Part shown: in pieces, positions 1 to 64,000 of the stretch
Layout of the letters: the number at the start of each line of letters is the position of its first letter
Position numbering within the stretch: position 1 is the stretch's first letter
NCBI RefSeq assembly: GCF_000243415.2
Contig: NZ_KI912270.1
Location: 6,529,837-6,593,836 of the forward strand
Direction: 5' to 3'
Source: Mycolicibacterium tusciae JS617
Lineage (GTDB): Bacteria > Actinomycetota > Actinomycetes > Mycobacteriales > Mycobacteriaceae
DNA: 64,000 nucleotides
The notes under the pieces: model-generated
Told to the model about the DNA's origin: nothing
Seen by the model: the letters and a program-made list of their open reading frames with translations, nothing else
Database searches by the model: none
Program-made: the position numbers and the translations under genes

Positions 1-1571
1 ACCGGATCTTCGACGCGTACCCCGCGGCGCACCAGGACTGCGGCTACCCGGTCGGCGGCCTCGTCCAGTTTGCGGTAGGTGAGTTCGCCGTCAGACCAGC
101 TCAGCGCCCGCGACGCCAGTCGGGAGTAGGCGATCTCGGTGAACCTGGTGTGCACCCCGACACCGAGAGAATCAGGCGTCTCGGCGATCGCGGTGCGCGG
201 CCCCTCACCCTCAAGCAGGACACTGACCTCGCGAAGGGGACTGTCCCACTGGGCGATCAGCCGCTCGACGGTATCGAGCAGCCGCCGGCCCAGGCCCTCG
301 GGAGTCGTCGATCCCAGCGCCCCGTCGACCACCTCGACAAGGACCGTCAGTTGGTCGTCGACCATGTGGGCGGCGATGGTGACCGGAAAGTGCGACAGGC
401 TTTCCAGCGCTGCGGGACGGAAGGTCGCCCCCTTGGCCGTGAATTCCCCTCCACCGACCAGTCCGCCGGGCGGGAAGTTCTCGTAGACCAGCAGGGTGTC
501 GAACATCTCGCCGATCCCACCCATCGACCTCAGCTCGGCGTGGGGCAGGTAGCTGTGGTCGCGAAGCTTGGCCGCCTCGCGTTGCAATGCAAGACATTGC
601 GCTCCGACACCGACCGTCGGATCCAATCGCACCCGCAGCGGCACGGTGTTGATGAACAGTCCGACCATGGTCTCGACGCCGGCCAGCTCACTGGGACGGC
701 CCGACACAGTGACGCCGAAAACCACATCACTGCGGTCCGTGAACGCCGACAGCAATGTCGCCCAGGCCATTTGCACAAGTGTGTTGACCGTGACACCGCG
801 TGAACGCGCGGATTCGGCCAGCGCGACGGTTGTCTCGGCGTCGAACTTCATCTCGGTTCGGCGCGGCGGTGCAGCCTCGAGTTTCCGGGTGGAAAGCGCG
901 GGTGACAGCAGAGTCGGACTGTCCATACCGCCGAGGTGTTCTCGCCACAATGCCCGGCTGGCTTCCTGGTCTCGCGCCGCGAGCCAACCGATGTAGTCGC
1001 GGTAGGGCCGTGGCGGCGGGGGCAAGACGCCGGCGTCGCCGCCGGCGCGGTACAGGGCGATCAGCTCGCCGACGAACAGGGGCAGCGACCAGCCGTCGAT
1101 GATGATGTGGTGCGCGACAACCACGAACCGCCAGTGCGAGTCGGGCACCTCGATGAGCACGAAGCGGATCGCCGGTCCCCGCTCCAGGTCGAACGGGCGC
1201 AGCCGTTCGTCGGAGTCGAGCGCATCGACGTCGTCCGCGGTCGCGGTGATCGTGCACCACGGCAAGTCGACGCGGCTGGGAACGACTTGCACGGGACGGC
1301 TCAGGTCACCGCGAAAGAAGCTGGCGCGCAGATTGGGATGCCGGGCAAGCAGCGCGGCGGCGCAGTTGCGCAACAGTTCCGGGTCCAGTGCGCCGAAGAT
1401 GTCGGCGGACATCGCGATCACATACGGGTCATCACCGCCGTCGACGCTGCTGCCATCGCTGCCGCCGCTACTCAGCTGTGATAGCGAGAACAGGCCCTGC
1501 TGAAGCGGACTCAGAGCCATCACATCTTCGACGGCCACCGTGACATCGGTCTTGGTGTCGGTTGACGTCAC
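1..1571 (-). CDS. mbtF: Mycobactin NRPS MbtF, N-terminal part (cut by window edge)
   Basis: This is the last modular peptide synthetase of mycobactin assembly, which in the family adds the second lysine. About 523 N-terminal residues are present and the rest lies beyond position 1. A condensation domain fills roughly residues 15-430 and carries the HHxxxDG-type motif as HHIIIDGWS. After it comes the start of an adenylation domain ([15 protein letters not shown]). The GTG start at 1571 is chosen because it overlaps the TGA of mbtE (GTGA), which indicates translational coupling. The open frame runs to the edge without a stop. Gene order and domain order make the identification good. The adenylation specificity cannot be read because that part is outside the window. 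Confidence 0.9.
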
Positions 1572-4500
1572 GTCGCACCGTCGCGTGAGGTCGTGAACAT
1601 CGATGTCACCGCGGCCAGTTCGTCGGGCGACAGGCCGGAGGCAGCCATCGGGTCGTGACGGATATCGGCGGCTTGCGGTGCGTTGCCCGCATCGTCGATG
1701 GTGGCGGCCAGTTCGTGAATCGCGGGGTGCTCGAACACCATTCGCGCTGTCAACGCCATTCCGGCATCACGCGCCCTTGCCGCCACCTGCACCGCGAGGA
1801 TGCTGTCGCCGCCGAGGCTGAAGAAGTCGTCGTTGCGTCCGACCTCGGGCACGTCGAGCACCTCGGCCAGCATGGCGGCGAGCACACGTTCGGTGTCGGT
1901 GCTGGCGGGCTGAAATGGCCCTGCGGGCCCTGACCGGCCCGCGGGTGCCGACGGCGCAGTGGCCTCGATGTACTCCACCTCACCGTTGTCGGCCCACCGG
2001 GCCCGCTTACCGGTCGGCCGCAGGTGCGCGCCCTGCTCGTCGACGTGGTGTTCATAGACGTCGCCGATGACACCGACCGCCACGGGATCTCGCCATTGGT
2101 CGAGCACGCTGATGCCGGCCTGCGCGCCGAAGACGGAGACCCGTTGCCGCTCCTCGCGATCGGCGACCTGAATGTCACGCAGCCGTTGATCGGGATCGTC
2201 GGCGAAAGCGGCCAGCACGCGGCCGAGCCAGCGCACAAGTCGGTCTGCGGTCGCGCGCCGGTACAGGTCGGTGCGGTAGATGACGTGGCCGCGATAGCCG
2301 TCGTCGCCGCCGGCTGAGCCGGCAATTCCAGCAGAGCCGGCTGAGCCGGCAATTCCAGCAGAGCCGGCTGAGCCGGCAATCCCAGCAGCGGCAAAGAAGT
2401 TGACCGACAGGTCGGCGTGCGCGACGTCGAATGGCGGCTCCAGCGCGGTGAACACCGTGTCTCCGTCGGCCGTCGATTCCACGACCTGCCCGGCGGGCAG
2501 CGCTTCCCGCACGTGCACCACGACACCGAAGAGCGGATTCCGCGACAACGAGCGCACCGGGCGAACCGCGTCGACGACCTGATCGAAGGGTAGGTCCTGG
2601 TGGGCGTATGCGCCCAGCGCCGTGTCACGTGCTTGGCCCAGTAGGCCCCGCAGCGTGGGATTACCCCTCAAGTCGTTGCGCAGCACCACGATATTGATGA
2701 AGAAGCCGACAAGTTGATCGAGTTCGGCGTCGGTGCGGCCGGCCACCGGAGTGCCCAGCGCTATGTCATTGCCCTCGCCGGCCTTGTGCAGTGCCACCGC
2801 GACCGCGGTCTGCAGCAGCATGAACTCGGTGACGCCCAGCTGCTGGCTGAGTTCGGCGAGCTTGGTGCGGGTGTCGCCGTCGATGCTGAACTCGACTGCG
2901 TCGCCCTCCCCGCTCAGCACCGGCGGACGGGCGAGGTCTGGAGTCAGCCCCGGATCCTCGGGCAGACCTTCGAGCCGCTCGCGCCAGTAATCGCGCTGCG
3001 CCACGACGGGTCCGTCAGTGTCGGCGAGCAGCGCGGCTTGCCACGCCGCATAGTCCGCGTACTGCACCTGCAGTGGCGCGAACGCCGGTGGCTGGCCGGC
3101 ACGCCGGGATCGGTAGGCGGCGAGAAGGTCGTTGAACAACACCATCGCCGACCAGTGGTCCGCGGCAATGTGATGCACCACCAGCGACACCACGTGTGCG
3201 TCGGACGTCGACAACACCGCGGCACGGATCGGCAGTGCACCCTCGAGGTCGAACACGTGCCGCCGCTCGCTGGCGAGTTCGGCCTGCAGCCACGCGTCGT
3301 CGTCGCCGTGCGCGCGTCGCACCGCGACGGGTGGGCCTTCTGGGCCGGCCTCGTTCACGATCTGATAGGGCACGCCGTCGATTTCGCGGTACGTAGTGCG
3401 CAGCACCTCATGCCGAGCGACGACGTCGCGCACTGCCTCGACGAAGGCATCCGCATCGCACGGCCCGGTGAGCCGCGCCGCGAAGGGGATGTTGTTGACG
3501 GGGTTGGGGCCGTCGATGCGGTACTGGAACCACATCCGCAGCTGCGACGCCGACATCTGCAGCGGCCCGTCGTGCGGGATGGCGACGAGCCGTGGACGCT
3601 GCGGGGTGGACTCCGACGTTGCGTCGATGCGTTCGGCCAGCTTGGCCACCGTCGCGAGCTCGAAGACCTCCCGAACACCGATGTCGGCATCGCATTGAGA
3701 GCGCACCGCGGCAACGAGTTTGGTGGCGAGCAGCGAGTGGCCGCCCAGATCGAAGAACGAATCGTCGGCACCGACCCGGTCGCGGCCGAGCAGCTCGGCG
3801 TACAGGTCCGCGATGCGCCGCTCGGTGCCCTCGGCGGGTTCCCGGTACTTAACACCGGCACCGGCCCAGGAGTTGAAGTCAGGCTGCGGCAGCGCGGAAC
3901 GATCGATCTTGCCGTGCGTGGTGATCGGAATTTCCTCGAGCACAACGTATGCCGCCGGCGTCATGTATTCCGGCAGCGCCGCGGCGACGCGGGTGCGGAT
4001 GCGCTCGATGTCGACGTCCTCGGTGTCGTCGGCGGGTGTGAGGTACCCGACGAGGCTCATACCGAGATTGGGCAGCTCGCTGACCATCACGACCGCCTGA
4101 CCCACACTCGGGTCGACGGAGATCGCGGCGGCGACCTCTCCGAGTTCGATCCGGAAGCCGCGGATCTTCACCTGCTCGTCGGCTCGGCCGACGAATTCGA
4201 TGTCACCGTCGGCGTTTCGGCGGGCGAGATCACCGGAACGGTAGAGCCGGGCGCCGGGTGTGAACGGATCCGCGACGAACCGTTCGGCGGTCAGCCCCGG
4301 CCTGCGGTGATAGCCCTGCGCGACATGCGTTCCACCGATGTAGATCTCCCCGATGACACCGGCAGGCACCGGTTTCAGCGCATCGTCGAGCAGATGGATC
4401 TGGGTGTTGATCTTCGGCGTACCGATCGGGACGATGCGGGTGCCCTGCTTGCCTTCGACCTTGTAACGGCTCGCGTTGATCACCGTCTCGGTCGGACCGT

Positions 4501-6772
4501 AAAAGTTGTGCAGTAGCGCGTCGAACGTGCCGCGGAACTTGTCGGCGAGCTCGCCGGGAAGCGCCTCGCCGCCGATCGGCACGCGTTGCAGCGTGCGCCA
4601 CTGGTTGACGCCGGGCAGCGACAGGAAAAGTCCGAGCAGCGAGGGGACGAAATGCATCGACGTGATGCCTTCGTCGTGTAGCAGATCGGTGAGATAGCCG
4701 ACGTCGCGCAGACCATCCGGTCGCGGAATCACCAGCCGCCCACCGCATGCCAGCATGCCGAAGATTTCCCCCATTGACACGTCGAAGCTCGGCGAGGCCA
4801 CCTGAAGCAGGCGTTCGTTCTCATCGATCCCGTAATCGCCCTTGAACCAGACGAAGTATTCGGCGACGGGCCGCTGCGGTACGGGCACGCCCTTGGGCAG
4901 CCCCGTGGAGCCCGACGTGTAGATCAAATAGGCGGTGCTCTCCGGTCCGAACGGGCGGACCCGCTCGGCATCGGTCGGGTTCGACACGGGGTAGCCGTCG
5001 AGCTCGCCGACGGCCTCGCGCAGCACCAGCTTCGGGTCGGAGTCGGACAGGATGAAGTTCAGCCGGTCCTCCGGATAGGTGGGATCCACCGGCAGGTACA
5101 CCGCACCCGCCTTGATCAACCCCAGCGCAGTGATCACCAGCTCGGGTGATCGGTCGAGCAGTACCGCAACGCGGTCCTCACTGCCGATCCCTTGCTCGAT
5201 CAGCCAGTGCGCGAACCGGTTCGCCGATTCGTTGATCTCGCGGTAGGTGTAGTGCCGACCCTCGTACACCACGGCGGTCGCATCCGGTGTGCGGCCGACC
5301 TGCTCTTCGACCAGCGCCACCAATGTCGTTGCCGGGGTGCTGAATTCCTCACCGGCAGAGACCTTGCGCAGCCAGCCGGTGTGGGCGGGTCCCATAATGT
5401 CGAGTTCGCTGATGGCCAGGTCGGGGTGAGCCAGCACGCTGTCGAGCAGGACCACATAGTGCTCGAGCAGCTGTCGGGCCAGACCCGCGTCGAGCACCTC
5501 GACGAGGTACTCGGCCTCGACCTCGATACCTGCCCCGTCGAACTCGACCATGAATCCAAACGGCAGCTGGGTGAATTGCCCGCGCAGTTCGGCCCGCCGG
5601 CAGGTGATTCCCGGCGGGTTGAAGCCCTGACCGTCGGCGCCGCGCGCGCCGAATGTCACCCGGGTCATCCGCTCCACCCCGTGACGACGATCGGGGTTGA
5701 TCTCGCGCACGACGCGGTCGAGATTCACCCGCTGATGGGCGAAGGCGCCGACCGCGGTGTCGCGGGTCTCGGCAAGCGCCTCGCGGAATGTCTGACTGCG
5801 TTGCGGACGCAAGCGATACGCGACCGTGTTGCCGTAGTAGCCGATGACATCGGCGAGGTCGGCGGTCCTGTTGAGCACCGGTGCGGCGACTAGGAAGTCG
5901 TCGGAATGGGTGTACCGGTGGATCAGCACGCCGAACGCGGCGAGCAGCACCATGTACGGGGTGGCACCGGATTCCTTGGCCGCCGCAGTCACCCGGTCGA
6001 CGGTCGCGTCGGGCAGTTGCAGCGTGGTGCGTTGCGCCCGGAAGTTCGTCGGGATCGCAGATCCGTTGGGCCCGGGAAGTTCCAGCGGCTCGGGTGGGTT
6101 GGCCATCACGGTGCGCCAGTAGTCGAGGTCATCGTCGGCGACATCGGTGACGGGCGCAGGTATCGGGGTCGGCGGGGCAAGCTGCTCACCGCTGTAGGCG
6201 CGGGTGAGGTCGGCGAAGAACACCTGCCAGCAGCCGTCGTCCCAGGCGATGTGATGCGCCACGAGCAGCATGACGTGTTCGTCGGCTCCGGTGCGAACGA
6301 TCGTCAGACGCAGCGGCGCATTCGCACTCAAGTCGAACGATGCGCTGAACTCCCGCTGCGCCAGCACCTCCAGGCGCAACCGGCAGGAATTCTCGGAGAG
6401 CCCGGACAGATCGTGCGTGGACCAACCCGGCGTCAGTTCGTCATGAACGGTCGGCTGCGGCTCACCGTCGGCGTCCGCGGCGTAGGTGGTCCGCAGCAGC
6501 GCGTGGCGCGCGGCGACGGCGTTGACGCTTTCGCGCAGCCGAGCCACGTCGAGCGCCCCGGTGATGCGGTAGGACAGGCAGATGTTGAGCATCGCCCCGG
6601 TGGGGTCGGCCATCTGAACGAACCACATGCGGCGCTGCCCGTCGGACAGGCCAGTGCCCGCGGCGCCGGTCGTTGGGTCGTCGGACCGCAGCCCCTTCTC
6701 GGAGAGCCTGCGCCGCAACAGCTCCAGCCGGCGCTCGTCGAGTTGCTCTCGGATATCGGCGATGTCAGTCAC
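1568..6772 (-). CDS. mbtE: Mycobactin NRPS MbtE
   Basis: A 1734-residue non-ribosomal peptide synthetase (M. tuberculosis MbtE is about 1680) that in the family loads and condenses the first lysine onto the aryl-oxazoline. The domains in order are condensation (about 25-450, HHIAWDDG), adenylation (about 480-985, [11 protein letters not shown] and YRSGDLARR), carrier protein ([12 protein letters not shown] near 1040), a second condensation/epimerisation-like domain (HHIAADHWS) and a C-terminal carrier protein ([12 protein letters not shown]). The GTG start at 6772 overlaps the mbtD stop by 8 bases. In-frame GTG/ATG codons further upstream lie inside mbtD and are rejected. A Gly/Ser/Ala linker after the second condensation-like domain is built from three 27-bp tandem repeats. 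Confidence 0.93.
2309..2389. repeat. Three 27-bp tandem repeats inside mbtE
   Basis: Three consecutive 27-bp units (2309-2335, 2336-2362, 2363-2389). The first two are identical and the third differs at two positions. Each contains the self-complementary GCCGGC-TGA-GCCGGC. The unit is exactly nine codons, so the reading frame is kept, and the protein carries three near-copies of GIAGSAGSA in an interdomain linker. Copy number is likely to vary between strains. Confidence 0.9.
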
Positions 6773-9758
6773 GCGTCGTTTCCACCTTGTCTGATCGGGT
6801 GTCGAGTTCGGCGATGAGCTCGGCGCTGGTGATCCCGCCGAGGAGGGTGCCAAGCGGCACCGATCCGCCGGTTGCCCGCTTGAGCCGCTTGCGCAGGTCA
6901 AGGGCGAGCAGTGAATCCAAGCCGAGGTCGAGCAGCGAGCTCTGGCGGTCGATGGCCGCGGCGTCGATGCTCAGCACCGCCGCGACTTCGGCGATGACCC
7001 GGGCCGGGGCGTCGGCGTCGGGGGCGACGTCGGATGTCCTGGAATTCCTTGATGTCTTGGATGTCGCACCGGATTCGATTGCGGTCTGGCTGTCGAGGAA
7101 CATGCGCAGGCGATCGGTGTCCGCGGTCATGATCAGCGGATCGGCGCCGTGGTCGCACAGACTGGCGGCGACTGCGGCACCCGGCGCCATGGGCAGCAGG
7201 CCGGACCTCTCGATCGCGGTCACACCCGCGCGGGCCGTGATTCCGCTGCCCCGACCCGGATCCGTGCGCCACAGTCCATATCGCAGCGCCACGCAGTCTT
7301 GACCCTTGACGCGAAGCTGGCCAGCCATCACATCGAGCATTCGGTTGGCGGCCGAGTACGCGGCATGACCGCGACCACCCCACACGCCGGACACCGACGA
7401 GCACACCAGGATTCGTGTGCCCGGATGCAGCGGCCACAATTCGATCATGCGCGCGAAGCCACCGATCTTGGCTGCCGCCGTATCCGCGAAGGCCTCGACG
7501 GAGACATCGTTGAAGTCTGCGAAATTCGCGGCTCCCGCCGCGTGGATCAACAGCGACGCACCGTCGCGACCGTGCTGACGCGCGACGGCCGACACTTGCT
7601 CAGCGGAACGCAGGTCGCACGGCGGGGCGACGATCTCGAGGTCTGCGGGGGCGGCGGCGCCCAGTTCTGCCACCGTTACCGCGTCGACCCCCGTGCGGCC
7701 GAGTAACACGATGCGACGGGCGCCCCGCTCGGCCAGATACCGGGCGAAGTGCAGGCCGACGGCCCCACTGCCCCCGGTGATCACAACGTTCTCGAGCAGT
7801 CCATCGTCGATCTGCGGGTCCAGTGCGGGACCATCCGACTCGATCAGTGTGCGGACGAAAACGCCGGGGCCGGATGCGGCGACGCGCACCGCTCCCTCTC
7901 CGACATTGCTCCGCGCGGCGTCGATGACGGCCATCGCGGTGGCTTCATCGATCTCCCAAGACGGCAGATCCAGATGGCGGAACTCTTGGTCAGGACGTTC
8001 GAACCCGATGCTGCGGTGCATCGCGGCCAGTGCGGCCTGCGCCGGGAGCGCCACAGGTTCATCCGGCCGCACATGTTCACCGCCGACGGTCACCAGGCAC
8101 ACCTCGCGGCACGCCGGTCCCCCGGCGTCGACGTAGTCGAAGAGGCCGGCGCCGAGCAGGCGGCCGATCTGCTGGACGGCCACCTCGGCGTCGGGATGGT
8201 CGAGCAGCGGGGCGACCGCGAGTACCAGATCGGCTTGCCCGGGCTCGACCAGTTCGGCAACCTCATGACACCCAAGGGCTGCGCGCAGGCGCGCGGGGAG
8301 CACGCTGTCCGGGCCAGCGAGCTCCAGCACAGCGATACGCTTGATCGCGTCGTCGGCAACGAATTCGGCACTCTGTTGCCATTTTTCGCTGGAGACGGTC
8401 ACTCCGAACACCGGTGCCAACGGTTCGGCCTGTGCCCACAAATGAACTTCACGCATCGGCGCGTTGGGGAAGCCCCGCAGCGCGGGACTTTGGACGTCGA
8501 CCAGGTCAGCCCAGCGGAAGGCGGGGTCGGTCACTGCCGCGGCCGCGATACCGGCCGAGAGCGTTTCGGCGAGCGGTTCGTCGCGTCGTCCCGAACCGAC
8601 TATGAGCGGTGATTGATCGGAGCCGTCGGTCAGATCTTCCAGTGCGAACAACAGTGACGCGTGCGCCGACATTTCGACGAACTTGGTGACGCCGAGACCG
8701 CGGGCGGCGGCCACGGCCTGATCGAAACGCACAGTGTCGCGCAGGTTGCGATACCAGTAGTCGGCGTAGTCGGTCCCTGGCGGTACGGCTCGGCCGGTGG
8801 TCGACCCGATGAATTGTACTGCTGCATCGGCGAACTGCCCGCGCGGCAGCAGGGCCAAAAGGTCGTCGTGCAGCGTTTCCAGAGCGCTGGTGTGACCCGG
8901 ATAGTTCACGTCGAGTTCGCGGGCGAACAGGCCCTGACCCGCCGCGGTGGCGATGAGCGCGATGACGGCGTCGCGTTGACCCGACACGACGACCGATGAG
9001 CCGGAATTCACCGCTGACACCTCGAGCCAGCCGGGCACCGTGGCGATCAGGCGCTCGGCATGCCCTGATGAAATCCCGAGCACCGCCATGCGGTAGTCAC
9101 CCTGCAGGCGGTCGACGGCCTTGGCCCGCGCAATCACCACGGCGACGGCGTCGGCGAGTGCCATCCGCCCGGCGACGTAGGCCGCCGCCACCTCTCCCAG
9201 ACTGTGGCCGACTGTGAAACCGGGCAGAACTCCGCAGGATCGCCAGACGTGCGCAAGTCCCACGGCGTGGGCGAACTGCGCACCCTGTATTTCGACTTGT
9301 GACCAGTCGCCACCTTCGGTCTCGGCGGTCAGGTACGGCAGCGGTGACGGGTGGCCGGCGGCGAGGAATGCTTCAGCACACGCGTCCACCTGCGCGCGGT
9401 AGACGGGCAATCGACGGTAGGCATCGGCACCCATCGAGGGCCATTGGTTCCCTTGTCCGGGAAAGACGAACGCGATTGGAGCGGTTGCGGTTTCCGAGGA
9501 TCGAACGACCGACGGATGTTCGGTTCCCGTGCTGATGGCTCGCAGGCCGTCGGCAAGCTCCGCGATGTTCGCCGCGCACACCACTGCGCGGTGGCGGCGC
9601 AGCCTGCGGGTTCGCAGCAGGGTGGCCGCGACGGCCGACACGTCGGGATTGCGCGGCAGGTACTGCAGTATCGCTTCGGTGTCGCGGGCGAGGAGTTCGT
9701 CGGCGTGTGCGCTGAGCACGACGGGCACGCGGCCGTCGGGAAGTCCGGTGGGTGGCAT
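6765..9758 (-). CDS. mbtD: Mycobactin polyketide synthase subunit MbtD (AT-KR-ACP)
   Basis: A 997-residue polyketide synthase subunit (M. tuberculosis MbtD is 1004) that works with MbtC to build the beta-hydroxy acid segment of mycobactin. An acyltransferase domain occupies about residues 95-390 (PGQGNQW, nucleophile motif GHSLGE). A ketoreductase domain lies in the last third ([12 protein letters not shown]), followed by an acyl carrier protein near the C terminus ([13 protein letters not shown], phosphopantetheine serine). There is no ketosynthase, which MbtC supplies. The ATG at 9758 overlaps the mbtC stop as ATGA, and the 3' end overlaps mbtE by 8 bases, so C, D and E are translationally coupled. 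In-frame starts up to 9857 lie inside mbtC and are rejected. Confidence 0.93.
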
Positions 9759-11059
9759 CACGCGGCCTCCGGCACGGAGACGATCACATGTGCGTTCGTG
9801 CCGCTCATACCGAACGCCGTCACCGCGGCGAGCCGTTGTCCATCGGCTGCGGGCCACGGGGTGAGTTCAGTGGCCAACTGCAAACCTTGCTTATCCCAAT
9901 CGATTTCGCGGCTGGCCTCATTGGTGTGCAGACTCGCGGGCACGGCGCCGCGCTCGGCGGCGATGAGCACCTTGGCCAGGCCAAGGCCGCCGGCAGCGGC
10001 TTGGGTGTGGCCGATGTTCGACTTCACCGACCCGAGCAGCGCGCCGTGGCCCGGTTGGGTGGCGCCGTAGGTCTGCGCAAGCGAGATCAGCTCGGTGCGG
10101 TCGCCGAGCCGGGTTGCGGTGCCGTGGCCTTCGACCATGCCGATGTCTTCGGGCCGAACCCCGGCCTGCTCGAGCGCGCGCCGGAACAGCCGCGCCTGCG
10201 CCGGACCGCTTGGGGCCGTCAGCCCGACCGAGCGACCGTCCTGGTTCAGGCAGGTCGCTCGCAACTCGCCGAGTACATGACGCCCGTCGCGCAATGCTGC
10301 GGACCGACGCTGCAGCACGAACATCGCTGCGCCCTCGGCCCATACGGTGCCGCTGGCCTGCGCGCTGTAGGGACGGCAGTGGCCGTCGTCGGACAAGGCG
10401 TGCTGCTTGGAGAACTCGACGAAGAAGCCGGGCGAGCCCATCACGCACACGCCACCTGCCAAGGCCATCTCGCAATCGGATGACCGAATCGCCTGCGCGG
10501 CGAGGTGAACGGCGGTCAGCGTCGATGAGCACGACGTATCGATGGTCAACGCGGGGCCGGTCAACCCAAAGGTGTAGGCGATCCGGCCCGATACCGGCCC
10601 GAGCGCGGTGCCTGGCATCAGATGACCGGTGAGATCGGAGAATTCGGCCAGATCGGGGCCGTAGCCCATGGTGGATGCCCCGACGTAGCAGCCCACATCG
10701 ACGCCGGCGAGATCGTCGGGGTTGATCCCGGTGTTCTCCAGTGCACGCCAGGCCACCCGCAACGCGACGCGCTGCTGCGGATCCATCGCGACGGCCTCGC
10801 GCGGCGAAATGCCGAAGAATTCCGGGTCGAAAGTCGCCGCGTTGCAGAGAAATCCGCCGAGGTCATGGATGGGTTTGAATCCGTCACGGTGCGAACCGTC
10901 GAGTACCTTGCGGACCGACCAGTCGCGGTCGCGCGGGAAGGGGCTCAAGCCCTCACGCCGTTCGGACAGCAACGCCCAGTAGGCGTCTGCGGTGTCGATC
11001 CCGCCGGGCGCCTCAATCGCCATACCGGAGATGACGATGGGGTCCGCATCGCTAGACAT
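9758..11059 (-). CDS. mbtC: Mycobactin ketosynthase MbtC
   Basis: A stand-alone beta-ketoacyl synthase of 433 residues (M. tuberculosis MbtC is 444). The catalytic triad is visible: cysteine in TSCSSTLTAVH, histidine in EGHGTATRLGD and histidine in SNIGHTQAAAG. It condenses the acyl units carried by MbtD. The ATG at 11059 is preferred because the protein then begins shortly before the conserved PIVISGMAIEAPGG segment and the start overlaps the mbtT stop by 8 bases. A longer in-frame reading from 11149 adds a Ser/Thr/Arg-rich segment that lies inside mbtT. Confidence 0.93.
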   Translation of the reverse strand: MSSDADPIVISGMAIEAPGGIDTADAYWALLSERREGLSPFPRDRDWSVRKVLDGSHRDGFKPIHDLGGFLCNAATFDPEFFGISPREAVAMDPQQRVALRVAWRALENTGINPDDLAGVDVGCYVGASTMGYGPDLAEFSDLTGHLMPGTALGPVSGRIAYTFGLTGPALTIDTSCSSTLTAVHLAAQAIRSSDCEMALAGGVCVMGSPGFFVEFSKQHALSDDGHCRPYSAQASGTVWAEGAAMFVLQRRSAALRDGRHVLGELRATCLNQDGRSVGLTAPSGPAQARLFRRALEQAGVRPEDIGMVEGHGTATRLGDRTELISLAQTYGATQPGHGALLGSVKSNIGHTQAAAGGLGLAKVLIAAERGAVPASLHTNEASREIDWDKQGLQLATELTPWPAADGQRLAAVTAFGMSGTNAHVIVSVPEAA

Positions 11060-11864
11060 TGTTGACCAGCTCCGCGACGGCATCGATGTGCTCGTTGATG
11101 TAGAAGTGCCCGCCCTCGAAGAGCGACAGGGTGAACGCGCCGCCGGCATGGGTTGCCCAGCGGCGCAGCATGTCCTGGCTCACCCGGTGGTCGTCGCGGC
11201 CGCCAACGGTGTGGATGTCGGCACGTAGCCGCACATCGTCGTCGCACGAATAGCGGTTGAACGCCAGATAGTCGGCGCGCACGGCCCGGACGAGGAGGTC
11301 AACGAAGTCCTCATCGGCGAGAAGCCGTTCATCAGTACCGCCGAGATCGACCATGTTCTCGATCACTTCGGCGTCGGCGGTGGGCAGGCGCGGCGATGTT
11401 GCGATCGTGCTCGGCGCCTGGCTGGCCGAAACCCATAGCCGCGAAACGTCGGCACCGCGGGCTTCTGCGACACGGGCGAATTCGAACGCGATGACGGCGC
11501 CCATGCAGTGGCCGAAGAGTTTCAGCGGCCCGAGCCGGTCCCAGTCCCCCGCGTCGAACAACTGCGCGGCCAGCTCTTCGACAGTTTCTGGAGCGGGGTG
11601 GGTGAGCCGGTCAGCTCGTTGCGGATACTGCACGATGTAGACGTCGTCGCCGCTGGCCGCCAACGCTGCCGCGAAGGCGCGGTAGGCCGCTGCGGCACCA
11701 CCGGCATGGGGGAAGACGACGGTCGCACCGACGGATGTCTGTCCCGCGGACCGTTTGATCCAGGGCGCGAAGGTCAATTGGCTCTGTTCGTCAATCATCG
11801 GCAGGTCGGCGATGTGTCGGCGATGGTCGGTGGTCGAACGGTCTGCGCACCGCAGCGAGAACAC
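11052..11864 (-). CDS. mbtT: Stand-alone thioesterase of the mycobactin locus (MbtT-like)
   Basis: A 270-residue alpha/beta-hydrolase thioesterase of the type II (editing/release) class. It has FPHAGGAAAAYRAF near the N terminus, the nucleophile elbow GHCMGAV and a C-terminal catalytic histidine in EGGHFYIN. M. tuberculosis MbtB carries a fused C-terminal thioesterase, but MbtB here ends after its carrier domain, so this gene probably supplies that function in trans. The GTG at 11864 is preferred over the ATG at 11798 because a strong ribosome binding site (GGGAGGAA) lies 7-8 bases before it. It is the first gene of mbtT-C-D-E-F and begins 21 bases after a pair of iron boxes. The symbol is by analogy and is less sure than the function. 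Confidence 0.8.
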   Translation of the reverse strand: MFSLRCADRSTTDHRRHIADLPMIDEQSQLTFAPWIKRSAGQTSVGATVVFPHAGGAAAAYRAFAAALAASGDDVYIVQYPQRADRLTHPAPETVEELAAQLFDAGDWDRLGPLKLFGHCMGAVIAFEFARVAEARGADVSRLWVSASQAPSTIATSPRLPTADAEVIENMVDLGGTDERLLADEDFVDLLVRAVRADYLAFNRYSCDDDVRLRADIHTVGGRDDHRVSQDMLRRWATHAGGAFTLSLFEGGHFYINEHIDAVAELVNNV

Positions 11865-11885
11865 CCAAAATTCCTCCCGCGTGAA

Positions 11886-11923
11886 TTAGTGCAGGCTGCC
11901 CTAAGTTTGTGAGGCTACCCTAA
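11886..11923 (-). promoter_or_regulatory. Two abutting IdeR iron boxes upstream of mbtT-C-D-E-F
   Basis: Two 19-bp sequences lie directly end to end: TTAGTGCAGGCTGCCCTAA (11886-11904) and GTTTGTGAGGCTACCCTAA (11905-11923). Each matches the mycobacterial iron-box consensus TTAGGTTAGSCTAACCTAA at 14 of 19 positions. The gene start follows 21 bases later, so bound IdeR-Fe would cover the promoter. A pair at this spacing is what is known for mycobactin promoters and predicts repression when iron is plentiful. Confidence 0.85.
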
Positions 11924-12020
11924 TTGGCCGTGCCGAAGACCCGTACATCCGGGGGTCCTGGGCGGTGAGCTCGCTGGGCGACGGCGGTAGCGTGACCGGT
12001 AATCCACCGAAAGGAACCGT

Positions 12021-12881
12021 ATGGATCTCGCAGGCGTCGGAGTATGGAGTTCACAGCTGCGCTACGGCGACGCCGCCGAGGCCGCCGAGGCCGCCGCGGA
12101 GCTCGAGGAGCTTGGATTCACCGCGCTGTGGATCCCCGACGTCGGTGGACCCGTACTCGACTCGGTGGGCCAGCTGCTGTCGGCCACCAATGAGGTCGTG
12201 ATCGCCACCGGAATCCTGAACCTGTGGATGCACGAACCGGCGGACGTGGCCGAGGCGTACGCATCGCTTACCGCGCAGCATGGCGAGCGCTTCCTTCTCG
12301 GTATCGGCGTGAGCCACGCCCCACTCATCGACTCCAAGGAGCCGGGCCTTTACAAAAGGCCGTTGGCCGCGACGCGCGCCTACCTAGACGCAATCGATGC
12401 GACCGACAACCCGGTGCCCGTCGCCAACAGGGTGCTTGCGGCTCTGGGGCCCAAGATGCTCGAACTGTCGGCAACGCGTGCCCGCGGCGCCCATCCATAC
12501 CTGGTCACGCCTGACCACACCCTCTACGCCCGCGAGCACCTCGGCGACGGCCCGCTGCTGCTTCCAGAGCAGACCGTGCTGCTCACCGAGAACGAAGACG
12601 AGGCACGCAAGCTCGGAACCGATTGGTTGCGCTCATATCTGGCGCTTCCCAACTATGCCAACAACCTGCTTCGCTCCGGCTTCTCACAGGAGGACGTGAC
12701 ATCGGTCAGCGACCGACTGTTCGACGCGATCATCGCGTGGGGCGACGAGGAGACTGTGCTGCGCCGGGTGAACGAACACCACGCCGCGGGCGCCGACCAT
12801 GTTTGCGTGCAGGTACTCACCGCGGATCCCACGGAATTCCCCCGCGAACAGTGGCGTCGATTGGCCGCCGCGCTGAAGTAG
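12021..12881 (+). CDS. LLM-class F420-dependent oxidoreductase
   Basis: A 286-residue luciferase-like protein of the actinobacterial F420-dependent oxidoreductase group. The N-terminal strand and helix (LAGVGVWSSQL, LEELGFTALWIPDV), the SATNEVVIATGILNLW segment and FLLGIGVSHAPLIDS are typical of the TIM-barrel family that uses reduced F420. The substrate cannot be told from sequence. The ATG is preceded by GAAAGGAA at normal distance. The gene is read away from mbtT with 156 bases between them, containing the iron boxes, and it ends 10 bases before the convergent HNH gene. It sits between mbtT and mbtB, a place with no counterpart in M. tuberculosis. Confidence 0.85.
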   Translation: MDLAGVGVWSSQLRYGDAAEAAEAAAELEELGFTALWIPDVGGPVLDSVGQLLSATNEVVIATGILNLWMHEPADVAEAYASLTAQHGERFLLGIGVSHAPLIDSKEPGLYKRPLAATRAYLDAIDATDNPVPVANRVLAALGPKMLELSATRARGAHPYLVTPDHTLYAREHLGDGPLLLPEQTVLLTENEDEARKLGTDWLRSYLALPNYANNLLRSGFSQEDVTSVSDRLFDAIIAWGDEETVLRRVNEHHAAGADHVCVQVLTADPTEFPREQWRRLAAALK

Positions 12882-12891
12882 GCGCGAACTC

Positions 12892-14481
12892 CTAGGCGGC
12901 GTTGGGTTCTGGCCCGCCGGGTTCGTGAGGATGGTCGTCGTTCTCCGCTATTGACTCGTCGGCTGGCGCGTCCTGGGCGGGTGGTTCGTAATCAGCCGGT
13001 CCCTCGAGCCAGTCGTCCTCGAACCATTCGTCCTCGAACGGTTGGGCATCGGCGAGCGGTTCGTCGGCCGGCGGTTCCTGGGCCGGCGGTTCGTCCTCGG
13101 CGGGTGGTTCCTGGTCCAATGGTTCGTCGGCGGGTGGGCGGAGGCGTTCGGGGCGGTGGTAGTCGTTGACTCGGGCCTGGCCGGTGTCCAACTGTGGCGG
13201 TGGGATCCATTCCACATCGTTGTCAGCATTGATCCGCGTCGTCCAACCCCCCGGGCCGACCATGCGGTTATCCGGCCCGCACGCCAGGCCGAGGTCATCG
13301 ACGTTGGTGTGGCCGCCATCAGCCCAATCGCGGGCCGCGTGATGGACCTGGCTGCCGTACGCGGGCACCGTACACCCGGGTTTGGTGCAACCCCCGTCAC
13401 GCGCGATGAGCATGATTCGTTGTGCTGGGGAGGCGGTGCGTCGGGTGCGGAACAGATTTAGTGCCGCACCGGTGGCCCTGTCGAACACCGCCAGGAAGTG
13501 ATGGGCGTGAGCCGCCATCCGGATCACATCTTTGATCGGGATCACCGTGCCCCCGCCGCTCACACCGACCCCGGCGCGGCTCTCCAAATCCTGCAGCGTG
13601 GTACGCACGATGATCGAGGTCGCCAACCCGTTGTGCTGCCCGAGCTCACCGCTTTGCAGCACACTACGACCCACCGCGACCAGCGCGTCGTGCTGGCGCT
13701 GCGCCAGCGTCCGGTGATCGTTGTCGATCTGGGCCTGCGTCGGAGTGCCCGACACACACGGGTTTTCCTCGGCAGGATTGCACATTCCCGGTGCAGCCCA
13801 CCTGGCGAAGATCGCCTCATAGATCGCCGCCGCCTCAGGGGTGAGAGTGCCTGACAACGGGGTCATCCTGTCGCGGCCCTGCGGGCCCATCCGCACCCCG
13901 CGGCGGCGCTGGCGTTCGGTGTCATCGGGTTCGGGACCATCCTGATCCAACAGAAACAGGGTCCGCTCGGCCTTGTCCTTGAGTTCCTTGGGCCCCAACC
14001 CGATCCCGTGGCCGACCAGATCGATTTCGATCTGCGCGCGCGTCAGCGTGTCGACCGCGGGCGGAATACGCTCCATCGTCTCGCGCACAATCTTGACGTG
14101 CTCACCGTTGATCACCCCGCGCCCCTGAGCCAGCGCAGTGCACGGCAACACCGGATCCAGAGGCTCTCCGGTCAGTGTGCGCCGCGGCCCCAACACCGCG
14201 GCCTCATCGAGGCGACGACCCGCCTCCGATGTCGAGATGCGCCACCGGATCGCCAACACCTGACGCCACGACTTAGCACCCATTTCTTTAGCCGTCGCCT
14301 CGGCCTGCAGGCCGGCCAACAAGCGGTGACGTTGAGCCGGCAACTGACACCACAGGGATTCCAACTCATCGAGCGCCCCCACCAACTCGTCCCTGGTGAG
14401 CAAATCGACGGGCAACGCGGCCAATTCATCGTGGGCGGCGCGCAGCGCACTCACCGCCGCCCGCACCGCCTCCACTGCCAT
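12892..14481 (-). CDS. DUF222 / HNH endonuclease-domain protein (13E12 repeat family)
   Basis: A 529-residue protein of the mycobacterial 13E12 family. An N-terminal DUF222 region (LDELESLWCQLPAQRHRLLAGL, then STSEAGRRLDEA) is followed by an HNH nuclease domain with C...PGC...QVHHARDWADGG-type residues near 390-430. The last 80 residues are Pro/Glu/Asp-rich low complexity. Members of this family are scattered in mycobacterial genomes and are associated with mobile DNA; their biological role is not settled. The ATG at 14481 gives the usual N terminus (MAVEAVRAAVSAL). An open extension to 14631 runs into the putative left end of the insertion sequence and is not used. Confidence 0.85.
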   Translation of the reverse strand: MAVEAVRAAVSALRAAHDELAALPVDLLTRDELVGALDELESLWCQLPAQRHRLLAGLQAEATAKEMGAKSWRQVLAIRWRISTSEAGRRLDEAAVLGPRRTLTGEPLDPVLPCTALAQGRGVINGEHVKIVRETMERIPPAVDTLTRAQIEIDLVGHGIGLGPKELKDKAERTLFLLDQDGPEPDDTERQRRRGVRMGPQGRDRMTPLSGTLTPEAAAIYEAIFARWAAPGMCNPAEENPCVSGTPTQAQIDNDHRTLAQRQHDALVAVGRSVLQSGELGQHNGLATSIIVRTTLQDLESRAGVGVSGGGTVIPIKDVIRMAAHAHHFLAVFDRATGAALNLFRTRRTASPAQRIMLIARDGGCTKPGCTVPAYGSQVHHAARDWADGGHTNVDDLGLACGPDNRMVGPGGWTTRINADNDVEWIPPPQLDTGQARVNDYHRPERLRPPADEPLDQEPPAEDEPPAQEPPADEPLADAQPFEDEWFEDDWLEGPADYEPPAQDAPADESIAENDDHPHEPGGPEPNAA

Positions 14482-14609
14482 ATCTCGAACATAGGTGGCG
14501 CTCCACGGGTTTTCGTGGGTGCCTTTCTGCTGTTCAACGGTAGTTTCTGGTGTGAGAGTGCGGTGTTCGGCGTGTCCGTGAAGAGGTGAGGGACGCGCAC
14601 GCGGTGGGC

Positions 14610-15938
14610 CTCTAGATTTCGGGGTTACCACACCAACCGCAACCTCGAGGATCGATCCGCGTGCGCGTCAGTACTGCATTTAACCGTCTGCTGCAGATTC
14701 CTGGAACCAGTGTCACCGATGTCGTGATCGGTGACCGAGACGTCGAGCTCACCGTCCGCGTCACAGCCCGTAGATTGCAGTGCCCCTGCGGCAAACGCGT
14801 CAAGGGGGCCTACGACCGGCGTCGGCGCCGCTGGCGACATATCGACTTAGCCGCGCATCGTTTGTGGCTGGTCTACGAGATTCGCCGGCTGAATTGCCCC
14901 GACTGCGGGGTCCGCACCGAACACGTGCCCTGGGCTCGCCCCGGGGCACGCCACACCCGCGACTTCGAGGACACCGTGCTGTGGCTGGCCGCCCGCACCG
15001 ACCGCACCACGGTGGCGACCTTACTGCGCTGCGCCTGGGAAACGGTGACCGCGATCATCAACCGCACCGTCGACGAACTGCTCGACCAGCGCCGCCTCGA
15101 CCAGATCTACCGGATCGGCGTCGACGAGATCTGCTATCGCCACCCCCACAAATATCTGACCATCATCGGCGATCACGCCACCGCCACGGTGATCGACGTG
15201 CGACCCGGCAGAGGCGTGGATTCCCTTGCCGCCTTTTACAACACGCTCACACCCGAACAACGCGGCGACGTCGATGCCGTCTCGATGGACGGATCGACCG
15301 CGTTCCGCGCCGCCACCGAAACCGCACTGCCCGACGCAGCCATCTGCTACGACACCTTTCACGTCATGCAGTGGACCAACCGGGCACTCGATGAGGTGTT
15401 CTCCGCAGCAATGGCCACCAACCGCGCCGACTTCGACATGTCCTCCGGGCAATGGCGACGAGCACGCACGGCACTGCGCACTGGCGCTGAACGCCTCAAC
15501 CCCGCACGCCACCAGCTGGTCGCGACGATCACCACCCAGAACCGCGACATCGGCACCGCATGGCGGCTCAAAGAACAACTGCGCGAGCTCTTTCGCACCG
15601 CTCAACCCGGCCGATCCCCACGACAGCTCCGCCGCTGGATTCGACGTGCCCGCGACAGTGGAGTCCGGCCATTCCAACTCCTCGCCCGCCGCCTCGAGCA
15701 GCACTTCGACGGCATCATCAACACCATCAAACTCGGCATCACCAACGCACTCATCGAAGGCATCAACGCCAAGATCCGACTCATCAACGCCCGCGGCTAC
15801 GGCCACCACTCCGCCGAATCCCTCACCTCGATGATCTACCTCATGCTCGGCGGAATCAGCCCAAAACTGCCCACAACAAGGTGAGGAGCCGCACATAGGT
15901 TCGAACTCTAAGAACACTCTAGAAAAAATCTGAAGAGT
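14610..15938. mobile_element. ISL3-type insertion sequence (ends uncertain)
   Basis: A single transposase gene with short flanks. Candidate terminal inverted sequences are CTCTAGATTT at the left (14610-14619) and the imperfect counterpart CTCTTCAGATTT read from the right (complement of about 15927-15938). The match has a two-base gap and no convincing 8-bp target duplication was found, so the borders are provisional. The element lies between the HNH gene and mbtB inside the mycobactin locus. Confidence 0.5.
14661..15884 (+). CDS. ISL3-family transposase
   Basis: A 407-residue DDE transposase of the ISL3 type. An N-terminal zinc-binding region has CPCGKRV and CPDCGVRTEHVPWARPGARHT. The RNase H-like catalytic core has aspartates in GVDEICYRH and SMDGSTAFR and a glutamate in IEGINAKIRLINARGYGHHS near the C terminus. 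Length and all three acidic residues look intact, so the enzyme may be active. The GTG start at 14661 gives the standard N terminus. It is read opposite to mbtB and to the HNH gene. Confidence 0.9.
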   Translation: MRVSTAFNRLLQIPGTSVTDVVIGDRDVELTVRVTARRLQCPCGKRVKGAYDRRRRRWRHIDLAAHRLWLVYEIRRLNCPDCGVRTEHVPWARPGARHTRDFEDTVLWLAARTDRTTVATLLRCAWETVTAIINRTVDELLDQRRLDQIYRIGVDEICYRHPHKYLTIIGDHATATVIDVRPGRGVDSLAAFYNTLTPEQRGDVDAVSMDGSTAFRAATETALPDAAICYDTFHVMQWTNRALDEVFSAAMATNRADFDMSSGQWRRARTALRTGAERLNPARHQLVATITTQNRDIGTAWRLKEQLRELFRTAQPGRSPRQLRRWIRRARDSGVRPFQLLARRLEQHFDGIINTIKLGITNALIEGINAKIRLINARGYGHHSAESLTSMIYLMLGGISPKLPTTR

Positions 15939-16007
15939 TCTCTAAGGATGTCCGACGTTTCCCAGACAACTGAAACTGTTGTGACGCAAGGGGTTCAGAC
16001 GAACGAA

Positions 16008-19000
16008 CTAGCCGCCGGCCAATTCGGACAGCACGTCCGTGCTGTCCATCCCGGCGACCTCCAGGTAGACCTCGGCGACCATATTGAGGCGGTCGGCGTC
16101 CGGTTCGCGACTGAGAAGTCGATCTGCCAGGTTGGCCACGCTGCGCGCCGCGAACATTTCGGTGACCAACACCGTCGGCGTATCCAGCCAATCGCGAACA
16201 CGGGCGATCACCTGGGTGGCCAACACGGAGTCACCACCGAGGGAAAAGAAGTCGTCGTCGATCCCCATCGCATCGCCGACCACACCGAGCACGTCGGCGA
16301 CGATCGCGACCAAGGCGGATTCCAGCGGCGTTGACGGTGGTCGGAAGACATGTGCCGCGGGCACTTCGGCTTCGGCCAATTGCCGGGCAACAGCCTTGCG
16401 ATCGATCTTGCCGTTCACGGTGAAGGGGATCTGGTCGCTCACGACGATGACCTTGGGAATCATGTGTGCGGGCAGCAATTCGGTCATTGCGGCGGCAATG
16501 GATTGCGCATCGACTCTTGGGTCATCGGTGCGGACCAGCGCGGCCAGCACATCCGGTTCTCCTTCAATCACGGCCGCGACTGCGGCGTCGACATGCGGCG
16601 CGCGTTTGAGCGCCCCCTCCACTTCACCGAGTTCGATCCGGTAGCCGCTGATTTTGATCCGATGATCGATGCGGCCGACGAACTCCAGTGTCCCGTCTGC
16701 TTGGTAGCGGACGAGATCTCCTGTCCGATACCAAGTTCGACCGTCGCACTCGACGAACTTCTCGGCCGTCAAATCAGGCCTGCCGCGATAACCGCGGGCG
16801 ATGCCGCGTCCGGAGAACCACAGTTCGCCCGGTACCCAATCCGGGCAGTCGGATCCGTCAGCGGCGACCACGCGGCACGCGTTGTTCGGGAACGGAGTGC
16901 CGTACGGGATCGAGGTCCAGTGCGCAGGCGGGTCGTCGACCTCGCAGATCGTGCCGTGCACCGCGGTTTCAGTCGCACCGCCAAGGCCCGCCGACCGTAC
17001 CGCGGGCGCTGACTTGCGTAGTTCCCGAATGAGTTCGGGGCGCACCCAGTCACCGCCGAGAAGCACCACCCGCAGGGTCGACAGCCGGTTACCGCCGACC
17101 TTCAACAGCATGTCGAGCCAGCCGGGCATCCAGTTCAGGAACGTTACGCGGTGCTCCTGGATCAGATCGGCCCACGCATCGGGGTCCCGGCGTTGGATCT
17201 CGTCCACGACGACGACCGCACCGCCCGCTCGCAGCATGGCGAAGATCTCCAGCACCGACATGTCGGCTTCCAGCGAGGCAAGCGCCAGGCTCCGGTCCGT
17301 CGAGCCCAATTGGTAACGGCTGTCGATGAACTCAACGGTGTTCATCACCGCGTCGTGCGTCAGCTCAACACCCTTGGGCACGCCGGTCGACCCCGACGTG
17401 AACAACACGTAGGCCAAGTCGTGCGGGTCAGCGGGGGTGGGCTCGGCGTCGACAGGGCGCCGCATCGCGGCCGCGGCGGTGATGACCGGCACCGCGGCCT
17501 CCACCGGGTCGGCGCCGCCGCAAAGCAGCACCGCGGTTATACCGCTGGATTCGAGGATGCGACTGGTCCGGTCGGAAGGCTGATCGGTGGCGATCGGAAG
17601 GTAGGCGGCACCGGCGGCCAGAATCCCAAGCACCGCGGGTATCTGCTCACCACACTTGGGGCCGATCAACGCAACGAGGTCACCGGGCCGAACCCCGTTG
17701 CAGCGTAGAGTTTCCGCGACCGCAACCGCTCGCGCGCGCAGCTCGCCGTAAGTCAGGTCGCCGTCGTCGCTGAACACCGCCGGAGCGTCGGGCGCAGTCA
17801 GTGCATTACGGAAGAACCCGTCGTGGATCGCCTCTCCACTCGGTGGCGTGGTCACACTGTTCACCGCGTCACGGATGGCACGGCCGGCCTGGGGCACTGC
17901 GGGCGGATCGGGAACGTCCCACGCCCCGTCGTCGGTGGCCAGCCGGGTCAACTCGGCGAGGTGGTAGGCGAACATCGCATCGGCGACACCCGGCCGGAAC
18001 GCGTCAACGCGGACGTCCCAGTTGATCATAAGTCCGGTGGCCAGGGGCGTGGCCTGTGCATCGATGAGCACCTGCGGGCCTTGGGAAATGGTCCATACCG
18101 GAGCACCGAACAGATCGGTCACCTCGCCCGCGAACAGGTCGCCGAGTCCTAGCGCACTGGTGTAGACGATCGGCGCGAGGGTCTGGCTGCCACGGTGCCG
18201 TCCCAGGTCGCGCAGCACGGACAGGCCCGAGTAGCTCGAGTGACGAGCGGTGTTGTGCAACGTTTCCTGCACGGCGCGTGTCCGCTCGGCCGGCGTGGTG
18301 GCCCGGGTCAGGTCGATGTCGAGCATCAGTGACGAGGTGAAGCAGCCGACGAGTTTCTCGACATCGGGATGGAACGGTTCTCGACCGAACATCGGCAGGT
18401 TGAGCAGGAACCGCGAGCCGCTCGACCACCGAGCCAGCGCGTTCGAATACGACGCTGCGACGGCCATCGCGGGCGTGAACCCGCGGCGGTGCGCGGCCGC
18501 GAAGAGTGCGTCCCGTGTCTCGACATCGAAGATGTGCCAGAGTCGGACGCTGCGGCGGGGTTCGGCCTGTTCGGCCAACGGGACCAGCGGCAGCGCAGGC
18601 GATTCGGGCAGCTCGGGTAGCCGGTCGGCCCACCACTGCCGGTCCTCGTCGGAGGGCCCCGGATCAGCGGCTGCCAACGCGGCCCGGTACCGGCGATAGG
18701 TGTAGCCCAGTTCGGGCAGTTCCCCGCCGCGGTAGAACACCGCCAGGTCGGCCATGAACTTGCGGTAACTCACGGCGTCGGCTGCGTTCATGTCCATGTC
18801 GACGTGCAACCGCGTGCGGCCATCCGGACGCAGCGACAGGCTCAGCTCGAGGACATCGCCGTCGAGTAGTTGATGTGACTTCTGGTGACGAATGGTCTGT
18901 AACCGCTGCTCAGCGGCTTCGGCATCCAGCTCGCGCAGGTCATAGACGGTCACGGGAAGGCCGCGATCGCCGATCCGCTGGGTACCGTCCGGAAGGATCT

Positions 19001-19487
19001 CCACGCGCAACATCGGGTGGCGCGCAACCAGTTTCGCTGCGGCGTCGCGGAGGCGGTTCGCGTCGACGCCGTCACCGTCGAACTCCACGTAAAGATGGGC
19101 GGCGACGCCGCCGAGTTGCTGATCGTCGTTGCGGCCCAGCCACATCGCGTGTTGCATGGGCGCCAGCGGGAACGGATCGCCGGCGTCACCGGTCTCGTTA
19201 CCGTCGTCGGCCGGGTCGCCGAGCTCGGCCGAATGGGAGGCTTCGGACCGTTGCGCCACCAGCGCAGACCATGCCGCCACCGTCGGGTTCTCCGCCAATG
19301 CGGCGAAGTTGACGTCGATTCCCTGTTTACGCCACCGCCCCGACAACGACATCATGCGGATCGAATCGAGACCGGAGGCAATCAAGTCGGCGTCGGGGTC
19401 GACATCGCCGGGGGTCACCCCGAGGAGTTCGGCAACCTCCTCGTGGACGGTGCGGCCGGATGCACCGTTGTTGTCTGTCGCCCCCAC
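16008..19487 (-). CDS. mbtB: Mycobactin NRPS MbtB (ArCP-Cy-A-PCP, no thioesterase)
   Basis: A 1159-residue synthetase that receives the aryl acid from MbtA and forms the aryl-oxazoline from serine or threonine. The order is an aryl carrier domain (GLDSIRMM, phosphopantetheine Ser42), a cyclisation domain with the DxxxxDxxS signature (DMNAADAVS), an adenylation domain (VLFTSGSTGVPKG, WYRTGDLVRY) and a carrier domain (SLGGDSVLATQV). M. tuberculosis MbtB is about 1414 residues with a terminal thioesterase; here the protein stops about 60 residues after the carrier serine. The GTG start has GGAGG 6-7 bases upstream. Unlike in M. tuberculosis, it stands alone, with an accessory block between it and the next mbt gene. 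Confidence 0.92.
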   Translation of the reverse strand: MGATDNNGASGRTVHEEVAELLGVTPGDVDPDADLIASGLDSIRMMSLSGRWRKQGIDVNFAALAENPTVAAWSALVAQRSEASHSAELGDPADDGNETGDAGDPFPLAPMQHAMWLGRNDDQQLGGVAAHLYVEFDGDGVDANRLRDAAAKLVARHPMLRVEILPDGTQRIGDRGLPVTVYDLRELDAEAAEQRLQTIRHQKSHQLLDGDVLELSLSLRPDGRTRLHVDMDMNAADAVSYRKFMADLAVFYRGGELPELGYTYRRYRAALAAADPGPSDEDRQWWADRLPELPESPALPLVPLAEQAEPRRSVRLWHIFDVETRDALFAAAHRRGFTPAMAVAASYSNALARWSSGSRFLLNLPMFGREPFHPDVEKLVGCFTSSLMLDIDLTRATTPAERTRAVQETLHNTARHSSYSGLSVLRDLGRHRGSQTLAPIVYTSALGLGDLFAGEVTDLFGAPVWTISQGPQVLIDAQATPLATGLMINWDVRVDAFRPGVADAMFAYHLAELTRLATDDGAWDVPDPPAVPQAGRAIRDAVNSVTTPPSGEAIHDGFFRNALTAPDAPAVFSDDGDLTYGELRARAVAVAETLRCNGVRPGDLVALIGPKCGEQIPAVLGILAAGAAYLPIATDQPSDRTSRILESSGITAVLLCGGADPVEAAVPVITAAAAMRRPVDAEPTPADPHDLAYVLFTSGSTGVPKGVELTHDAVMNTVEFIDSRYQLGSTDRSLALASLEADMSVLEIFAMLRAGGAVVVVDEIQRRDPDAWADLIQEHRVTFLNWMPGWLDMLLKVGGNRLSTLRVVLLGGDWVRPELIRELRKSAPAVRSAGLGGATETAVHGTICEVDDPPAHWTSIPYGTPFPNNACRVVAADGSDCPDWVPGELWFSGRGIARGYRGRPDLTAEKFVECDGRTWYRTGDLVRYQADGTLEFVGRIDHRIKISGYRIELGEVEGALKRAPHVDAAVAAVIEGEPDVLAALVRTDDPRVDAQSIAAAMTELLPAHMIPKVIVVSDQIPFTVNGKIDRKAVARQLAEAEVPAAHVFRPPSTPLESALVAIVADVLGVVGDAMGIDDDFFSLGGDSVLATQVIARVRDWLDTPTVLVTEMFAARSVANLADRLLSREPDADRLNMVAEVYLEVAGMDSTDVLSELAGG

Positions 19488-19496
19488 ACTGTCCTC

Positions 19497-19538
19497 CCAG
19501 ATTAGGCTGCCCTAACTAACCCGGCGAGGCTACCTTAT
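19497..19538. promoter_or_regulatory. Divergent mbtB/mbtA iron-box region
   Basis: The 95-bp divergent gap holds a good iron box, CCAGATTAGGCTGCCCTAA (19497-19515, 14 of 19 to consensus). A weaker second half-match, CCCGGCGAGGCTACCTTAT (19520-19538, 11 of 19), begins 23 bases further on. The strong box starts 9 bases before the mbtB GTG and overlaps its leader. IdeR bound here would control both mbtA and mbtB. Confidence 0.78.
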
Positions 19539-19582
19539 ATTCGAGGTGCCGAACACACCTACCCAGAGGGGCCGCACCACTC

Positions 19583-21244
19583 ATGAGCACCGGTCTAGAC
19601 CCTCAGCAGAGTGACCTGACCACGGGTTATGTTCCGTTTCCCGCCGACCGCGCCGAGGAATACCGTCGGGCGGGCTACTGGACCGGCCGCAGCCTGGACT
19701 CCATCCTGACCGACGCCGCTGCGCAGTGGCCCGACCGCGCCGCTGTGGTGGATCCGGACGTCTCCTACACGTTCGCCGAACTGGATGCCCGCGCCGACCG
19801 GATTGCGTCGGCATTGGCGCATCGCGGTATCGCGACGGGCGACCGGGTGATGCTGCAGCTTCCGAACTCCGCTCAGTTCGCCGTCGCGTTGTTCGGACTC
19901 CTGCGCGCGGGCGCTGTACCGGTGATGTGCCTGCCGGGTCACCGCTACGCCGAACTCAGTCACTTCGCCGATGTCAGCGGTGCGGTCGGTCTCGTCGTTG
20001 CCGACCGGGTTGCCGGATTCGACTACCGCGAACTCGCCCAGGCTCTGGTGAACGACAATCCGCGGTTGAGCCACGTGTTCGTCGACGGAGAACCCGGACC
20101 TTTTCAATCCTTCTCGTCCTTATCGGAGCTGACCGATTTCGACGGTCCGGTCCGCGACCGCGTGCCGGTCGACCCGGGTGCGCCGGCCCTGCTGCTGGTG
20201 TCGGGCGGGACGACCGGACTGCCGAAGCTGATTGCGCGCAGCCACGACGACTACGTCTACAACGCCACCGCGTGCGCCCAGGCGTACGAAATGACCGGCG
20301 AGGACGTATATCTCGTCGCGCTGCCCGCGGGACACAACTTCCCGCTGGCCTGCCCTGGGCTGCTGGGCTCCATGACGGTCGGCGCCACGACAGTGTTCAC
20401 TGCCGACCCCAGCCCCGAGTCCGCCTTCGCGGTAATCGACCGGCACAAGATCACCGTCACCGGACTCGTCAATGCACTGGCCAAGGTGTGGACCCAGGCC
20501 TGCGAGTGGGAACCCCTGCTGCCGACGTCACTGCGCGTGGTTCAGGTGGGCGGTTCGCGGATGACACCCGAGGAGGCCCGTTACATCCTCGACGGGTTGA
20601 CCCCTGGACTGTCCCAGATCTTCGGCATGGCAGAGGGAATGCTCAATTTCACCCGGATCGGCGATCCCTTCGACGTCGTGGTCAACACCCAAGGCCGGCC
20701 GATGTCGCCGCACGACGAGATGCGCGTGGTCGACGAGGCCGGCCGAGAGGTTGCGCCCGGTGAGGAGGGTGAACTATTGGTGTGCGGTCCTTACACGCTC
20801 AACGGCTACTACCGGGCGGATGAGGCGAACGCACGGTCGTTCAGCCCCGACGGTTTCTACCGCTCCGGGGATCGCGTGCGCATCTTCGCCGACGGTGAGA
20901 GAGCGGGCTATGTAGAAGTCACCGGGCGCATCAAGGACGTCATTCATCGCGGCGGGGAGACCGTATCGGCCTCCGATCTAGAGGAACACCTGTTCGCCCA
21001 TCCCGCAGTCTACGCCGCGGCAGCAGTCGCCCTTCCCGACGATTATCTGGGCGAAAAGATCTGTGCTGCGGTCGTATTCAGCGGGTCGCCGATCACACTC
21101 GCCGAACTGAACCAGTTCCTCGACGAACGGGGAGTATCCGCGCACTCACGGCCCGATGTGCTCGCGCCGATGCCGGCGCTGCCCAAAACCGCGGTCGGCA
21201 AGGTGGACAAGAAGAAGGTCGTGGCGGACCTCGTGCCGTCCTGA
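19583..21244 (+). CDS. mbtA: Aryl acid-AMP ligase MbtA (mycobactin starter activation)
   Basis: A 553-residue stand-alone adenylating enzyme that activates the aromatic starter acid and loads it on the MbtB aryl carrier domain. ANL-family motifs are present: LLLVSGGTTGLPKL, the aryl-acid pocket segment GHNFPLACPG, GMAEGMLNFTRIGDP, DGFYRSGDRV and the C-terminal catalytic lysine in AVGKVDKKKV. The M. tuberculosis enzyme activates salicylate. Given the adjacent 6-methylsalicylate synthase-like PKS, this one may have to accept 6-methylsalicylate (inference). It diverges from mbtB and converges on the PKS with a 9-base gap. Confidence 0.93.
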   Translation: MSTGLDPQQSDLTTGYVPFPADRAEEYRRAGYWTGRSLDSILTDAAAQWPDRAAVVDPDVSYTFAELDARADRIASALAHRGIATGDRVMLQLPNSAQFAVALFGLLRAGAVPVMCLPGHRYAELSHFADVSGAVGLVVADRVAGFDYRELAQALVNDNPRLSHVFVDGEPGPFQSFSSLSELTDFDGPVRDRVPVDPGAPALLLVSGGTTGLPKLIARSHDDYVYNATACAQAYEMTGEDVYLVALPAGHNFPLACPGLLGSMTVGATTVFTADPSPESAFAVIDRHKITVTGLVNALAKVWTQACEWEPLLPTSLRVVQVGGSRMTPEEARYILDGLTPGLSQIFGMAEGMLNFTRIGDPFDVVVNTQGRPMSPHDEMRVVDEAGREVAPGEEGELLVCGPYTLNGYYRADEANARSFSPDGFYRSGDRVRIFADGERAGYVEVTGRIKDVIHRGGETVSASDLEEHLFAHPAVYAAAAVALPDDYLGEKICAAVVFSGSPITLAELNQFLDERGVSAHSRPDVLAPMPALPKTAVGKVDKKKVVADLVPS

Positions 21245-21253
21245 CCCCCCGTT

Positions 21254-24200
21254 TCAGGACACCGGAACTTCGCGGGGCTCCTGCGAAACCTCCGGCGATG
21301 CGAGGAGTTCGGAAATCCGCTCTGACACGGCGGCGACCGTCGGGTACTCCCACAGCAGTGTCGGCGGCAGCGACAGCCCGGTCTGCTTCTCCAGTTGGCG
21401 CAGCAGCCCTACCGTCATGATGGAGTCGACACCGATCTCCACCAGCGGCAGGTCCGTCTCCACATCGCCCTCCGGCAGTCCGAGCTGGGCCGACACCGCG
21501 GCGACGACACACTCGACCACCCGCTGCGGGTCCGGTTCGCCGTGGTCTCCTACGAAGCTACCCAGCACTGAGTCCGACCCGGCCGACTCGTCGACCTCAG
21601 CAGGTGCCACGTCAGCGAGCATCGGCACGGCCGATGCCGCCGGAAGCAACGGCAGTACAACGATATTCGGCTTATCATCGCGCATGGCCAGGTCCAGCGC
21701 ACGGACCGCTTCGTCGGCGGCGATGGTACCCATGCCGAGCGCGTCGAGTTGCGCCGCAACGAAGCCCGACGTCGAACCCATACCCAACCCCCGCCATGCA
21801 GTCCACGCGATGCTCACGGTGCGGTCTCCGAGACGACGGCGGTGACGGGCCATGACGTCGAGGAAGGAGTTGGCGCACGCGTACGCGCCCTGTCCGGGAA
21901 AGCCCGCGAGATATCCGCACGACGAGAACAACACCATCCAATCCAGCTGTTCGGGCGGAAAGACCTCGTGCAACGTCAATGTGCCGTCGACCTTCGGGTG
22001 CATGGCCGTTTCGAACTCTGCGACACTCGTGTTGACAAGCAGAGCACCGGCTTCCACGCCGGCGGCATGGATGACGCCCCGTACCGGCGGCAGCTGCCGT
22101 AGCGCGGCGCGCAGCGCGTCGGCGGCGCCCGGCGCGCCGATGTCGAGCGGCAGGACGTGTACGGACACGCCACGTTCCTCGAGTGCGGCGACCGTGCGGA
22201 TCAGTTCGGAATCGCCTGCCTCGCGCCACTGCGACCGATCGGGCATTCCCGTACGAGACACCAGCACCAACCGCCGAGCGCCAATGTCTGCGAGCCGCTG
22301 TGCCATCCGGAGCCCGAGAACACCTGTGCCGCCGGTGATCAGGTACGTGCCACCCGCCGAGCACTGCATCGGTGTGCCGGTCCCGCGCCCGGCGAACGCC
22401 AACCGGGCCGCCTTGGCGTCCCCGTCGCGCATCACAACGACCGGATGACCGCGCAGCGAGGCCAGTGCGCCGACCGGCAGGTTCGCATCGCCCACGTCGA
22501 GCACGCCGCCGAAGATCTTGGGATGTTCGGCGGCAGCAACTCTGGCCAGGCCCCACAGCGGCGCGTGGACCACATTGCCGCCTTCGTGTACTCGCTGGGT
22601 GAGCACCCATTCGCGTGCCTTCGCACCGCGGTCGAGCAGGTGCCTCAACGTCTGCATCACGACGGCAACCGACTTCTGCGGCGAATCATGGGCGCCGGGC
22701 AGAACCAGGACCACGGCGTCGTCCAGTTCCGTGTCGGTCGCCGCGATCTCGGACGGTTCGGCGTATGTCGCATACCGCACGTCGGCCGCGTCGAGGTCGC
22801 GGGCGACGAAGCGTCGGGTGTCGGCGTCTCCGCCGACGACCGACACCGCCGACGGTCGATCGTCCTGCTGCCATCCGACTGAGTGCCACGTGACGTGATG
22901 CAGCATCCGCGAAAGGTCGCTGCCTGCGGGGTTTTCCAGTTCCTCGAACGACATCCCGGTGAGCGATGCGCGGACGGCGCCCGACTCGTCAGCAATCAGC
23001 ACGTCGGTGGTGGTCGTCTGAGGCCGGCGTAGGACATGCAGCACTGCCACCGCGGGCGGACGGCCATACACCTGCACACGCTCTATCCGTGCCGGCATCC
23101 GCAGTCGCGGCGGCCCGTCGAAGATGGTGGAGGCAGCCGACGTCGCGGCATCCAGCAGTGGCGCCCACGTCGCGGGCTCGGTCCGCTCGCCGTCGGCCGC
23201 AACCCGCGCGATCAACTCACCGTCGCATCCGCCCGATGTCGCCGCCGGGGCGGCTCCGTGGCCCGATGTCGCCGCCGGGGCGGCTCCGTGGCCCGATGTC
23301 GCCGCCGGGGCGGCTCCGTGGCCCGATGTCGCCGCCGGGGCGGCTCCGTGCCGCAATTCGAGGATCTCCCAACCGAATCCCATTTCAGCCACTCCGAGTG
23401 TCGCCAGGGTGTCCACGACGTGGTTCGACGGCAGGGTTTCGAGGCACCGTGCCTTCGCGGCGGACTCGTCGAGCACCTGCCCCAGGAGATCTTCGATGTC
23501 GTCGTCGGCCGCCGCCACGGCACTGCTGTGCGTAAGCCAGCCACCCTCATCGGCAGAGTCGTCGTCCACCAACCGGGTCGACAGCGTGAGGCCGCGGTCC
23601 TGGAGGACCACCTGCACGTCGCGGGCCCGGCTCGGTGCGACGGGCGTCCGCAGCCGGACGTCGACGAGGTCGGTGCCAGATCGGTCGGAGCGGGTGTTCA
23701 GATTGGCGACGGCACCCAGGAACGTATTCAAAATCACTGCAGCAGGGACGATTTCCGTGCTCTGCACGGGATGGTTCCCGGGGTACGGCCGGTTGCTCAG
23801 GTCCAGACGTGTCTGCCACATGGTTGATGCGACGGCTCCGGTTACGTCCATCCGGCCGCCGAGCAGAGTGTGACTGTCGACGTCGTGCACGCCGCGGCCG
23901 CCGGGAGGAGGTGTCGGTGTGCGCCAAAAATGCCGATGTTGCCACTGTGTGACCGGCAGGGCGTCGGCCCAGGGCGCGGATGCCTCGATGCCGTGGTCGA
24001 CGGGCGCGCCGTTGCAGTACAGGGAACCCACCGCCGTGGCGACCGACTGCAACTCCGGACGGTCGCGGCGAAGCACCGGAACAACCCCGTGCTCGTCGAT
24101 CCCCGCATGGGTCAACGTCTCGACAATCGAATGCGCGACCACCGGATGCGCGGACACCTCCAGGAACAGCCGATGACCGTCCTCGGCCGCGGCCGTCACG

Positions 24201-26554
24201 GCTTCCGCGAAGCGCACGCGATCACGCAGATTGGCCACCCAGTAGTTCTGGTCGCGTGGTGCGGTCGAGCGCAGATCGGCTAGGGCCGTTGTGTACAAAG
24301 GGATTTCGGCGGAACGAGGTGGCGGTAGCGCGGCAGTGAGCCGGAAGAGTTCTGCGGTGAGAGCGTCCATTGCCGGGCTGTGAAACGCCACGTCGGTGTT
24401 GACGCGGCGGATCATCACGCCTTCGTCGGTCCAGATTTGGCAGATCTGCTCGACGGCGCCGACGGTGCCGGACACCACGGTCGACGCGGGTGAGGCACTG
24501 ATTGCCGCAACCACATTGCGATGCCCGCGCAACCGGCGTTCAGCTTCGGCGAAGGGCAATCGCACCAATGCCATCGCGCCGTTGCCCATCACCGACTGGA
24601 ATCCGCGCGCCCGGTAGCACGCCACCGCGGCGCCCACCGTCAAGTCGAAGACACCCGCCGCCACGCAGGCGGCGACTTCACCGACCGAATGACCGATCAC
24701 CGCGGCCGGTGTCACTCCCCGCTCGCGCAGCACGGCGGCGAGGCCCACCTGCATCGCAAACGTCAAGGCCTGCACCCGGTCTGTACCGCCGAGCGCGCCG
24801 GCGCCAAGTGCGTCGCGGGCGCAGAATCCCAGCTCCTTGCCGAACACCGGATCGATCGAGTCGATGACCGCGGCGAACGCGGGCTCACGCTCGAGAAGCT
24901 GCTGGCCCATTCCCGCCCAGTGTGATCCGTGCCCGGAGAACACCCAGACTGCGCCGTCGGCTGCTGCCGGCAGTGCGCTGCCGGTCACGACGAGCGGATC
25001 GGCCTCGTCGTTAGCGAGTGCGTTCAACCCCGCCACCACGCCGTCGATATCCTCGGCCACCACTGCAGCCCTTGCCGATTCGTGTGAGCGGCGCATCCAT
25101 GCCGTGGCTGCCACGCGATCGATTCCGTCGTCACAGGCGTCCAGGTGATCGGCCATCGCCTTGGCCTGGCTGCGCAGCCGGGTGAAGGACCGTGCCGAAA
25201 TCGGTACGACCGTCGGTGAAGGGTGCGCGGTATGGGTGGGCGGCGTCCGAGCCGCCGGCGCTTCTTCGAGCAGGATGTGCGCGATCGTGCCGCCGTAGCC
25301 GTAGCTGCACACCGCGGCACGACGCGGTGCGCCGTCGGTGCGCACCCACGGTTCGACTGACGTCGGCACCTGCAGCCCGCTACTCACCCAATCAACGGCA
25401 GACGTGAGGGTTTTCAAGCCCGCAGTTGGCGGGATGGCTTCGTGGTGCAGCGCGAGCGCGGCCTTGATGAGGCCGACCACACCGGCCCCACCCTCGAGGT
25501 GGCCCACGTTCGGCTTGACCGAGCCGATTCGGCATGGCGCGTCCGCCGGACGATCGGCCCCGTAGACCGAGGCCAGCGCCCGGACCTCGGTGGGATCGCC
25601 GCTCGGGGTTCCGGTCCCGTGCGCCTCGACGAAGTCGACGCTCGCGGGTGGCACACCCGCCGATTGGCATGCGCGCGCGAACATGTCGGCTTGGGCGTCG
25701 CCGTTGGGCGACATGATGCCCACTGTGCGGCCGTCCTGCGCGATCGCGCCGCCACGCACGAGGGCGAGCACTCGGTCACCGTCGCGAACCGCGTCGGCGA
25801 GGCGTTTGAGCACGACCACGGCCGCACCTTCGCCGCGGCCGTAGCCGTCGGCGCTCGCGTCGAACGTCTTGCAGCGCCCGTCCGGAGCGGTGGCGCCGGC
25901 CTCGTCGAGCACCCGGGTCAATCCCGGACCGATCAGCGCGCTGACGCCCCCCGCCAAGGCCAGCGATGTCTCGCCCGCTCGAAGCATCTGGCATGCCTGA
26001 TGCACCGCCACCAGCGATGCGGCGCATGCGGCGTCCAGCGCAACGCTTGGACCCCGCAGATCGAGCAGATGAGACACGCGGTTGGCGATTCCGCACAGTG
26101 ACGTGCCGATGCCGGTCCAGGCCTCGATGCCCGGCAGGTCTTCCATGATCAGCTTGCCGTAGTCGTCGGAGTTGACGCCCATGAGAACCGCGGTGTCGCT
26201 GCCTGCCAGCGCCCGCGGCGGTACACCGGCGTGTTCGAGTGCTTCCCAGCTCACTTCGAGCGCAAGCCGCTGCTGCGGATCCATCAGTTCCGCTTCACGC
26301 GGGGACACCCCGAAGAATTCGGCGTCGAACCCGGCAAGATCGTCGAGGAACGTGCCCCACCGAGTGGTCTCCTTGAGCACCGCGGCGTTGCGCGGGTCCC
26401 GGCGCAGATACGGCTCCCAGCGCTCCTCGGGTACCTCGCGGACGTCGCTTCGGCCCTCGGTCAGAAAGGTCCACAACTGCGCGGGGTCGTTGACGCTGCC
26501 GGCCAGCCGGCAGCCGATGCCGACGATGGCGATCGGTTCAGGGGAAGCGGCCAT
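21254..26554 (-). CDS. Iterative type I PKS, 6-methylsalicylic acid synthase-like
   Basis: A 1766-residue single-module polyketide synthase, close to the length of fungal 6-MSAS (1774) and bacterial relatives such as ChlB1. The ketosynthase has Cys177 in DAACAASLVAVHQ with His312 and His352. The acyltransferase has Ser623 in VIGHSVGE and the malonyl-type VAFHSP. The dehydratase/thioester-hydrolase region has HTLLGGR, PGNHPVQSTEIVPAA and WAPLLDAATSAASTIF, which are hallmark 6-MSAS segments. A ketoreductase (TGGTGVLGLRMA) and a carrier protein (Ser1711) follow; there is no enoylreductase or methyltransferase. That set makes 6-methylsalicylate from one acetyl and three malonyl units in known members. 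It occupies the mbtI position and has its own iron box, so it probably makes the mycobactin aryl cap. Confidence 0.87.
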   Translation of the reverse strand: MAASPEPIAIVGIGCRLAGSVNDPAQLWTFLTEGRSDVREVPEERWEPYLRRDPRNAAVLKETTRWGTFLDDLAGFDAEFFGVSPREAELMDPQQRLALEVSWEALEHAGVPPRALAGSDTAVLMGVNSDDYGKLIMEDLPGIEAWTGIGTSLCGIANRVSHLLDLRGPSVALDAACAASLVAVHQACQMLRAGETSLALAGGVSALIGPGLTRVLDEAGATAPDGRCKTFDASADGYGRGEGAAVVVLKRLADAVRDGDRVLALVRGGAIAQDGRTVGIMSPNGDAQADMFARACQSAGVPPASVDFVEAHGTGTPSGDPTEVRALASVYGADRPADAPCRIGSVKPNVGHLEGGAGVVGLIKAALALHHEAIPPTAGLKTLTSAVDWVSSGLQVPTSVEPWVRTDGAPRRAAVCSYGYGGTIAHILLEEAPAARTPPTHTAHPSPTVVPISARSFTRLRSQAKAMADHLDACDDGIDRVAATAWMRRSHESARAAVVAEDIDGVVAGLNALANDEADPLVVTGSALPAAADGAVWVFSGHGSHWAGMGQQLLEREPAFAAVIDSIDPVFGKELGFCARDALGAGALGGTDRVQALTFAMQVGLAAVLRERGVTPAAVIGHSVGEVAACVAAGVFDLTVGAAVACYRARGFQSVMGNGAMALVRLPFAEAERRLRGHRNVVAAISASPASTVVSGTVGAVEQICQIWTDEGVMIRRVNTDVAFHSPAMDALTAELFRLTAALPPPRSAEIPLYTTALADLRSTAPRDQNYWVANLRDRVRFAEAVTAAAEDGHRLFLEVSAHPVVAHSIVETLTHAGIDEHGVVPVLRRDRPELQSVATAVGSLYCNGAPVDHGIEASAPWADALPVTQWQHRHFWRTPTPPPGGRGVHDVDSHTLLGGRMDVTGAVASTMWQTRLDLSNRPYPGNHPVQSTEIVPAAVILNTFLGAVANLNTRSDRSGTDLVDVRLRTPVAPSRARDVQVVLQDRGLTLSTRLVDDDSADEGGWLTHSSAVAAADDDIEDLLGQVLDESAAKARCLETLPSNHVVDTLATLGVAEMGFGWEILELRHGAAPAATSGHGAAPAATSGHGAAPAATSGHGAAPAATSGGCDGELIARVAADGERTEPATWAPLLDAATSAASTIFDGPPRLRMPARIERVQVYGRPPAVAVLHVLRRPQTTTTDVLIADESGAVRASLTGMSFEELENPAGSDLSRMLHHVTWHSVGWQQDDRPSAVSVVGGDADTRRFVARDLDAADVRYATYAEPSEIAATDTELDDAVVLVLPGAHDSPQKSVAVVMQTLRHLLDRGAKAREWVLTQRVHEGGNVVHAPLWGLARVAAAEHPKIFGGVLDVGDANLPVGALASLRGHPVVVMRDGDAKAARLAFAGRGTGTPMQCSAGGTYLITGGTGVLGLRMAQRLADIGARRLVLVSRTGMPDRSQWREAGDSELIRTVAALEERGVSVHVLPLDIGAPGAADALRAALRQLPPVRGVIHAAGVEAGALLVNTSVAEFETAMHPKVDGTLTLHEVFPPEQLDWMVLFSSCGYLAGFPGQGAYACANSFLDVMARHRRRLGDRTVSIAWTAWRGLGMGSTSGFVAAQLDALGMGTIAADEAVRALDLAMRDDKPNIVVLPLLPAASAVPMLADVAPAEVDESAGSDSVLGSFVGDHGEPDPQRVVECVVAAVSAQLGLPEGDVETDLPLVEIGVDSIMTVGLLRQLEKQTGLSLPPTLLWEYPTVAAVSERISELLASPEVSQEPREVPVS
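23231..23350. repeat. Four perfect 30-bp tandem repeats inside the PKS gene
   Basis: Four identical 30-bp units (23231, 23261, 23291, 23321) with no mismatch. Each encodes ten residues (HGAAPAATSG on the coding strand), so the frame is kept. They lie in the dehydratase/thioester-hydrolase region, between the FGWEILEL segment and the conserved WAPLLDAATS segment. Perfect identity implies recent expansion, and copy number probably varies. Confidence 0.95.
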
Positions 26555-26581
26555 GTCAACTAAGCCCTGGACGCTTTGAAG

Positions 26582-26600
26582 TCTGGATAGCCTTGCCTAA
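26582..26600 (-). promoter_or_regulatory. Iron box upstream of the 6-MSAS-like PKS
   Basis: Read on the minus strand this is TTAGGCAAGGCTATCCAGA, matching the 19-bp IdeR consensus at 14 positions, including TTAGG and AGGCTA. It lies 27 bases before the PKS start codon. This ties expression of the PKS to iron limitation together with the mbt genes. Confidence 0.75.
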
Positions 26601-26737
26601 CAAACCCCACGACATATCGGCCATCCTGGCATACGTGGCCTCGCAATTGGTGTCTACGCAGGGCCTACGCGATGATCATGAAGGTGGCGCCGGTCACCTT
26701 TTGGAGTAGTTGCCCAGCCGAAATTCGCCGACAGCAC

Positions 26738-27439
26738 TCACAGTGTGGTGACTGCCAGGGGTTCGTCGGTACCGGACACCCGGATTTCGACGGAGCGGAT
26801 CTCCGATGTCGGAACACTCGTCGCCGCCGATAGCCCGGTCGCTTCGTCTCCGGCCGGTCGCCATGAGCCCACGACCGTCTGCCCGCCGCTGTTCGTCGTC
26901 ACGACGATGTCGTAGCTCTCGACGTCGCGCGCCCAGTCCTTGGTGTATTCGCAGGCCCAGTTCAGCTCGGTGCCCCACTTCTTTTCCGTGACCGCGAGCT
27001 GGGCGGTGAGGCCGGGGCGCGACCCCGGCTGCATCGGCGTCATCGCCACCGTCTCCATCGACCCCGTCGTGCGAGGAAAAATCGTCGCCCCGACGACCCC
27101 GCCGACGATCGCCAGCGCCGCGGCGGCCGCGACCACAATCGCGAGGACTGCGCTCCGGGATCGCCGCTGCCGGTCCGCCGCGGCGCGAGCAAACGACGCG
27201 ACGTTCTCATGGCGATCCTGGGCCGGTGGGGTGCTCACGAGGTCGGTCAACGCCAGAGCCTCCTCGGGGCTGAGCACGTCGAGAATGTCGGGTATCCCGG
27301 TCAGCCCGGTTAGGTCCGCGCTCCGCTCGGGGTTCGTGGCGAGATAGTTCTCGTAGATTCGCCGATCGTCGGAGTTCAACGCGCCGAGCACGTAGGCGGC
27401 ATCCCACTCGGCCAGGTCGTCGGGTCTGCTATCAGTCAC
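26738..27439 (-). CDS. RslA-like anti-sigma factor lacking zinc ligands
   Basis: A 233-residue membrane anti-sigma factor of the RskA/RslA family. The N-terminal cytoplasmic domain has the EWDAAYVLGALNSDDRR signature. One transmembrane segment (VLAIVVAAAAALAIVGGVV, about 110-130) is followed by an extracytoplasmic C-terminal domain. In M. tuberculosis RslA the helix after this signature holds a zinc-binding HxxxCxxC. Here the aligned helix reads ENYLATNPERS, with Tyr, Asn and Arg in place of His, Cys and Cys. The GTG start at 27439 has a GGGGGG ribosome binding site and overlaps the sigma gene stop by 8 bases, as expected for a cognate pair. Confidence 0.82.
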   Translation of the reverse strand: MTDSRPDDLAEWDAAYVLGALNSDDRRIYENYLATNPERSADLTGLTGIPDILDVLSPEEALALTDLVSTPPAQDRHENVASFARAAADRQRRSRSAVLAIVVAAAAALAIVGGVVGATIFPRTTGSMETVAMTPMQPGSRPGLTAQLAVTEKKWGTELNWACEYTKDWARDVESYDIVVTTNSGGQTVVGSWRPAGDEATGLSAATSVPTSEIRSVEIRVSGTDEPLAVTTL

Positions 27440-27947
27440 GGCCAACCCCCCTTTCCTGCAACGCAATTCGTAGCGCCCGAAGCGCGTAGTGAAGTCTGGA
27501 TTTGACCGTGCCCTCCGGAATCTGTTCCTGGGCGGCGATATCGGCCACGGTCTGGCCGAGGTAGTAGGCGCGCACGATCGCGTTGCGGTGGTCTGAGGAC
27601 AGCGACTTCAGCGCATCGGCCAGCACCCACTTGTCGACCGCAGGTCCGATCGCATCCAGAGAGGGCCGCTCGGGAAGGTTGTCGCTTTGCAGTTCCCTGG
27701 TAAAGCGGGCGCTGCGCCGGTCGTCGATCACGAGATTGCGGGCGACGGTGAACAGCCACGCGCGCGCCGATTCGCTCGGCTGCTCGAGAATGTCGGGCTT
27801 TCGCCAGAGGCGCAGCAGCGACTCCTGCACCACATCCTCAGCGAACGGCATGTCACCCCTCGTCAAACGCAAGACATAGCGCAGCAGGTCCCGGCTATGG
27901 GCGTCGTGGATCGCTCGCAGGAGCGCGGCCTGATCAGGATTGGTCAT
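27432..27947 (-). CDS. sigL: ECF sigma factor, SigL-like
   Basis: A 171-residue extracytoplasmic-function sigma factor with only regions 2 and 4. Region 2 contains AEDVVQESLLRLW and ARAWLFTVARNLVIDDRRSARF. Region 4 contains LSSDHRNAIVRAYYLGQTVADIAAQ and EGTVKSRLHYALRALR. The ARAWLFTVARN, DERRSARF-like and RLHYALRALRIALQE segments closely resemble M. tuberculosis SigL. The ATG at 27947 gives the usual N terminus (TNPDQAALLRAIHDAH). An upstream extension is possible because the ribosome binding site is weak. It is co-transcribed with the overlapping anti-sigma gene. The symbol is by similarity only. Confidence 0.8.
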   Translation of the reverse strand: MTNPDQAALLRAIHDAHSRDLLRYVLRLTRGDMPFAEDVVQESLLRLWRKPDILEQPSESARAWLFTVARNLVIDDRRSARFTRELQSDNLPERPSLDAIGPAVDKWVLADALKSLSSDHRNAIVRAYYLGQTVADIAAQEQIPEGTVKSRLHYALRALRIALQERGVGRD

Positions 27948-28100
27948 ATCCCATGCACCGGCGCATTCCTCGCTTTCCGTCGTCGTCGCACAACACAACG
28001 GATCACCATCGCAGAATCGTTCAATCGGCTGGCGCGAACGTGGGTTACCCGCACACTAAATCCCGGAAAGGCGTGCATCAAGCCCACGCTCGCCGTAGTA

Positions 28101-29309
28101 CTAATCAAGCAGACTGCGGACCACCGCGTCGGCCAATAGTCGCCCAGGGTCGGTGAGGATCAAATGGTCGCCGTCGCGCGTGAGCAGCCCGTCTGCGATC
28201 ACGGTCTCGGCCCGCCGTTGTTCGGCGTCGTTCAAGGTCGCCAGGGGCAGCCCGTCGCGCAACCGCACCCGCAACATGACGTCCTCGGTGTGCAGTGCGC
28301 TCGAGTCGAGCCGCTCAAAATCGGCCACCGGCAGGAGCCCGTCAGCCAGCGCCTGCGCATACACGTTGGGGTGCTTCACATTCCACCACCGGGTCGAGCC
28401 GACGTAGCCGTGTGCGCCGGGTCCGGCACCCCACCATTCGCCGCCGTTCCAGTAGCCGACGTTGTGCCGGCACTCGCCGCCGGGCAGACACCAGTTGGAA
28501 ACCTCATACCAACCCAGCCCCGCCGCGGACAGCCGCGCATCGATCAACTCGTAGCGGTGCGCGAGCTCGTCGTTGTCGGGTGCGCGGACCTCGCCGCGCC
28601 GCACCCGGCGGGCCAGCGCCGTGCCGTCCTCGACCACCAGGGCGTACGCGGACACGTGGTCGACGCGGGCCTCGACGGCGGCGTCCACCGAGCGCAGCAG
28701 GTCGTCGTCGGTCTCCCCCGGCGTGCCGTAGATCAGGTCGAGGTTCACATGTTCGAAGCCCGCTGCGAGGGCATCGCGGGCCGCCTCGAGGGCCCGGCCC
28801 GGTGAGTGCACCCGGTCCAGCACCGCGAGGACGTGCGGTGCCACCGACTGCATGCCGAGCGAGACCCGGGTGAAGCCGGCCGCCCGTAGATGCTCGAACA
28901 GCTGCGGCGAGGTGGACTCGGGGTTCGCCTCGGTGGTGACCTCGGCATCTGCGGCCAGGGTGAAATGGCTGCGTATCGCATCCAGCACCGAGGCCAGGCC
29001 GGGCCCCCCGAGCAGCGAAGGAGTTCCGCCACCGACGAACACGGTGTCGACGGCCGGAGCCGCTTGGTCGGCGACATCGGGCTGCCGCGTGGCCGCCAGC
29101 CTGTCGGCGGCCAGGGCCAACTCAGCGCGCAGCGCCTCCAGCCAGCCGTCGGGATTCGCGCCGCCCAGTTCAGCGGGGGTATAGGTGTTGAAGTCGCAGT
29201 AGCCGCAACGGGCAGCGCAGAACGGCACGTGAACATAGATGCCGAACGCGCGGCCCGGCGTCAGCGTCAGACCGGGCAGCTCGGATGCACCTGCCGTCCG
29301 GACTGTCAT
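28101..29309 (-). CDS. hemW: Radical SAM HemW/HemN-like protein
   Basis: A 402-residue radical SAM protein annotated as HemN in M. tuberculosis (Rv2388c). It has the iron-sulfur motif CxxxCxxC in FCAARCGYCDFNTY, a glycine-rich SAM-binding segment (DTVFVGGGTPSLL), LGMQSVAPHVL and the C-terminal HemN domain. Proteins of this length without the long N terminus of true HemN are generally HemW-type heme chaperones, so a direct coproporphyrinogen oxidase role is less likely. It is read away from the sulfite reductase operon. Confidence 0.9.
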   Translation of the reverse strand: MTVRTAGASELPGLTLTPGRAFGIYVHVPFCAARCGYCDFNTYTPAELGGANPDGWLEALRAELALAADRLAATRQPDVADQAAPAVDTVFVGGGTPSLLGGPGLASVLDAIRSHFTLAADAEVTTEANPESTSPQLFEHLRAAGFTRVSLGMQSVAPHVLAVLDRVHSPGRALEAARDALAAGFEHVNLDLIYGTPGETDDDLLRSVDAAVEARVDHVSAYALVVEDGTALARRVRRGEVRAPDNDELAHRYELIDARLSAAGLGWYEVSNWCLPGGECRHNVGYWNGGEWWGAGPGAHGYVGSTRWWNVKHPNVYAQALADGLLPVADFERLDSSALHTEDVMLRVRLRDGLPLATLNDAEQRRAETVIADGLLTRDGDHLILTDPGRLLADAVVRSLLD

Positions 29310-29481
29310 TCAACTAGCTTCCCAGATGCGGGGTTTACTCTCGGCCAGCCGAACGTGAACTTATGTTCGAGATTTCCACCGAATGTCGAGCACAAGCTCA
29401 CGTTGGGCGGCGCTCACGGGCAGGTTTTGCTCACCGTGAGCGCAAATCTGGGCCGGTTAGGGCATTTGTCGGTAACCGTGG

Positions 29482-29487
29482 CACAAT
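29482..29487 (+). promoter_or_regulatory. -10 element for a leaderless transcript upstream of sirA
   Basis: CACAAT lies exactly 7 bases before the GTG at 29495, the distance expected when transcription starts at the first base of the start codon. No ribosome binding site precedes this GTG. No clear -35 element is seen. Confidence 0.6.
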
Positions 29488-29494
29488 TGAGCAC

Positions 29495-29602
29495 GTGACT
29501 GCCGCCCGCATCTACACCCACCGCGTCTCGCTGGTGGCGCGTCGGCACGTCGACTTCAAGCGCGTTTGTAGCTGTTGCTGTCTGCGTTCGACGCTGATCT
29601 AG
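29495..29602 (+). CDS. Polycysteine leader peptide upstream of sirA
   Basis: A 35-codon short ORF that starts with GTG and ends in TAG. Near its end it encodes Cys-Ser-Cys-Cys-Cys (residues 25-29) after VDFKRV. It has no ribosome binding site and appears leaderless. Leaderless short ORFs with consecutive cysteine codons before sulfur-assimilation operons have been reported in M. smegmatis as cysteine-responsive attenuators: stalling at Cys codons when cysteine is scarce opens the downstream start site. The position just before sirA-cysH-che1 and the downstream hairpin fit that model. The peptide itself probably has no function. Confidence 0.85.
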   Translation: MTAARIYTHRVSLVARRHVDFKRVCSCCCLRSTLI

Positions 29603-29702
29603 GACCCAGCCCACCCGTACTTTCAGCTGGCCGCCGGATCTGCGCCGCCGGTCAGCTCACCGGTGAGAAGCGCGGTCCGGCTCCACGAAGGAGCCCAACG
29701 AT
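29603..29702 (+). promoter_or_regulatory. Attenuator leader with hairpin sequestering the sirA ribosome binding site
   Basis: Directly before sirA, GGCTCC and GGAGCC (29679-29684 and 29690-29695) form a perfect 6-bp stem with loop ACGAA. The right arm contains the sirA Shine-Dalgarno GGAG, 9 bases before the ATG. Upstream are a perfect palindrome CTCACCGGTGAG and an imperfect stem pairing AGCTGGCCGCCGG with CCGCCGGTCAGCT. A ribosome stalled in the cysteine codons about 80 bases upstream could alter this folding. The stems are visible; the switching is inferred. Confidence 0.7.
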
Positions 29703-31382
29703 ATGACTACCGCCGAATCAAAGCCGAAGCCCGTCAAGCGTCCCAAGGCCGAGGGCCAGTGGGCGCTCGGCTACCGCGAGCCGCTCAACGCCAATGAGCA
29801 GTCCAAGAAGGACGACAACCCGCTCAACGTACGGGCGCGCATCGAGAACATCTACTCCAAGAACGGCTTCGACAGCATCGACGTCGGCGATCTGCGCGGC
29901 CGATTCCGCTGGATGGGTCTTTATACCCAGCGCAAGCAGGGGTACGACGGCACCTGGACCGGTGACGACAACACCGACATACTCGAAGACCGCTACTTCA
30001 TGATGCGGGTGCGGTGCGACGGGAAGGCACTGTCTGCCGAGGCGCTGCGGACACTCGGCCAGATCTCCATCGATTTCGCCCGGGACACCGCCGACATCTC
30101 CGACCGGATGAACCTGCAGTACCACTGGCTCGCGGTCGAGAACGTCCCGGAGATCTGGCGGCGACTGGACGCGGTCGACCTGCACACCACCGAGGCGTGC
30201 GGCGACTGCCCCCGCGGCTTCCTCGGCTCCCCCCTGGCCGGTGAAGCGGTCAACGAGGTGCTCGATCCCTCAGGGGCGCTCGAGGAGATCAGCCGCCGCT
30301 ACATCGGCAACCCGGAGTACTCCAACCTGCCGCGCAAGTACAAGACGGCCATCTCCGGTCTGCAGGACGTCGCGCACGAGGTCAACGACGTCGGGTTCAT
30401 CGGGGTCGTGCACCCCGAGCACGGGCCTGGACTGGATCTGTGGGTCGGTGGCGGCCTGTCCACCAACCCGATGCTGGCCCAGCGCGTCGGCGTGTGGGTG
30501 CCGCTGGATGAGGTCCCCGATGTGTGGGAGGCCGTCACCGCGGCCTTCCGGGACTACGGCTACCGGCGCCTGCGGTCGAAGGCACGGCTGAAGTTCCTGA
30601 TCAAGGACTGGGGCGTCGAGAAATTCCGGGAAGTTCTCGAAACCGAGTACCTCGGCCGCAAACTCATCGATGGGCCGGCTCCCGACCCCGTCAAGCACCC
30701 CATCGATCACGTCGGTGTCCAGAAGCTCAAGAACGGGCTGAATGCGGTGGGCATCGCGCCGATCGCCGGGCGGGTGTCGGGCACCATCCTGACCGCGCTG
30801 GCCGATCTGATGGAGAAGGCCGGCTCGGACCGGGCACGGTTCACGCCGTACCAGAAGCTCATCCTCCTCGATGTCGCCGACGACAAGCTCGACGAGCTGA
30901 CCGCAGGGCTCGACGCCCTCGGTCTGGCATGGCAGCCGTCGCACTGGCGCAAGAACCTGATGGCGTGCACCGGTATCGAGTTCTGCAAGCTGTCGTTCAC
31001 CGAGACGCGCACCCGCGCCCAGAGCCTGGTCCCGGAGCTGGAAAAACGGCTCAACGACATCAATGCCCAACTCGACGTGCCAATCACTATCAACATCAAC
31101 GGCTGCCCGAACTCGTGCGCACGCATCCAGGTCGCCGATATCGGGTTCAAGGGCCAGATGGTCGACGACGGCGACGGACCCGAGGAGGGCTTCCAGGTGC
31201 ACCTGGGTGGCAGCCTCGGGCTCGACAGCGGGTTCGGCCGCAAATTGCGCCAGCACAAGGTGCTCTCGACCGAACTCGGCGACTACATCGACCGCATTGT
31301 GCGCAATTTCGTGAAACAACGCGAGGATGGCGAGCGTTTCGCTACGTGGGCGTTACGAGCAGACGAGGCGGATTTGCGATGA
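29703..31382 (+). CDS. sirA: Ferredoxin-dependent sulfite reductase SirA
   Basis: A 559-residue assimilatory sulfite/nitrite reductase-family enzyme that reduces sulfite to sulfide in cysteine synthesis using siroheme and a 4Fe-4S cluster. The four cluster cysteines are visible as CTGIEFC and NGCPNSC in the C-terminal half. The N-terminal half has the substrate/siroheme pocket (RNLQYHW-like DRMNLQYHWL). It is syntenic with M. tuberculosis Rv2391, is followed by cysH and che1, and so is assigned to sulfite rather than nitrite. Its ribosome binding site is inside a hairpin. Confidence 0.93.
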   Translation: MTTAESKPKPVKRPKAEGQWALGYREPLNANEQSKKDDNPLNVRARIENIYSKNGFDSIDVGDLRGRFRWMGLYTQRKQGYDGTWTGDDNTDILEDRYFMMRVRCDGKALSAEALRTLGQISIDFARDTADISDRMNLQYHWLAVENVPEIWRRLDAVDLHTTEACGDCPRGFLGSPLAGEAVNEVLDPSGALEEISRRYIGNPEYSNLPRKYKTAISGLQDVAHEVNDVGFIGVVHPEHGPGLDLWVGGGLSTNPMLAQRVGVWVPLDEVPDVWEAVTAAFRDYGYRRLRSKARLKFLIKDWGVEKFREVLETEYLGRKLIDGPAPDPVKHPIDHVGVQKLKNGLNAVGIAPIAGRVSGTILTALADLMEKAGSDRARFTPYQKLILLDVADDKLDELTAGLDALGLAWQPSHWRKNLMACTGIEFCKLSFTETRTRAQSLVPELEKRLNDINAQLDVPITININGCPNSCARIQVADIGFKGQMVDDGDGPEEGFQVHLGGSLGLDSGFGRKLRQHKVLSTELGDYIDRIVRNFVKQREDGERFATWALRADEADLR

Positions 31383-31447
31383 GCGCTGGCGCGAAGAGCG
31401 GAGAGCGGCAGATGAGCGCTGGCGCGAAGAGCGGAGAGCACAGATGA
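31379..31447 (+). repeat. MIRU-like double 33-bp element with mini-ORF joining sirA to cysH
   Basis: Two 33-bp direct repeats (31378-31410 and 31411-31443) lie between sirA and cysH. An ATG at 31379 overlaps the sirA TGA (ATGA). It opens a 22-codon ORF made of two near-identical 11-residue units (MSAGAKSGERQ and variant), whose TGA overlaps the cysH ATG (again ATGA). Each unit carries GGAGAG upstream of the next ATG, so the second unit gives cysH its ribosome binding site. Overlapping mini-ORFs of this sort define mycobacterial interspersed repetitive units. Confidence 0.85.
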
Positions 31448-32148
31448 CAGACCTTGTTCATGAGATCGACCTGATCGCGTTGGCCGAACGCGGCGCGGCG
31501 GAACTCGACGGTGCCAGTGCGAATGACCTGCTGCGCTGGACCGACGAGAACTTCGGCGGTAACTACATCGTGGCGTCCAACATGCAGGACGCGGTGCTCG
31601 TCGACCTGGCGGCCAAGGTGCGCCCCGGAGTCGACGTGCTGTTCCTGGACACCGGCTACCACTTCGTCGAGACGATCGGCACCCGGGACGCCGTCGAGGC
31701 CGTCTACGACATCAACGTCGTCAACGTGACACCGGAGAACAGCGTGGCCAAGCAGGACGAGCTGTTCGGCAAGGATCTGTTCGCGCGCGAAGCCAGTGAG
31801 TGCTGCCGGATGCGCAAGGTCGAACCGCTCTCCAAGGCGCTGCGCGGCTATTCCGCTTGGGTCACCGGCATCCGTCGGGTCGAGGCACCGACGCGGGCCA
31901 ACGCGCCGCTCATCAGCTGGGACAAGGCTTTCGGACTGGTGAAGATCAACCCGATAGCAGCGTGGTCGGACGAAGACATGCAGAACTACATCGACGCCAA
32001 CGATGTGCTCGTCAATCCGCTGGTCTTCGAAGGCTATCCGTCGATCGGCTGCGCGCCCTGCACGGCCAAGCCGGTCGAGGGCGCAGACCCGCGCAGTGGC
32101 CGGTGGGCGGGCCAGACCAAGACGGAATGTGGGCTGCACGCGTCGTGA
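31444..32148 (+). CDS. cysH: APS reductase CysH
   Basis: A 234-residue adenylylsulfate reductase that makes sulfite from APS with thioredoxin. It has the CC...CxxC pair that binds a 4Fe-4S cluster (SECCRMRKVEPL and GCAPCTAKP) and the C-terminal catalytic cysteine motif TECGLH. The cluster cysteines favour APS rather than PAPS as substrate. The ATG at 31444 is used because it overlaps the mini-ORF stop and has GGAGAG upstream. An in-frame extension back to 31327 crosses sirA and the repeat. It overlaps che1 by 4 bases. Confidence 0.94.
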   Translation: MTDLVHEIDLIALAERGAAELDGASANDLLRWTDENFGGNYIVASNMQDAVLVDLAAKVRPGVDVLFLDTGYHFVETIGTRDAVEAVYDINVVNVTPENSVAKQDELFGKDLFAREASECCRMRKVEPLSKALRGYSAWVTGIRRVEAPTRANAPLISWDKAFGLVKINPIAAWSDEDMQNYIDANDVLVNPLVFEGYPSIGCAPCTAKPVEGADPRSGRWAGQTKTECGLHAS

Positions 32149-32852
32149 CGCTGGTTTTGGCGGCACACGGCAGCGTCGACCCCCGCTCGGCGGCGGTGAC
32201 GCATGCCGTGGCCGGTCGGATCCGGCGGCTGCGGCCCTGGCTCGACGTCCGACCCGCGTTTCTCGAGAAGACCGGCCCGACCCTGAACGACGTGCTGGCG
32301 GATGTTCCGTCGGCCGTCGTCGTGCCGTTCCTGTTGGCCGACGCCTATCACGCGAGCGTGGACATCCCCGAGATGATCGAGAACTCCGGCGCCGCGGTGG
32401 AGCAAGCTGAAGTGCTGGGCGAAGATCCCGCTCTGCTGTGGGTGTTGCGGCAGCGGCTGTCTGAGATCGGGGTGTCGCCCGAAGCCGATGGCCTTGGTGT
32501 GATGGTCGTCGCGGTCGGCTCGTCGAACGCGGCCGCCAACGCCAGGACGTCGAACGTGGCACGTGCCCTGAGCGTCGGAACCCGTTGGGCGGGCGCCGAA
32601 GTCGCGTTCGCGACCCGCCCGCACCCCACCGTCGCCGAGGCCGCGGACCGGCTGCGGGCCCGCGGCGCTCGGGATCTGGTGTTCGCCCCGTGGTTCCTGG
32701 CGCACGGCGTCATCACGGATCGGGTCGCGAGCTACGCTGCAGCCCACGGTGTTCCGATGGCCGAGCCGCTGGGCTCACACAATCTGGTCGCCGCGACGGT
32801 GCTGGATCGCTTCGATGCGTGCAACGTCGGCTCCACCACCGCCGCGGCCTAG
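32145..32852 (+). CDS. che1: Sirohydrochlorin chelatase-like protein (Che1)
   Basis: A 235-residue CbiX/SirB-type chelatase that in this operon would insert iron into sirohydrochlorin to make siroheme for SirA. Two homologous halves are seen, each with a metal-binding histidine at the start or core (LVLAAHGSVDPRS; APWFLAHGVITDR), plus VPFLLADAYHASVDIPE. The GTG at 32145 overlaps the cysH TGA as GTGA and is preferred; an in-frame ATG at 32127 would lie inside cysH. It matches Rv2393 by position. Confidence 0.88.
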   Translation: MTLVLAAHGSVDPRSAAVTHAVAGRIRRLRPWLDVRPAFLEKTGPTLNDVLADVPSAVVVPFLLADAYHASVDIPEMIENSGAAVEQAEVLGEDPALLWVLRQRLSEIGVSPEADGLGVMVVAVGSSNAAANARTSNVARALSVGTRWAGAEVAFATRPHPTVAEAADRLRARGARDLVFAPWFLAHGVITDRVASYAAAHGVPMAEPLGSHNLVAATVLDRFDACNVGSTTAAA

Positions 32853-32898
32853 CGACTCGCGAACTGGTCCAGCTAGCGGGAACACGCTCAGGCCGTCG

Positions 32899-33945
32899 TC
32901 AGCGCCTCGTCATCGTCGCCACATCCGCCTTCGGCACGTCCGCACCGCCAGGGATCGCCGGAACCCGCGTCGCACGCACGTACACGGTGTCACCCTCCTT
33001 CAGTCCGAGCGCCTCGGCGTCGCCGCGGGTGATCTGCGCAGTGAACGGGGTTTTATCCGCTGCACCGATGAGTTCGACGCGAACTTCGAAGCCCAGCATC
33101 ACGATCCGGTCGATGGTCGCCCGCAATACACCGGTGGACTGGACCGAATCATCGGAGTTCGCGATGGCCATGTCGGGATTGCGACCGACTCGGATATCGT
33201 GTGGGCGCACCAAGCTGCCATTGAGGGACGAAACCGCGCCGAGAAACGACATCACGAACGCGTTGGCGGGCTTGTCATAGACATCGGTGGGTGAACCCAC
33301 CTGCTCGATGCGGCCCTTGTTGAGCACCGCGATCCTGTCGGCGACATCGAGGGCCTCTGCCTGATCGTGCGTCACGAGCACGGTGGTGACGTGCACCTCG
33401 TCGTGCAGCCGGCGAAGCCACGCCCGCAAGTCCTCGCGCACCTTGGCGTCCAGTGCGCCGAACGGCTCGTCGAGAAGCAACACCTGCGGGTCGACCGCGA
33501 GCGCTCGGGCAAGTGCCATGCGCTGACGCTGTCCGCCGGAGAGCTGGTTGGGATAACGCGTTTGGAATCCCGCGAGCCCGACGACTTCGAGGAGGTTGTC
33601 GACCTTCTCGGCGATTTCCGCCTTCGACTTCTTGCGGATCTTCAACCCGAATGCGACGTTGTCGCGAACGGTCAGATGCTTGAAGGCCGCGTAGTGCTGG
33701 AACACGAACCCGATACCGCGTCGCTGTGGCGGCACACCGGTGACGTCCTCGCCATTGATGGTGACGGTTCCGGTGTCGGGTTGGTCCAGGCCTGCGATCG
33801 CCCGCAGCAGCGTTGATTTACCCGACCCGCTGGGCCCGAGCAATGCGGTCAAGGAACCCGCCGGGACGTCGAAATCGATGTTGTCGAGAGCAGCGAAGTC
33901 GCCATAGCGTTTGTTGGCGCCCCGCACGGTGATCGCGTTCGTCAT
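32899..33945 (-). CDS. cysA: Sulfate ABC transporter ATP-binding protein CysA
   Basis: A 348-residue ATPase that powers sulfate/thiosulfate import. It has Walker [10 protein letters not shown], signature [15 protein letters not shown], Walker [13 protein letters not shown], the switch histidine in [10 protein letters not shown] and a C-terminal TOBE-like regulatory domain ending near residue 340. It is the last gene of subI-cysT-cysW-cysA, 18 bases after cysW, and converges on che1. Confidence 0.94.
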
Positions 33946-33963
33946 AAAAACGTCTCCTCGGGC

Positions 33964-34776
33964 CTATTTGCTTGTCTTTTCGCGCCGGGCATCGAGGATC
34001 ACCTGCGCGATCAATACGACGACGGCCACCGCCATGAGCAGTGTCGAAATGGCGTACGCCCCGTACTCCGCGCCGCGGGCGTGGCGGTCGGAGACCAGCA
34101 GGGTCAGGGTCTGGGAGATGCCTGGCAGGTTCGACGACACCATGATCACCGCACCGTATTCACCGAGCGTGCGCGCGACGGTCAACACGACGCCGTACAT
34201 CAGGCCCCACTTGATGGACGGCAGCGTGATACGCCAGAACGTCTGCCATCCACTGGAACCCAATGTCGAGGCGGCTTCCTCCTGGTCGGTGCCCAACTCG
34301 TGCAGCACCGGTTCAACCTCGCGGATGACGTACGGGATCGTCACGAAAATACTGGCGAGCACGATCCCGGCGAAGCCGAATATGATCTTGATACCGAAGT
34401 CGTTCTCGAGAAAGCCGAATATGCCGGCCGAGCCCCACAGCAGGATGAGCGCAACGCCGACCACCACAGGCGACACCGCGAACGGCAGATCGATGACGGC
34501 CTGCAGCATGCTCTTGCCGCGGAACTTGTTGCGCGCCAGCACCAGCGCGGTCGGCACCCCGAAGACGACGTTGAGCGGCACCACGATCGCGACCACGATG
34601 AGCGAGAGCTGCAGTGCCGAAACGGCCGCCGGGGTGGTGATCGACTCGAAGAACGCGCCGACTCCCGGCTCGAACGTCCGCCACAGGATCAGCCCGACCG
34701 GCACGACCAGCAGCACGAAGACATACCCGAGCGCCAGGAATCGGAGCAGATACCGCATGGTGCGGGACAGCGTCAT
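33964..34776 (-). CDS. cysW: Sulfate ABC transporter permease CysW
   Basis: A 270-residue inner-membrane permease with about six transmembrane segments and the EAA loop (EEAASTLGSSGWQTFWRITLPSIKWGL) that contacts CysA. Its ATG overlaps the cysT stop (ATGA), showing coupling. Confidence 0.93.
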   Translation of the reverse strand: MTLSRTMRYLLRFLALGYVFVLLVVPVGLILWRTFEPGVGAFFESITTPAAVSALQLSLIVVAIVVPLNVVFGVPTALVLARNKFRGKSMLQAVIDLPFAVSPVVVGVALILLWGSAGIFGFLENDFGIKIIFGFAGIVLASIFVTIPYVIREVEPVLHELGTDQEEAASTLGSSGWQTFWRITLPSIKWGLMYGVVLTVARTLGEYGAVIMVSSNLPGISQTLTLLVSDRHARGAEYGAYAISTLLMAVAVVVLIAQVILDARREKTSK

Positions 34777-35651
34777 GAGGCAATTTCCTCACGCTTCGCC
34801 GCCCGCGAACCGATGGTCCGCAGGATGAAGAGGATCACGAACGAGATGGCCAGTAGCACAATCGAAACCGCGGCGGCCCCGGTGCGGTCATCGAACTCGA
34901 TGAGCTGACGGATGTACTGCGAGGAAACTTCGGTCTGGCCCGGAACCGCGCCACCGATCAAGACGACGGAGCCGTACTCACCGATCGCGCGCGAGAAGGC
35001 CAGCCCCGCACCGGATAGCAGCGACGGCATCAACGCGGGCAGAATCACCAGCCGGAAGATGGTGAAGTTGTCCGCCCCCAACGACGCCGCCGCCTCCTCG
35101 ACCTCCCGGTCCAGTTCCAGCAGCACGGGTTGCACCGAGCGAACGACGAACGGCAACGTGACGAACGCCAGCGCGATACCGATGCCCCAGATGGTCTGCT
35201 GAAGCGAAAGCCCGACGGGGCTGTTGGGCCCGTACAGCGCCAACATGACGAGGCTGGCCACGATGGTCGGCAGCGCGAACGGCAGGTCGATAATCGCGTC
35301 GACGTAGCGTTTACCCGGGAAGTTGTCTCGCGTGAGCACCCAGGCGACCATCAATCCGAAGACCGAGTTGACCACCGCTACGATCACCGACACCGTCAGC
35401 GTGACACGGAACGACTCGATGGCACCGTTGGAGCTGATGGCCTGCCAGAAGGCCGACCACCCGCCGCCCGCGGACTGCCAGACGATGGCTGCGAGAGGCA
35501 GCAGCACGATGACCGACAGCCACGTTGTGGCGACCCCCACCCGCAGCCTGCTGCTGCCGTAACGGCTCGTGAAGAAGCCGCGAGGCGGCCCGGCTCCACC
35601 GTTTCCAGTGGACTTCGGCCGGGTCGCCTCGTCGTCAAGGGCAGCTGTCAT
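34773..35651 (-). CDS. cysT: Sulfate ABC transporter permease CysT
   Basis: A 292-residue permease partner of CysW. After a polar N-terminal segment of about 35 residues there are roughly six membrane helices and an EAA loop (EEAAASLGADNFTIFRLVILPALMPSLL). It overlaps subI at the start and cysW at the end, both as ATGA. Confidence 0.93.
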   Translation of the reverse strand: MTAALDDEATRPKSTGNGGAGPPRGFFTSRYGSSRLRVGVATTWLSVIVLLPLAAIVWQSAGGGWSAFWQAISSNGAIESFRVTLTVSVIVAVVNSVFGLMVAWVLTRDNFPGKRYVDAIIDLPFALPTIVASLVMLALYGPNSPVGLSLQQTIWGIGIALAFVTLPFVVRSVQPVLLELDREVEEAAASLGADNFTIFRLVILPALMPSLLSGAGLAFSRAIGEYGSVVLIGGAVPGQTEVSSQYIRQLIEFDDRTGAAAVSIVLLAISFVILFILRTIGSRAAKREEIAS

Positions 35652-36676
35652 CCAGTCGCTTCCTTGTAGATCTTCGTGATCGAGCCATTCTCCTTGTCGA
35701 ACAACGCGGGGTCGACCTCGCTCCAGCCTCCGAGATCAGCGATCGTCCACAGCTTCTCCGGAGTCGGGAAGTCGGTGGAGAATTCTTCGGCGACCGCGGG
35801 GTCGACCGGCCGGAAGCCGGCCTGCGCCCAGATCTTCTGTCCCTCCGGGGTGTATAGGAAGTTCTTCAGTGCGTTGGCCTGCTCCAGATGGGCGCTCGAG
35901 GTGACGACCGCGACAGGGTTGTCGATCTTGAACGTCTGCGGCGGGTTGATGTGCTCGACTGGCTTGCCCTGCCGCTCGATGTTGATCGCCTCGTTCTCGT
36001 AGCTCAGCAACACATCACCGGTGCCCTGAAGGAACAGGTCAGTGGCTTCGCGGCCGGAACCTGGCCGCGTCCTGATGTGCTCACTCACCAGCTTGTTGAC
36101 GAAGTCCAGTCCGGCTTGGGCATCCTGGCCGCCATTGCTCTTCGCGGCATAGGGCGCCAACAGGTTCCACTTGGCCGAACCCGAGCTGAGCGGGCTCGGG
36201 CTGACGACCTCGAGTCCGGGCTGCAACAGGTCATCCCAGTCCTTGATGTTCTTCGGGTTGCCCTCGCGCACTACCAACGAAACCACGGAGCCGAACGGGA
36301 TCCCTTGCGTCGCGTCGGCATTCCAATCCTTGGCCACCTTGTCGGCCTTGACCAGACGCGTGATGTCGGGCTCGACCGAGAAGTTGACCAGGTCGGCGGG
36401 CTTACCGTCGACCACCGCGCGCGACTGGTCACCCGAGGCGCCGTAGGACGTGGTGACGGCAATACCCTTGCCCTCTTCGCTGGCCGAGAACGCGGGGATG
36501 ATCTTGCTCCAGCCCGGCTCCGGAACGGCGTAGGCGACAACGGTCAGCGTTGTCGATGCATCCGATTGGCCGCTGTCACCGGCGACGTCGCTGGACCCCC
36601 CGCCGCAGGCGGCGAGCAGCGTCGCGGACGCCGCTAAGACGGCGGCGGTGCGCCACGACTTGTGGATGTTGAGCAT
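35648..36676 (-). CDS. subI: Sulfate-binding lipoprotein SubI
   Basis: A 342-residue extracellular solute-binding lipoprotein that captures sulfate for CysTWA. The signal peptide ends in the lipobox LLAAC with Cys24 as the lipidated residue. Sulfate-binding family segments follow (YAVPEPGWSKIIPAF, SYGASGDQSRAVVDG, FLYTPEGQKIWAQAGFRPVDP). The ATG has AAGGAAAGG about 6 bases upstream. It is the first structural gene of the transporter operon and is preceded by a polycysteine leader ORF. Confidence 0.94.
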   Translation of the reverse strand: MLNIHKSWRTAAVLAASATLLAACGGGSSDVAGDSGQSDASTTLTVVAYAVPEPGWSKIIPAFSASEEGKGIAVTTSYGASGDQSRAVVDGKPADLVNFSVEPDITRLVKADKVAKDWNADATQGIPFGSVVSLVVREGNPKNIKDWDDLLQPGLEVVSPSPLSSGSAKWNLLAPYAAKSNGGQDAQAGLDFVNKLVSEHIRTRPGSGREATDLFLQGTGDVLLSYENEAINIERQGKPVEHINPPQTFKIDNPVAVVTSSAHLEQANALKNFLYTPEGQKIWAQAGFRPVDPAVAEEFSTDFPTPEKLWTIADLGGWSEVDPALFDKENGSITKIYKEATG

Positions 36677-36795
36677 TGGTGACCTTTCCTTGCAGGGATT
36701 ACGAGCTAGATCCCGTTACGACGGCAAGGTGACAGATCAGTATTCCGGCATTGATTCAGCCGCTACCGACACCAGACCGCGGACGGGTGTGGAGT

Positions 36796-36888
36796 TCAGC
36801 GACAACAACAGACATCAGCGACGGCAGTGAAACCCACGGCAATGAGGACCAGGATATGGCCACTCTTGTTGCCGGACGCCGTACGCAT
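36796..36888 (-). CDS. Polycysteine leader peptide upstream of subI
   Basis: A 30-codon short ORF that starts with ATG, ends in TGA and encodes Cys-Cys-Cys at residues 27-29 (ADVCCCR). It has no ribosome binding site, and a -10 box sits exactly 7 bases upstream, so it should be leaderless. It lies 119 bases before subI. Between them, CCTTGC (complement of 36724-36729) could pair with GCAAGG (complement of 36688-36693) at the edge of the subI ribosome binding site. This matches the design upstream of sirA and points to the same cysteine-responsive control of sulfate uptake. Confidence 0.83.
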   Translation of the reverse strand: MRTASGNKSGHILVLIAVGFTAVADVCCCR

Positions 36889-36895
36889 GGCGCGA

Positions 36896-36901
36896 ACAAT
36901 A
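36896..36901 (-). promoter_or_regulatory. -10 element for the leaderless subI leader
   Basis: TATTGT on the minus strand lies 7 bases before the leader ATG, the same geometry as the -10 box before the sirA leader. No clear -35 is visible. Confidence 0.6.
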
Positions 36902-36932
36902 ACAGAGTCTTCCCAGGTGTTCCGTCCCGGGC

Positions 36933-37028
36933 TTAGCCGACTTGCCGAGTAACCAGCCACATCACGATCACCAGCACGACGAGGATGACCAGCACCAACG
37001 TCACCCTCGAGCGCGGCATGCCGCTCAT
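36933..37028 (-). CDS. Small single-span membrane protein (31 aa)
   Basis: A 31-codon ORF with the start ATG overlapping the stop of a mini-ORF (ATGA) and ending in TAA. After a short basic N terminus (MPRSR) it is one hydrophobic helix (TLVLVILVVLVIVMWLV) and a short polar tail. An internal ATG at 37019 would give 28 residues. It is too small to have a recognised family. The membrane helix, clean start/stop and coupling to the upstream gene argue that it is real. Confidence 0.55.
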   Translation of the reverse strand: MSGMPRSRVTLVLVILVVLVIVMWLVTRQVG

Positions 37029-37057
37029 CGGCCATCACTCTTCGCGCGAGCGCTCAT
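37025..37057 (-). repeat. MIRU-like 33-bp element with mini-ORF
   Basis: An 11-codon mini-ORF (MSARAKSDGR) has its ATG overlapping the TGA of the 67-residue gene and its TGA overlapping the ATG of the 31-residue gene, both as ATGA. Its sequence is the same type as the 33-bp units between sirA and cysH (MSAGAKSGER), and the length is the same. Confidence 0.75.
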
Positions 37058-37257
37058 CGGCCATCAACGTCCTGGTCGTTGTGCCGAACCCGGCGCAATA
37101 CCCGTATCCCGTTACCCAGTGCCCCGTCGAGCACCACGGCGACGCCGTACGCCAACGCCAGCACGACCGGCATCACCACGGCGGTCTGGGCGACGAAGGG
37201 CAGTCCGGAGAGCCACAGCTCGACACCGTCCCACCAACTGAGAAAGCCGCCCATCAC
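37054..37257 (-). CDS. Small conserved membrane protein (Rv2401A-like by position)
   Basis: A 67-residue protein with one or two hydrophobic segments (LPFVAQTAVVMPVVLALAYGVAVVLDGAL) and a basic, polar C terminus. It occupies the place of the small membrane gene Rv2401A between subI and the glucoamylase in M. tuberculosis. No enzymatic motif is seen. It is divergent from the flavoprotein gene with a 29-base gap and coupled through the mini-ORF element to the next small gene. Confidence 0.7.
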   Translation of the reverse strand: MMGGFLSWWDGVELWLSGLPFVAQTAVVMPVVLALAYGVAVVLDGALGNGIRVLRRVRHNDQDVDGR

Positions 37258-37286
37258 GCCAGACTATTCGATGCGAAAATATCCGC

Positions 37287-38552
37287 GTGCCGGCCGACCT
37301 CGAGAGCAGTGCCAGCTCAGCCAGGCCCACGTGCATCGTCGCCGGTGGCGGACCCGCGGGGATCATGCTCGGACTGCTGCTGGCCCGCGGAGGCGTAGAC
37401 GTGACCGTCATGGAGAAACATGCGGATTTTCTGCGCGACTTCCGCGGCGACACCGTGCACGCCAGCACCCTGCGCCTGCTCGACGAACTGAGGCTGGCAT
37501 CCGAGTTCGCGCGAATGCCGCACCGCGAGATCGACACTTTGACGATGAGCGTTCAGGGCACCGAGGTGAATATCGACCTGAGCCGGATTCCCGGCCCGCA
37601 CAAGCACATTGCCCTCGTGCCGCAATGGGATTTCCTCGAGCTGCTGGCCGCCGCCGCCGAGAAGGAGCCGACGTTCCGGCTGCTACGCAGCACCGAGGTG
37701 CTCGGACCGGTAATGGGCGCAGGCACGCGGAAAGACACGGTGATCGGGGTCCGTTACCGCGCCGCCGACGGCGAGGTACGGGAGATGCATGCGGCGCTGA
37801 CGGTCGCGTGCGACGGCCGCTCCTCGACGCTTCGCACCGCGATGGGTCTGCGGCCGAGAAGCTTCGGGGCGCCGATGGACGTGTGGTGGTTCCGGCTCCC
37901 GCGCGATGCTGACGATCCCCACGGCCTGGCCGGCGTCCTTGGCACCGGCGCGGCGCAGATCGCCATTGACCGCGGCGACTACTACCAATGCGCCTACGTG
38001 ATCCCGAAGGGTCGCGACGCCGAACTCCGCGCGCAGGGCATCGAAGCACTGCACCGGGGTGTGGTGGCGTTGGCTCCGTGGCTGGCCGGCCACATCGACG
38101 CGTTGACGTCGTTCGACGACGTCAAACTGCTCGACGTGCAGCTCAACAGGCTGCGGCGCTGGTACTGCGATGGACTGTTGTTGATCGGCGATGCCGCCCA
38201 TGCCATGTCCCCGGTCGGCGGCGTGGGGATCAACCTCGCGGTCGCAGACGCCGTCGCGGCGGCGCGAACGCTCGCGGGTCCGCTGCGGGCAGGCGAGGTC
38301 TCCACCAGGCACTTGGCCCGAATTCAAGCCCGACGCTGGCTGCCTGCGGCGCTGATCCAGGCGGTGCAGCGCGTCGTGCACAGCCGCATTATCGCGGTGG
38401 CCGTCGACGTCGAAGGGACCTCAACCGGACAGGCCAGACCCCCACTGCTGGTGCGGATCGCCGCCCGGTTCCGCCCGTTGCGCACCGCGGCTGGATACGG
38501 GATCGCGATCGGGCCGCTACCCGAACATGTGCCGAAGTTCGCCCGGCGCTGA
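37287..38552 (+). CDS. FAD-dependent monooxygenase (PHBH type)
   Basis: A 421-residue flavoprotein of the aromatic hydroxylase/UbiH class. It has the N-terminal Rossmann motif VAGGGPAGIMLGLLLARGG, the DG-type segment TVACDGRSSTLR and the second FAD motif LLIGDAAHAMSPVGGVGIN. The substrate is unknown. The GTG start gives about 12 residues before the first beta-strand. It precedes the glucoamylase gene in the same direction with a 65-base gap. Confidence 0.88.
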   Translation: MPADLESSASSARPTCIVAGGGPAGIMLGLLLARGGVDVTVMEKHADFLRDFRGDTVHASTLRLLDELRLASEFARMPHREIDTLTMSVQGTEVNIDLSRIPGPHKHIALVPQWDFLELLAAAAEKEPTFRLLRSTEVLGPVMGAGTRKDTVIGVRYRAADGEVREMHAALTVACDGRSSTLRTAMGLRPRSFGAPMDVWWFRLPRDADDPHGLAGVLGTGAAQIAIDRGDYYQCAYVIPKGRDAELRAQGIEALHRGVVALAPWLAGHIDALTSFDDVKLLDVQLNRLRRWYCDGLLLIGDAAHAMSPVGGVGINLAVADAVAAARTLAGPLRAGEVSTRHLARIQARRWLPAALIQAVQRVVHSRIIAVAVDVEGTSTGQARPPLLVRIAARFRPLRTAAGYGIAIGPLPEHVPKFARR

Positions 38553-38617
38553 CCTGCGACCGCGGGACACCCACCCGATTAGTGGACGCCGGGCAGGTCG
38601 GCAGCGATGATGTGCGA

Positions 38618-40627
38618 ATGGTTTTGCAAGAGAATGAGGCCTCCAGCGGGCCATCCAAGGACATTGATTACGACTCCCCGTTGACGGTGACCGCCCCCGT
38701 GCCGTACACCGCCGGCGGATCATTGCGGAACCCATTCCCGCCGATCGCCGACTACGCGTTCCTGTCGGACTGCGAAACCACGTGCCTGATCTCATCGGCC
38801 GGTTCGGTCGAGTGGATGTGCATCCCGCGCCCCGACTCCCCCAGCGTTTTCGGCGCCATCCTGGACCGCCGCGCCGGGCATTTTCGCCTGGCGCCGTACG
38901 GGGTGACGGTGCCCGCCGCACGCCGCTACCTGCCGGGCAGCCTGATTCTGGAAACCACCTGGCAGACCCCAACCGGGTGGATGATCGTGCGCGACGCGCT
39001 GGTCATGGGTCCCTGGCACGACCTCGAGACCCGGTCGCGCACACATCGGCGCACCCCGATGGACTGGGACGCCGAGCACATCCTGCTGCGCACCGTGCGA
39101 TGTGTCAGCGGCACCGTCGAGCTGGTGATGAACTGCGAGCCGGCGTTCGACTACCACCGAACCCAGGCAACGTGGGAGTACTCCGCGCAGGCGTACGGCG
39201 AGGCGATCGCGCGGGCCAGTCGCGATCCCGACGCGCATCCCACGGTCCGCCTGACCTCCAACCTTCGGCTGGGCCTGGAAGGCCACGAGGCCCGGGCACG
39301 CACCCGGATGAAGGAGGGGGACAACGCCTTCGTCGCATTGAGTTGGTCCAAGCACCCCGCCCCCCAGACGTATGACGAGGCCGCCGACAAGATGTGGGCG
39401 ACCAGCGAGAGCTGGCGGCAGTGGATCAACATCGGTGACTTCCCGGATCATCCGTGGCGGGCCTACCTGCAGCGCAGTGCGCTGACACTCAAGGGCCTGA
39501 CGTATTCGCCGACCGGCGCCCTGCTCGCCGCGCCCACCACTTCCTTGCCGGAAACCCCTCAGGGCGAACGCAACTGGGACTATCGGTACGCGTGGGTGCG
39601 CGATTCGACGTTCGCGTTGTGGGGTCTGTACACGTTGGGGCTCGACCGTGAGGCCGACGACTTCTTCGCGTTCATCGCCGACGTCTCCGGTGCCAACAAC
39701 GGTGAACGCCATCCGCTTCAGGTGATGTATGCCGTCGGCGGTGAACGCAGCCTCGTCGAGGAGGAACTCCACCACCTGTCCGGTTACGACAACGCCCGCC
39801 CCGTGCGGATCGGCAACGGTGCCTACAACCAGATGCAGCACGACATCTGGGGCACCATGCTGGATTCGGTGTACCTGCACGCCAAGTCACGCGAACAGAT
39901 TTCCGACACGCTGTGGCCTGTGCTCAAGCAGCAGGTCGAGGAAGCGATCAAACACTGGAAGGAACCCGACCGCGGCATCTGGGAGGTGCGCGGCGAGCCG
40001 CAGCACTTCACCTCCAGCAAAATCATGTGCTGGGTGGCTCTGGACCGAGGCTCCAAGCTCGCCGAGTTGCAGGGTGAGAAGTCCTACGCGCAGCAGTGGC
40101 GTGCCATCGCCGAGGAGATCAAGGCCGACATCCTCAACAAGGGGGTGGACACCCGCGGTGTGCTGACCCAGCGCTACGGCGACGATGCGCTCGACGCCTC
40201 ACTGCTCTTGGCGGTGCTGACTCGGTTCCTGCCGGCCGACGACCCGCGCGTGCGCGCGACGGTGCTGGCGATCGCCGACGAACTGACCGAGGACGGGTTG
40301 GTGCTGCGGTACCGGGTCGAGGAGACCGACGACGGGTTGTCCGGCGAGGAAGGCACTTTCACGATCTGCTCGTTCTGGCTGGTGTCCGCGCTCGTCGAGA
40401 TCGGCGAGATCCACCGCGCCAAGCATCTGTGCGAAAGGCTGTTGTCGTTCGCCAGCCCGCTGCATCTCTACGCCGAAGAGATCGAGCCGAGGACCGGACG
40501 GCATTTGGGCAACTTCCCGCAGGCATTCACTCACCTGGCGTTGATCAATGCCGTCGTACACGTGATCCGCGCCGAGGAGGAAGCGGACAGCTCAGGGGTT
40601 TTCGTGCCGGCAAATGCGCCATCGTAG
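38618..40627 (+). CDS. GH15 glucoamylase-like protein (Rv2402-like)
   Basis: A 669-residue glycoside hydrolase family 15 protein. An N-terminal beta domain begins with FPPIADYAFLSDCETTCLISSAGSVEWMCIPRPDSPSVFG. The (alpha/alpha)6 catalytic barrel contains NWDYRYAWVRDSTF and, near its end, GTFTICSFWLVSALVEIGE and PQAFTHLALINAV. Family members cleave alpha-glucosides; actinobacterial ones have been linked to trehalose or glucan hydrolysis, so the substrate is uncertain. An ATG at 38618 is chosen; the frame is open far upstream inside the flavoprotein gene but only the part from here looks coding. Confidence 0.88.
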   Translation: MVLQENEASSGPSKDIDYDSPLTVTAPVPYTAGGSLRNPFPPIADYAFLSDCETTCLISSAGSVEWMCIPRPDSPSVFGAILDRRAGHFRLAPYGVTVPAARRYLPGSLILETTWQTPTGWMIVRDALVMGPWHDLETRSRTHRRTPMDWDAEHILLRTVRCVSGTVELVMNCEPAFDYHRTQATWEYSAQAYGEAIARASRDPDAHPTVRLTSNLRLGLEGHEARARTRMKEGDNAFVALSWSKHPAPQTYDEAADKMWATSESWRQWINIGDFPDHPWRAYLQRSALTLKGLTYSPTGALLAAPTTSLPETPQGERNWDYRYAWVRDSTFALWGLYTLGLDREADDFFAFIADVSGANNGERHPLQVMYAVGGERSLVEEELHHLSGYDNARPVRIGNGAYNQMQHDIWGTMLDSVYLHAKSREQISDTLWPVLKQQVEEAIKHWKEPDRGIWEVRGEPQHFTSSKIMCWVALDRGSKLAELQGEKSYAQQWRAIAEEIKADILNKGVDTRGVLTQRYGDDALDASLLLAVLTRFLPADDPRVRATVLAIADELTEDGLVLRYRVEETDDGLSGEEGTFTICSFWLVSALVEIGEIHRAKHLCERLLSFASPLHLYAEEIEPRTGRHLGNFPQAFTHLALINAVVHVIRAEEEADSSGVFVPANAPS

Positions 40628-41016
40628 TTATCCGGCGAAGGCTCGACGGGACTGGACGTAGATCGCGAAATCGACGACGAGCGGTGACGGCACCGCGAGT
40701 GCGACGGCGTCAGCCGGCTTTTCGCGGTGTCACGAGCGACGCCGAACCCGGCCGCGGTCGAACGTAGAACGCGACACCCGCAGCATTGCGCCAGCCATTT
40801 CCACGCCATCGGCGTCCACGAGACACCGTCGGCCGACTTCTGCAGGAGCAGCGACATCGCTGTGCGTGATACCAGTTCGACTGTGTATCCACCCAATTCG
40901 GGTACCGAGCGGGTAGCCCACAGATCGCAACCTCCGGCTAGTTCGGTGAGGGTGAGCGTGGGACGATACTTCGCGCAAGGTGATCGATAGGCGATCGGTG
41001 TCCTGGTCCGCTGACG
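40628..41016. other. Gap without an assigned gene
   Basis: About 390 bases after the glucoamylase. Frames are open on the minus strand, including one starting at 40896 (MGGYTVELVSRTAM...) that runs back into the glucoamylase 3' end. None shows a recognisable family or a good ribosome binding site. It could hold a decayed gene. Confidence 0.4.
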
Positions 41017-41208
41017 TCACTGGCCGGCAATCACTGACGACGGCGTTGTCCCTGCGGGATCGATATCCGCGTCGTGACTCAATAGAGCGCCGCTCAGCGC
41101 GATGATTGCGATCCCGAGGAGCAGCGTCACCCATGGCCACCAGCCGACAGGTTGCAATACGGGGACGACCCCACCGTCGGGGGCGGCCAGTTCCAGGTAT
41201 TCGCCCAT
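41017..41208 (-). CDS. Small membrane protein (63 aa), unknown
   Basis: A 63-residue ORF with a short acidic N terminus (MGEYLELAAPDGG), a hydrophobic span (WWPWVTLLLGIAIIALSGALL) and a polar tail. The composition is protein-like, unlike the arginine-rich readings of other frames here. No family is recognised. Confidence 0.45.
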   Translation of the reverse strand: MGEYLELAAPDGGVVPVLQPVGWWPWVTLLLGIAIIALSGALLSHDADIDPAGTTPSSVIAGQ

Positions 41209-41424
41209 GCCTCCACGCTAAGCGCCCACGCGCGACCCCAATTCGCAAGCGATGCCTCCGACGACGCGGAACTGCAGGACAGCGCCAGTGTTCTATTTCA
41301 ATCAGTTTGGTCGAAATTCAGGTTTGGTCACGCCACCGCTGCAAAGGAGCATTCGAACCGAGCATTCTTTCGCTGTCGGCGCCGGCTTGACCTTGCTGCA
41401 TTGAGCAACACTGGGATACTGACC

Positions 41425-42948
41425 GTGACGCTGGTTGAGCCCGCCGGCTGTACAGACGTGACGCACACCGCCCATCACGCCAAGCCGATATGGGGACCCG
41501 TGGATCGATCGCCAGCCCAACCGCCACGACCGCGTCGGATCGTCGTCATCGGTGGAGGTTTCAGCGGCGCTATGAGCGCGGTGAACGTCGCGCGGCTGAG
41601 CGAGCAGCCGCTGCACATCACCGTTATCAATGACGCACCTTCGGTGGGACGCGGAGTCGCCTACCGATCGAGACGACCCGAGTATCTGCTCAACGTCGCG
41701 GCACGGAACATGTCCGCGTTCCCCCACGAGCCCGATCATTTCCTGCAGTGGCTGCGAACGCGATCTGAATTCGAATCGGCTACCGAGATCGAACTGCGCG
41801 AGCGCTTCGTGCCGCGCCAGATCTATGGCGATTACCTGCGCTCTATCGTCCAGCACCATTTGCAGAGCCCCGGCGAGGTGACACCCGCGTCGTGCGAGTT
41901 CGTCATCGGTCAGGCGGTCGATGTGGAACCGCACACGACGGGTTGCCTCGTGCACCTGGCGGACGGTTCGACCGTGGCGGCCGATCGCGTGGTGCTGGCG
42001 ACCGGCAATGAGCCCCCGGCACCATTGCCTGGTGCCGATGACCTCTCGGACCATCCGGCCTGGGTCGGCAATCCGTGGCGGTCATGGGAAGACCGTCTCC
42101 CACCCCATGATGGAAGTGTCATCCTCCTCGGAACGGGGCTCACGGCCGTCGACGCCATCCTCACTCTGCGCGCCAAGGGATGGCTCGGCAGCATTCACGC
42201 GGTGTCGCGCCACGGCTGGTTTCCGCACTCGCATTTCCGCGGTATCAGGTATCCGGACTTTCCGCCGCCCGGCATCGACATCGCCGCCCTGGGACTCGAC
42301 GAGCTGCTGGTGCTCATCGAGGAACACTGTGCAATCCTGCACGCGCGCAACGCCAATCCCGCGATCATCGTCGACAAACTGCGTCCCTACACACAACGCA
42401 TCTGGAGTGGATTCAGCCAAGAGGAACGCCTCAGGTTCGCGAAGAATTACGCGGCCCGGTGGAACGTCTTCCGCCATCGGATCGCTCCGGACATCTATTC
42501 ACAGATCACCAGCTCACAGCTGACCGGGCAGTTGCAGGTCCATGCAGGTTCCATCGAAAAGTTGAGGGCATCCGCCGACCGGATCGTCGTCGAACTCGCA
42601 GACGGTGAATCGCTGGAAGGTGACCTGGTGCTCAATGCCACCGGCCCGTCCACGAGATTCACTGCGACCCAATCGGTATTGCTTCAGAACCTGCTTCGGC
42701 GAGGTGCAATAGCCCCCGACGCCACCGACATGGGAATCCATGTGGACTCCGACCACACCGTCCTCACCGGCACCGGAGACCGATCGAAGTGGCTGCTCGC
42801 ATTGGGCCCGATGCTGCGCGGCACCTATTGGGAGACGATCGCCGTACCGGAGTTGCGCGTGCAGGCCAGGCACGTCGCGGAGACATTGCTCGGCAATGCG
42901 CACACCGAGGATCGAGAAGGCCAGCTTCAGCTGGAGTACATGATCTGA
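41425..42948 (+). CDS. FAD/NAD(P)-binding protein
   Basis: About 507 residues of a flavoprotein with an N-terminal nucleotide-binding motif (RIVVIGGGFSGAMSAVNVARL), GRGVAYRSRRPEYLLNVAARNMSAFP and RHGWFPHSHF. These are typical of the FAD/NAD(P)-binding family found with lipoproteins and siderophore or hydroxylase genes (NAD_binding_9 type). A second dinucleotide fold is at SVILLGTGLTAVDAIL. Reaction and substrate are unknown. The start is uncertain: GTG at 41425 has GGGA 8 bases upstream, and GTGs at 41458 and 41500 are alternatives. Confidence 0.8.
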   Translation: MTLVEPAGCTDVTHTAHHAKPIWGPVDRSPAQPPRPRRIVVIGGGFSGAMSAVNVARLSEQPLHITVINDAPSVGRGVAYRSRRPEYLLNVAARNMSAFPHEPDHFLQWLRTRSEFESATEIELRERFVPRQIYGDYLRSIVQHHLQSPGEVTPASCEFVIGQAVDVEPHTTGCLVHLADGSTVAADRVVLATGNEPPAPLPGADDLSDHPAWVGNPWRSWEDRLPPHDGSVILLGTGLTAVDAILTLRAKGWLGSIHAVSRHGWFPHSHFRGIRYPDFPPPGIDIAALGLDELLVLIEEHCAILHARNANPAIIVDKLRPYTQRIWSGFSQEERLRFAKNYAARWNVFRHRIAPDIYSQITSSQLTGQLQVHAGSIEKLRASADRIVVELADGESLEGDLVLNATGPSTRFTATQSVLLQNLLRRGAIAPDATDMGIHVDSDHTVLTGTGDRSKWLLALGPMLRGTYWETIAVPELRVQARHVAETLLGNAHTEDREGQLQLEYMI

Positions 42949-42979
42949 CAGACGCCGTGTTCCGCGACGTCGACGACGA

Positions 42980-43690
42980 CTACTTGGCGGCGTTGGCGAT
43001 GATGTCGTTGACGATGGTGGCGGCCTCCTCACCCGGGGAGTAGCTGCATGCCCACACCTCGACCGTGATGTTCGAGACTGGTGAGAGCGCATGCTGGCAT
43101 GCCCATCCGGCGGCGTCTTGTTGCGTCGTCAACTGCGTGATCAGCGTGTCTTTCGCGTCGACCTCGGCGATCTCCCAGTCGTATGCGGTGCCGCCGTCAT
43201 CCACCGACACCGTGTAGTTAGAGCACTCCTCCCACTGTGCCTTGGATTTGTCGAAGAACATCTGCGCCTTGTCCGCCGACGGATACAACACGACGGTCTG
43301 CTCGACCCAGTGCTCGTTGTCGTCGCCTTCTTCACGCGAAATCTGGTCCAGTACCGCGGTGAAGCCGCTGCCCGCGTACACGGGCTCTTCGGCTCCGTAG
43401 ATCGCGCCGAGGCACTCCGCATCCGAAACAGCGTCGGAATGGTCGGTCATCTCATCCAGCTCGCTGGTGACCTCCATGGTCGACGAGCCCATGATCGCGT
43501 TGATCTCACCAATCGAGAGCACCACGTCGTCGAGTTTCGACTCATCGAGCGGCGGTACGTCGATGGGCCCCGCGTTCTGGGGCCGCGTCGCGGTGCCCGA
43601 TACGGTGCTCACGCACCCGGTGAGCAGGACGGATGCTGCGATTACGGCAAACACGGCGCATGCCCGGGTCGCGGTACCGGTATAGGTCAC
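42980..43690 (-). CDS. PknH-sensor-domain lipoprotein (LppR-like), copy 1
   Basis: A 236-residue secreted lipoprotein with lipobox LLTGC and a C-terminal domain like the extracellular sensor of mycobacterial kinase PknH, with cysteines spaced for disulfides (AECLGAI, WEECSNY, WACQHAL, WACSYS). The GTG at 43690 is preferred: CACAAT lies 6 bases upstream, so the transcript may be leaderless. An ATG at 43717 is the alternative. It is adjacent to a second lipoprotein of the same type and may bind ligands at the cell surface. Confidence 0.8.
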   Translation of the reverse strand: MTYTGTATRACAVFAVIAASVLLTGCVSTVSGTATRPQNAGPIDVPPLDESKLDDVVLSIGEINAIMGSSTMEVTSELDEMTDHSDAVSDAECLGAIYGAEEPVYAGSGFTAVLDQISREEGDDNEHWVEQTVVLYPSADKAQMFFDKSKAQWEECSNYTVSVDDGGTAYDWEIAEVDAKDTLITQLTTQQDAAGWACQHALSPVSNITVEVWACSYSPGEEAATIVNDIIANAAK

Positions 43691-43755
43691 CGCGTTATTG
43701 TGACCGACTCTGGGCAAATGTGTGCACCACCCGCTGATTCCGGGTCGTCAAAGCT

Positions 43756-44472
43756 CTAGGAAGCGGCGACCTTCTCCAGCATCAGTTTCGCCACTCGCGA
43801 TGCCTCCTGCGGGCTGCCCAGACTGTTGACGTCGGAGATCTCTACGTCCACAACACAATCCGCCGCCAGCCCGAGCGCGCGCTGGGTCATCGAACCGGCG
43901 TCCTGCATCACCATCGCCGACACCATGTGGCCGTCGACGGTCACGTCGGTGATCCTGCTCGTTCGTTGCGCGCCGTGGTCGGGTTGATTCAACACCAGCG
44001 TCTGCCCGTTGCAGCGGTGCCACTTGTCAGCCGCTGCGGCGAAGAACGCTTGCGCGGCGGCCTCCGAGGAGAACTGCACGACGCCGAAGAAGCCCGACAC
44101 CGGTGGGCCATCGAAGGACCCGCCTGCCCACGACTGACTCGCCACCGATTGCACAGGGCCTGCCTCGTAGGTCACCCGCTGTAGCCGGTAAGCCGGGCTG
44201 ACGCAGTCGGCAGGTGTTGCATCCGCCGCGCCGACGCTCGCCAACAGCATGTCGGGGCCGCCCTGGACGCGTTGACCCATCATGCCGGCGGAGCCGAGTG
44301 CAGCGGACAGCTCATCGGAGGTGGGCAGAACCCGGTCCAGCGCGCGTACCGGAGAAGGCTGGACGGCTTCGGCGATGCGAACGGTGGGCCGCGCGTCCTG
44401 GGTGGGGGCGGCGCACGCCCCGAGCACGACGCACGCGCTCAACGCAGCCACTGTGAGAGCCGTCGAGCGCAT
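43756..44472 (-). CDS. lppR: PknH-sensor-domain lipoprotein (LppR-like), copy 2
   Basis: A 238-residue lipoprotein with signal peptide, lipobox VLGAC and the same sensor-type domain as its neighbour (TPADCVSP, WHRCNGQTL, AADCVVDVEI). It lies next to lepA, the position of lppR (Rv2403c) in M. tuberculosis, so the symbol is given to this copy. The two genes probably arose by tandem duplication followed by strong divergence. Confidence 0.8.
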   Translation of the reverse strand: MRSTALTVAALSACVVLGACAAPTQDARPTVRIAEAVQPSPVRALDRVLPTSDELSAALGSAGMMGQRVQGGPDMLLASVGAADATPADCVSPAYRLQRVTYEAGPVQSVASQSWAGGSFDGPPVSGFFGVVQFSSEAAAQAFFAAAADKWHRCNGQTLVLNQPDHGAQRTSRITDVTVDGHMVSAMVMQDAGSMTQRALGLAADCVVDVEISDVNSLGSPQEASRVAKLMLEKVAAS

Positions 44473-44478
44473 CTGGAC

Positions 44479-46398
44479 CTACTTCTTTGTCTTGTCGGCC
44501 GGGGTGTCGGTGGACAGCGCCGCGACGAATGCCTCCTGCGGCACCTCAACCCGGCCTATTGTCTTCATTCGCTTCTTGCCCTCTTTTTGTTTCTCGAGCA
44601 GCTTGCGCTTACGCGTGATGTCACCGCCGTAGCACTTCGATAGCACGTCTTTGCGGATCGCGCGGATGTTTTCGCGAGCAATGATCTTCGCACCGATCGC
44701 GGCCTGCACCGGAACTTCAAACTGCTGACGGGGAATCAGCTCCCTCAGCTTGGTCGTCATCTTGTTGCCATAGGCGAACGCCGCGTCCTTGTGCACGATG
44801 GCACTGAAGGCGTCAACCGCCTCGCCCTGCAACAGAATGTCGACCTTGACCAGATCCGCTTCCTGCTCGCCTGCCTCTTCGTAATCGAGGCTGGCATAGC
44901 CGCGGGTGCGCGACTTCAGCATGTCGAAGAAGTCAAAGATGATCTCCCCCAACGGCATTGTGTAGCGCAGCTCGACGCGCTCCGGTGACAGGTAGTCCAT
45001 GCCGCCGAGTTCGCCCCGCCGCGACTGGCACAGCTCCATGATGGTTCCGATGAACTCGCTTGGCGCGATGATGGTGGTCTTGACCACCGGTTCGAACACC
45101 GTGTTGATCTTGCCTTCCGGCCAATCCGACGGATTGGTGACGACCTTCACTGGATCGTCGGGCGCCGCACCCTCTGTTACGAGTCGGTAGACCACGTTGG
45201 GCGAGGTCGAAATGAGGTCGAGGTTGAATTCGCGCTCGAGCCGCTCGCGGGTGATCTCCATGTGCAGCAATCCGAGGAAGCCGCAGCGGAACCCGAACCC
45301 CAGCGCCACCGACGTCTCCGGCTCCCACGACAGCGCGGCGTCGTTGAGCTGCAGCCGCTCCAGCGCGTCGCGAAGGTCCGGATAGTCCGATCCGTCGACG
45401 GGATACAGCCCGGAGTAGACCATCGGCCTGGGCTCCCGGTACCCGGTGAGCGGCTCGGTCGCGCCGTGCCGCGCGCTCGTCACGGTGTCACCGACCTTGG
45501 ACTGGCGCACGTCCTTCACACCCGTGATCAGGTAACCGACCTCCCCCACGCCGAGACCCACCGACGGCTTCGGGTCGGGCGAGACGATGCCCACCTCCAG
45601 CAGCTCGTGGTGAGCGCCGGTCGACATCATCTTGATGCGTTCGCGCGGGACGATCCTGCCGTCGACCACGCGGACATACGTCACCACGCCGCGGTAGGTG
45701 TCGTAAACGGAGTCGAAGATCATCGCCCGGGCGGGAGCGTCGGCGTCGCCGGTCGGTGCTGGCACCTCCTGGACGACGTGGTCGAGCAGTTCCCTAACGC
45801 CATCGCCCGTCTTTCCCGACACCCGGAGCACGTCCTCGGGTTCGCAGCCGATGATGTGGGCGATCTCGGCGGCGTAGCGGTCCGGGTCGGCGGCGGGCAG
45901 ATCGATCTTGTTGAGCACCGGGATGATGTGCAGATCACGATCCAGCGCCAGATACAGGTTGGCCAGCGTCTGCGCCTCGATGCCCTGAGCAGCGTCGACC
46001 AGCAGCACCGCACCCTCGCACGCCTCGAGCGCCCGTGACACCTCGTAGGTGAAGTCGACGTGGCCCGGGGTGTCGATCAGGTGCAGCACGTAGTCGGTAC
46101 CGTCGACCTGCCACGGGAGCCGGACGTTCTGCGCCTTGATGGTGATACCGCGTTCACGCTCGATGTCCATCCGGTCCAGGTACTGGGCGCGCATGTCACG
46201 ATCGGCGACCACACCGGTCAGCTGCAGCATCCGGTCGGCCAGCGTCGACTTGCCGTGGTCGATATGGGCGATGATGCAGAAGTTCCGAATCAGCGCCGGC
46301 GGAGTGAAGGTCTTGTCGGCAAGGCTGCTGATGGGAATCTCCTGGTCGGGCGGGGCGTGTTGCCGTACCAGGGTATCGAGCCAGGCCCCAGTCGACAC
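44479..46398 (-). CDS. lepA: Translation elongation factor 4 (LepA)
   Basis: A 639-residue ribosome-associated GTPase. G1 is [10 protein letters not shown]3 DTPGH, G4 NKID, and the C-terminal LepA-specific domain ([29 protein letters not shown]) is nearly invariant. The GTG at 46398 is the most likely start because it gives an N terminus like that of M. tuberculosis (QEIPISS.ADKTFT); no clear ribosome binding site is seen. The frame remains open to 47073 but overlaps the divergent gene, so that extension is rejected. Confidence 0.95.
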
Positions 46399-46434
46399 AA
46401 TCGTGGGAACGTAGCTTCGCTTAAGCTCGTCGAT

Positions 46435-47034
46435 ATGGCTCCGCCGTGGAGGACTTTCCAGCGACTTCTGAACAACACGGAGAACCTGGTGTTCAACGAG
46501 GCGCCCAAGTTCATCCGTCAGCAACTGCAACCCGACACCGTGGCGCGCGGTATCCAGCAGGGCATCAAGCTCGGTATCGACGTCATCGTGGGCGCCCCGC
46601 CCGAGGAGACCCGAGCGATCACCGCCGGCCGCCCGGTCAGCCAGAACTTCGTCCCGACCGCGCACCGCGCCCGCAAGGTGGCCTACGCCCCCGATCTCGA
46701 TGGCCAGGCCGACCCTGGCGAGATCGTGTGGACCTGGGTGGTCTACGAAGACGATCCGTCGAAAGGCAAGGACCGGCCGGTACTCGTGGTGGGACGCGAT
46801 CGGACCGTGCTGCTGGGTCTGATGCTCTCCAGTCAGGAACATCACCGCGAAGATCCCAACTGGGAGAGCATCGGCAGCGGCAGCTGGGACTACGAGGGCC
46901 GGGCGAGCTGGGTGCGGCTGGACCGGGTGCTCGATGTGCCTGAGGAGGGCATCCGCCGCGAAGGCGCGATCCTGGCCCGGGAGACGTTCGAAGTGGTGGC
47001 GAGGCGGCTGCGCGCCGAATACTCCTGGAGCTGA
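46435..47034 (+). CDS. PemK/MazF-like fold protein (Rv2405-like)
   Basis: A 199-residue protein with a helical N terminus ([24 protein letters not shown]) and a C-terminal PemK/MazF-like barrel ([28 protein letters not shown]). Family toxins are mRNA interferases, but this one is larger, has no antitoxin gene beside it and is conserved in position next to lepA in mycobacteria, so a housekeeping role is as likely. It is divergent from lepA with a 36-base gap. Confidence 0.75.
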
Positions 47035-47058
47035 CCTCTCCGCGAGCAGGAAACTTCT

Positions 47059-47153
47059 CGTGGCTCCCGCCACATCTGCCTTATCGTGGCTCCCGCCACA
47101 TCTGCCTTATCGTGGCTCCCGCCACATCTGCCTTATCGTGGCTCCCGCCACAT
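47059..47153. repeat. Four tandem 26-bp hairpin repeats between convergent genes
   Basis: Three full identical 26-bp units (47059, 47085, 47111) and a 17-base fourth copy at 47137. Each contains GTGGC-TCCC-GCCAC, a 5-bp stem with a 4-base loop. They fill the space between the PemK-like gene and the GNAT gene and run into the end of the latter. They may act as a two-way transcription terminator. Confidence 0.88.
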
Positions 47154-47741
47154 GGGCCACATGGTCGGCCCGTCGTCCGGCAGCTTGATCTCGCCGGTGA
47201 CCTCGAATCCGAACCGCAGGTAGTACGCCTCGTTCTTCGGATTGCTGTTCTCGAGATAGGCAGGCACGCGTTCGGCATCGCAGCGGTCCAGACGTGAGCG
47301 CATCAGCGCCTGGCCGAAGCCCGTCCCGCGCACGGAAGGATCGCTGCCGATGAGCATCAGGTACCAGTGCGGCTCTTCCGGGTGGTTCTCCTCCATGAGC
47401 TCCATCAGCCGCATGCTGGCCGAGACCCTGGAGCGCATCGCCCACAGCATCATGGGCATCATGACGAGCTCCTCGATCCTGCCGGCCTTGCGCTGTCCGG
47501 GAGGATCCCACAACGTGGCGGCGCCGACGCTCCCGTCGCACCGCGCAACCTCCGAGCCCGCGCGCGGCAGGAAATGATGCCGCGCCAGTCCAGCGAACGC
47601 TCTCGTCAGCGTCTTTAGCCGGGTCCGGTCATCGGGGAGCAGCCACGAATTCACCGGGTCGTCGTAGAACGCACGCGCCAATACCGTGCCGATCTGCCGG
47701 ACGTCGCGACCCTGAGCAGATTCGACCGCGATCTCAGCCAC
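47133..47741 (-). CDS. GNAT-family N-acetyltransferase
   Basis: A 202-residue acetyltransferase. The acetyl-CoA loop is seen as IGSDPSVRGTGFGQALM, followed by YLENSNPKNEAYYLRFGFEVTGEI. The substrate is unknown. The last five residues and the TAA stop (…MWREPR) are encoded by the tandem hairpin repeat, which suggests that repeat spread has altered the C terminus. The GTG start overlaps the upstream CBS gene by 8 bases. Confidence 0.88.
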   Translation of the reverse strand: MAEIAVESAQGRDVRQIGTVLARAFYDDPVNSWLLPDDRTRLKTLTRAFAGLARHHFLPRAGSEVARCDGSVGAATLWDPPGQRKAGRIEELVMMPMMLWAMRSRVSASMRLMELMEENHPEEPHWYLMLIGSDPSVRGTGFGQALMRSRLDRCDAERVPAYLENSNPKNEAYYLRFGFEVTGEIKLPDDGPTMWPMWREPR

Positions 47742-48162
47742 GGGTGATGTAGTCCTGCAGTTGCTCCTGGGTGGCTTCGAGCTCTTCCATTCGTGTCTTC
47801 ACGACGTCGCCGATGCTCACGATTCCGGTGAGCCTGCCGTTTTCCATCACCGGGATGTGCCGGACCCGCTTGGTGGTCATCAGCACGCTGAGGCTGTCCA
47901 CCGAGTCGTTCGGGGTGCAGGTCGCGACGAACGTCGTCATGATCTCCGACACCGGTAGGCGCAGCAGGTCGGCGCCGCGCTCCTGCAGCGCCCGCACGAC
48001 GTCGCGCTCGGAGACGATGCCGATCACGCCGTCAGGCGAGACCACCACCATGGCGCCGATGTTGTGCACAGAAAGCTCGGTGAGCAGCCCAGACACCGAA
48101 GTCTCCGGGGTGATGGTCGCCACCGACGCACCCTTGTTCCGCAATACGTCCGCGATCCGCAT
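47734..48162 (-). CDS. Tandem CBS-domain protein (Rv2406c-like)
   Basis: A 142-residue protein made of two CBS domains (IGAMVVVSPDGVIGIVSERDVVRAL and RVRHIPVMENGRLTGIVSIGDVV), which bind adenine nucleotides. The length equals that of Rv2406c. The second of two adjacent ATGs (48162) is used because GGAGG lies 5 bases before it. It is coupled to the GNAT gene. Confidence 0.9.
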   Translation of the reverse strand: MRIADVLRNKGASVATITPETSVSGLLTELSVHNIGAMVVVSPDGVIGIVSERDVVRALQERGADLLRLPVSEIMTTFVATCTPNDSVDSLSVLMTTKRVRHIPVMENGRLTGIVSIGDVVKTRMEELEATQEQLQDYITRG

Positions 48163-48335
48163 CATTGCCTCCGCTCGTGAACTGCCACACATCAGGCTAT
48201 GTCCGAGTCGCGTTGCGCGAAAGCTTTTGGCATTGCTGTCCCAGAAGGCGAGCCGAAGTGCCTCCGGAGGAATAGAAACGTAGAAGGGGCCGCTTGACCA
48301 ACTTGTCTTCCGACCTCCATGCGAAAGGACGATCC

Positions 48336-49355
48336 ATGGCAGCCGCCGATTCCGTGCCCACCGTCAAGCTGGGCGAGGAACTCTCAGTCAGTGCCATCGG
48401 CTTCGGGGCGATGGCACTGACTCCGGTCTACGGCCAGGTGGACGACACCGAGTCACTCGCCACGCTGCACCGAACCCTGGACCTCGGCGTGACCTTCATC
48501 GACACCGCCAACGTCTACGGCAACGGCGACAACGAACGGCTGATCTCACAACTGCTGGCCGACCGTCGCGATGAGGTGACGCTGGCGACGAAGTTCGGTA
48601 TCTCGAGCAATCCGGCCCAGCGCGCGGCGAGGGAGCTCAACTCCCGCGGTGACGCCGCCTATGTGCACCAGTGCATCGACGAGAGCCTGCAACGACTGCA
48701 GACCGATGTCGTGGACCTCTATTACATGCACCGTCGCGACACGAATGTGCCGATCGAGGAAACGGTGGGCGCCATGGCCGAGCTGGTGGCCGCGGGCAAG
48801 GTTCGCCACCTCGGACTATCGGAGGTGACAGCCGACGAGCTACGGGCCGCCGTGGCGGTGCACCCGATCGCGGCCGTGCAGAGCGAGTGGTCGATCTGGA
48901 GCCGTGACGTCGAAACCAACGTCGTGCCGGCCGCCGCCGAACTCGGTGTCGGATTCGTCCCGTATTCACCGCTGGGCCGCGGCTTCCTCACCGGAACGAT
49001 CACCTCGACCGACGACCTGCCGTCGACGGATTTCCGTCGCTCCATCCCCCGGTTCGGCGAGGGCGCTCTGGACGCCAATTTGGCGGTCGTGGAACTCGTG
49101 AAGTCGGTGGCGGCCCAACAGGGCGCGACGCCGGCGCAGGTGGCGCTGGCCTGGCTGCGATACCGGGCCGAAGCACTCGGGGTGACGGCGGTGCCCATCC
49201 CGGGCACCCGGCGGGCGGCCCGCGTCGAGGAGAACCGCGGATCGCTGTGGGTGACCCTGACACCGGAACAGGTCGCGGCGCTGGATGCCGCGGCATCGGC
49301 GGTCGAGGGCCATCGCTTCGGAAACCTCGGCTGGGTGTCCGCGGGTCGCGAATAG
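48336..49355 (+). CDS. Aldo/keto reductase
   Basis: A 339-residue NADPH-dependent oxidoreductase with the AKR catalytic tetrad: Asp in FIDTANVYGNGDNE, Tyr in the same segment, Lys in LATKFGIS and His in YYMHRRD. It has VPIPGTRRAARVEEN for cofactor binding. The ATG at 48336 has GAAAGGA upstream; an earlier in-frame start at 48294 is possible. The substrate is unknown. Confidence 0.9.
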   Translation: MAAADSVPTVKLGEELSVSAIGFGAMALTPVYGQVDDTESLATLHRTLDLGVTFIDTANVYGNGDNERLISQLLADRRDEVTLATKFGISSNPAQRAARELNSRGDAAYVHQCIDESLQRLQTDVVDLYYMHRRDTNVPIEETVGAMAELVAAGKVRHLGLSEVTADELRAAVAVHPIAAVQSEWSIWSRDVETNVVPAAAELGVGFVPYSPLGRGFLTGTITSTDDLPSTDFRRSIPRFGEGALDANLAVVELVKSVAAQQGATPAQVALAWLRYRAEALGVTAVPIPGTRRAARVEENRGSLWVTLTPEQVAALDAAASAVEGHRFGNLGWVSAGRE

Positions 49356-49388
49356 CGCACATCGGGCCCGACAGGTATACCTGGCCTC

Positions 49389-50252
49389 ATGATTGAGGTC
49401 ACCCTGCTTGGAACTGGAAGCCCTATCCCAGACGCCGACCGCGCCGGCCCATCGACGCTCGTGCGAGCGGGTGGTCAGACGTTTCTCGTCGACTGTGGCC
49501 GCGGCGTGCAACAGCGACTGACGGCCGCGGGCACCGGCGCCAACGCGCTGACCGCGCTGCTGCTGACCCATCTGCACAGCGATCACATCGCCGATCTGGG
49601 CGACGTCATCATCACCCGCTGGGTCTCCACGTTCACCCCCGATCCGACGCCGTTGCCCATCATCGGTCCCCCGGGCACCGCCGAGGTGGTCGAGGCCACG
49701 CTCAAGGCCTTCGGGTTCGACATCGGGTACCGCATCGCTCATCACGCCGACCTAAACTCGCCGCCGCCGGTGGAGGTGTTCGAGTACACCGACGGTCCGG
49801 TGTGGGACCGCGACGGTGTGCAGATTCGGGTGGGACCGACCGACCACCGCCCGGTGACTCCCACCATCGGATTTCGCGTCGAGCACGCGGGCGCGTCGGT
49901 GGTGCTGGCGGGCGACTCCGTGCCGTGCGAAAGCCTCGACACGCTGGCATCCGGTGCTGGTGGGTTGGTACACACCGTGATTCGCAAAGACCTGATCGAC
50001 GCGATGCCGATGCAGCGCATCAAAGACATCTGCGACTACCACTCCTCGGTCGAGGAGGCAGCCGCCACCGCGACGCGGGCCGGGGTCGGCATTTTGATCC
50101 TCACCCACTATGTGCCGGCCATCGCGCCCGGCCAGGAGGACGAGTGGCGTGCGCTGGCGGCCACGGCGTTCGACCGGCAGATCGAGTTGGGCGACGATCT
50201 GCACCGCGTCGAGGTTCACCCCGGCGTCTGCGGCAAGCCCACGGAGTCATGA
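49389..50252 (+). CDS. rnz: Ribonuclease Z / metallo-beta-lactamase protein (Rv2407-like)
   Basis: A 287-residue metallo-hydrolase of the RNase Z/arylsulfatase group. Metal ligands are in [13 protein letters not shown], with further residues in [35 protein letters not shown] and ILTHYVPA. The N-terminal [14 protein letters not shown] is typical of RNase Z, which trims tRNA 3' ends. Position matches Rv2407. Confidence 0.85.
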
Positions 50253-50295
50253 CCGAAGAATGACGATCCCGGCGCAGCGGTATCCCCCGTCGTAA

Positions 50296-51426
<1,131 letters not shown>

Positions 51427-51434
51427 GACTGGCT

Positions 51435-51491
51435 CGAAACTGAACTCATGCACGAATTCTGCACGAAATCTCCTGCATAAGTTCAGTTTCG
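51435..51491. terminator. 18-bp inverted repeat between convergent genes
   Basis: CGAAACTGAACTCATGCA (51435-51452) pairs with TGCATAAGTTCAGTTTCG (51474-51491) at 17 of 18 positions around a 21-base loop. The AT-rich stem stands out in this GC-rich sequence. It lies between the antigen 85-like and transglutaminase stops and is probably a two-way terminator, though there is no T-run. Confidence 0.7.
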
Positions 51492-51501
51492 GCGGTGAGC
51501 C

Positions 51502-52341
51502 CTAAGCCAGCCGAGTGATCTCCACGACGACGTCGAGGTCGGTCGAGCCTTCGCCGGAATAGATGCCCTTGAGGGGGCTGACATCCGAGTAGTCTTGGCC
51601 GACACCGACGCTGATGTATTGCTCGTTGATGGCGGCATCGTTGGTGGGGTCGTAGTTCCACCAGCCACCCGTCCACGCCTGCACCCATGCGTGGCTCTGG
51701 CCGTCGATGGTGTCATCGATCTTGGCCTTCTTGTGCGGATGCAGATACCCCGATACGTAACGGCCGGGAATTCCCATGCTACGCAACAGGATCAGGGTTA
51801 GGTGCGCGAAGTCCTGGCAGACACCCTTGCCCTCGCGATGCGCATCCAGACCGGACGAGTGCACACCGGTGGTCCCCGGCACGTAGTCGAGTTCGCTGTG
51901 CACCCAGTTGGCCGCTGCGGTGACGGCCTCTCGCGGATCGTGGTACTTGGCGATGCGTTGTCCCACCCGCGCGATCCGCTTGCTATCCGGCGTGTAGCCA
52001 GTCGGGCTGAGTACTTCGTCGAACCGGTCGATCACCGCCTCTGAACGCAGATCCTCCCAGCTGACATCGTCTTTCGGCATCATGCCGCGGTTGGTTTCCA
52101 CCACCGACGAGGAGGTCACCTCCAGCTCGGTGTGCGGGGCATGCAGGTCGAACGTCGTTACGGCGGTACCCCAGTAGTCGACGTAGCGGTATGACCTTGT
52201 CGCGGGAATGGTTTCGACGCGATTCAGGATGACGTTCTGCCGGGCGTCCGATCGTGGCGTCAACCTGGCCTCGTTGAAGGATGCCGTCACCGGCGATTTG
52301 TAGGCGTATCCGGTGGAATGCACCACCCGCAGCCGCCACAT
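51502..52341 (-). CDS. Transglutaminase-like protein (Rv2409c-like)
   Basis: A 279-residue protein, the length of Rv2409c. It has an N-terminal beta region (MWRLRVVHSTGYAYKSPVTASFNEARL) and a transglutaminase/cysteine protease core: catalytic Cys in GVCQDFAHL, His in SHAWVQAW and Asp in NYDPTND. The ATG at 52341 overlaps the upstream alpha-E gene. It belongs to a conserved three-gene unit with an alpha-E protein and a circularly permuted ATP-grasp enzyme, a set proposed to make and process peptide-like products. Confidence 0.88.
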   Translation of the reverse strand: MWRLRVVHSTGYAYKSPVTASFNEARLTPRSDARQNVILNRVETIPATRSYRYVDYWGTAVTTFDLHAPHTELEVTSSSVVETNRGMMPKDDVSWEDLRSEAVIDRFDEVLSPTGYTPDSKRIARVGQRIAKYHDPREAVTAAANWVHSELDYVPGTTGVHSSGLDAHREGKGVCQDFAHLTLILLRSMGIPGRYVSGYLHPHKKAKIDDTIDGQSHAWVQAWTGGWWNYDPTNDAAINEQYISVGVGQDYSDVSPLKGIYSGEGSTDLDVVVEITRLA

Positions 52342-53321
52342 CAGACTTCGCCCTCCTCGATGACCAGGGAGCCGGGCCGGCCCGCGTCCGTCCACGCGAC
52401 CCAGGGTGCGGAATGAAAGTACTCCAGCGCCAAGGCTTCTCCGACGTCGGCGCAGGTCTTCTGCAACCCGGCGAGGCGCTCCTCGAGTGAATCCAGCAAT
52501 ACGCCAGGACGCAGGAACTCCAACTCGCTACGCGCGCGGCCCAGCAGTCGTTGCGTCTCCGCGGTCGCACCCACGCGATTGAGGGCGCGGTGATGCAGTT
52601 CGTCGAGGCTGTGCTCGGCCAACCGCAACGAGTACATGACCGACCGCGGGAACAGCCGGTCCAGCAGCATGAACTCGACGACGCGACCGGCGTCGAGTAC
52701 GCCGCGATAGGTGCGCAGATAGGTGTCGTGCGCGCCCGCGGAGCGCAGCACCGTCACCCACGCCGGCGACGAGGCGCTGTCGCCGACACGAGCCAGCAGC
52801 AGTCGCACCGTCATGTCGACTCGTTCGATCGCGCGGCCCAGCACCATGAACCGGTAGCCGTCGTCACGGCTGAGTGTCGAATCCGCCAAGCCGGCGAACA
52901 TCGCCGCGCGGCCCTCGACGAAAGACAGAAATTCATGCGGCCCAAGACGTTTGGCTGCCCGCTCACGTTCGGCCAGGGAATTGTAGGTGGTGTTGAGGCA
53001 CTCCCAGATCTCGGTCGAGGTGACTTCGCGAGCCCCGCGGGCATTTTCGCGAGCGGCCGAGATGGCCTCGACGATCGAACATGCGCCATGCGTGTCGCGG
53101 CTGAACGCGACGATGTCTGTCAACGACCACACATCCAGCGACTTTTCGGGTGGATCGATGCCAAGCACGCGCAGCAAGGTCCGCGACGCCTGATCGGGGT
53201 CGACGCTGGAGTCCTCGAGAAGCTGATGGACTGTCACGTCGAGGATGCGTGCGGTATCGTCGGCACGCTCGACGTACCGTCCGATCCAATACAGCGATTC
53301 CGCGTTGCGAGCCAACATCAT
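52341..53321 (-). CDS. Alpha-E domain protein (Rv2410c-like)
   Basis: A 326-residue all-helical protein of the alpha-E family with the typical N terminus MLARNAESLYWIGRYVERADDTARILD and LGRAIERVDMTVRLLL. Its function is not known; it always occurs with the ATP-grasp and transglutaminase partners. It overlaps both neighbours. Confidence 0.88.
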   Translation of the reverse strand: MMLARNAESLYWIGRYVERADDTARILDVTVHQLLEDSSVDPDQASRTLLRVLGIDPPEKSLDVWSLTDIVAFSRDTHGACSIVEAISAARENARGAREVTSTEIWECLNTTYNSLAERERAAKRLGPHEFLSFVEGRAAMFAGLADSTLSRDDGYRFMVLGRAIERVDMTVRLLLARVGDSASSPAWVTVLRSAGAHDTYLRTYRGVLDAGRVVEFMLLDRLFPRSVMYSLRLAEHSLDELHHRALNRVGATAETQRLLGRARSELEFLRPGVLLDSLEERLAGLQKTCADVGEALALEYFHSAPWVAWTDAGRPGSLVIEEGEV

Positions 53322-55042
53322 TGGCTCCTCTTCTGCCCCTGCTGCTGCTGTTGCTGCTGCTGGTTCAATGGCGATCCGTTCGTCGAACGCGGTGGCTGCG
53401 ACTGCTGTTGTTGCTGCTGTTGTGCGCCGTCGGAACCGTTCTCATTCTTCGGCGCCTTGGGCGTAGTGGGCAGCGACCGCACCACCTCGGCCGCGGCGAG
53501 TTCGCGGTCGGCCAACGACGCGCGCGAGGCCAACACCCACGTGTCCTTGGAACCACCACCCTGGCTGGAGTTGACCACCAGCGACCCTTCGGGCAGCGCT
53601 ACCCGGGTCAGGCCACCGGGCAGCACCCACACGTCGTCACCGTCGTTGACGGCGAACGGCCGCAGGTCGACATGGCGGGGCGCCAGACTGTCGTCGATCT
53701 GGGTCGGGACGGTGGACAGCTGAACCACCGGCTGAGCGATCCAGCCACGCGGGTCGCTTCGGATCTTCTTGCTGATCGTGGCGAGTTCCTTCTCGGACGC
53801 CTCGGGGCCGAACACAATGCCGTAGCCGCCGGAGCCTTCGACCGGTTTGATGACGAGCTCATCGACTCGGTCGAGGACTTCTTCGCGCTCCTCGTCCAGC
53901 CAGCACCGGTAGGTGTCGACATTCGCCAGCAGCGGCTTCTCGCCCAGGTAGTACTCGATGATCGTCGGGACGTACGTATAGACCAGCTTGTCGTCGCCGA
54001 CGCCGTTGCCGACCGCGCTGGAGATGACGACGTTGCCTGCGCGCGCGGCGTTGAGCAGGCCGGCGACACCGAGCACCGAGTTGGGATTGAACTGCATCGG
54101 GTCGAGGAAGTCGTCGTCGATGCGACGGTAAATGACGTCGACCTGACGCTCACCCTCGGTGGTGCGCATGTACACGGTGTTGTCACGGCAGAACAGGTCG
54201 CGGCCTTCGACCAGCTCGACACCCATCTGGCGGGCAAGTAGCGAATGTTCGAAGTACGCCGAGTTGTAGACACCCGGCGTCAACACCACGACGGTCGGAT
54301 CGGCTTCGTTGGAGGCGGCCGCGTTACGCAGCGCCCGCAGCAGATGCGATGAGTAATCGCCGACGGCCCGCACCCGGTGGGTCGCGAACAGATTCGGGAA
54401 GACCCGCGCCATTGTGCGCCGGTTCTCCATCACGTAGGAGACGCCGGACGGGGAGCGCAGGTTGTCCTCCAGCACCCGGAAGGCGCCCTGCGCGTCGCGG
54501 ACCAGGTCGATGCCCGCGACGTGGATGCGCACGCCGTTGGGCGGGGAGATGCCCACCGCCTCACGGTGGAAGTGGTCGCAGGAGGTGATCAGCCGGCGCG
54601 GGATGACCCCGTCGCGCAGAATCTCCTGTTCGCCGTAGATGTCGGCGAGGTAGGCCTCCAGCGCCTTGACCCGCTGGGTGATCCCCTTCTCGAGCCGGGT
54701 CCACTCCGCCGCCGAGATCACCCGTGGAACGAGATCGAGGGGGAACGGCCGCTCCTGGCCGGACAGCGAGAACGTGATGCCCTGGTCAATGAACGCACGC
54801 CCCAGCGCCTCGGACCGGGCAGCCAATTCTGATGCGTCAGATGGCGCCAGTTCGGCGAATATGCCCTTGTAGGGGCCACGAACGTTGCCCTGGGCGTCGA
54901 ACATCTCGTCAAACGCCTTCGAATAACTTCCCAGGCTGTTGTAACCGCCGAAAACGCCGTCATGGCGTCGGGGTTTAGGCGAACGGGCGCGCGACGACCG
55001 GGTGGTATCGGTGGGGACCGTTCGAAGACTCACCATTGACAT
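53318..55042 (-). CDS. Circularly permuted ATP-grasp type 2 protein with polyQ tail (Rv2411c-like)
   Basis: A 574-residue member of the permuted ATP-grasp family (DUF404/407/403; Rv2411c is about 550). Landmark segments are GGYNSLGSYSKAFDEMFD, HFHREAVGISPPNGVRIHVAGIDLVRD, VLEDNLRSPSGVSYVMENR and VIKPVEGSGGYGIVFGP. The last 40 residues are unusual: two runs of seven and eight glutamines separated by SQPPRSTNGSPLN. The ATP-grasp core ends before this tail. It is the first gene of the three-gene operon. Confidence 0.9.
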   Translation of the reverse strand: MSMVSLRTVPTDTTRSSRARSPKPRRHDGVFGGYNSLGSYSKAFDEMFDAQGNVRGPYKGIFAELAPSDASELAARSEALGRAFIDQGITFSLSGQERPFPLDLVPRVISAAEWTRLEKGITQRVKALEAYLADIYGEQEILRDGVIPRRLITSCDHFHREAVGISPPNGVRIHVAGIDLVRDAQGAFRVLEDNLRSPSGVSYVMENRRTMARVFPNLFATHRVRAVGDYSSHLLRALRNAAASNEADPTVVVLTPGVYNSAYFEHSLLARQMGVELVEGRDLFCRDNTVYMRTTEGERQVDVIYRRIDDDFLDPMQFNPNSVLGVAGLLNAARAGNVVISSAVGNGVGDDKLVYTYVPTIIEYYLGEKPLLANVDTYRCWLDEEREEVLDRVDELVIKPVEGSGGYGIVFGPEASEKELATISKKIRSDPRGWIAQPVVQLSTVPTQIDDSLAPRHVDLRPFAVNDGDDVWVLPGGLTRVALPEGSLVVNSSQGGGSKDTWVLASRASLADRELAAAEVVRSLPTTPKAPKNENGSDGAQQQQQQQSQPPRSTNGSPLNQQQQQQQQGQKRSQ

Positions 55043-55192
55043 GCTGCACCAAATGCAGCGTTTCGGCAGGCCAGCGAGCTCACTTTGGGCATTTACCCAT
55101 TGCGCTGGTAATCTGAACCCTCGCTACCCGCAGGTCGGGGCCCATAACGTCTTAACACTCAAGCCAACCTGGATTTAAGAAGGAATACACGC

Positions 55193-55453
55193 GTGGCCAA
55201 CATCAAGTCGCAGGAAAAGCGGATCAAGACCAACGAGCGCCGCAGACTGCGCAACAAGTCGGTGAAGTCGTCGCTTCACACGGCAGTCCGTGGATTCCGG
55301 GCGGCCATCGAGGCCGGCGACAAGGACAAGGCCGGCGAGTTGCTGACCACCACCAACCGTCAGCTCGACAAGGCGGCCAGCAAAGGCGTGATCCACAAGA
55401 ACCAGGCCGCCAACCGCAAGTCGGCGCTGTCGCGCGCCTTCAACAAGATCTGA
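55193..55453 (+). CDS. rpsT: 30S ribosomal protein S20
   Basis: An 86-residue basic ribosomal protein with the conserved [26 protein letters not shown]-terminal region and [29 protein letters not shown] C terminus (read in parts). The GTG start is preceded by AAGAAGGA at normal spacing. A possible -10 (TAATCT) lies about 80 bases upstream. It binds 16S rRNA early in 30S assembly. Confidence 0.96.
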
Positions 55454-55469
55454 TTCTCCTCAGTCCGCT

Positions 55470-56432
55470 TCAATCCGCGACGAGTTCGGCGACCTTTCGC
55501 ACCGCTGACTCCAACGCGTAATCGGCGTCCGCTGCGGCTCCTTTGACGTCTGCGTTCAGCGCCGCAACAAGTCGCATCGCCTCCGCGACCGAGGCGCGCG
55601 ACCACCGTCTCGCCTGCTTCTGCGCCTTCTGCACCCGCCATGGCGGCATGCCCAGCTCGGACGCCAGCCGGTACGGATCTCCCGACAGCGGCGCCACCCG
55701 GGCGATCGTGTGGACCGCCTCGGCCAGCGCGTCAGCCAACACGACCTGAGGCTCACCGCTCAACATCGCCCAGCGCAGCGCCTCGGCGGCGCCGGCGACG
55801 TCGCCGACAACCGCCTTGTCAGCGATATCGAAGCCCTTCACCTCGGCCTTGCCCGAGTGGTAGCGACGCACGGCTGCGGCGTCGACTACGCCGTCGGTGT
55901 CGGCGACCAATTGCGAGCAGACCGAGGCCAGGTCGCGGATATCGGACCCGACGGCGTCGAGAAGCGCCGTCACCGTGTCGTCGCTGACCTTGACTTTCAG
56001 CGCGCGAAACTCGCGCCGTACGAAGTCCGCACGCTCGGCGAACTTGGTGATGCGCTCGCATGGATGAACTTGCGCGCCAGCGCTTTTGAGCTTGTCAGCC
56101 AACGCCTTCGCACGTCCACCGCCCGAATGCACCACGACCAACACGGTTCCTGGGGGCAGGTCAGCGGCAACATCGGAGATGAGCGCGACCGCGTCCTTGC
56201 CTGCCTCGGCCGCGGACTCCAACACCACCACACGCTCGTCGGCGAACAACGACGGGCTGAGCAGTTCGGCGAGCTCGCTGGTGCTGACCTCACCGGCACG
56301 CAGCCGGTCGACCGGGATGTCCTCGGTGCCCGCCTGTTTGCGGACCCCTCGCAGCACCACCGATACTGCGCGTTCGACCAGCAGCTCTTCATCTCCGAGC
56401 ACCAGGTGCAGGCGCGCCACGTCGTCACTCAC
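55470..56432 (-). CDS. holA: DNA polymerase III delta subunit
   Basis: A 320-residue clamp-loader subunit (Rv2413c is 316). It begins [17 protein letters not shown] and contains [17 protein letters not shown] and [14 protein letters not shown], with a helical C-terminal collar domain ([16 protein letters not shown]). It loads the beta clamp during replication. It converges on rpsT with a 16-base gap and overlaps comEC by ATGA. Confidence 0.92.
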
Positions 56433-57979
56433 CCCACGATCGTGTCATGGCCACCAGACAGCCCCGACACCGTCCACGCCAGGGGAAGCACAATCGCCGC
56501 GCACAGGCCGATTCGTGTCCAGCGCCTGCGCCACAACACCACCGCGGCGAGTCCCGCCGCCGCAATCGTGACAGCGCCCGGCAGACCAGAAGGCACGGCG
56601 ACCGACGCTCCAGGAACTTTCGCCGCCCAGTGGGCAACCCTTAGCAGCCACCACAATTCAGGCCCGGTGAAACGGATCAGCAGGTCCGCGCCGGCAGGCC
56701 AGAGCCGGCAGAGGGCCGCAGCCGCGGTGCCGACGACGGTGATGGGCGGGATCACCACGGCAACAGCCAGATTCGCGGCGACTGACATGAGGCTGAAGGT
56801 GCCGGATATCGCCGCGATCAGCGGCGCGGTGACCAGTTGGGCGGCGACGGCGACGCACACCGCATCGGCGAGCGGTTTGGGCCAGCCGCGGCCGACCAGC
56901 CGCCGCGACCAGGCGGGAGCGATGACGACCAACGCCGCGGTGGCCGACACCGACAGCGCGAAGCCCAGGTCGACGGCCAGCTCCGGAGACGCGATCATCA
57001 AGGCCAGGACCGTCGCCGACAGCGCAGGCAGCGCCTGGCGGCGACGGTGAGACACCACTGCCAACAACGTGATCGCACCCATCGCCGCGGCGCGCAGCAC
57101 ACTCGCCGACGGCTGCACGACGATCACGAACACCAGCAGCGCGAACGCCGCGAGCACGACCGCGACCCGCGGGCCGACCAGACCGGCGCTCAACAGCACC
57201 GCGCCGCACACGATGGTCACGTTGGCGCCGGACACCGCGGTCAAGTGGGTCAGCCCCGACGTTCGGAACTCCGCCGTCGTCCGCTGCGGCAGCGCCGACG
57301 TATCGCCGAGCACCAACGCGGGCAGCATCGCCGCCTGGTCGGCCGGCAGCGCACCGCGTGCCGCATCGGCGAATCCGCCGCGGACTTCGTCTGCAAACCG
57401 GTATACCGTTGCCGCTTCGCCCCAAACCGGTTGACCTGTCGCCGACAGCACCGCAACCGTCAGGTCCCGACGCGTCGGACGGCCGACTTGGGCGCGAAAG
57501 CTGACGGGACGCCCCGCTGCCAGCTCCGAAAAGGCGGCAGCCGACGCGAATACGACGACCCTGCCCGCAACCTCGTGACCGTCGAGTGCCTCCAGCGCCG
57601 CACGAAACATGGTGCGGTTGCCGCCCAGCTGGCGTGGACTTTCGAGCGGCGTGACAACGACGGTGGCGATCGTGCCGTACCGCTCGGTGATCGGATGCTG
57701 CCGTAGCGCATCGACGCGCAATCCGACCGAGATCGCCAATGCCGCGCCGACCACGGCGACGGCGGCCACCCCCGCACCGATCGCGCGTTTGTCCCTGGCC
57801 TCACGGCGGGCACCGAACCACCACCCCACCGCCGAAGTGGCTGCGACAGCCGTGGCCAGCGTGACCACCAAACCGGTGACCGGCCAAAGGATTCCGGCTG
57901 CCGTCACCGCCCAGCCGGTGAGCGCCGCGGGCACCAGCCGCAGGTCGAGCCTCGCGGCGCCGTCGTCCATCCCGGTCAC
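56429..57979 (-). CDS. comEC: ComEC/Rec2-family membrane protein
   Basis: A 516-residue polytopic membrane protein of the DNA-uptake channel family (Rv2414c is 514). It has the N-terminal soluble region and the competence domain ([36 protein letters not shown]). The C-terminal metallo-beta-lactamase domain of full-length ComEC is absent, as in other mycobacteria. It follows comEA with overlap, suggesting a joint role in DNA uptake or a remnant of it. Confidence 0.9.
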
Positions 57980-58797
57980 ACATGGACACGGTCGCGAAGC
58001 TTGTCCAGCCGTGCCGGCCCGATGCCCTCGACGTCGCCGAGTTGGTCGACGCTGCTGAATCGCCCGTTGGCGTCACGCCACGCGATGATCGCGGCGGCGG
58101 TCACCGGGCCGATCCCGGGAAGGGTGTCCAGCTGCTCCTGGGTGGCGCTGTTGAGGTCAACGGGGCCGTCCGGTGTCGTTGGGTCTCCCGGAACCGAGGG
58201 GGTCTGCGAACGGGCCGGGCTCTGGCCGGGGTGCACGGAGCTGCCCATGGTCGCGGGCTCTCCGGGGACAGGCGCAATGCCGACGACGATCTGCTCACCG
58301 TCGGCAAGGCGTCGAGCCATGTTCAGTTCGAGCAGATCTGCCCCGTCGAGCGGGCCGCCCGCGGCGGTGAGCGCGTCAGCGATCCGAGCGCCCGGATCCA
58401 GCGTGACCAGGCCGGGCTTGCCGACCAGGCCGACCACGCTCACCACGACGGGCTCCCGCGAAGTCGGTGCGCCGCTGGGCGGTGTCGGGCTCGCCGACGA
58501 AACCATCTGCACTGGTGGCAATTTGGCCGACGAGACCGGCGGGGAATCGTCGCGTGCGAGCGTGAACAGCGTCACCAGCACGGCGATGACGCCCACGGCA
58601 CCCAATGCGATGACCCCGGCACGTCCGGGGTCGGCCCGCACGGCCGCCACCCAACTCGATGTACCACCGGACTGGGATTCGGGCAGCCACCGCGATAACA
58701 GCGTGTCGGATTGAGGGTCACTTTCAGCATCGGTGGCGGGCTCACTTTCGGCGCCGATACGGCGATGGAGACGCTCGGCGGGCAATTCCGTTCGCAT
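57976..58797 (-). CDS. comEA: ComEA-like DNA-binding protein
   Basis: A 273-residue protein with a cytoplasmic N terminus, one membrane span (AGVIALGAVGVIAVLVTLFTL), an SLBB-type domain (VSVVGLVGKPGLVTLDPGARIADAL) and C-terminal helix-hairpin-helix motifs (LNSATQEQLDTLPGIGPVTAAAI and LGDVEGIGPARLDKLRD) that bind DNA. The ATG at 58797 is chosen; the open frame upstream overlaps the divergent gene. Confidence 0.9.
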   Translation of the reverse strand: MRTELPAERLHRRIGAESEPATDAESDPQSDTLLSRWLPESQSGGTSSWVAAVRADPGRAGVIALGAVGVIAVLVTLFTLARDDSPPVSSAKLPPVQMVSSASPTPPSGAPTSREPVVVSVVGLVGKPGLVTLDPGARIADALTAAGGPLDGADLLELNMARRLADGEQIVVGIAPVPGEPATMGSSVHPGQSPARSQTPSVPGDPTTPDGPVDLNSATQEQLDTLPGIGPVTAAAIIAWRDANGRFSSVDQLGDVEGIGPARLDKLRDRVHV

Positions 58798-58953
58798 GAG
58801 GTGAAGGTAGGCCGGAAGTCGGACTGTTCTTGCTGAGCTCGGGGACACGCGGGGGGCGCTGGGGATCAAATGGCGGTTGTGGATAAGTGCGTTGTCTAGG
58901 ATTGATGTCCGGCGTCCGCGACAAGGCTTGGCGCGGCACACAGGGAAGGCACC

Positions 58954-59676
58954 ATGGATCGTCGTACCCCGATGATCGCGGGTATTGCGTTCGCGGTGCT
59001 GTACGGCGTTGCGCTGATTGTGATTCCGAAACTTCCCGGCATTGACCAGCCGGGGTCCGACCTCGTCGCGCACGTCAATGAGCACTCTTCGACGATGCGT
59101 ATGCAAGCGCTGTTGTTGGCATTCGGGACCCTCGCGCTCGTGGTGGTACTCGGGTACGCCCGTGAGCGGTTGACGGGGCCAGCCAGCTACGTGTTCACCA
59201 TCGGTGCCGCAGCGGTGCTGGTCCAGGTGTTCATCGCGACATGGTTCACCGCCGGGCTGGCGCTGCACCCCGCCCAACTCGGCTCGGCGACCGCACGGAC
59301 GATCGCAGACGTCGTGAGCATGTGGGGTCCGATGCTGACGATCACCAACATCATGGTGGCAATTTCAATTCTGTTGGCTGCCAATGCCGGCCAGTTTCCC
59401 CACTGGCTCGGGATCATTGCCGCCGTCTTCGCGGTGGAGCAGCTGATCGAGACGATCACGATCATCGGTCCCCCGGGAAGTTTCATCTCACCGGGCGGTC
59501 ACATGAACACCTATCTCGGCGCACCGTTGTTCATTCTGTTCTTCTTGGCGCTCGGCGTCGCGTTGTCGTTGGAGCAACAACGCGTCAACCGATCCGAGGT
59601 CGTGGATGACCTGGTGGACAAGCCGGTGGACGAGTCGGTGGACGAGTCGGACACCGTCGAGGATGCCGCCGACTGA
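58954..59676 (+). CDS. Membrane protein of unknown function
   Basis: A 240-residue protein with about five or six membrane spans (IAGIAFAVLYGVALIVIP, LLLAFGTLALVVVLGY, FTIGAAAVLVQVFIATWF, ITNIMVAISILLAA, LFILFFLALGVALSL). It ends in a repetitive acidic tail (VDKPVDESVDESDTVEDAAD). No family motif is recognised. The last 166 bases overlap the convergent gene. Confidence 0.78.
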   Translation: MDRRTPMIAGIAFAVLYGVALIVIPKLPGIDQPGSDLVAHVNEHSSTMRMQALLLAFGTLALVVVLGYARERLTGPASYVFTIGAAAVLVQVFIATWFTAGLALHPAQLGSATARTIADVVSMWGPMLTITNIMVAISILLAANAGQFPHWLGIIAAVFAVEQLIETITIIGPPGSFISPGGHMNTYLGAPLFILFFLALGVALSLEQQRVNRSEVVDDLVDKPVDESVDESDTVEDAAD

Positions 59677-60686
59677 TCGGCGTTGTTCTCTGACTCGTCG
59701 GCCTCAATTTTGGTCACTTCCGTCGAGCCATCCGCGTCCGTCGATACGTCCGGATCAGTCGATTCCTGGTCCTCATCGGCGGTCCTGCGATCGGCGCGCC
59801 GCTCGGCAGTGGTGTCGGTCGGGCGTCGTTTGGGTGCAACGGCCTGCGACGTCGACGGGAAAGGGTCGCGCAGTGACCTGCTGATGTTCGTCACTGCGGT
59901 GTCCAGCGCCGTGACCACGAGATTGCTCGCCTCATCGACGGTTCGTCCCGCCTGCTGCGCGCCGGCCGACAGCGCTGCTGCAGGATCCCCCGACCGCGCC
60001 AGTTCCTGGGCTGCGGCGTCGGCGACTTGGACGACACCGGCCAGTAGCAGTTCACCGGCCTGGAACGCCACAGCTGCCGTCACGTTGATCGTTTCGACGG
60101 CCACGACCTGCACTATGTTCCTGGCCCCCGTCGGGGTCGTCGGCGGGCCCACCGGCTGATTCAGTGCGCCGAGAATGTTGGTGCGAGCGCGCTGGACCGC
60201 CCCTAGGAACTGACCGGGCGTGACTACCGCCGCACCGACGTTGATCGCTTCGACGACGGCGACGTCAAGCGCGTGAAATGCCTTCGGCACCACCAGATAC
60301 ACGTCGTTGTTGATCAACGGTGTGATCGCCGCGTTCGCTGGGCCGGTCACCGATGCGGCGGCAGCGCCGATCGCCCGCAGCGGCGAACCCGTCGACGCGA
60401 ACGTCCCCAGGAACATGGCCGGGGCCTGCGCCGCGCCGATGGGTATGGTGATCGCGCCCTGCAGGGCGTACGGGCAGATCAGGCCGCAGTACTCGAACTG
60501 GTTGCGGATGAACGCCAGTGGGATCGCACCGAGAGCGGGCGCAGCCGTCAACCGGACCTCGTGCGTGACGGGTCGCGGATCGGGTGATTCCGACGACAGT
60601 GCCGGCGCCGCGGCCGTAAGCGTGACTGCAGCGGCAAGGCACGCAGCGACGGACGAGAGACCATGTGCTCGCATTTCGACCCCCAT
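59511..60686 (-). CDS. Secreted Ala/Val-rich protein with Ser/Thr/Asp-rich tail, unknown
   Basis: A 391-residue protein with a signal peptide (SSVAACLAAAVTLTAAAPALSS), a hydrophobic Ala/Val-rich body with a possible disulfide (EYCGLICPYALQG), and from about residue 285 a charged Ser/Thr/Asp tail. The final 55 residues are encoded antisense to the neighbouring membrane gene. The body resembles mycobacterial secreted proteins of unknown role. The ATG at residue 5 is an alternative start. Confidence 0.7.
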   Translation of the reverse strand: MGVEMRAHGLSSVAACLAAAVTLTAAAPALSSESPDPRPVTHEVRLTAAPALGAIPLAFIRNQFEYCGLICPYALQGAITIPIGAAQAPAMFLGTFASTGSPLRAIGAAAASVTGPANAAITPLINNDVYLVVPKAFHALDVAVVEAINVGAAVVTPGQFLGAVQRARTNILGALNQPVGPPTTPTGARNIVQVVAVETINVTAAVAFQAGELLLAGVVQVADAAAQELARSGDPAAALSAGAQQAGRTVDEASNLVVTALDTAVTNISRSLRDPFPSTSQAVAPKRRPTDTTAERRADRRTADEDQESTDPDVSTDADGSTEVTKIEADESENNADQSAASSTVSDSSTDSSTGLSTRSSTTSDRLTRCCSNDNATPSAKKNRMNNGAPR

Positions 60687-60781
60687 GTGCGGTTGGTACT
60701 AGTGACACGGGCCCGACGGCCGACCGGTTCGATCCGCGAACAAGGTTTTCTGGCGACCTGACCGCCGTAAGATCGTTGCTC

Positions 60782-61429
60782 GTGGATGGGGTTCATGACC
60801 TCGGTGGAATCGCCGGGTTCGGCCCGGTGGAACACGACGCCGACGAGTCCGCCTTCGCCGCGGATTGGGAGCGGCGAGTGTTCCGCCTCAAGGTCGGCTC
60901 CGGACCGCTGGGCGTCAACTTGCCCGCCTTCCGCCACTCGATCGAGCGGATGGACCCCGCGCACTATCTCTCATCGCCCTATTTCGAGCACTGGCTGACC
61001 GGGGTTGCGACGATGGCCGTCGAGCACGGACTGACGACGCGCGAGGACCTCGAGCGGCGCGCCGGCGGATGCTTCCCCTTGTCGCAACCGGACCACGGTG
61101 TCCTTCCCGACGACCTCACGTCGCGCACCGAGCCGCGGTACACGGTCGGTGACGAAGTCCGGGTGCGTGAATGGCACCCACTCGGGCACACCAGGGCACC
61201 TCGCTACGTCCAGGGCAAGCGCGGCACCATCGCACGGGTGCACGGCGTGGTCGATGTCGACGACATCAAGGCGCACGGCGGTGGCTCGGTGACCGACCCG
61301 TTCTACGCAGTCCGGTTCACATCCCGCGAGCTGTGGGGCGGCGGGGGCGGCAGCGGTGAGGTCGTCCACGCCGATCTGTTCGAGCGATACCTGCGGTCCG
61401 CCGCATTCGAGGACACCGATGGCAGCTGA
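60782..61429 (+). CDS. nthB: Nitrile hydratase beta subunit
   Basis: A 215-residue beta subunit of nitrile hydratase. The N terminus [15 protein letters not shown] and the C-terminal [26 protein letters not shown] are signatures. It partners the alpha subunit to hydrate nitriles to amides. The GTG start follows the family N terminus. It overlaps the alpha gene by 11 bases. Confidence 0.92.
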
Positions 61430-62012
61430 ACACCACCACCCCGCCGAACTGGCGCCAATCGAGGCCCGCGTCGCCGCAATGGAGTCGGTCCTCGTCGAGA
61501 AGGGGATCCTGGACACCGCGGCAGTCGACGCGGTAGTCGCCCACGTCGAGCACAACCTCGGCCCGATGAACGGTGCGCGAGTCGTCGCCAGAGCGTGGAG
61601 CGATCCCGTCTATAGGGCGCAGCTTCTCGACGACGGGACTGCGGCAATCGGCGCTCTTGGGTTCGGCGGGCCGCAGGGTGAGCACATGGTCGTCGTCGAG
61701 AACACGCCGGCGGTGCACAACCTCGTCGTGTGCACGCTGTGCTCCTGCTACCCCTGGCCGACGCTGGGGCTACCGCCAAAGTGGTACAAGGAACCGGCCT
61801 ATCGCGCACGCGCAGTACGTGAACCACGAAAGCTGCTCGCCGAGAGGGGCACCGTCGTACCCGATGACGTAGAGATCCGAGTGTGGGATTCCAGTTCGGA
61901 GGCAAGGTATCTCGTGCTGCCGATGCGCCCCGACGGCACCGACGGCATGTCGGAAAGCGAGCTCGCCGGGATCGTCACCCGCGACTCGATGATCGGTGTG
62001 GCGCGGTTGTGA
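61419..62012 (+). CDS. nthA: Nitrile hydratase alpha subunit, cobalt type
   Basis: A 197-residue catalytic subunit. The metal site is [10 protein letters not shown] with Cys105, Cys108, Ser109 and Cys110. Threonine at position 106 marks the cobalt type; iron enzymes have serine there. The beta-alpha gene order also fits the cobalt class. It overlaps beta at the start and the accessory gene (GTGA) at the end. Confidence 0.93.
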
Positions 62013-62293
62013 AGATCCCCGACGACGAAACCCTGCCCCGCGACAACGGAGACCTCGTCTTCGACGCCCCGTGGCAGGCCAGGGCGCTGGGCATCGCCGT
62101 CGCAGTGGTCGAAGCGCTCGGTCTGCCATGGGATGCGTTCCGGCACCGTCTGGCCGAAGAGATCGCCGCCGACCCACAGCGTCCGTACTACGACAGCTGG
62201 GGCAGGGCACTCGAGTCGATGGTGATTGACCTCGGCCTGGCTTCGCCCGCTGCGCTCGACGCGGCCACGCCGACGCAACGCGCGCCGCTCTAA
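62009..62293 (+). CDS. Nitrile hydratase accessory protein
   Basis: A 94-residue small protein homologous to the beta subunit N terminus ([38 protein letters not shown]), of the kind that carries the alpha subunit for cobalt insertion. The GTG start overlaps the alpha stop. Confidence 0.85.
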
Positions 62294-62387
62294 CGCCCAT
62301 AGTCCGCTCACCGGGACCGAGCCTGCGCCGCCGTATGTCACGATGCCAGTCTGAGTGTTGACCCAATTGTCGGTGACGGGATCGGTG

Positions 62388-63245
62388 ATGGCAGCGGAAT
62401 TGACTTACGACGGCACGCTTCGCCAGGTGGAAACCAAGGCGGGCGTTCTTCGCTATCACGAAGCGGGCGCGGGTACTCCCCTGCTGCTCCTGCACGGCTC
62501 CGGTCCCGGTGTGACGGGTTGGCGCAATTTCCGCGGCATTCTGAGCACCTTCGCCGAGCGTTACCGCTGCCTCATACTGGAGTTTCCCGGCTTCGGGGTG
62601 AGCGACGACTTCGGCGGCCACCCGATGGTCACCGCGTTCGGCGCCGTGGGCACCTTCGTCGACGCGCTGGGTCTGGATTCCGTTGACATCATTGGTAATT
62701 CGATGGGTGGCGCCGTCGGCATCAACTACGCGATTCACCAGCCGGCCAAGGTGCGGCGCCTCGTCACCATCGGCGGGATCGGTACCAACATCTTCTCGCC
62801 GGGGCCCAGTGAAGGCATCAGGCTTCTGCAGGAGTTTACCGAGAACCCGACTCGGCAGCGGCTGGTCGACTGGTTGAACTCGATGGTGTACGACCCGGCG
62901 CTGGTGACCGAGCAACTGATCGAGGAGCGGTGGGCACTGGCCACCGACCCGCCGACGCTGGAGAGTGCCCGGCGCATGTACGGCAAGGCGGCGTTCGCAC
63001 AGATGATGGCGGGCATGCGGGCATCCGACGCCCCGATGCCGTGGGCGATGATGCACAAGCTCGCAGCACCGACGCTGCTGACGTGGGGCCGCGACGACCG
63101 GGTGAGCCCGTTGGACATGGCACTGATCCCGATGCGCACCATTCCCAACGCCGAACTGCACGTGTTTCCGAACTGCGGCCACTGGGCGATGATCGAGGCC
63201 AAAGACGCGTTCGTGTCGACTGTGCTGTCGTTTCTGACTCGCTGA
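62388..63245 (+). CDS. Alpha/beta hydrolase (meta-cleavage hydrolase-like)
   Basis: A 285-residue hydrolase. It has the oxyanion segment LLLLHGSGPGVTGWRNF, nucleophile Ser in IGNSMGGAVG, Asp in TWGRDDRVSP and His in NCGHWAMIE. The arrangement resembles C-C bond hydrolases such as HsaD and BphD. It follows the nitrile hydratase genes and converges on an SDR gene. The substrate is unknown. Confidence 0.85.
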   Translation: MAAELTYDGTLRQVETKAGVLRYHEAGAGTPLLLLHGSGPGVTGWRNFRGILSTFAERYRCLILEFPGFGVSDDFGGHPMVTAFGAVGTFVDALGLDSVDIIGNSMGGAVGINYAIHQPAKVRRLVTIGGIGTNIFSPGPSEGIRLLQEFTENPTRQRLVDWLNSMVYDPALVTEQLIEERWALATDPPTLESARRMYGKAAFAQMMAGMRASDAPMPWAMMHKLAAPTLLTWGRDDRVSPLDMALIPMRTIPNAELHVFPNCGHWAMIEAKDAFVSTVLSFLTR

Positions 63246-63249
63246 CCCG

Positions 63250-64000
63250 TCAGCGCTGGCTGCTCCCCGCGTCCACGGGAAGCGAAACGGACGTGATGTA
63301 CCGGGCTTCGTCGGAGGCGAGGAACAGGCACGCATTGGCGACGTCGATGGCTTCGACCCACGGGATCGCAAGCATGTTCATCGAACACGCCGCCTCAGCG
63401 AACTCCTCGCGGGTGACGTGCTCGAGGTCTGGCCGGAACGCCCCGCGAACATGGTCGTTCTGGATCATCGGGGTGTCCACGTTGGTCGGATGCACCGTAT
63501 TGACCCGGATATTGTGGGGAGCAAGCTCTTTGGCGAGGCTGCGCATCAGGCCGACGACTCCGTGCTTGGCGGAGGTGTAGTGCGCCACCCCGACCAACCC
63601 CCGCAGACCCGCGATGGAGCTGATCAGAATCATCGACCCGGATCCGCGTTCGATGAGGTGCGGAGCCGTGGCGCGACAGGTCCGCCAGACGCCGCTCAAG
63701 TTGACATCGAGCATTGTCTGCCAGGCTCTTTCGCTGAGCTCCGTGGCCATTCCACGTGACGTGATACCCGCGGTCGCGCAGACGACGTCGAGGCCGCCGA
63801 GTTGTTCGACACCACGGTCGGTCGCGGCCTGCACGGCGTCGGTGTCGCGGACGTCGACAACCTCCGCGACGACCCGGCCGCCCGCTTCGGCCACCAGCCG
63901 GGTGGTTTCGTCCAGATCGGCCGGTGTGGCGGGCGGAACGACGACGGTGTCGACCGCGCCGCAGATGTCGAGCGCGATGATGTCGGCGCCCTCCTGCGCG
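63250..64000 (-). CDS. Mycofactocin-type SDR oxidoreductase, C-terminal part (cut by window edge)
   Basis: About 250 residues of a short-chain dehydrogenase; the N-terminal cofactor motif is beyond the window. Seen are GADIIALDICG and a long insertion (PPATPADLDETTRLV) that is typical of mycofactocin-linked SDRs with non-exchangeable NAD, then LDVVCATAGI, the catalytic YTSAKHG (YxxxK) and HPTNVDTPM. The C terminus is VSLPVDAGSSQR. The substrate is unknown. Confidence 0.85.
   Translation of the reverse strand, partial: AQEGADIIALDICGAVDTVVVPPATPADLDETTRLVAEAGGRVVAEVVDVRDTDAVQAATDRGVEQLGGLDVVCATAGITSRGMATELSERAWQTMLDVNLSGVWRTCRATAPHLIERGSGSMILISSIAGLRGLVGVAHYTSAKHGVVGLMRSLAKELAPHNIRVNTVHPTNVDTPMIQNDHVRGAFRPDLEHVTREEFAEAACSMNMLAIPWVEAIDVANACLFLASDEARYITSVSLPVDAGSSQR

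What the first reader, a model, noticed from the sequence alone, without database searches (positions are those of the whole stretch)
21254..26600. Iron-regulated 6-methylsalicylate synthase in the mycobactin locus
Seen: a KS-AT-DH/TH-KR-ACP protein of 1766 residues with 6-MSAS hallmark segments (HTLLGGR, PGNHPVQSTEIVPAA, WAPLLDAATSAASTIF), an iron box 27 bases upstream, and placement beside mbtA where mbtI sits in M. tuberculosis. No mbtI occurs in the window. Known: some fast growers (M. phlei, M. thermoresistibile) make mycobactins with a 6-methylsalicylate cap. Inference: this PKS makes that cap and may replace or supplement chorismate-derived salicylate. It would give a genetic basis for the methylated mycobactins.
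Basis: partly seen in the sequence, partly recalled or inferred. Interest (0 to 1): 0.9.

Follow-up and report, generated by a model that had tools for sequence, protein, structure and literature searches.

The report
Polyketide-made cap for a mycobacterial siderophore
In this environmental mycobacterium the gene that normally starts the iron-scavenger mycobactin (mbtI) is missing, and in its place sits an iron-controlled polyketide synthase that most likely makes a methylated version of the starter molecule; the same gene is found in about a third of the sampled mycobacterial species, together with a matching form of the next enzyme.

Summary
The 1766-residue KS-AT-TH/DH-KR-ACP synthase at 21254-26554(-) has its catalytic residues intact, an iron box 27 bases upstream, and lies between mbtA and hemN-nirA. 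The genome has no MbtI over the family cut-off.

Comparison strengthens the case. Among 297 sampled genomes of the genus, all 241 with MbtA have the PKS only (84), MbtI only (143) or both (14); of 56 without MbtA, 55 have neither. Where the PKS converges on mbtA, 49 of 52 loci have an iron box before it; where it follows mbtA in the same direction, 0 of 15 do, but 14 of 15 have one before mbtA. PKS-linked MbtA and MbtB form one clade, which rpoB rejects (AU p = 9e-8), with substitutions fixed in acyl-pocket motifs. The TH/DH model matches the AviM product-template domain best. Layouts suggest horizontal exchange of the locus.

Best reading: an iterative 6-methylsalicylate synthase supplies the mycobactin cap, replacing MbtI here and supplementing it in the M. 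fortuitum group. No product was measured. The chemistry was known (recalled); my searches of an open library found no paper naming the gene.

The parts
21254..26554 (-). 6-methylsalicylate-synthase-type iterative PKS (KS-AT-TH/DH-KR-ACP, 1766 aa)
   Evidence: residues C177, H312, H352, S623, H725, H928, D1135, S1544, Y1558, N1562, K1521, S1711 (roles recalled) invariant in 135 of 135 long homologues
26582..26600 (-). IdeR-type iron box before the PKS (14/19)
   Evidence: box of 13 or more in 49 of 52 loci where the PKS converges on mbtA
23231..23350 (-). perfect 4 x 30-bp tandem repeat, in-frame 40-aa insert in the TH/DH region
   Evidence: low-confidence loop between two strands of the model
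19583..21244 (+). mbtA: aryl-acid AMP ligase, PKS-linked form (N297, I346, M353)
16008..19487 (-). mbtB-like NRPS (condensation-type, adenylation, two carrier-domain matches), divergent from mbtA
   Evidence: MbtB tree
19497..19520 (.). iron box(es) in the mbtB/mbtA divergent promoter (14/19 and 13/19)
11052..11864 (-). thioesterase gene, first of the second mbt operon
   Evidence: PF00975
11886..11923 (.). two iron boxes (14/19 each) before the thioesterase-mbtC-mbtD-mbtE operon
9758..11149 (-). mbtC-like ketosynthase
6765..9857 (-). mbtD-like AT-KR-ACP protein
1568..6901 (-). mbtE-like NRPS
28101..29309 (-). hemN-like gene, synteny anchor on the far side of the PKS/mbtI slot
29703..31382 (+). 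nirA-like gene, synteny anchor

Best explanation
The gene encodes an iterative type I 6-methylsalicylate synthase dedicated to mycobactin. Under iron limitation IdeR releases the box before the gene. [quoted passage not shown] the KR reduces once; the TH/DH (product-template-like) domain with H928/D1135 helps aromatise the product and release it as free 6-methylsalicylate. The adjacent MbtA adenylates it and loads it on MbtB, giving a mycobactin with a 6-methylsalicyl cap. In this strain the PKS replaces MbtI, because no chorismate-to-salicylate enzyme is recognisable. Shown by sequence: domains, catalytic residues, predicted fold, position, iron box, absence of MbtI, co-distribution and co-inheritance with a distinct MbtA/MbtB form. 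Inferred: product identity, release by the TH domain, use by MbtA, cap of the final siderophore, iron response.
Against: No product, expression or mutant data. The PKS was not aligned with a biochemically proven 6-MSAS; nothing named 6-MSAS is among the best 60 of 240 solved-structure matches shown. The best structural match, AviM, belongs to an orsellinic-acid synthase (PMC2636887), and naphthoate-type synthases share this domain order (recalled), so the fold says aromatic PKS, not 6-MSA. N297 and M353 are absent from the 12 non-mycobacterial ligases beside 6-MSAS-type genes and from 5wm2, recalled as CahJ, so they are not a universal 6-MSA code. The window's own copy has a 40-aa insert in the TH/DH region. 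The paired test on rpoB had 4 independent pairs and cannot reach significance. 3 of 52 convergent loci and 1 of 8 loci without mbtA in reach have no box before the PKS. ChlB1 product is reported to need ChlB3 for release (PMC9573744), and no such gene showed among the neighbours scanned, so release by the TH domain is assumed.
Confidence: 0.87

Rival explanations
1. The PKS makes a different small aromatic acid (an orsellinate-, dimethylsalicylate- or naphthoate-type acid) that caps mycobactin through MbtA.
For: Iterative synthases of this bacterial group make orsellinic, 6-MSA and naphthoic moieties (PMC2636887, passages); the TH/DH model is closest to AviM's product-template domain. MbtA pocket residues differ from the salicylate form.
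Against: A KR with intact catalytic residues is present, which orsellinate synthases lack (recalled). A record named M. phlei has the PKS and M. phlei mycobactin P has 6-methylsalicylate (recalled). Cys at the DhbE-240 position and Leu at 337 fit a mono-hydroxylated ring (recalled code).
Confidence: 0.07
2. The PKS supplies 6-methylsalicylate, but plain salicylate from another route remains the main cap in this strain, so the PKS only supplements.
For: 14 of 98 PKS genomes keep MbtI. An isochorismate synthase exists in the genome (L003), and a promiscuous lyase cannot be excluded.
Against: No MbtI and no TIGR01803 match over cut-off; MbtA belongs to the PKS-linked form.
Confidence: 0.08
3. The PKS makes an unrelated metabolite and sits beside mbtA by chance or by co-regulation only.
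For: No chemistry has been done; the Mycobacterium PKSs placed next to fungal 6-MSAS in PMC2636887 were of unknown function.
Against: Linkage in 92 of 98 genomes across two orientations, complete complementarity with MbtI in MbtA-positive genomes, one shared clade with MbtA/MbtB against the rpoB tree.
Confidence: 0.03
4. The window's own copy is inactive because the 4 x 30-bp insert breaks the TH/DH region, although its relatives are active.
For: The insert adds 40 residues of low complexity.
Against: It is in frame and falls in a low-confidence loop between two strands of an otherwise well-formed model; M. tusciae (L061) carries a similar insert. Catalytic residues are kept. No other aryl-acid source is recognisable in the genome.
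Confidence: 0.06

Closest known systems
Iterative 6-methylsalicylate synthases of bacteria and fungi (ChlB1 of chlorothricin; fungal 6-MSAS; the cahuitamycin 6-MSAS)
   Same: KS-AT-DH/TH-KR-ACP on one protein, no thioesterase, conserved TH/DH segment (43-50% identity over that segment to eight relatives from Streptomyces, Actinophytocola, Amycolatopsis, Rhizohabitans and Actinomadura)
   Different: Built into the mbt locus under an iron box and paired with MbtA; no ChlB3-like transferase seen among the neighbours scanned. [quoted passage not shown] whether they are the same genes could not be checked.
AviM, iterative orsellinic-acid synthase
   Different: AviM is recalled to lack a KR; this protein has one with intact residues.
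Cahuitamycin pathway of Streptomyces gandocaensis (PMC4757757)
   Same: A 6-MSAS and a salicylate synthase (CahI) feed one aryl-AMP ligase (CahJ) of an NRPS; deleting cahI leaves only the methylated product (passages)
   Different: There the 6-MSAS is unlinked, at least about 50 kb away; here it sits in the slot of mbtI and usually replaces it.
Mycobactin locus with MbtI (M. smegmatis- and M. tuberculosis-type)
   Same: mbtB, mbtA, TE, mbtC, mbtD, mbtE, iron boxes, hemN-nirA synteny
   Different: Aryl acid from a polyketide synthase instead of chorismate; MbtA and MbtB of a separate clade.

Membership tests
6-methylsalicylate synthase (iterative type I PKS) | Single-module KS-AT-TH/DH-KR-ACP without TE | tested here: met
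6-methylsalicylate synthase (iterative type I PKS) | Catalytic residues of KS, AT, TH/DH (His, Asp), KR and ACP intact | tested here: met
   135 of 135 sequences; the Gly of the recalled DH motif HxxxGxxxxP is Ser here and varies in the family
6-methylsalicylate synthase (iterative type I PKS) | Malonyl-type AT motif (AFH) | tested here: met
   meaning of the motif recalled
6-methylsalicylate synthase (iterative type I PKS) | TH/DH region with the dehydratase/product-template (double hot-dog) fold | tested here: met
   predicted model, pLDDT 81, 31-row alignment; best match AviM product-template domain, then PKS dehydratases; the model is a prediction
6-methylsalicylate synthase (iterative type I PKS) | Clade membership with proven 6-MSAS | not tested
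   no proven 6-MSAS sequence was fetched by name; relatives were found by similarity only
6-methylsalicylate synthase (iterative type I PKS) | Product is 6-methylsalicylate | not testable with these tools
   needs expression and mass spectrometry
Mycobactin (mbt) locus | mbtA, mbtB, mbtC, mbtD, mbtE together | tested here: met
   C, D and E named by domain content and order
Mycobactin (mbt) locus | mbtI salicylate synthase | tested here: not met
   whole genome; best hit 172.7 bits against a cut-off of 325.15 and it scores best as anthranilate synthase
IdeR regulon | Iron box in the promoter, conserved | tested here: met
   consensus recalled, binding not tested

The most novel reading that the evidence does not exclude
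Mycobactin loci exist as two exchangeable chemotypes, salicylate (mbtI) and 6-methylsalicylate (PKS), each with its own MbtA/MbtB lineage. The polyketide type has moved between mycobacterial species as an mbtB-mbtA-PKS block. In some recipients mbtI was lost, in the M. fortuitum group it remained next to hemN as a tandem partner, and in a third set (G047, G126, G180) it was left behind as an iron-boxed orphan far from the mbtB-mbtA-PKS locus. The methyl cap may act as a private key that limits siderophore theft between neighbours (speculative).
Probability: 0.6. Interest if true: 0.75.

Novelty: new variant of a known kind. Interest (0 to 1): 0.66.

Why it matters
Methylated mycobactin caps have been known chemically for decades (recalled: mycobactins P and H; acetate origin in M. 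phlei), but my searches of the open library found no paper that ties them to a gene. This gives the likely gene, its distribution (98 of 297 genomes sampled), a matching MbtA form, and a simple genomic rule for predicting the cap. It also suggests that MbtI, proposed as a drug target (recalled), is absent from many species that still have the mycobactin locus, whereas MbtA is present wherever either supply gene occurs except in one genome, G273.

Tried and rejected
Chance iron box: rejected by the window-wide ranking and by the dependence on gene orientation.

Salicylate made elsewhere in the genome: no MbtI or TIGR01803 match over cut-off.

Species phylogeny alone explains the PKS/MbtI split: rejected on rpoB, but rpoB is one gene and I chose the 30 genomes by class, not at random. 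The paired sign test had 4 pairs and is not significant. Fisher p = 3.5e-22 ignores relatedness.

A universal 6-MSA pocket code in MbtA (N297, M353): rejected, because outgroup ligases keep P and L. The enrichment of class-specific columns in pocket stretches (6 of 17, P = 1.8e-4) is partly post hoc: I drew the stretches after seeing the columns, from recalled DhbE motifs.

Identity of G149 with M. phlei: its PKS is 87% identical to P0051, so not shown.

One search used the MbtI reference on the wrong strand; corrected, and only calls from 45 on are used for MbtI. A residue-level view of the model was not available. The Foldseek search of the PDB was not run; the second-look aligner was used instead (repeat the same answer).

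Full report
WHAT IS THERE. The minus-strand frame 21254-26554 encodes 1766 residues. Pfam gives KS, AT, the N-terminal half of a PKS dehydratase, KR and ACP, and no thioesterase. In an alignment of 135 sequences (the window protein and the homologues over 1650 aa among the rows of two protein searches), the recalled catalytic residues of KS, AT, TH/DH (H928, D1135), KR and ACP are invariant; the AT has the malonyl-type AFH motif. In 31 TH/DH segments, 23 mycobacterial including the window's and 8 from other actinomycetes, the same His and Asp are invariant. The window copy differs from most relatives by a perfect 4 x 30-bp in-frame repeat; M. tusciae has a similar insert.

CONTEXT. Reading along the window: mbtE-, mbtD- and mbtC-like genes and a thioesterase; an F420-dependent LLM oxidoreductase, a DUF222 protein and an ISL3 transposase; then mbtB and mbtA, divergent; then the PKS, convergent with mbtA; then an unrecognised frame, an ECF-type sigma factor, hemN-like and nirA-like genes. 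The window's four 14/19 matches to the recalled IdeR consensus lie before the PKS, between mbtA and mbtB, and twice before the thioesterase operon; a Markov model gave on average 0.5 sites of 13 or more in six simulations.

NO OTHER ARYL-ACID SOURCE. Over the whole 7.3-Mb genome TIGR03494 finds nothing over cut-off. Its three weak hits score best as anthranilate synthase, aminodeoxychorismate synthase and isochorismate synthase. TIGR01803, a chorismate-mutase-like family that by recall includes PchB, has no match over cut-off (best 27.7 bits against 73.35).

DISTRIBUTION. In 297 genomes of the genus (drawn by the tool, window genome included) the TH region is found in 98 (E <= 1e-20), MbtI in 158 (E <= 1e-90, all over cut-off) and MbtA in 241 (E <= 1e-120). 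Crossing the lists: PKS and MbtI 14, PKS only 84, MbtI only 144, neither 55. All 241 MbtA-positive genomes have at least one source; of 56 MbtA-negative ones 55 have neither and one (G273) has MbtI. PKS and MbtA lie on one contig, 1.9-15.1 kb between MbtA and the TH segment, in 92 of 98 (69 convergent, 23 co-directional); 5 are on different contigs and one (G092) has no entry among the high-scoring MbtA rows.

NAMED RELATIVES. A scan of named genomes kept 80 of 111 loci: 66 mycobacterial (for example M. neglectum, M. tusciae, M. aurum, M. vaccae, M. vanbaalenii, M. neoaurum, Mycolicibacter senuensis) and 14 from other actinomycetes. Of these 80 I tested 50 for MbtI: 6 of 44 mycobacteria have it, all of the M. 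fortuitum group (grouping recalled: M. porcinum, two M. peregrinum strains, M. septicum, M. senegalense, M. houstonense), and 1 of 6 others. Within the flanks held, 10 of the 66 have mbtI. A record named M. phlei has the PKS (P0051), and so does one named M. fortuitum (P0142). By the MbtA tree the window's nearest named kin are M. neglectum (94% identity) and M. tusciae.

IRON CONTROL IS CONSERVED. Of 86 fetched mycobacterial PKS loci, one (L159) failed the score filter and 4 were dropped because the PKS start was not covered. Of the remaining 81, 7 were duplicates of genomes already held; with the window 75 upstream regions remain. Where the PKS converges on mbtA, 49 of 52 have a box of 13/19 or better within 150 bp. 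Where mbtA is not in the locus, 7 of 8 do. Where the PKS follows mbtA in the same direction (9-199 bp gap), 0 of 15 do, but 14 of 15 have a score of 14 before mbtA. Random 150-bp stretches of the same loci, real boxes included, reach 13 in 26 of 1620.

A MATCHED MbtA, AND LOCUS EXCHANGE. On the MbtA tree (103 rows, one gappy row and 8 duplicates left out) all PKS-linked MbtA form one clade, with the M. fortuitum group nested inside. In a set of genomes chosen by class, PKS presence changes once on MbtA (29 rows, 100/100) and once on MbtB (27 rows, 100/99), but 8 times on rpoB (30 genomes); rpoB rejects a single PKS clade (p-AU 9.2e-8). Three MbtA columns are at least 95% fixed for different residues in 70 PKS-linked and 20 MbtI-only sequences: N297/P, I346/V, M353/L. 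They correspond to DhbE 280, 329 and 336, in the motifs that by recall line the acyl pocket. The 12 non-mycobacterial ligases do not share N and M, so this marks the mycobacterial pair and is not a general code.

LAYOUTS. At the slot between mbtA and hemN, species carry mbtI alone (for example L132, L134), the PKS alone (the window, L049 and many others), or both in the order hemN-mbtI-PKS-mbtA (M. fortuitum group). In three genomes (G047, G126, G180) mbtI stays near hemN with a 16/19 box, while mbtB-mbtA-PKS lies megabases away on the same contig. This is what import of an mbtB-mbtA-PKS block into mbtI-bearing genomes would leave behind; the direction is inferred, not reconstructed.

MECHANISM. 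Inferred steps: tetraketide assembly from malonyl units, a single ketoreduction, aromatisation and hydrolysis by the TH/DH domain, adenylation by MbtA, loading on MbtB, and a 6-methylsalicyl-capped mycobactin. PMC9573744 (passages) says that ChlB1 product is not released without ChlB3; here the neighbouring enzyme is an AMP ligase that needs a free acid, so I assume release by the TH domain, as described for fungal 6-MSAS (recalled).

LITERATURE. Ten full-text searches showed no paper linking mycobactin to a 6-MSAS gene. Four of them (30, 69, 76, 78) gave capped listings; the others listed every hit (1 to 3 papers each). Subscription journals are mostly not held, and one relevant paper was not available. 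Seen as passages: PMC4757757 (cahuitamycins), PMC2636887 (four Mycobacterium PKSs of unknown function next to fungal 6-MSAS), PMC9573744, PMC4810606 and PMC9505556 (no passage on methylated caps), PMC10296737 and PMC6262359 (mycobactin only in the reference lists). That mycobactins P and H carry 6-methylsalicylate and that M. phlei makes it from acetate is recalled.

VERDICT. The finding is real and its interpretation is well supported by comparison, pending chemistry. The parts belong to known families. The new points are the likely gene for the methylated cap, the complementarity with MbtI among genomes with MbtA, and the evidence that a matched mbtB-mbtA-PKS block has been exchanged between species.

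Noticed in passing
window 23231-23350; G000:C4 near 326544, 883558, 5880690, 6515532; G009:C1 near 200205: A 30-bp tandem repeat with core close to GGAGCCGCCCCGGCGGCGACATC (self-complementary GCCGCCCCGGCGGC) is dispersed at several places of this genome and in a relative. One array has landed in frame inside the PKS; M. tusciae (L061) has a similar insert.
   Followed up: partly
window 12021-15884: An F420-dependent LLM oxidoreductase, a DUF222 protein and an ISL3 transposase lie between mbtB and the thioesterase-mbtC operon; M. tusciae has a DUF222 gene between mbtB and the thioesterase too.
   Followed up: no
L218, L219, L220 (G047, G126, G180): Orphan mbtI with a 16/19 iron box near hemN, megabases from the mbtB-mbtA-PKS locus on the same contig: possible leftover of the native mbt locus.
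   Followed up: partly
L115-L128: In other actinomycetes 12 of 14 6-MSAS-type genes are followed by an MbtA-like ligase gene (the L121 record ends soon after the PKS); one record is Streptomyces sp. Tue6028, recalled as the polyketomycin producer.
   Followed up: partly
G273: The one genome of 297 with MbtI but no MbtA at the threshold used.
   Followed up: no
window 26738-27998: An ECF-type sigma factor (27432-27998; Sigma70 r2 and r4) lies between the PKS and hemN, together with a 242-aa frame at 26738-27466 without a Pfam match.
   Followed up: no
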